The translations under genes were made by a program, and so were the position numbers. Below are positions 1 to 20,000 of a DNA stretch of 20,000 bases, one piece after another. Positions within the stretch are counted from its first letter, which is position 1; the number at the start of each line of letters is the position of its first letter. Source of the DNA: Chromera velia (taxonomy: Eukaryota; Sar; Chromeraceae); NCBI GenBank assembly GCA_018398765.1, contig JAHBMJ010000616.1:1-20000 (forward strand), written 5' to 3'. The notes under the pieces were generated by a model. That model searched no databases. It worked only from the letters and a program-made list of their open reading frames with translations, and was not told where the DNA came from.

Positions 1-299
1 TTGTCAAAGTTCGGCCGATCTCTAACAATAATTTGGCCGCACAAACAACAAAGGAATATTGTTCAGCACCAGAAGTGTGGCCGCTCTGGATCATTTCTGA
101 CTGGAAACGTCCTCGGCAAGACGTAAAAAGGCCGGGTAAGCCGAGGAGGCAGAAGAAGGACGGACCGGGTGAATTGGTATGTTGGTATGGACTTAGGTAT
201 GGACTTTTGCCAATCCTGTATTTATCGTGTACACTGCTTTGTTGCCTGCAGACCGGGAGGGTCTCTGTTTCGTCACCCGTAAGCTTGCTGCCGTATGCC

Positions 300-1370
300 T
301 CCTGGGGAGTCTCCTTCGCTTTTCTTCCTTCCTTTCTTCCTACCTTCCTCCGGACCTTCCTCTCTCTCTTCCTTCCACCAGCCTTCCACGCCCTTCAACC
401 CTTCCACCATTCCTGGATCACCCTTCCTCTCTCGCCCCATCCCTCCCTTGCTCCCTCCCTTCCTTCCTCGCTCCCTTGCGCTCTTTTCTCCTTCCTTCCT
501 GCCTTAATTCCTTCCTTCTTTCCTTCCTTCCCTTCTCCTTTCTTCCTTCCGTCCTTTCTTCCCTTCTCCTTTCTTCCTTCCGTCCTTCCTTCCTCCCAAC
601 CTTCCTTCTGTCTGCCCTTCCACCCTTTTTCCACCTTCTTCCCTTCGGAATCCTCCCTGCCACCCTTCCTTCCTTTCTTCCTCTTTCCCTCCTTCAGCTT
701 CCTTTATTCCTTTTTTCATTCCTTCCTTCCTTACTCTTTTGCTCAGTCTTACTGCCTTTCTACCTCCCTCTCTGCCTTACTCCCTGCCTGTCTGTCTTCC
801 TGGATCACTCCTTTTTTTACCCTTCCTTCGTACCCTTCTTTTGATCCGACTCTCCACCTTTTTCCTTTCTCTCACTCTCTGATCGTTTCCCTCTTTACTC
901 TTAAAGAAACCATTTCCCCCTTTTCAGTTATTTCCCCCTTTTCACTCTCCGGCCGTCTCCGTCTTTTTTCTTTCTCTCCTCTGTCTTGTCAGCTTCGTAT
1001 GCTAAAGGTCCCTGCTTTGCCCCTTTTGTCTCTTTTCTGTTTCTATCTTTTTCTGTCTCAGGCTTTCCGTGTGTGTCAGAAGGCCCCTCTCTTCTCTTTT
1101 TCATCTTGTTAATCTATCTTTCTTTCTTTCCATTCTTTCATTCATCCATCCATCAGATTCCGTCTCCCCATCCAGTGGAGCCCCCCCAACCCTTTCTTTG
1201 ATTCGCTCCTTTCTTTACTTATACCCTGCTCTTTTTCTCTTCGTCATTCTCCTTTTTTCCCATTTCTTTCTTTGTTCTGTTTGCCGATTTTTGTTTCTTT
1301 CCCGTCATCATGCAGCCGTGTTTGATTGCCCTTCTCGTTCTTCCTTAATTTTTTTGCTGCTTATTGGAGG
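300..1370. repeat. Polypyrimidine / polypurine low-complexity tract
   Basis: About 1 kb of the + strand is made almost entirely of C and T (CTTC, CTTT and CCTT units), with purines rare between about 310 and 1000 and more frequent after that. Open frames run through it on both strands, but they translate to Ser/Phe/Leu/Pro-rich (+) or Lys/Glu/Gly/Arg-rich (-) low-complexity strings, which is what such a tract gives without selection. It is a degenerate microsatellite-like tract. A triplex (H-DNA) potential is inference from composition. The preceding bases 1-299 hold nothing I recognise. Confidence 0.85.
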
Positions 1371-3092
1371 AACAGCGTTAAGTAAGACCAAGATAACAAC
1401 GGTGCCTGCGACTGCTTTCGATATGCTCACATGTTTAAACAGCACATTGAAGTGATGCAAGAGTAACGTTGTAAGTCAATCTGTTAATTGGGCCTCTCTA
1501 ATATGAGTCTCTTTGTATGCTTCCAAGTTAAGGTTGTCAAGACACTTAGTGACTTTGTAATTTAGCTTATGATCCTTCATTTTGTTTTCACCATCGTTTA
1601 TATCTACAGATAAGTCTACATCTAGGTCGACATATTGATTGATATAATCAATTTACTGCATGATTGATTAAACTGTTCCAATATCTTCTTTTGTGGCACT
1701 TTAAATTTTGTATAATTTTTATTCATAATTAAATTCATAATTTTTCATCTAGTTTTTCATCTAGCTGTTCGTTGACTCAGACTTGACTGTTTGATCCAGA
1801 GTTACAAGCGAGTGCTAGACGGTATCAACAAGTTAACTAGCGAATTAAGTATATGAGATTAATTAAAAAAAAAACAAATGATTACTATTCCGATTTTTTA
1901 GATACGATTTTTAATAAAAAAACATTTATATAATGTTATATCGTTGGGGAAAAAACATTTAAGACCTGGTTATCATTGGTTCAGAAGTTGTAATCAGAAC
2001 TTAATTTCAATATATAAATTTACCAGGCATACCAAGCTATGTTACCTACAATATGATGATGCTCTTTTGATGACAGAATCAACTGTGGGAGAGCAACACA
2101 GTCAGTTGTACAACAGGTTTCAGTCTGGTCTGGAGGTGAATGTATATGTCAGGACCTTCCTATCGGTTGCAAGGCTAGACTTCCAGCTGATAGATTCGGG
2201 TCAGCAGAGTCCGTGTAAGTGAGTATCATCTACCTGTCCATATCTGTTTGACAGAACGTCGGTGGCAGGAGTGCTGGATTAATCGAGACCCTCACGAAGG
2301 CTGCTGGAAAAGGAGTAGGGGCATAATGCAAATTAGATCTTAGAAGTCAGACTATAGATGCGAAACCAGTAAGAGCTTTTGGAACTAAGCTTTCTGGTCT
2401 CAAACGGGCAGAGCAGGATGGATCTGAATAGTTAAAAGGTTTTAAGGTGTATCAGGTTAGCGGATCTGCCTATGAGTGCTTATGTATCATGTATGCAGGT
2501 ATATAGACGGTCGGTCTCACTTTGAGGACCTCAAGTCTGGAGGCAAGATTTATGACTGCAGCTAGAAGAGTTAGAAACTGGAGAATGCCCTAGCTTTGCC
2601 ACAAAGAGCAATCTTCTGAAGTGTTGGAGAGGTAACCAGTCTGACGCTGGATGCGGTTTTCCCTTTACAGGCTTTCTTAGACTGCTAAGCAACCTGATGG
2701 GCTATCTATGTTGTTTCCTCTCTAAGACTTATCTAGCTAACAGTAAGCATTCTAAGCTGAAAAAGATGTTTGTTATTATAAAGACACCTAAGAAACTTAA
2801 AGTTACATAAAATAAGTGTTTGCTAATTATGTGTAGCATAACAGTTTGGTTATCATAAATTTAAAAAACTTAATTACTATATTATTAATTAAGTTGTATT
2901 AACCTGTCAATGACACTTCAAAAATAAAAAAAAAATCGGATTTAAAGTACCATTCATGAAACTCGGAGCACGTACTTTATATTTTTTTTTTGTTTGGCTG
3001 ATTAATTGGAGAGAGGGGATGATGTGTACAGTATAAATATAGTATAAAATGTGATGTAACATTTCAGGTCCGACTTGAGGGCAAAAGTCCAT
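1371..3092. other. AT-rich intergenic stretch, no gene recognised
   Basis: The sequence is AT-rich (especially 1600-1960 and 2740-3060) with A/T homopolymers. The only sizeable open frame (1944-2222, +) has no recognisable domain and no splice context. A 10-base perfect inverted repeat, AACTTAATTA at 2867-2876 against TAATTAAGTT at 2886-2895, could form a small hairpin. No tRNA, rRNA or transposase could be recognised. Confidence 0.5.
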
Positions 3093-4312
3093 TTAAGAAG
3101 GCACAAGCCTGAAGGAGTTCATGTACTGCTCGGCCTCCACGGGCGAGCGAGAAAAGAAAATTCCAACCTCCAAGGGGCTTGCTCCTGGAACCAACCAGCT
3201 CCTGAGCCTTCCGAGTACTGTCTCCCTCGAGACTCTGAGCAGACCTCCATCGTCAACACCAATGTTGCGTGTCTAGGAGTCCCACACCCCCTGGTGGGCA
3301 GAAAAACGAGGAACAGCGTATTTGCCCCCCTTCTCTAAGTACTTTCTGCCCCGCAGGGGAGTCCGATAGAGGGTGCTCTCGAAGTGAGCCCTCAACTTGA
3401 GAGGAAGGGAGGACAAAGGATCCACCAAGGTTCCCTGCATGTCCGATTGAAGGGGATCATGATGGGGTATCTGCCGGAGGCGCTCCAGACCTGGAGTGGT
3501 ATCCAGGATTCCCATCCGCCACGCCTCTACAAGTGACACGTCGTGGAGGTCCCTCCCCGTGCCTACCCCTCCTCCGGCTGCTGCGGCCCCTCTGTAGGCC
3601 GAGGATGAGGATGAGGAGCCCTCCCCTATAGTAGCAGCTGCCAATATGCTTGCATCTCCCGTGCCTCCGGTAGTAGCGGGAGGGGGAAGAGCCGCTCTGT
3701 TGTGAGAGGTGCCTCTATGACAGAGCACCGACTCTGTGGGGTCAAACAGGTTCCTGTCCATTGAGAAAGCCCTTCCACTCTATGGCTGCGCAACTGTACG
3801 GCCACGAAGAACCTGCCCAGGGAAGAGATACGGGAAGCCACGGTGTCCTCTCTATTTCGACGTATTAGGGCGATACTTGGCCCCCGTCCCTCCGTTCATG
3901 TCCTGCATCGAGACCCACTCGTACGGACGCACAATCTCCATGTTTCCAAAGGAGTCTACAATTTTGAGGGGCTGGTCCCCCACCCCATCAGGAGCCCACT
4001 TCTTGAAGCCGTGAGGAGGAGACAGCAGCTTCTCCGGATGGACGTTGAAAAACGTAAATCTCTCTTCTCCGTTGGGCTGTCGGGGCTCAACAGGCATACG
4101 ATGCATGACAACCACTACATCATACATCAAGGGGGTGAGGAACTGGACCCAGATCGGATTCCCTCTCATGTTGACCCCGTCACCAAGACTGCTGAGGATG
4201 CTCCAATCGCCGGTCATCCACTTGGGAATCTCGCGCCCCCCGTAGAGAAGCTTAAACGGGGTCCCCCCCGCAGCTTCACTCCATAAACACAGGAGCGTCC
4301 AGCAACCTCCAT
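3093..4312 (-). pseudogene. Decayed protein-coding-like segment, unidentified (possible transposon remnant)
   Basis: A single - strand frame runs from about 4365 to a TAA at 3093-3095 (over 400 codons). Its only interruptions after 4365 are three TAG codons, at 3852-3854, 3780-3782 and 3273-3275. Translation between them has a balanced composition and looks protein-like: a Trp/Tyr/Phe-rich part (roughly 4290-3852), a Ser/Ala/Gly-rich linker (about 3700-3570) and an Arg/Leu-rich tail. The first in-frame ATG is at 4217. A short stretch TPFKLLYGG (about 4260) weakly recalls the xPFxLLYGR stretch of retrotransposon integrases, but the rest does not clearly fit that family. The island is GC-rich with abrupt change to AT-rich flanks on the left. 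I see: the frame and the stops. I infer: a decaying gene or mobile-element piece. I cannot name the protein. Confidence 0.4.
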
Positions 4313-4712
4313 CGCAGGGAACGTTGCTTCTCAGTGTAAAACCTACTCCTATACTAGAATAAACTCATAAAGAATGTCTCCCATCCATATTAAAGCTCTT
4401 TCTGGTGGTCTTGTACAGTGCTGCTGTATAAAGAAACCACAGAGAGCCAAGTATATGGTACATCGACGTTAGGACTACCAGGTCTGGCTAGAACGTCCAC
4501 AAGATATTCGTATATCCTTTGACTCATAGACGTGCACACGATCGAACCGATCGATTAAATTAACGTGCATGGAATGCACGCGGATATGAATGACTTACGC
4601 ATGCACCAAAGACACATTTACGTCTCATATATTGTGCGGCGGCATGTCGTAGCTCACAAAACCGAGTGGGGGTGCGATCGTGGGCGAAAAGATATAGAGA
4701 TATAATCTAATA
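4313..4712. other. Intergenic stretch, nothing recognised
   Basis: About 400 bases between the decayed coding-like island and the inverted-repeat element. I see no open frame with protein-like composition, no RNA gene and no clear repeat. Confidence 0.4.
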
Positions 4713-4720
4713 TTAACCTC

Positions 4721-4750
4721 ATACATCATCATCATCATCATCATCATCAT
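4721..4750 (+). repeat. (CAT)n microsatellite
   Basis: About ten uninterrupted ATC/CAT units in the left arm of the inverted-repeat element. The matching tract in the right arm (5171-5196) has become (TAA)n followed by (TGA)n, so the two arms have drifted by repeat-unit turnover. Confidence 0.9.
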
Positions 4751-5006
4751 GGTTCATGTTGTGACCCTCCGTGCCTTGAGGTACCTTGAGGGGAGTTTTT
4801 TGGGAAAAACTGTTATATCTAGTGGCTTAAGACTAAGATTTATTGATATTTATTCATTGTTTATTGATTATTATCCCCCAGGTTATACAGTGTTTATTTT
4901 ATAATTAAATTTAGTTGGGAACTCAGGGTGCATCTATATACTGAATACACCAAACATGGCCAGCGACCTAGCTAGTGAGTCAGCGACCAAACTATAAATG
5001 ATTAGC

Positions 5007-5078
5007 CCTCCCACTAGTATGCATACATGGGGACGCAGCATGCACAACAAAGAAAAACCTTAATCATCATATGCATGA
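5007..5078 (+). repeat. Dispersed repeat, copy 1
   Basis: Starts CCTCCCACTAGTATG and ends CTTAATCATCATATGCATGA. The same start and end words recur at 5729-5810 with small differences and an extra GCATAATAAT-type insertion. This copy lies inside the candidate inverted-repeat element. Confidence 0.7.
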
Positions 5079-5207
5079 TGCCCTCCCGTTGTATGATGCA
5101 GGTCTGATAAAGGAGCAATAAAGCATTGTCCTAGACTCATGTATTGTATGATGGCCTATAGACTGATTAATAATAATAATAATAATGATGATGATGTATG
5201 AGGTTAA

Positions 5208-5728
5208 AGCTGGTGAGCTATATAGGCTCAGGCCAACCTAGTATTTCCTGCATAGAGTCGATCCCTCGACCTAGTTTGTATAGACCAAAGCCTAGCTAAG
5301 GCAGAAATGGAAATAGATATACAGGGTAGCTCCACCCTCAAGAACCAGGGTTAAAAACTACCTATATTGGAACAGACTTGCAGTAGTAGGGGAAACGACC
5401 AAGAGGGAAGACAAAGCTAGAAAGGGCAAGAAAGGGAAACCGAAAAAAAGAAGCAAAAGAACGCGTCCATGTCAGACTAAGAAATGGTAAAGAGTGCAGT
5501 CAACAGGGTAGGAACCCTATGGAACACTTTTCTAGATACTGACTCCTGAGGAAGGTCTTGGCTGCTGAGCACAGTGGACAGTCAGCAGCGAAGGAGGAAT
5601 ATACACAAGATCAAATGAGAATCAGACGAGGCGTAGGCACAATGACTTCGCTTCCTTGGGGCTGACTAAACTGACTGGAGTACGGTATCTATGGTAGTCC
5701 CATCAGTCTCTCTTGTCTTTCAGTAAGA
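5208..5728. other. Intergenic stretch, nothing recognised
   Basis: About 520 bases of mixed composition between the inverted-repeat element and the second dispersed-repeat copy. No protein-like frame, tRNA-like boxes or clear repeat were found. Confidence 0.4.
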
Positions 5729-5810
5729 CCTCCCACTAGTATGTATGCAGAGGGATGCGGTATGCATAATAATGCATAACAATGAAAAACCTTAATCATC
5801 ATATGCATGA
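5729..5810 (+). repeat. Dispersed repeat, copy 2
   Basis: Second copy of the CCTCCCACTAGTATG ... CTTAATCATCATATGCATGA unit seen at 5007-5078. Further on, 5898-5995 is a diverged relative of 4748-4835: both contain a GTT-rich lead-in, then a GGG(T)AAAACTG word, then an ATATCTA/ACATCTA word. The family therefore has at least two segments, in a different order in the two places. Confidence 0.65.
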
Positions 5811-6447
5811 AGTTATGTTATCTTATGTTAGGGTTCGGGGCACTTCGGCCCAGTCTTCGGGCATCTCCTCTACAGGAGTATTCCACTTCTACATCATGCA
5901 TAGTTCGTTCGTTGTGGTACTTTCCGCGTTCGCCCTAGTTCGCCCCCGGCCTGAGAGGGACTTGTTTTCGGGTAAAACTGCCACATCTATAGGTTTCCGT
6001 TCTCGTACGCAGTATAACGAATCCGAAATACCCCGGCGCGCAATGCGCGGCCACTCTCGATCGTGTAAACGCCAATCGCACCATGCATGCATGCATGCAT
6101 GTATAGATTCGACACAACATACACAATCCTTTTTTCGTTTTTGAGCCTTTTTACTAAGATTTTATGCAAGCAGATTACTTTGGTTATCTCTCGACCTCTC
6201 TTCCGATATCAATAAAGCTGCCATCAGCTGACTGTGATGTCTTTTGCCCACCTCTTTGCCTAAACCTGTCTGATGTCTCAATCGTCCGCTTACTTGTCTG
6301 TTGATTTGCATGCATGTCTCGATCTCTTCCTCACTTCGAACATTGTGCGTCACCGTTCATGCTGCTGCTGTGATCTGCTGTGAGAGCGGCGTGTGCTTCG
6401 TCGCCGATTCTTTTTTTTGTTATGTACCGTTCTGTCAAATTGATAGA
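5811..6447. other. Upstream region of the modular gene
   Basis: Presumed promoter and 5' UTR of the gene beginning at 6448. It holds a diverged repeat (5898-5995) and a short palindromic (CATG)n run near 6081-6102. Overlapping open frames occur on both strands at 5782-6170, but neither resembles a protein. No convincing TATA box or other named promoter element could be picked out. An in-frame ATG exists at 6310, but the one at 6448 gives a classical signal peptide. Confidence 0.4.
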
Positions 6448-7111
6448 ATGTCGTCTACCCGCTCGGCCGCTTTGTTTCTGCTCCCGTTTCTCCGAGCAGC
6501 TCTGAGCACGACGTACCCCCCGGTGGGCATCGGTGCTGCCCACACATGGACGAAAAGTGCTTCTACGTGGGGCGGTCAGATGACCACTTTTAAGGCCTCT
6601 TCAGCAGACCCGAACTGCGCGGGTAACTGGAGCGTTTACACGATCTCCAACTGGAAGGGAAACACCGGCTCCTTCACCTGGGACAGCGCTAGCGAGTCGC
6701 CGTCTGCAGGCGCCTTTGACAGAACCGTCGGGACCCCTTCGCTCACAACGTCGATGTGGATCACCGCAACGCACCAGCCGGGAAATTCCGGGCCCGATGG
6801 TGGAGTGGAGCTCGCCTTCGGGGCGCCGTGCAGTTTCACACTGACCCATTACACGATCAAAGCACGCGGAGACCACTCCGACGGCACCACCCAGTCCCCC
6901 AGCAAGATGACCGTCTACGGGTCGAATGACGCCTCCAGTTGGATCGAGATCGGGTCCTTCTCGAATCAGACGACGTGGGCGGTGGGGGAGGAGAAGACAT
7001 TTCCGGCCACAGCGGGGGGCGCGTACGCCTGGTTCCTCTTCAGGGGACACCGGGTGGCACAGACAAGCCCAGCGCCCATGTCGGTCTCTGACATCTGGGT
7101 CCATCCTCTTG
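6448..7111 (+). CDS. Exon 1: signal peptide and discoidin-like (F5/8 type C-like) domain
   Basis: Starts at ATG 6448 and ends in phase 1 at CTTG|GTGGGT (221 codons plus one base). Residues 1-20 form a typical signal peptide (basic start, hydrophobic ALFLLPFL core, Ala-Leu-Ser before the likely cut). The rest resembles the galactose-binding-like fold of F5/8C domains. Near residues 151-171 is PSKMTVYGSNDASSWIEI, matching the family's Pro-x-x-(Trp/Phe/Met)-x-(Leu/Val)-x-Gly-Ser-(Asn/Asp)-Asp-x-x-x-Trp signature. It is followed by an aromatic strand (AYAWFLF) and a final VSDIWVHPL strand near residues 212-221, where F5/8C domains have an (I/V)x(E/D)(L/I)x strand. Cysteines are at 57 and 128. Such domains usually bind glycans or lipids; the ligand here is unknown. 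A start at in-frame ATG 6310 would add 46 residues and bury the signal peptide. Intron 1 (488 nt) has a short CTTC-rich run near 7350 and a poly-G run near 7490, nothing else recognised. Confidence 0.85.
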
Positions 7112-7599
7112 GTGGGTCGGTCGGTGAGCTTTGGTTTGTGTGAATTGGGTACAGATCGATGCTTGCGTATAGATAGAGGCTTTTTACAAATTAGTTGCGG
7201 GGGGCTGTCTGTCTTGCAATTTGCCAAACTGAGGCATGAACTCCGTGTTCTTGTAGTTCACTCACTAACAACAGAGGTTCTCTGGTAGGCCCCTTTCAAG
7301 AAATATTTTAGAACGAGTTCTTTCCAAGCCAGGACATTTGGGAGGTTGTTTCCTTCCTTTCTTCCTTCCATTCACTCAATCGCTCGTCCTTCTTCCAAGT
7401 TCCCGTCTATCCCTGCTTGTGTGCACCTTTATCTCTTAGAGAGCGTGTACACGCGGATGCTCTACGGCATGCAGTCACAGACGAGAATAGGGGGGGGGGA
7501 CGGGACAAGTCGCGCACAATTCTGGCATGCACGTACTTTCAATCCATTTGCATGTTTGCATGTGTGTGCATTGCAATGTACACGCTTGCTTGCTTGCAG

Positions 7600-7725
7600 T
7601 GGGGGACGAATGTGCAGGCGGAGGGGGGCACAACTGCCACGCCAACGCCGCCTGCCTGGACACATTCTTCAGCTTCACCTGCGCCTGCAACGGGGGATTC
7701 TCTGGAGACGGGATCGTCTGCACAA
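7600..7725 (+). CDS. Exon 2: EGF-like module 1
   Basis: Acceptor TTGCAG|TGGGGG, donor ACAA|GTCAG. Translation VGDECAGGGHNCHANAAC then CLDTFFSFTCAC and CNGGFSGDGIVC: six cysteines in EGF spacing. It fits the Asp/Asn beta-hydroxylation pattern C-x-[DN]-x4-[FY]-x-C-x-C. It is the most divergent of the N-terminal EGF copies (Gly-Asp-Glu lead-in, 42 codons). Intron 2 (7726-8201) holds the ATTC/ATTT-rich and CA/CG repeats listed separately. Confidence 0.85.
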
Positions 7726-7829
7726 GTCAGCCAGGCAGCCAGGTTAGAGGCACGGTGTACGAGTGCCTCAATTCCCTTCGGATCTCAAATGAGCTTCCAC
7801 TTCACGGGTTGAGTCCAAGAGCCAGGCCG

Positions 7830-7928
7830 CATTCATTTCTTCATTCACTCATTCATTTATTTATTCATCCATCCATTTATTCATTTGCACACACAAACAC
7901 ACACACACACGCGCGCGCGCGCGCGCGC
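7830..7928 (+). repeat. Intron 2 microsatellites: (ATTC/ATTT)n then (CA)n(CG)n
   Basis: Imperfect tetranucleotide units (ATTC, ATTT, ATCC) run from about 7830 to 7887. They are followed by an alternating purine-pyrimidine tract, CA-rich at 7888-7910 (one CAAA break) and pure GC at 7911-7928. The latter is a classic Z-DNA-prone sequence. Confidence 0.9.
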
Positions 7929-8201
7929 CTGCACTGTCTATATCACACTTAGGTCAATTGGCAGTCCACGGCACTGCCTGCAAGTTGCAAGTCGCAGATG
8001 GAAGCGGAAGAAAAACGATGGTTGTGAGCTGGAGTGCTTGCGCTGCCATATCGAACGAAGCTGGCTGTACTGCACAGGACAGAAGCGGGCCGGGATATCA
8101 TTGAAATCGTCAGAGTCACGCGCCTTCTTTGACTTTTTTGCACCCAGAAAAAAGTACTCTCTTTTGCTTTTGCGCCGCCTTACTTGCGTGCATGTGTGCA
8201 G

Positions 8202-8324
8202 ACATCAACGAGTGCTCCACCGGTGCCCACAACTGCCACTCCAACGCCACCTGTACAGATCAGGTCCCCTACTTTGGTTGCGCCTGCAACGGGGGATTCT
8301 CAGGAGACGGGGTGACTTGCGCGA
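8202..8324 (+). CDS. Exon 3: EGF-like module 2 (type A)
   Basis: Acceptor TGTGCAG|ACATC, donor GCGA|GTGAGT, 41 codons. After splicing the first codon is A+AC (Asn), giving NINECSTGAHNCHSNATC, then TDQVPYFGCAC and NGGFSGDGVTC. The N-x-N-E lead-in plus the C-x-D-x4-F-x-C-x-C motif is the calcium-binding EGF signature. A sequon (NAT) precedes Cys3. The exon is identical to exon 9 apart from one base (AAC versus AGC, Asn versus Ser). Intron 3 (8325-8734) has no recognised content. Confidence 0.9.
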
Positions 8325-8734
8325 GTGAGTCCGTGCGTGAGTAAGTCAAAGAAGTGGGGGATTGCATTTGGATGGACCGAGGACGAATCCTAATCTTAGA
8401 GCAAGGCACAAATATTCGGCCCCTCCTTAAAATCAATTATTCTGCATGCCTTCGTGACAACTTTATAACTGCTGAGGTGTTCATTTGGTCGCTCCAATTC
8501 TTTGACAGGTCATCTCTATTGCCCCCTCATTATTATTCTTAGCGACTGTTGGTACAAAAAAACAATAGCAAACACTCTAAACCGCGTGACCAAAAAACCA
8601 GCAGCCCATGTTCAGACAACACAGCCTCGCCAGGAAGCCTGAAAGCTCCCGATTTGCCCACTTGTTTCTGAACTTTTCCGGTTCTGCATGGACGGACGGA
8701 TCTGGAAGCGTGCTCTATTCATGCATGCATGCAG

Positions 8735-8857
8735 ACATTGACGAGTGCTCCACCGGTGCCCACAACTGCCACTCCAACGCCACCTGCACAGACGAGGCCC
8801 CGTTCTGGAGCTGTGCGTGCAACGGGGGATTTTCAGGAGACGGGGTGACATGCACGA
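8735..8857 (+). CDS. Exon 4: EGF-like module 3 (type B)
   Basis: Acceptor ATGCATGCAG|ACATTG, donor ACGA|GTGAGT, 41 codons. The spliced lead-in is NIDEC. The Cys3-Cys4 loop reads TDEAPFWSC, so a Trp sits where the Asp-hydroxylation pattern calls for Phe/Tyr. Otherwise it is near-identical to exons 8 and 10. The donor lies at the start of a (GTGA)n run listed separately. Confidence 0.9.
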
Positions 8858-8890
8858 GTGAGTGAGTAAGTGAGTGAGTGAGTGAGTGAG
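8858..8890 (+). repeat. (GTGA)n repeat beginning at the intron 4 donor
   Basis: GTGA/GTAA tetranucleotide units start exactly at the splice donor, so the donor word GTGAGT is reiterated every 4 bases. Use of the first site is required to keep phase 1; read-through meets an in-frame TGA almost at once. Confidence 0.9.
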
Positions 8891-9106
8891 AGGTCCCAGC
8901 CCTGTGCTGGTCACATGAAGGTACAGAACAGCATAGAAGATCGAGGGAAGGTATGCCAAGGGTTTCACAAGAAAAACATTTCGGGAATACAACGAAAGAA
9001 ACGAAGACCGTTCTTGCGATGAAAACCGTATCAGACGGCTCTCCGAATTCTCCATATTTTTGGGCGCCTCTGCATGCAAACTCAAAGCATGTATGCATGT
9101 GTGCAG

Positions 9107-9229
9107 ACATCAACGAGTGTTCCACCGGTGCCCACAACTGCCACTCCAACGCCACCTGTACAGATCAGGTCCCCTACTTTGGCTGCGCTTGCAACGGGGG
9201 ATTCTCAGGAGACGGGGTGACTTGCGCGA
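9107..9229 (+). CDS. Exon 5: EGF-like module 4 (type A)
   Basis: Acceptor TGTGCAG|ACATC, donor GCGA|GTGAGT, 41 codons. The protein is identical to module 2, and differences from exon 3 are synonymous (TGC/TGT, GGC/GGT, GCT/GCC). It carries the calcium-binding lead-in and the hydroxylation motif. Intron 5 (9230-9622) shows nothing recognisable. Confidence 0.9.
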
Positions 9230-9622
9230 GTGAGTCTATCAGTCAGAATGTCTATTCAATTCCGACCCCCAAAACGTGAGAGGCTAGAAGAAGCACAGGG
9301 AAGCACAAGGTTTTGAACAATTCATTTCCCCACTCTTGTCCTAGGGCGGTCTCTTCAGTCAGCCTATGAACCCAAAGAGAAGCTTTCTCAATTTGATTTG
9401 TCCCTCCCAAGCATCTTTCTTACAAACAAGCAAGAGAGCAGAGAAGCAGACATCATCAGATGACTGACAGAAGGGGCTGCCCGCTCCAAAGATAGCCAGG
9501 CATCAAGCACAGCAGCGAAAACCCCTTTCAGTCATGCCTGAAAGTTTGCTTGGCATAACGACTCGCGTTCTGGTTTCAAATCAAAACCCGTCTTTCTGCC
9601 CGACTTGCGTGCGTATGTACAG

Positions 9623-9745
9623 ACATCAACGAGTGCTCCACCGGTGCCCACAACTGCCACTCCAATGCCACCTGCACAGACGAGGCCCCGTACTGGAGCT
9701 GTGCGTGCAACGGGGGATTCTCAGGAGACGGGGTGGCGTGCTCAA
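9623..9745 (+). CDS. Exon 6: EGF-like module 5 (type B)
   Basis: Acceptor GTACAG|ACATC, donor CTCAA|GTGAG, 41 codons. The Cys3-Cys4 loop is TDEAPYWSC and the module ends GDGVAC. Six EGF cysteines and an NAT sequon are present. Intron 6 (225 nt) is short. Confidence 0.9.
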
Positions 9746-9970
9746 GTGAGTGCGTGTTCCAGTCAGAGGATTGATTAGTACATCCAAATATAAAACTTCA
9801 GACTTATAAAGGATGTCAACAAAAAAACATGCGCACAAACACGCGCACACACGTATGTGCGTAGGATCAACGATTCCATTTCTTCTGCATGGAACATGTG
9901 CTTGATTGCTTGCTTCATACTGTATTGGCTTGAAGTTTCCTGTCTGTTGTTCTGTCCTGCTTGCGTACAG

Positions 9971-10093
9971 ACATCAACGAGTGCTCCACCGGTGCCCACA
10001 ACTGCCACTCCAACGCCACCTGCACAGATCAATTGCCCTTCTGGAGCTGTGCGTGCAACGGGGGATTCTCAGGAGACGGGGTGTCGTGCGCGA
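9971..10093 (+). CDS. Exon 7: EGF-like module 6 (type A/B intermediate)
   Basis: Acceptor GTACAG|ACATC, donor GCGA|GTGAGT, 41 codons. The loop TDQLPFWSC combines the type A Gln with the type B Phe-Trp-Ser, and the module ends GDGVSC. It looks like a chimera of the two EGF subtypes. Intron 7 (10094-10522) contains a (CT)n tract close to the acceptor. Confidence 0.9.
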
Positions 10094-10441
10094 GTGAGTC
10101 TGTAGCAGTCAGAGCTCGAACGGTGGATGTTTTGCAAGCTTCTTGCAAAGGAAATTGGTCAAGTCTGAGATAAATTTACTTTTCCTGAGCGCACTTGCTT
10201 GCCTGCATGCTACTTTTGAAACGGAGAGTACATTCATTCAGTGAGTCAGATCGGATGCTCATCACAGCGCCGTCGTCTCCGGTATGCGGCCGCCGTCCGT
10301 TGCTTCCTTTTTCGTCCTGCCTCTCAGCTTGCAACATGCATACCAACGATATCGAGCCATCTGAGCTCTCCGAACATTCGATTGATCGCATGAGTGAGAT
10401 TTGAAAAAACTTGTTGCAACACAATCAACGGGAAAATCATG

Positions 10442-10445
<4 letters not shown>

Positions 10446-10477
<32 letters not shown>
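10446..10477 (+). repeat. (CT)n microsatellite in intron 7
   Basis: Sixteen uninterrupted CT units about 45 bases upstream of the exon 8 acceptor. They could serve as an extended polypyrimidine tract. Confidence 0.9.
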
Positions 10478-10479
<2 letters not shown>

Positions 10480-10522
10480 TCCCGGCTTTGTGCCTCTTTT
10501 TCTCCTTTGTGGATGCATGCAG

Positions 10523-10645
10523 ACATCAACGAGTGCTCCACCGGTGCCCACAACTGCCACTCCAACGCCACCTGCTCAGACGAGGCCCCGTTCTGGAGCT
10601 GTGCGTGCAACGGGGGATTCTCAGGAGACGGGGTGACATGCACAA
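10523..10645 (+). CDS. Exon 8: EGF-like module 7 (type B)
   Basis: Acceptor GCATGCAG|ACATC, donor ACAA|GTAAGT, 41 codons. The loop is SDEAPFWSC, with Ser for the usual Thr after Cys3. About five base differences from exon 4. The intron starts GTAAGTCAGTCAGTC, again a donor-linked tetranucleotide run. Intron 8 is 286 nt. Confidence 0.9.
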
Positions 10646-10931
10646 GTAAGTCAGTCAGTCAATGGGTCGAAATCATTTCTTTCCAGAAAAATTTACACAG
10701 AGCAAGACAGACAGTCCGACTCTACTCATTGCATGACTACGCGCATCTGAATTTTCTGCTCGCTTCGTACTGAATTTTCGTCTTTTAGTGCCGACCGAAA
10801 AATTCCGTCTGTTGACTTGCCTTCCATGTATGTGCGCGCGCCTTGGTGTGAGCGGAAGTGCTTGGACACAGCCACGGTTACCCAAAGGCTTTCTCCAATG
10901 TGTCGGTCTATTCATGCGTGCATGTGTGCAG

Positions 10932-11054
10932 ACATCAACGAGTGCTCCACCGGTGCCCACAACTGCCACTCCAACGCCACCTGTACAGATCAGGTCCCCT
11001 ACTTTGGTTGCGCCTGCAGCGGGGGATTCTCAGGAGACGGGGTGACTTGCGCGA
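10932..11054 (+). CDS. Exon 9: EGF-like module 8 (type A)
   Basis: Acceptor TGTGCAG|ACATC, donor GCGA|GTGAGT, 41 codons. One nonsynonymous change from exon 3 (CSGGF instead of CNGGF). The first bases of the flanking introns also match exon 3 (GCGTGCATGTGTGCAG upstream, GTGAGTCCGT downstream) before similarity ends. Intron 9 (11055-11541) carries an (AATC)n run. Confidence 0.9.
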
Positions 11055-11405
11055 GTGAGTCCGTCCGGGAGTCCTCTGGATTCGGAAATCATTTTGTCTG
11101 ACTGAATCCATTTGACTTCAGTCGATACAGTCTTCATTTTGTCGTACCTGCTCTGGAACATGTCCTTGATTGTCCCTTTGTGACTGCAGGCGCGTTGAAT
11201 GTAACCGAAGATGAGATTTAAAACAAAAACAAAAACAGAGAAAGAGCGTTCACCAGATGGGTCACTCACTGATCAAGAAAGCGCCATGCAGTCGGTTACC
11301 GCTTCCCAAAAAAGGACGCCCATGCAGCTGCTGAAGAGGCGAGAAAAATTTGCAGTTTACTGGCGACAGACAAATGTAGCGGGAAAGCCCTAGGGCGGAA
11401 CACAT

Positions 11406-11438
<33 letters not shown>

Positions 11439-11442
11439 ATCA
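11406..11442 (+). repeat. (AATC)n microsatellite in intron 9
   Basis: About nine AATC units, the last with a T-to-G change (ATCGATC). Confidence 0.9.
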
Positions 11443-11541
11443 AACCCAATTTATCCACCTGCTGCCTTATGCTGCTATGCCCTGCTCGGTCACGTGTACA
11501 TGATTGGTTTCTGTTGCCCCACCACACGTGCCGCCCTGCAG

Positions 11542-11667
11542 ACATCAACGAGTGCTCCACCGGTGCCCACAACTGCCACTCCAATGCCACCTGCACAGAC
11601 GAGGCCCCGTTCTGGAGCTGTGCGTGCAACGGGGGATTCTCAGGAGACGGAGTTTCCTCTTGCTCAG
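11542..11667 (+). CDS. Exon 10: EGF-like module 9 (type B)
   Basis: Acceptor CTGCAG|ACATC, donor CTCAG|GTGGG, 42 codons. The loop is TDEAPFWSC. The extra codon comes from a GVSSCS end shared with exon 12. The last exon base is G, so the next module starts with Asp (GAC), not Asn. Intron 10 is 215 nt, the shortest seen. Confidence 0.9.
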
Positions 11668-11882
11668 GTGGGCCCTCCCAGCGAAGAAAGACAGAAGACG
11701 GACTGGCTATTAATCCGGGAGGGGAAGAGTCTTCATTGTGGTGTTGAATCGATGGGTGAATGAAATCTTGCTCGCATCGCACTGCTCACTGCAATTTCGA
11801 TTTGTATTGACAGAAAATTTGTCTAGCTTGTTGTCCCTTGGTACCTACCGCTCCGTCTGTGCGTGCGTCAACGTGCCTGCAG

Positions 11883-12005
11883 ACATTGATGAGTGCTCCT
11901 CGGGGACCCATAATTGCCACTCCAACGCCAACTGCACGAAGCAGGTCCCTTATTTCAACTGTGCATGCGACGGGGGATTCTCAGGAGACGGGGTGACGTG
12001 CTCAA
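11883..12005 (+). CDS. Exon 11: EGF-like module 10 (divergent)
   Basis: Acceptor CCTGCAG|ACATTG, donor CTCAA|GTGAG, 41 codons. The lead-in is DIDECSSGTHNC and the loop CTKQVPYFNC, with Lys where the hydroxylated Asp/Asn should be, so this copy should not be hydroxylated there. The NCT sequon overlaps Cys3. It shares the type A loop otherwise. Confidence 0.9.
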
Positions 12006-12009
12006 GTGA

Positions 12010-12048
<39 letters not shown>
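12006..12048 (+). repeat. (GTCT)n repeat at the intron 11 donor
   Basis: The donor GTGAG is followed directly by about nine GTCT units. Intron 11 (12006-12529) also has ATTC/CAGT-rich words near 12165-12210; nothing else is recognised. Confidence 0.9.
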
Positions 12049-12529
12049 AGAAAGTCGACGAGTCCATTTGAAGAGTCGGTTTGTCAGGGTAAACCACTGC
12101 AGCCCCCTTGCCATTCGCTCGCGTGATTGCCTGCAACCATAAGCAGTAAATCGGCTTCACGATTCATTCATTCACTCATGCATTCATTCCTTCAGCCAGT
12201 CAGTCAGATACACAGTTGAGTTGAGCGATGTCCCGAGCTTGGGTATCGGTGCCAGAGCACTTCCAGTGAAGGTCAGAGAGAACATCAAGAAGCAAAAAGC
12301 AGGCAACAAGGGAGTCATCCAAAACAGAAAACTTCTTTCCGCCTGAAAAAAAAAAGCAGCCAGTAAAGAGAAAAGGAAGCCAACTCGTCTGTCTTAACTC
12401 ACTCAGACTGTGCTCCTCATCTTCAGAGTCGGCAAGATTGCGTGTCAATTGAGCTGTCTCTTCGCATTCAAATTGATTGGCTGAATTCTGCTGTCTGCAT
12501 TTTGCTCCGCCCCACATGGCACCTTACAG

Positions 12530-12655
12530 ACATCAACGAGTGCTCCACCGGTGCCCACAACTGCCACTCCAACGCCACCTGTACAGATCAGGTCCCCTAC
12601 TTTGGCTGCGCTTGCAACGGGGGATTCTCAGGAAACGGAGTTTCCTCTTGCTCAG
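12530..12655 (+). CDS. Exon 12: EGF-like module 11 (type A)
   Basis: Acceptor CTTACAG|ACATC, donor CTCAG|GTGGG, 42 codons. The type A loop TDQVPYFGC is combined with the GVSSCS end seen in exon 10. GNG replaces GDG before Cys6. The combination of a type A body with an exon 10 end looks mosaic. Intron 12 (12656-13420, 765 nt) is the longest and holds no recognisable extra module. Confidence 0.9.
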
Positions 12656-13395
12656 GTGGGTGCAGAGGGGGAGGGACAAGAGTCTGAGGTAGCCTCTAGT
12701 GGGCGGCTGGAAGTTTTTTGTGGTTCCTAGACATTTGCGTCTCGTATTTGACTCACAAACGTGTGCCAGTCGCGTTCTCTGTTCCGGTTCTTCGGCGATG
12801 CATGTGCTTCTTCCTTGTCTCTGCTTTCTGCCCATTTTTTCTCTGCCAGCCTCCCCCCTGTTTCTGTCCGAGTTTTGTTCTTTGCAACCAGTTGATTTTG
12901 GAAATCAGAGGGGAGAGTCTACCCGAGACACAGAGCTAGGGGAAGGAGAGGAGGCAGCAGAAGGCATTCATGGCAGATTGCTTCACAGACGGCATGATGT
13001 GCGATTCTCCTGAGCATTCGAAGCCTTGGTTCAACCCTTTCTGGTCGAAGGCATACACATTTGCTTTCCTGTGCTTCTCACAGAATGTGAAGGGACAAAG
13101 GCAGAATGGGGCATCCAGGGGAACGGAAGAATGAGCTAACGGCATCTAGCCGATCGAAGAAATAAATTAGTGGCAAAGGACTCGGCAGACGCGGAAGAAA
13201 TGACAGGCAGTGACGAGCCAGAGAAGGATGCATGGACAGGGGAGCAGGCAGACTGATGCGGTAAGCTCTAGGTTTTCGTATGGGATTTTGGATTGGAAAC
13301 ATCAATCGATGAGGTGGATCTTCACTCCCAACATCAGTCAGTCAGTCTCTTTGTCCACTCTCACCCATTCCCTGTCATACGACGGACAACAAGAG

Positions 13396-13644
13396 TGCCT
13401 GTCTGCCTGTGTGCCTGCAGACATCGACGAATGCTTCACAGGGGCCCACAACTGCGCCCCCGAGGCCAACTGCACCAACCAGGTTCCCTTCTGGGACTGT
13501 GTGTGCGATCACGGGTACTCATGGAACGGGACAGCGTGTGCAGGTGAGTGAGTGAGTGCGTGAATCCGTCAGCTAGATGAGTCAGTCAGTCAGCTAGGAC
13601 AGCGAGACCTGCACAGATCGATCGGCAGACAAGTGTCATCAACA
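13396..13644 (+). repeat. Segmental duplication copy 1 (exon 13 and flanks)
   Basis: This segment matches 14596-14844 at a constant offset of exactly 1,200 bases with only a handful of substitutions. It spans the end of intron 12, all of exon 13 and the first ~100 bases of intron 13. Similarity stops abruptly at both edges. Confidence 0.9.
13421..13543 (+). CDS. Exon 13: EGF-like module 12 (type C)
   Basis: Acceptor CCTGCAG|ACATC, donor GCAG|GTGAG, 41 codons. It reads DIDECFTGAHNCAPEANC, then TNQVPFWDCVC and DHGYSWNGTAC: a distinct EGF subtype with Asn in the hydroxylation position and a Trp in the aromatic one. Exon 15 is its near-identical duplicate, differing by Phe/Ser after the first Cys. 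Intron 13 (13544-14135) has CAGT/ATTC-rich stretches near 13575-13600 and 13690-13780. Confidence 0.9.
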
Positions 13645-14135
13645 CGCACTGTTTGTGTGACCGACTTCGAACTGCATTTTCGTGAATTCATTCAATCTTT
13701 AGTTCACTCATTCATTTTTCATCCACTGTTTCATTTATTCAATCAGTCGGTGAGTCAGTCAGTCAGTCAATCAGTTCGTTTCAGACTTTCAGTCATTCCT
13801 CAATCAGTCGAAGTCCTTGTCGACGCAACTTGGCCTTATGCGGCGTGCCTTCTCGGTCCGGTTCTTCTTCTTTTTTTCTGTCCCAAAAGTCTGCAATGAT
13901 GCAGAATATTGCACGAATGGAGAGAAATGACCACGAGAAGAGCAGTCGTTATTGAGTGCTTCAATTGAACCAGAACCCCTTAGTTGATTGGAGTAGCAGG
14001 AAACTCGGTACGATTTTTTCTGAAAGCATTTTGCCGAGCTGTTGTTGCACTTCCCCTGGCTTTCCTACTATCTCTGGTCTTTCTTGGACGTAGATGAAAA
14101 TGTTCGAGACTTCCGGTACGGACGTCTGCATGCAG

Positions 14136-14258
14136 GTATCGATGAGTGCTCCACTGGAGCGCACAACTGTGACGCCAACGCCGCGTGCACAGATCAATCG
14201 CCCTTTTGGGCCTGTGCGTGTAACGGGGGCTATTCCGGAGACGGGTTTTCGTGCTCTG
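14136..14258 (+). CDS. Exon 14: EGF-like module 13
   Basis: Acceptor ATGCAG|GTATCGATG, donor TCTG|GTGGGT, 41 codons. The split codon G+GT makes Gly, giving GIDEC, so the first calcium ligand is lost. The loop is TDQSPFWAC and the end GDGFSC. It is the only acceptor here followed by GT, and exon 14 lies inside the spacer between the two copies of the 249-bp duplication. Intron 14 (362 nt) is unremarkable. Confidence 0.85.
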
Positions 14259-14595
14259 GTGGGTGCGGTGGGCGAGGGCGGAGCATCAAAGACGAAAAGA
14301 ATCTCGATTATTGATCGGCTTTCTTGTGAAATCCGTGAGCATCTTCCTTTGTTCCTTTGGCGGTTGAATGCTGAAATTCCGCAGTCTAGTCTGCTGGATT
14401 GATTTTCCCTTCTGGAAAGAAATTTGTCCCCCCTACGGGTAGGACCAGAAATGGGTGATGCAACCGCTTGGACTATTTGATTGTCCCCTGAAGAGTCGGG
14501 GTCATCTCTGTCTTGTGCTCAGCTCAATTCACGATCTGGCTGCTCACTCTCTTTCTGCATGTGACGCCTCTGTCTGAATTCTTCGTCCAGTCACC

Positions 14596-14844
14596 TGCCT
14601 GTCTGCCTGTGTGCCTGCAGACATCGACGAATGCTCCACAGGGGCCCACAACTGCGCCCCCGAGGCCAACTGCACCAACCAGGTTCCCTTCTGGGACTGT
14701 GTGTGCGATCACGGGTACTCATGGAACGGGACAGCGTGTGCAGGTGAGTGAGTGAGTGCGTGAATCCGTCAGCTAGATGAGTCAGTCGGTCAGCTAGGAC
14801 AGCAAGACCTGCAGAGATCGATCGGCAGACAAGTGTCACCAACA
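14596..14844 (+). repeat. Segmental duplication copy 2 (exon 15 and flanks)
   Basis: Near-identical to 13396-13644. Differences I can see: TCC/TTC in the exon and a few single-base changes in the intron (CAGTCGG/CAGTCAG, CAGCAAG/CAGCGAG, GCAGAG/GCACAG, CACC/CATC). Such low divergence, introns included, implies a recent event. Confidence 0.9.
14621..14743 (+). CDS. Exon 15: EGF-like module 14 (type C, last EGF)
   Basis: Acceptor CCTGCAG|ACATC, donor GCAG|GTGAG, 41 codons. Same protein as exon 13 except Ser for Phe after Cys1. Intron 15 (14744-15193) contains a GGAAGGAAG-rich purine run near 14900-14955 and marks the switch from EGF to sushi-like modules. Confidence 0.9.
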
Positions 14845-15193
14845 AAACCCACAGAAGGAATGGGACGGCGTGTAGAGGTGGGATGGCCGCAGGGGGGGTC
14901 AGGGCAGGGGAAGGGAGGGAGAGAAACGAGCATGAAGGAAGGAAGGAAGAAAGGAATGTGGGTGGAGTGGCGTTGTCTTCTGCTGATAGACAAACAAGAA
15001 GTTGTGTGTGCTTCTTCCCGGTGACCGGCTAAGTTATTTCCTTCCTGCGGTCTACCTGCCCAACAACTGTTTTCTTTTCTCTCTGAAGATCAGCTACCCC
15101 TTCCAACGTACAGCTGCTGAGAAGCCAGAATTTTGCCGCACTTGCACGCATTTTTTAAGATTTGATCGCGACGGTCTATGCATCTGATTGCAG

Positions 15194-15481
15194 CTGCCGA
15201 GTGCCACCCGGACGACTCGCAGCCCAACGCAGGTGTTTGCGATTTTGGTTGCACCGACTGGACTCGCCAGCACCTTTTGAGTCTTGTCAGCAGGCCGGGG
15301 AAAGAGCCCACGGGCACAACAAGTCTCTGGTCTTACACTTGCTTCAGCGGGTTTCAGCTTGACCAAGCCGACCGCGTATGGGGCGTGAACGTCGTCGATG
15401 ACGTGAACTTCACGTGCACAGGGACCGGACCCGGAACTTCGGAGTGGCAACTTGGAGGGGGGACGATGGCGTCGTGCTCTG
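15194..15481 (+). CDS. Exon 16: sushi/CCP-like module 1 (enlarged)
   Basis: Acceptor GATTGCAG|CTGCC, donor CTCTG|GTGTG, 96 codons. It starts AAECHPDDSQPN like the later modules (xCN..xDPQPN) and has the SYTCFSGF, VNFTCTGT and SEWQ...ASC elements of the family. About 20 residues longer than modules 3-8, with an extra cysteine pair (GVCDFGC) near its residues 16-20, giving six cysteines rather than four. Intron 16 (388 nt) holds nothing recognised. Confidence 0.8.
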
Positions 15482-15869
15482 GTGTGTCGCCATTCTGTGT
15501 CTGTCTATGCATATGCAGATATTTATTTGCAGCAGGCAACGCGGGTTCTGCATGGCCTTCTCGCGTTTTCTTTTTTTTTTCGCTTTTCCGGAGGTTTCAG
15601 GAGGACGTTTTTTGTGATCGACTCATGAATTCAAGGGATCTTGATGCGTACATGTGTATGTCAGGGAGAGTGCCTGTTGAATTCTCTCTCGAACACACAG
15701 GTCCGGCCACCCGAACGATGGATGCCTTGTCAGTATTTTTTGCCTTGAATGAGCGAATGCCGTCCCGAGAGAGTGAATGAATGACTCCAATGCGTTGGAT
15801 GGAGTCCTTTCAGTGAAGCGACGGGGGTTCGTCCGTGCCAATTACACTCACATACAAGGATGGATGCAG

Positions 15870-16127
15870 CCGTGGCCTGCAATGAGACGACAGACTCAGG
15901 AACGTTTTCTCCCAACAGCTTCGACTTCAGTCGGGGCTTTCGGGTCAACTTTGGACAGACTGGCCAAACTTTCAATACCGCAACGTTCAGATTCGGATGC
16001 TTCGACGGCTTCGGTCTGAAGTCTTTCGGATCCAACCGAGCTCAGAATTCAAGCTTTACCGGTACATGCACGGCCAGAGCATATGGAAGATCCGAGTGGA
16101 CGATCGCCTTCTTCCCCACATGCGAGC
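15870..16127 (+). CDS. Exon 17: sushi/CCP-like module 2 (divergent)
   Basis: Acceptor GATGCAG|CCGTGG, donor GAGC|GTGAG, 86 codons. It reads AVACNETTD, then FGQTGQTFNTATFRFGCFDGF, SFTGTCTARAY and RSEWTIAFFPTC: the four sushi cysteines with divergent linkers. It is the only exon ending in C before the donor, which makes the next split codon Pro. Intron 17 (349 nt) carries the CT/GT repeats. Confidence 0.8.
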
Positions 16128-16401
16128 GTGAGTAGGTGCTTTGAGTCGCTAGCTTCTGACTTGATCTCTTACTTCCCCTAACTGATTGCCACGGTGATCG
16201 TTTACGTCCTCTGACTCTAAAGTGAACGGGTCTTTCTTCGATCGGCTGGCCACAGCCTTGAGGGAATTACAGATGATTCGGATAGACCAGTGCATACACA
16301 AACATTTCCCTCTATCGTTTTGTTTTCTGCCGCAAACATCGATTTTCACAATGCAGACTGCCTGCCGGTCTGATTGCGTCCATTCATGCAGGGCAATCCA
16401 C

Positions 16402-16404
<3 letters not shown>

Positions 16405-16464
<60 letters not shown>
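16405..16464 (+). repeat. (CT)n(GT)n compound microsatellite in intron 17
   Basis: A pure CT run (16405-16432) followed by TTT and a pure GT run (16437-16464). It ends about 12 bases before the exon 18 acceptor and so occupies the polypyrimidine-tract position. Confidence 0.9.
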
Positions 16465-16466
<2 letters not shown>

Positions 16467-16476
16467 GTGCCTGCAG

Positions 16477-16698
16477 CCGCCAACTGCAATCAGGCGAGCG
16501 ACCCCCAGCCGAATGCTCTGACTGCTCAGGTGATCCGAACAAACACCCCGACCGGAAGCACCAACGCGGCACGGGACTTTGTTTACAGCTGTAACGATGG
16601 GTGCCAACTTGTTGGTCCAGGAAGTGTAAACTTCAGATGCACTGCGCTAGCGTATCGGTCGTCCGAGTGGCAGGGGGGGGAGCTGCCTAATTGCACAG
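16477..16698 (+). CDS. Exon 18: sushi/CCP-like module 3, with GC donor
   Basis: Acceptor CCTGCAG|CCGCC, donor ACAG|GCAAGT, 74 codons. It reads PANCNQASDPQPNALTAQV, then FVYSCNDGC, VNFRCTAL and SEWQGGELPNC. The phase-1 boundary after the last Cys falls on GC rather than GT; AG|GCAAGT is the classical strong GC donor. Unlike its siblings the module has Cys where the conserved Tyr of DGY lies, leaving five cysteines. Intron 18 (401 nt) has T-rich and CT-rich stretches only. Confidence 0.8.
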
Positions 16699-17099
16699 GC
16701 AAGTTGTGTATTCTTTGTATTCGATGATCTTGTTCTCTGTTTTTCTTGCTTGTTTTTCTTGTTTGTTTTGTCTTCTGTTTCCTTCTTGTTCTTTCCGTGC
16801 CTGAAGGGATGTGAGGTAAAACGGTTTTCAGGCTGTTGTGGACTCCCCGCCATCCCTCTCTCGCCCTCTTGTCCCCCTTCTGTCCTCCTTCTGTCCCCCT
16901 CTCCATTTTTTTCCCCTGCTGCATCAGCCACTCGCACTTCTGGTCTTTTCCGCCCAATCTTTCTTTCGTTCAGCCCGAGTCTTTCGTCTACCTTCTTGCG
17001 GCCCCTTCTTTTTGGATTGTGAGTCGACGAGTCTGCACCAGGAATTTCGTGGGTCATAGAGTCTTTTGCTGTGCTCCGTTCTCTTATTTCGTCATCCAG

Positions 17100-17324
17100 A
17101 TGTCTCCTGCAACGAATCAACGGACCCTCAGCCAAACACCCTCACTGCTGAGGTCGTTCGAACCAACTCGGGACAGACAGGCAACACCACGCAGACGGCA
17201 GCCTTCAACTATAGCTGCAACGACGGGTACTCTTTGAACAGTCCGGTCTCGTCAGTGATTTTCACATGCACAGGAACGGCATACGCGCAATCTCAGTGGC
17301 AGGGGTCCCCTCCAACGTGCTCAG
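17100..17324 (+). CDS. Exon 19: sushi/CCP-like module 4
   Basis: Acceptor ATCCAG|ATGTC, donor CTCAG|GTGAG, 75 codons. It reads DVSCNESTDPQPN, then NTTQTAAFNYSCNDGYSL, IFTCTGTAY and SQWQGSPPTC, a clear four-cysteine sushi pattern with Tyr-x-Cys, Gly-Tyr, Phe-x-Cys and Trp...Pro-x-Cys. NTT is a possible N-glycosylation site. Intron 19 (442 nt) holds nothing recognised. Confidence 0.85.
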
Positions 17325-17766
17325 GTGAGATCGATCGATTAGTTTTTTCTCTTTCTCGCTCAAAGAGATCGAGAAACCATCCGTCAACTTGAGTTCATTG
17401 AGTCTTGAAGAGAAAAAATGAAAGCTTGCGGACGGCTGTCCAAGAAAGCACGCAGCTTGCTTGTCAGACTTGTGTGAGTGCGTTTCGATTAGGATGAAAA
17501 CAGCGCTTACCTTCCTCAGACGAAGATTTGTGGGATACACATGATGTATCTATCGCAGTTGCCCGCCCTGCTGTTCTGATCCACTTAAGGAGGTTGAAGC
17601 AGTCGATTACGATTTCTTTACGACTTTCACCCCCTTTGTCACCGGGAGAGCGCGACCATGGCAGCTTTTTTCTTTTCAATATCTGCGTGCTCATGCCTCT
17701 TTTTCCATGTACTCAAAAAGCTCTCGGTTTCCTTTTTTTCCATGCGTTCGCTCTTTGACGTTGCAG

Positions 17767-17991
17767 CGGCCTCCTGCAATCAGGCAATCGACCCGCAGCC
17801 GAACGCCCTCACAGCTGAAGTAGTCAGGACCGACTCTGCACAGGCAGGTGTTACGAGCCAGACAGCAGCGTTCTCCTACAGCTGCAACGATGGGTATCAG
17901 CGTGTCGGCTCAGGCAGTGTCGTCTTTACCTGCACGGGTACCGCATACGGATCTTCGGAGTGGCAGGGCGGCAGTGTGCCCACTTGCTCTG
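17767..17991 (+). CDS. Exon 20: sushi/CCP-like module 5
   Basis: Acceptor GTTGCAG|CGGCC, donor CTCTG|GTCAGT, 75 codons. It reads AASCNQAIDPQPNALTAEV, then FSYSCNDGYQRV, VFTCTGTAY and SEWQGGSVPTC. Closest in layout to modules 3, 4, 6 and 7. The donor lies at the head of a (GTCA)n repeat. Confidence 0.85.
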
Positions 17992-18033
17992 GTCAGTCAG
18001 TCAACCAGTCAGTCAGTCAGTCAGTCAGTCAGT
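17992..18033 (+). repeat. (GTCA)n repeat beginning at the intron 20 donor
   Basis: The donor is the first GTCAGT of about ten GTCA units with one ACCA break. The rest of intron 20 has a (GGGA)n run at 18175-18192 and no other recognised content. Confidence 0.9.
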
Positions 18034-18358
18034 CAGGAGGAGCGGATGATACTCGCAACTGCACGAGCCGACGCAGGTGAGAGCTAGAGAGAGAAGATTG
18101 TTGGTGGCAACAAAACTGCATGCATGCACGGTCAGCCTGAATCCTCATGCATTTATTCATTCATTTTCTTTGAGAGGGAGGGAGGGAGGGAGTCTTTGGA
18201 CGGAACTGCAAGGTCACTCTCAACTGTTCGACGAATGCCCTCAGGATAGCTAATCGCCTTCAAGAGAACTAAGCGTACAAAATATCAAAAACGGAAGCAG
18301 CGCCATCGTTCACACGACCCGAAAAAAGCCCACCGGTCGCCTCTCTTCCTGCCTGCAG

Positions 18359-18583
18359 CGGTCTCCTGCAACGAAGCAACCGACCCTCAACCCAACACCC
18401 TCGCGGCTGAGGTCGTTAGAACGGACTCAGGCCAGGCAGGCGTCACCACCCAGACCGCAGTCTTCACCTACACGTGCAACGATGGATACGCACTCGACAC
18501 TCCCGAGAACGCCGTCAACTTCACATGCACAGGGACAGCCAACGCGGCGTCGGCTTGGCAGGGCTCCCCTCCTACGTGCTCAG
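18359..18583 (+). CDS. Exon 21: sushi/CCP-like module 6, expected donor is AT not GT
   Basis: Acceptor CCTGCAG|CGGTC, 75 codons to the phase-1 point after CTCAG. It reads AVSCNEATDPQPNTLAAEV, then VFTYTCNDGYAL, VNFTCTGTAN and SAWQGSPPTC, so the protein-coding body is intact. At the expected donor the sequence is CTCAG|ATGGGC, where sibling exons have CTCAG|GTGGG or CTCAG|GTGAG. A single G-to-A change at position +1 would explain it. Reading on gives 20 codons to TGA at about 18644. There is no alternative in-phase GT before that stop. Skipping the exon would keep the frame. Confidence 0.65.
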
Positions 18584-19059
18584 ATGGGCCGCATGCGACT
18601 GCACGCCCTGAGCGGCAGGGCACTCTTGCAGACTCAGTCCGATGAATTCTTCAGCTGATTCTATCTTTTGTTTTCGAAGGGCCTGAGCGATTCTGTGATG
18701 AAAGAGAAAGAAAGTCCTCGATTGAGGGATGGATCGGATCGGATCGGTCTTTTTCTTGTGCCGTTTGTTTTTGTTTTTCACGTGTGTTCGACAGAAAAGG
18801 AAAACAAAATGTGAGACGGTAGGAAAGGCAGTGAGAAAACAAAAACTTCCACATACAGAATTGGTGCTTACTTCATCTCAAGTGTAGCCAGCAAGTCTAC
18901 TGTTCCACGGCATTGGACAGACTAGTCGGAGCTGTCTTTCTGTAGGTGCAGATATGTCAAATTCGGGTTTTTGTCTCCGCTTTTGTTTTTTGGACTGCAT
19001 ATATCTCTCTGCTGTTTTCTCTCTTACCTACCGACTCGGCCGTGCGTCTATCTGCGCAG

Positions 19060-19287
19060 CCGTTTCTTGCAACTCAACAACCGACCCTCAACCTAACGCC
19101 CTCACTGCTGAGGTCGTCAGAACGGACCATGGACAGACAGGCGTGACTACCCAGACGGCAGTTTTTACCTACAGCTGCAACAGCGGTTTCGCTCTCGTCG
19201 GTCCTCCTACAGTGACCTTCTCCTGCACAGGGACGGCCTACACAGCCTCGGAGTGGCAGGCGGTTCAGGCGCCTCCCATTTGCTCGG
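19060..19287 (+). CDS. Exon 22: sushi/CCP-like module 7
   Basis: Acceptor GCGCAG|CCGTT, donor TCGG|GTCAGT, 76 codons. It reads AVSCNSTTDPQPNALTAEV, then VFTYSCNSGFAL, VTFSCTGTAY and SEWQAVQAPPIC. Phe replaces the Tyr after Gly, which is tolerated. Its split first codon is Ala (GCC) whether the upstream exon is 20 or 21, so exon 21 could be omitted cleanly. Intron 22 is 261 nt. Confidence 0.85.
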
Positions 19288-19548
19288 GTCAGTCAGTGCT
19301 TTGAAATTGAAACCGTATCATTCATGGGTTTTGCCTCCTGAATTCCTTTCGTTTCCTTTCCTTTCCCTTTTCATCTGTTCGGAATTCCCTTCGACGTGCC
19401 AGAGTTGTCGAATGCCTATGTTCAAATCAACTCTTTGTTTTTTTCTCGCTCTCTCTGTAGAGCTGCAGTTGCATGCGAAACAGCGCGGCGGTGGACCAAT
19501 GAAAAAACCTCGATCACTTGATTTGCCTTCCCCCCTTTTTCGACTCAG

Positions 19549-19773
19549 CCGCCGTCCCCTGTAACGAGACTCTCGACGCACAGCCCAACAATTTGACTGT
19601 TGAAGTCGAGAGAAGAAACTCTGGGCAGACCAGCAGCACCGGAGACTCCGCACTCTTCAAGTACGGCTGCAGCGTGGGCTTTCAGTTGGACAGCGCAGCG
19701 AACGTCACTTTCGTTTGCACGGGCGATACCTACGGGACCTCTTCGTGGAAGGGAAGTCCTCCTACCTGTTCAG
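19549..19773 (+). CDS. Exon 23: sushi/CCP-like module 8 (last in window)
   Basis: Acceptor ACTCAG|CCGCC, donor TTCAG|GTGCG, 75 codons. It reads AAVPCNETLDAQPNNLTVEV, then LFKYGCSVGFQL, VTFVCTGDTY and SSWKGSPPTC. NLT and NVT are possible N-glycosylation sites. The donor shows that the gene continues past the right edge; 19774-20000 is the start of intron 23 and shows only CT-rich sequence at the very end. Confidence 0.85.
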
Positions 19774-20000
19774 GTGCGTTGGCTTTTCCTTTTACGCCGT
19801 GTCTGCAGTCAGTCAGTCCTTATTTCGCTTGGCATTATCAGTCTTGAGCGTGTATATGTACGCGTGTATGTTGTCTGCGTACCAATGTGCGTCTCCAGTC
19901 TTTTGTGAATGCGCGTGTTTCTGTCTCCAAGAGCGCCTGCATTTGTGTCCGTGTGAATTTGCGCATGTCTAAGTATGGCTGACTCTTTCTCTCTCTCTTT

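Follow-up and report, generated by a model that had tools for sequence, protein, structure and literature searches.

Symmetric class 1-1 module exons in a large putative surface-protein gene of a chromerid alga

The window, the whole stretch of 20,000 nucleotides that was analysed, contains a gene with a layout thought special to animals, although it lies in the genome of an alga, where the same layout recurs at other loci. The question is how an array of symmetric module exons came to be assembled outside animals. Here it is proposed that the array was probably built by class 1-1 exon duplication and shuffling via introns, as in animals, but in an alveolate.

Exon anatomy and domain identity

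Exon 1 is followed by 22 module exons, 14 EGF and eight CCP/sushi-like, all on the plus strand (Table 1). In every one of the 22, a single domain has its own exon, the introns at its borders have the same phase and the length is divisible by three; exon 1 and the modules join into a reading frame of 1430 codons without a stop. The 22 complete introns, from exon 1 to module 22, all end in AG, and 20 begin with GT, the others having GC (after CCP3) and AT (after CCP6). Downstream of the last cysteine of CCP6 and before the following stop, at 18643, there is a single GT, at 18637, and it is in phase 0, so the phase 1 of the CCP6 intron depends on accepting the AT donor. With the correction that GT is absent from two of the 22 donors and that the CCP6 case depends on an AT site, the sequence-only reading of phase 1 in all complete introns is confirmed, as is its claim that all module exons are multiples of three, by their lengths and the stop-free joined frame.

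Table 1. Exons of the gene in the window, with lengths, intron phases and profile scores
Feature	Position	Strand	Description
Exon 1	6448-7111	+	ATG start; signal-peptide-like, then ~200-residue discoidin/CBM32-like domain; phase-1 end, donor GTGGGT at 7112
EGF1 exon	7600-7725	+	126 nt, 1-1; frame check; EGF_3 E 1.6e-8
EGF2 exon	8202-8324	+	123 nt, 1-1; frame check
EGF3 exon	8735-8857	+	123 nt, 1-1; frame check
EGF4 exon	9107-9229	+	123 nt, 1-1; frame check
EGF5 exon	9623-9745	+	123 nt, 1-1; frame check; EGF_3 E 7.3e-11
EGF6 exon	9971-10093	+	123 nt, 1-1; frame check
EGF7 exon	10523-10645	+	123 nt, 1-1; frame check
EGF8 exon	10932-11054	+	123 nt, 1-1; frame check; 1/120 coding bases unlike EGF2
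EGF9 exon	11542-11667	+	126 nt, 1-1; frame check
EGF10 exon	11883-12005	+	123 nt, 1-1; frame check
EGF11 exon	12530-12655	+	126 nt, 1-1; frame check
EGF12 exon	13421-13543	+	123 nt, 1-1; flanking intron common to EGF14; EGF_3 E 2.7e-8, EGF_CA E 7.5e-8
EGF13 exon	14136-14258	+	123 nt, 1-1; frame check
EGF14 exon	14621-14743	+	123 nt, 1-1; flanking intron common to EGF12
CCP1-like exon	15194-15481	+	288 nt, 1-1; longer, divergent; without Pfam match
CCP2-like exon	15870-16127	+	258 nt, 1-1; divergent; without Pfam match
CCP3 exon	16477-16698	+	222 nt, 1-1; GC donor, GCAAGT at 16699
CCP4 exon	17100-17324	+	225 nt, 1-1; Sushi E 6.9e-6
CCP5 exon	17767-17991	+	225 nt, 1-1; Sushi above cut-off in genome search
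CCP6 exon	18359-18583	+	225 nt; donor AT instead of GT, ATGGGC at 18584; Sushi E 4.5e-5
CCP7 exon	19060-19287	+	228 nt, 1-1; Sushi E 4.7e-4
CCP8 exon	19549-19773	+	225 nt, 1-1; final complete module of window; Sushi E 0.002, below cut-off

Because the exons of one domain class are copies of each other, their phases do not count as separate events. Duplication inside the gene accounts for much of the growth of the array, and counting 22 of 22 phase-1 introns as 22 independent coincidences was rejected. The independent fact is that the same phase is common to several unrelated domain classes.

The identity of the modules was checked with Pfam (three EGF and six CCP exons), with the genome search and with an alignment of the CCP exons. 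The EGF_3 profile scored above its curated cut-off in all three of the 14 EGF exons that were run on Pfam. For six of the eight CCP exons, the Sushi profile (PF00084) was above the cut-off in three, below it in one and without a match in two (CCP1 and CCP2); CCP5 was scored by the genome search rather than in that run, and CCP3 by neither. Four cysteines and a tryptophan are common to all eight CCP exons in the alignment. The domain of exon 1 has the beta-sandwich fold of the discoidin / F5/8 type C / CBM32 superfamily. Its Pfam scores are below the curated cut-off, both in the window copy (E 0.081 and 0.99) and in the four of eight paralogues with a profile match (best E 2.3e-4). The single-sequence structure model of exon 1 had a pLDDT of 38.8, and a single-sequence PDB search with this exon returned two matches only, with E 0.9. 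This discoidin-like domain is itself a large repeat family.

The window probably contains the 5' end of a gene for a large, adhesin-like chromerid protein, either secreted or anchored in the membrane, which would consist of a signal peptide, one discoidin/CBM32-like domain (sugar-binding type), 14 EGF and at least eight CCP modules, and which could serve in adhesion or ligand binding. The end of the gene could be a membrane-spanning segment that carries an acidic tail and lies 2.5 kb past the window, the intervening 2.5 kb being read as N. Pfam assigned no family to this putative tail or to three upstream ORFs. A neighbouring mitochondrial-looking protein had two weak matches in the PDB (E 0.02 and 1).

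Host lineage and the same layout elsewhere in the genome

Alveolins (IMCp), CPW-WPC proteins (CPW_WPC) and light-harvesting proteins (LHC) are encoded in the same assembly, which bears out the earlier suggestion of a protist host. Rather than an animal, the host is most likely the chromerid Chromera velia, a photosynthetic relative of malaria parasites. The textbook metazoan layout would fit a normal gene of an animal, whether host or contaminant; however, besides the alveolate families in the assembly, the EGF module family is spread over contigs, one EGF exon having 40 matches in DNA (12 on C615 and 28 across 15 other contigs). On the assumption that the module-bearing contigs and the alveolate genes come from one organism, an animal or contaminant origin was rejected as extremely improbable.

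A survey of intron phases in sibling genes, as the sequence-only reading had proposed, showed that class 1-1 modules recur at many loci besides this one, whereas four myosin genes have introns of mixed phase. Beyond the window, 79 of 108 EGF motifs, on 18 of 25 contigs, are exact 1-1 exons at both ends, versus ~0.4% expected from base frequency to have AG and GT at the two exact offsets; seven of the 25 contigs have no exact 1-1 exon. Of the EGF motifs in loci picked by profile alone, 41 of 64 are exact; the other loci (38 of 44 motifs exact) were picked for their DNA similarity to a sequence containing 20 bases of intron. Sushi modules, taken as a single match per contig on 20 contigs, have the acceptor in 16, the donor in 17 and both in 14 cases, and TSP1 modules (24, on 12 contigs) have them in 17, 15 and 14, respectively. 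Motifs other than exact single 1-1 exons (29/108 EGF, 6/20 sushi and 10/24 TSP1) include some fused into longer exons. For the discoidin-like domain, a phase-1 donor-like site lies 10-25 nt beyond the match in nine of ten copies inspected (17 were looked up), five of the ten also having a donor-like site of another phase. Phase 1 is therefore common to EGF, CCP and TSP1 by exact exon ends, and to the discoidin-like domain by donor-like sites only.

The background was taken from the myosin heads, a small control of one family and four genes, in which 12 confident introns have phases 0, 1 and 2 in the proportion 5/1/6. Phase was called for 17 junctions, five of which (phases 2, 0, 0, 0 and 0) were excluded for an inexact fit of the alignment length, and four gaps and one junction without a call are outside the count. 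Since these phases are mixed, phase 1 is apparently not the genome default and, judged on the four myosin genes, it is above the genome background.

Module orders, duplication and exon likeness

At least 28 contig strands carry two or more module types. CCP modules are ahead of EGF modules on C100, C112 and C3055, behind them on C57 and C1414 and interleaved with them on C3626, and other arrangements include EGF with TSP1 (C3575) and discoidin-EGF-CCP (C3608); these orders are coordinates along one contig strand, not orders within transcripts or delimited genes. With one phase in common, modules from several unrelated domain classes are joinable in any order. In the proposed mechanism, this gene and many genomic siblings would have expanded by duplicating and shuffling symmetric class 1-1 exons, with recombination in phase-1 introns allowing one domain to be gained, lost or moved per event while the reading frame stays intact. 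Movement between genes would likewise have run through introns.

Within the gene, EGF2 differs from EGF8 at 1 and from EGF4 at 3 of 120 bases, and the flanking introns of these exons are at the null level of likeness. Such near-identical exons amid unrelated introns point to exon-limited gene conversion, which, acting as a homogeniser after duplication and shuffling, could hold the copies within one gene alike.

Tandem exon duplication within genes might suffice by itself, if the phase-1 flanks were gained once per class, unequal exchange grew the arrays and few or no exons moved between genes, the differing module orders then coming from whole-gene duplication, fusion and loss. EGF12 and EGF14 share intron sequence, a mark of segment duplication, as do several pairs in the L049 array. 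Additionally, among the 91 EGF exons compared, no cross-contig pair reached 85% identity, the listed pairs at or above that level all being on the same contig, and nothing therefore indicates that exons moved recently from one gene to another. However, old exon transfers would leave no high identity, and its absence also fits old shuffling. Four domain classes sharing one phase, and an order that varies by contig with CCP before, after and between EGF, argue against tandem duplication only, which is considered unlikely; duplication together with shuffling through introns is preferred.

Comparison with animal, apicomplexan and brown algal genes

Similarly to metazoan class 1-1 module proteins (EGF, CCP, TSP1 and discoidin mosaics; Patthy 2021, PMC8001218), the chromerid gene has one extracellular domain per exon with phase 1 at both borders, several domain types and a signal peptide at the front, and the module orders along contigs of its genome are mixed. 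Unlike them, it is hosted by a photosynthetic alveolate, and its discoidin-like and some of its CCP modules are divergent. That paper calls exon-shuffling events practically restricted to animal evolution, links class 1-1 shuffling to the emergence of animals and describes the dominance of this class as mysterious.

The modules and introns could also derive from an animal or from an older common ancestor, so that the 1-1 layout would be homologous with the metazoan one and not independent. The EGF intron lies just ahead of the Asp/Asn-Ile-Asp/Asn-Glu-Cys start, at which animal calcium-binding EGF exons likewise begin, and the best solved-structure matches for one EGF module are animal proteins (NELL2, NELL1, uromodulin and Notch), in a PDB biased to animals. 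However, with the profile of the discoidin-like module a single PDB sequence was matched, from a bacterial enzyme, and none from an animal, even though the fold neighbours of this module include animal discoidin domains. Such an origin appears distinctly doubtful. The broader proposal, that a chromerid independently of animals built large surface proteins from genome-wide interchangeable class 1-1 extracellular exons (discoidin-like, EGF, CCP and TSP1), with exon-limited conversion keeping copies alike, is given an even chance. If true, the animal exon-shuffling toolkit would require neither animals nor multicellularity. The same bias in a second lineage, one of the closest free-living relatives of apicomplexans, would provide an independent test of phase-1 predominance, namely of whether phase 1 wins via intron landing near signal peptides and AG/G sites or via animal history. 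Among the matches listed from open-licence PMC, no paper treats chromerid EGF or sushi intron phase, or exon shuffling, in its title or the start of its abstract.

The micronemal adhesins of apicomplexans, the sister lineage, use the same domain vocabulary (EGF, TSP1, sushi and vWA). Introns are described as drastically fewer in apicomplexans, and the main text of the adhesin source paper does not treat exon phases (the word "exon" is absent from it). The chromerid genes would therefore offer an intron-rich outgroup for tracing the adhesin domains borne by intron-poor apicomplexans.

The ROCO genes of brown algae (Teng 2024, PMC11378527, where Zambounis 2012 is cited on their LRR exons) are also from non-animal SAR and have one repeat per exon in a frame-preserving array with dynamic duplication. 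However, they have a single repeat type, LRR, in 72-bp exons of phase 2, and encode ROC-COR GTPase proteins, whereas the chromerid gene and its siblings combine several unrelated extracellular folds in phase 1, with mosaic orders along the contigs.

In silico, no stop resulted from any of the 22 single exon skips or from 2000 random subsets, in keeping with the earlier suggestion that any combination of modules can be skipped in frame; splice isoforms from the locus would be possible. The symmetric exons could then serve combinatorial splicing, producing many receptor isoforms as in Dscam (also named in PMC11378527) or the brown algal LRR receptors. The ROCO genes with one LRR per exon do have splice variants according to the same paper, and the AT donor of CCP6 and the GC donor of CCP3 might weaken splicing at these sites. 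This purpose seems improbable, however, since any 1-1 array yields in-frame skipping as a by-product. Moreover, DNA likeness among EGF2-EGF9 and EGF11 is 82-99%, and most skips of this kind would therefore alter the length of the protein more than its binding surface.

Anatomy of the window gene and its donor sites

The gene has a first exon, whose product combines a signal-peptide-like start (judged by eye) with a discoidin/CBM32-like domain of about 200 residues, and 22 module exons of 123-288 bases 3' of it, encoding 14 EGF and 8 CCP (sushi)-like modules. The sequence-only reading, with phase 1 for 22 introns, exon lengths in multiples of three and EGF or sushi-like modules, was borne out in 22 of 22, with AT as the donor of CCP6 (the sixth CCP exon): all module exons have an AG acceptor, a length divisible by three and phase-1 introns at both borders (phase 1-1), and the reading frame spliced in silico runs through 1430 codons with no stops. 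The EGF_3 cut-off was passed by all three EGF exons scored with Pfam (3 of 14 scored). Among the CCP exons scored with Pfam (6 of 8), three were above the cut-off, one below and two without a match; CCP5 passed the cut-off in a genome-wide sushi profile search, and four cysteines and one tryptophan are common to all eight.

GT starts 20 of the 22 complete introns. The intron 3' of CCP3 starts with GCAAGT, GC being a usual minor donor form, and that 3' of CCP6 with ATGGGC, the sole GT between the last cysteine of CCP6 and the next stop being in phase 0. AT stands at the expected phase-1 donor of two further module exons, at loci L088 and L109, and in all three the bases 3' of it are still donor-like. 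In the genome, 69 sites match the CCP exon-end pattern with GT directly 3' of it (three for the reversed pattern) and seven match it with AT (none for the reversed pattern), these including the CCP exons of the window and L088. The candidate AT donors of the three module exons may be decayed sites, or may belong to a rare form of AT-AG intron.

Coordinates of features in the window, elsewhere on its contig (C615) and on other contigs (C) of the assembly; L, loci taken for splice-site inspection
Feature	Location	Strand	Description
Exon 1	window 6448-7111	+	ATG at 6448; end in phase 1
EGF2, EGF4, EGF8	window 8202-11054	+	nearly identical exons
Intron 3' of CCP6	window 18584	+	AT donor
L088	C613:10660-10812		CCP match; AT donor at expected place
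L109	C1595:7807-7956		TSP1 match; AT donor at expected place
Low-complexity sequence	window 280-1300		upstream of gene
ORF of dispersed family	window 3855-4364	-
Cysteine-rich ORF	C615 25561-26088	-	downstream of gene

Host and module exons elsewhere in the assembly

The genome searched was the assembly of 177.8 Mb in 4040 contigs. Alveolin (11 matches; 1 of 14 control genomes also matched), CPW_WPC (14 matches; 0 of 14 controls) and light-harvesting proteins (58 matches; one control, a cyanobacterium) are all present, in agreement with the protist host proposed earlier; being a photosynthetic alveolate carrying CPW-WPC proteins, the source is a chromerid.

The survey of intron phases in sibling genes, suggested from the window alone, found that 1-1 flanks recur outside it for EGF, sushi and TSP1. 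EGF loci were taken from the best matches (150 of 1379 candidates scored, then 30 loci chosen), and a module was counted as exact 1-1 if AG lay exactly 11 bases 5' of its first cysteine codon and GT exactly 4 bases 3' of its last. A motif search of these best-match loci gave exact flanks at 79 of 108 EGF modules, against about 0.4% expected for both flanks from base frequencies, with 41/64 in loci selected only by profile and 38/44 in those selected by DNA likeness; 18 of the 25 contigs among them carry such exons. In L025 and L063, adjoining EGF modules are fused in one exon and the phase-1 join sequence is kept at the splice-site place, as if by precise intron loss or an intron not yet gained.

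Sushi matches (20 on 20 contigs, of 109 listed) have a phase-1 acceptor in 16, a donor in 17 and both in 14, and TSP1 matches (24 on 12 contigs, of 78 listed) in 17, 15 and 14, respectively. The exon 1 domain belongs to a large repeat family; 150 of 363 candidates were scored, and every one of the 150 matched. Seventeen discoidin-like copies were looked up, 10 of them lying within inspected loci. Among these 10, nine have a phase-1 donor-like site 10-25 bases 3' of the match, and a donor-like site of another phase is also present in five of the 10. Near the start of the match, four have an acceptor-like site in phase 1, one of these also with a phase-0 site, and the other six have no acceptor-like site of any phase. 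Discoidin-like arrays of at least 11 to at least 15 copies occupy about 17-26 kb of one strand on C3590, C679, C1511, C3927, C3672 and C2903, often with EGF modules interspersed, and probably encode giant surface proteins.

As a control, myosin head genes gave 17 phase calls at junctions between adjacent profile matches, and the 12 junctions with exactly fitting lengths (one family, four genes) were distributed 5/1/6 over phases 0/1/2. The splice matrices, trained on EGF introns, should not favour any phase, since they use intron bases only.

Module orders and exon likeness

Two or more module types occur in varied orders on at least 28 contig strands (by listed coordinates along the strand, irrespective of gene borders), including CCP before EGF, CCP after EGF, interleaved, EGF with TSP1, and discoidin with EGF and CCP. 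Among 91 EGF exons compared, every listed pair of at least 85% identity falls within one contig, which speaks against recent exchange between genes; because these close pairs share a contig, growth of the present arrays was mostly within genes, and the mosaic, if shuffled, is older.

EGF2, EGF4 and EGF8 are 97-99% identical (1-4 differences per 120 bases), EGF2 and EGF4 differing at synonymous sites only, and beyond about 20 bases their surrounding introns are alike at the level of random pairs (null mean 0.52, sd 0.09). Similarly, EGF exon pairs on C3462 (99.2% identical) and C57 (98.4%) have flanks at 0.44 and 0.47 and at 0.53 and 0.59, respectively. Judged from these sequences, exon-restricted conversion would be the simplest account of alike exons with unlike introns. 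The introns of EGF12 and EGF14 share the only long stretch among the 22 (101 bases at 96%), with a further 25 bases at 100% upstream of these exons; six other intron-intron matches in the gene span 17-55 bases. The L049 array has shared introns as well, and some exon pairs at other places share them on one side.

Known systems and neighbouring sequence

Among the papers it listed, the literature search found nothing on intron phases of such module genes in chromerids. In brown algal ROCO genes, each LRR is encoded by one exon of 72 bp in phase 2 (PMC11378527). Woo 2015 mentions chromerid expansions of sushi, EGF, TSP1 and vWA proteins, there without data. The kind of gene is already known; new, as far as this search shows, are the lineage, number of domain classes and extent.

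Around the gene, the low-complexity sequence is a pyrimidine-rich kilobase. The dispersed-family ORF, for which no Pfam family was found, matches 71 places across the genome, many of which contain stops, and looks like a transposable-element remnant. The cysteine-rich ORF is small and secreted-looking.
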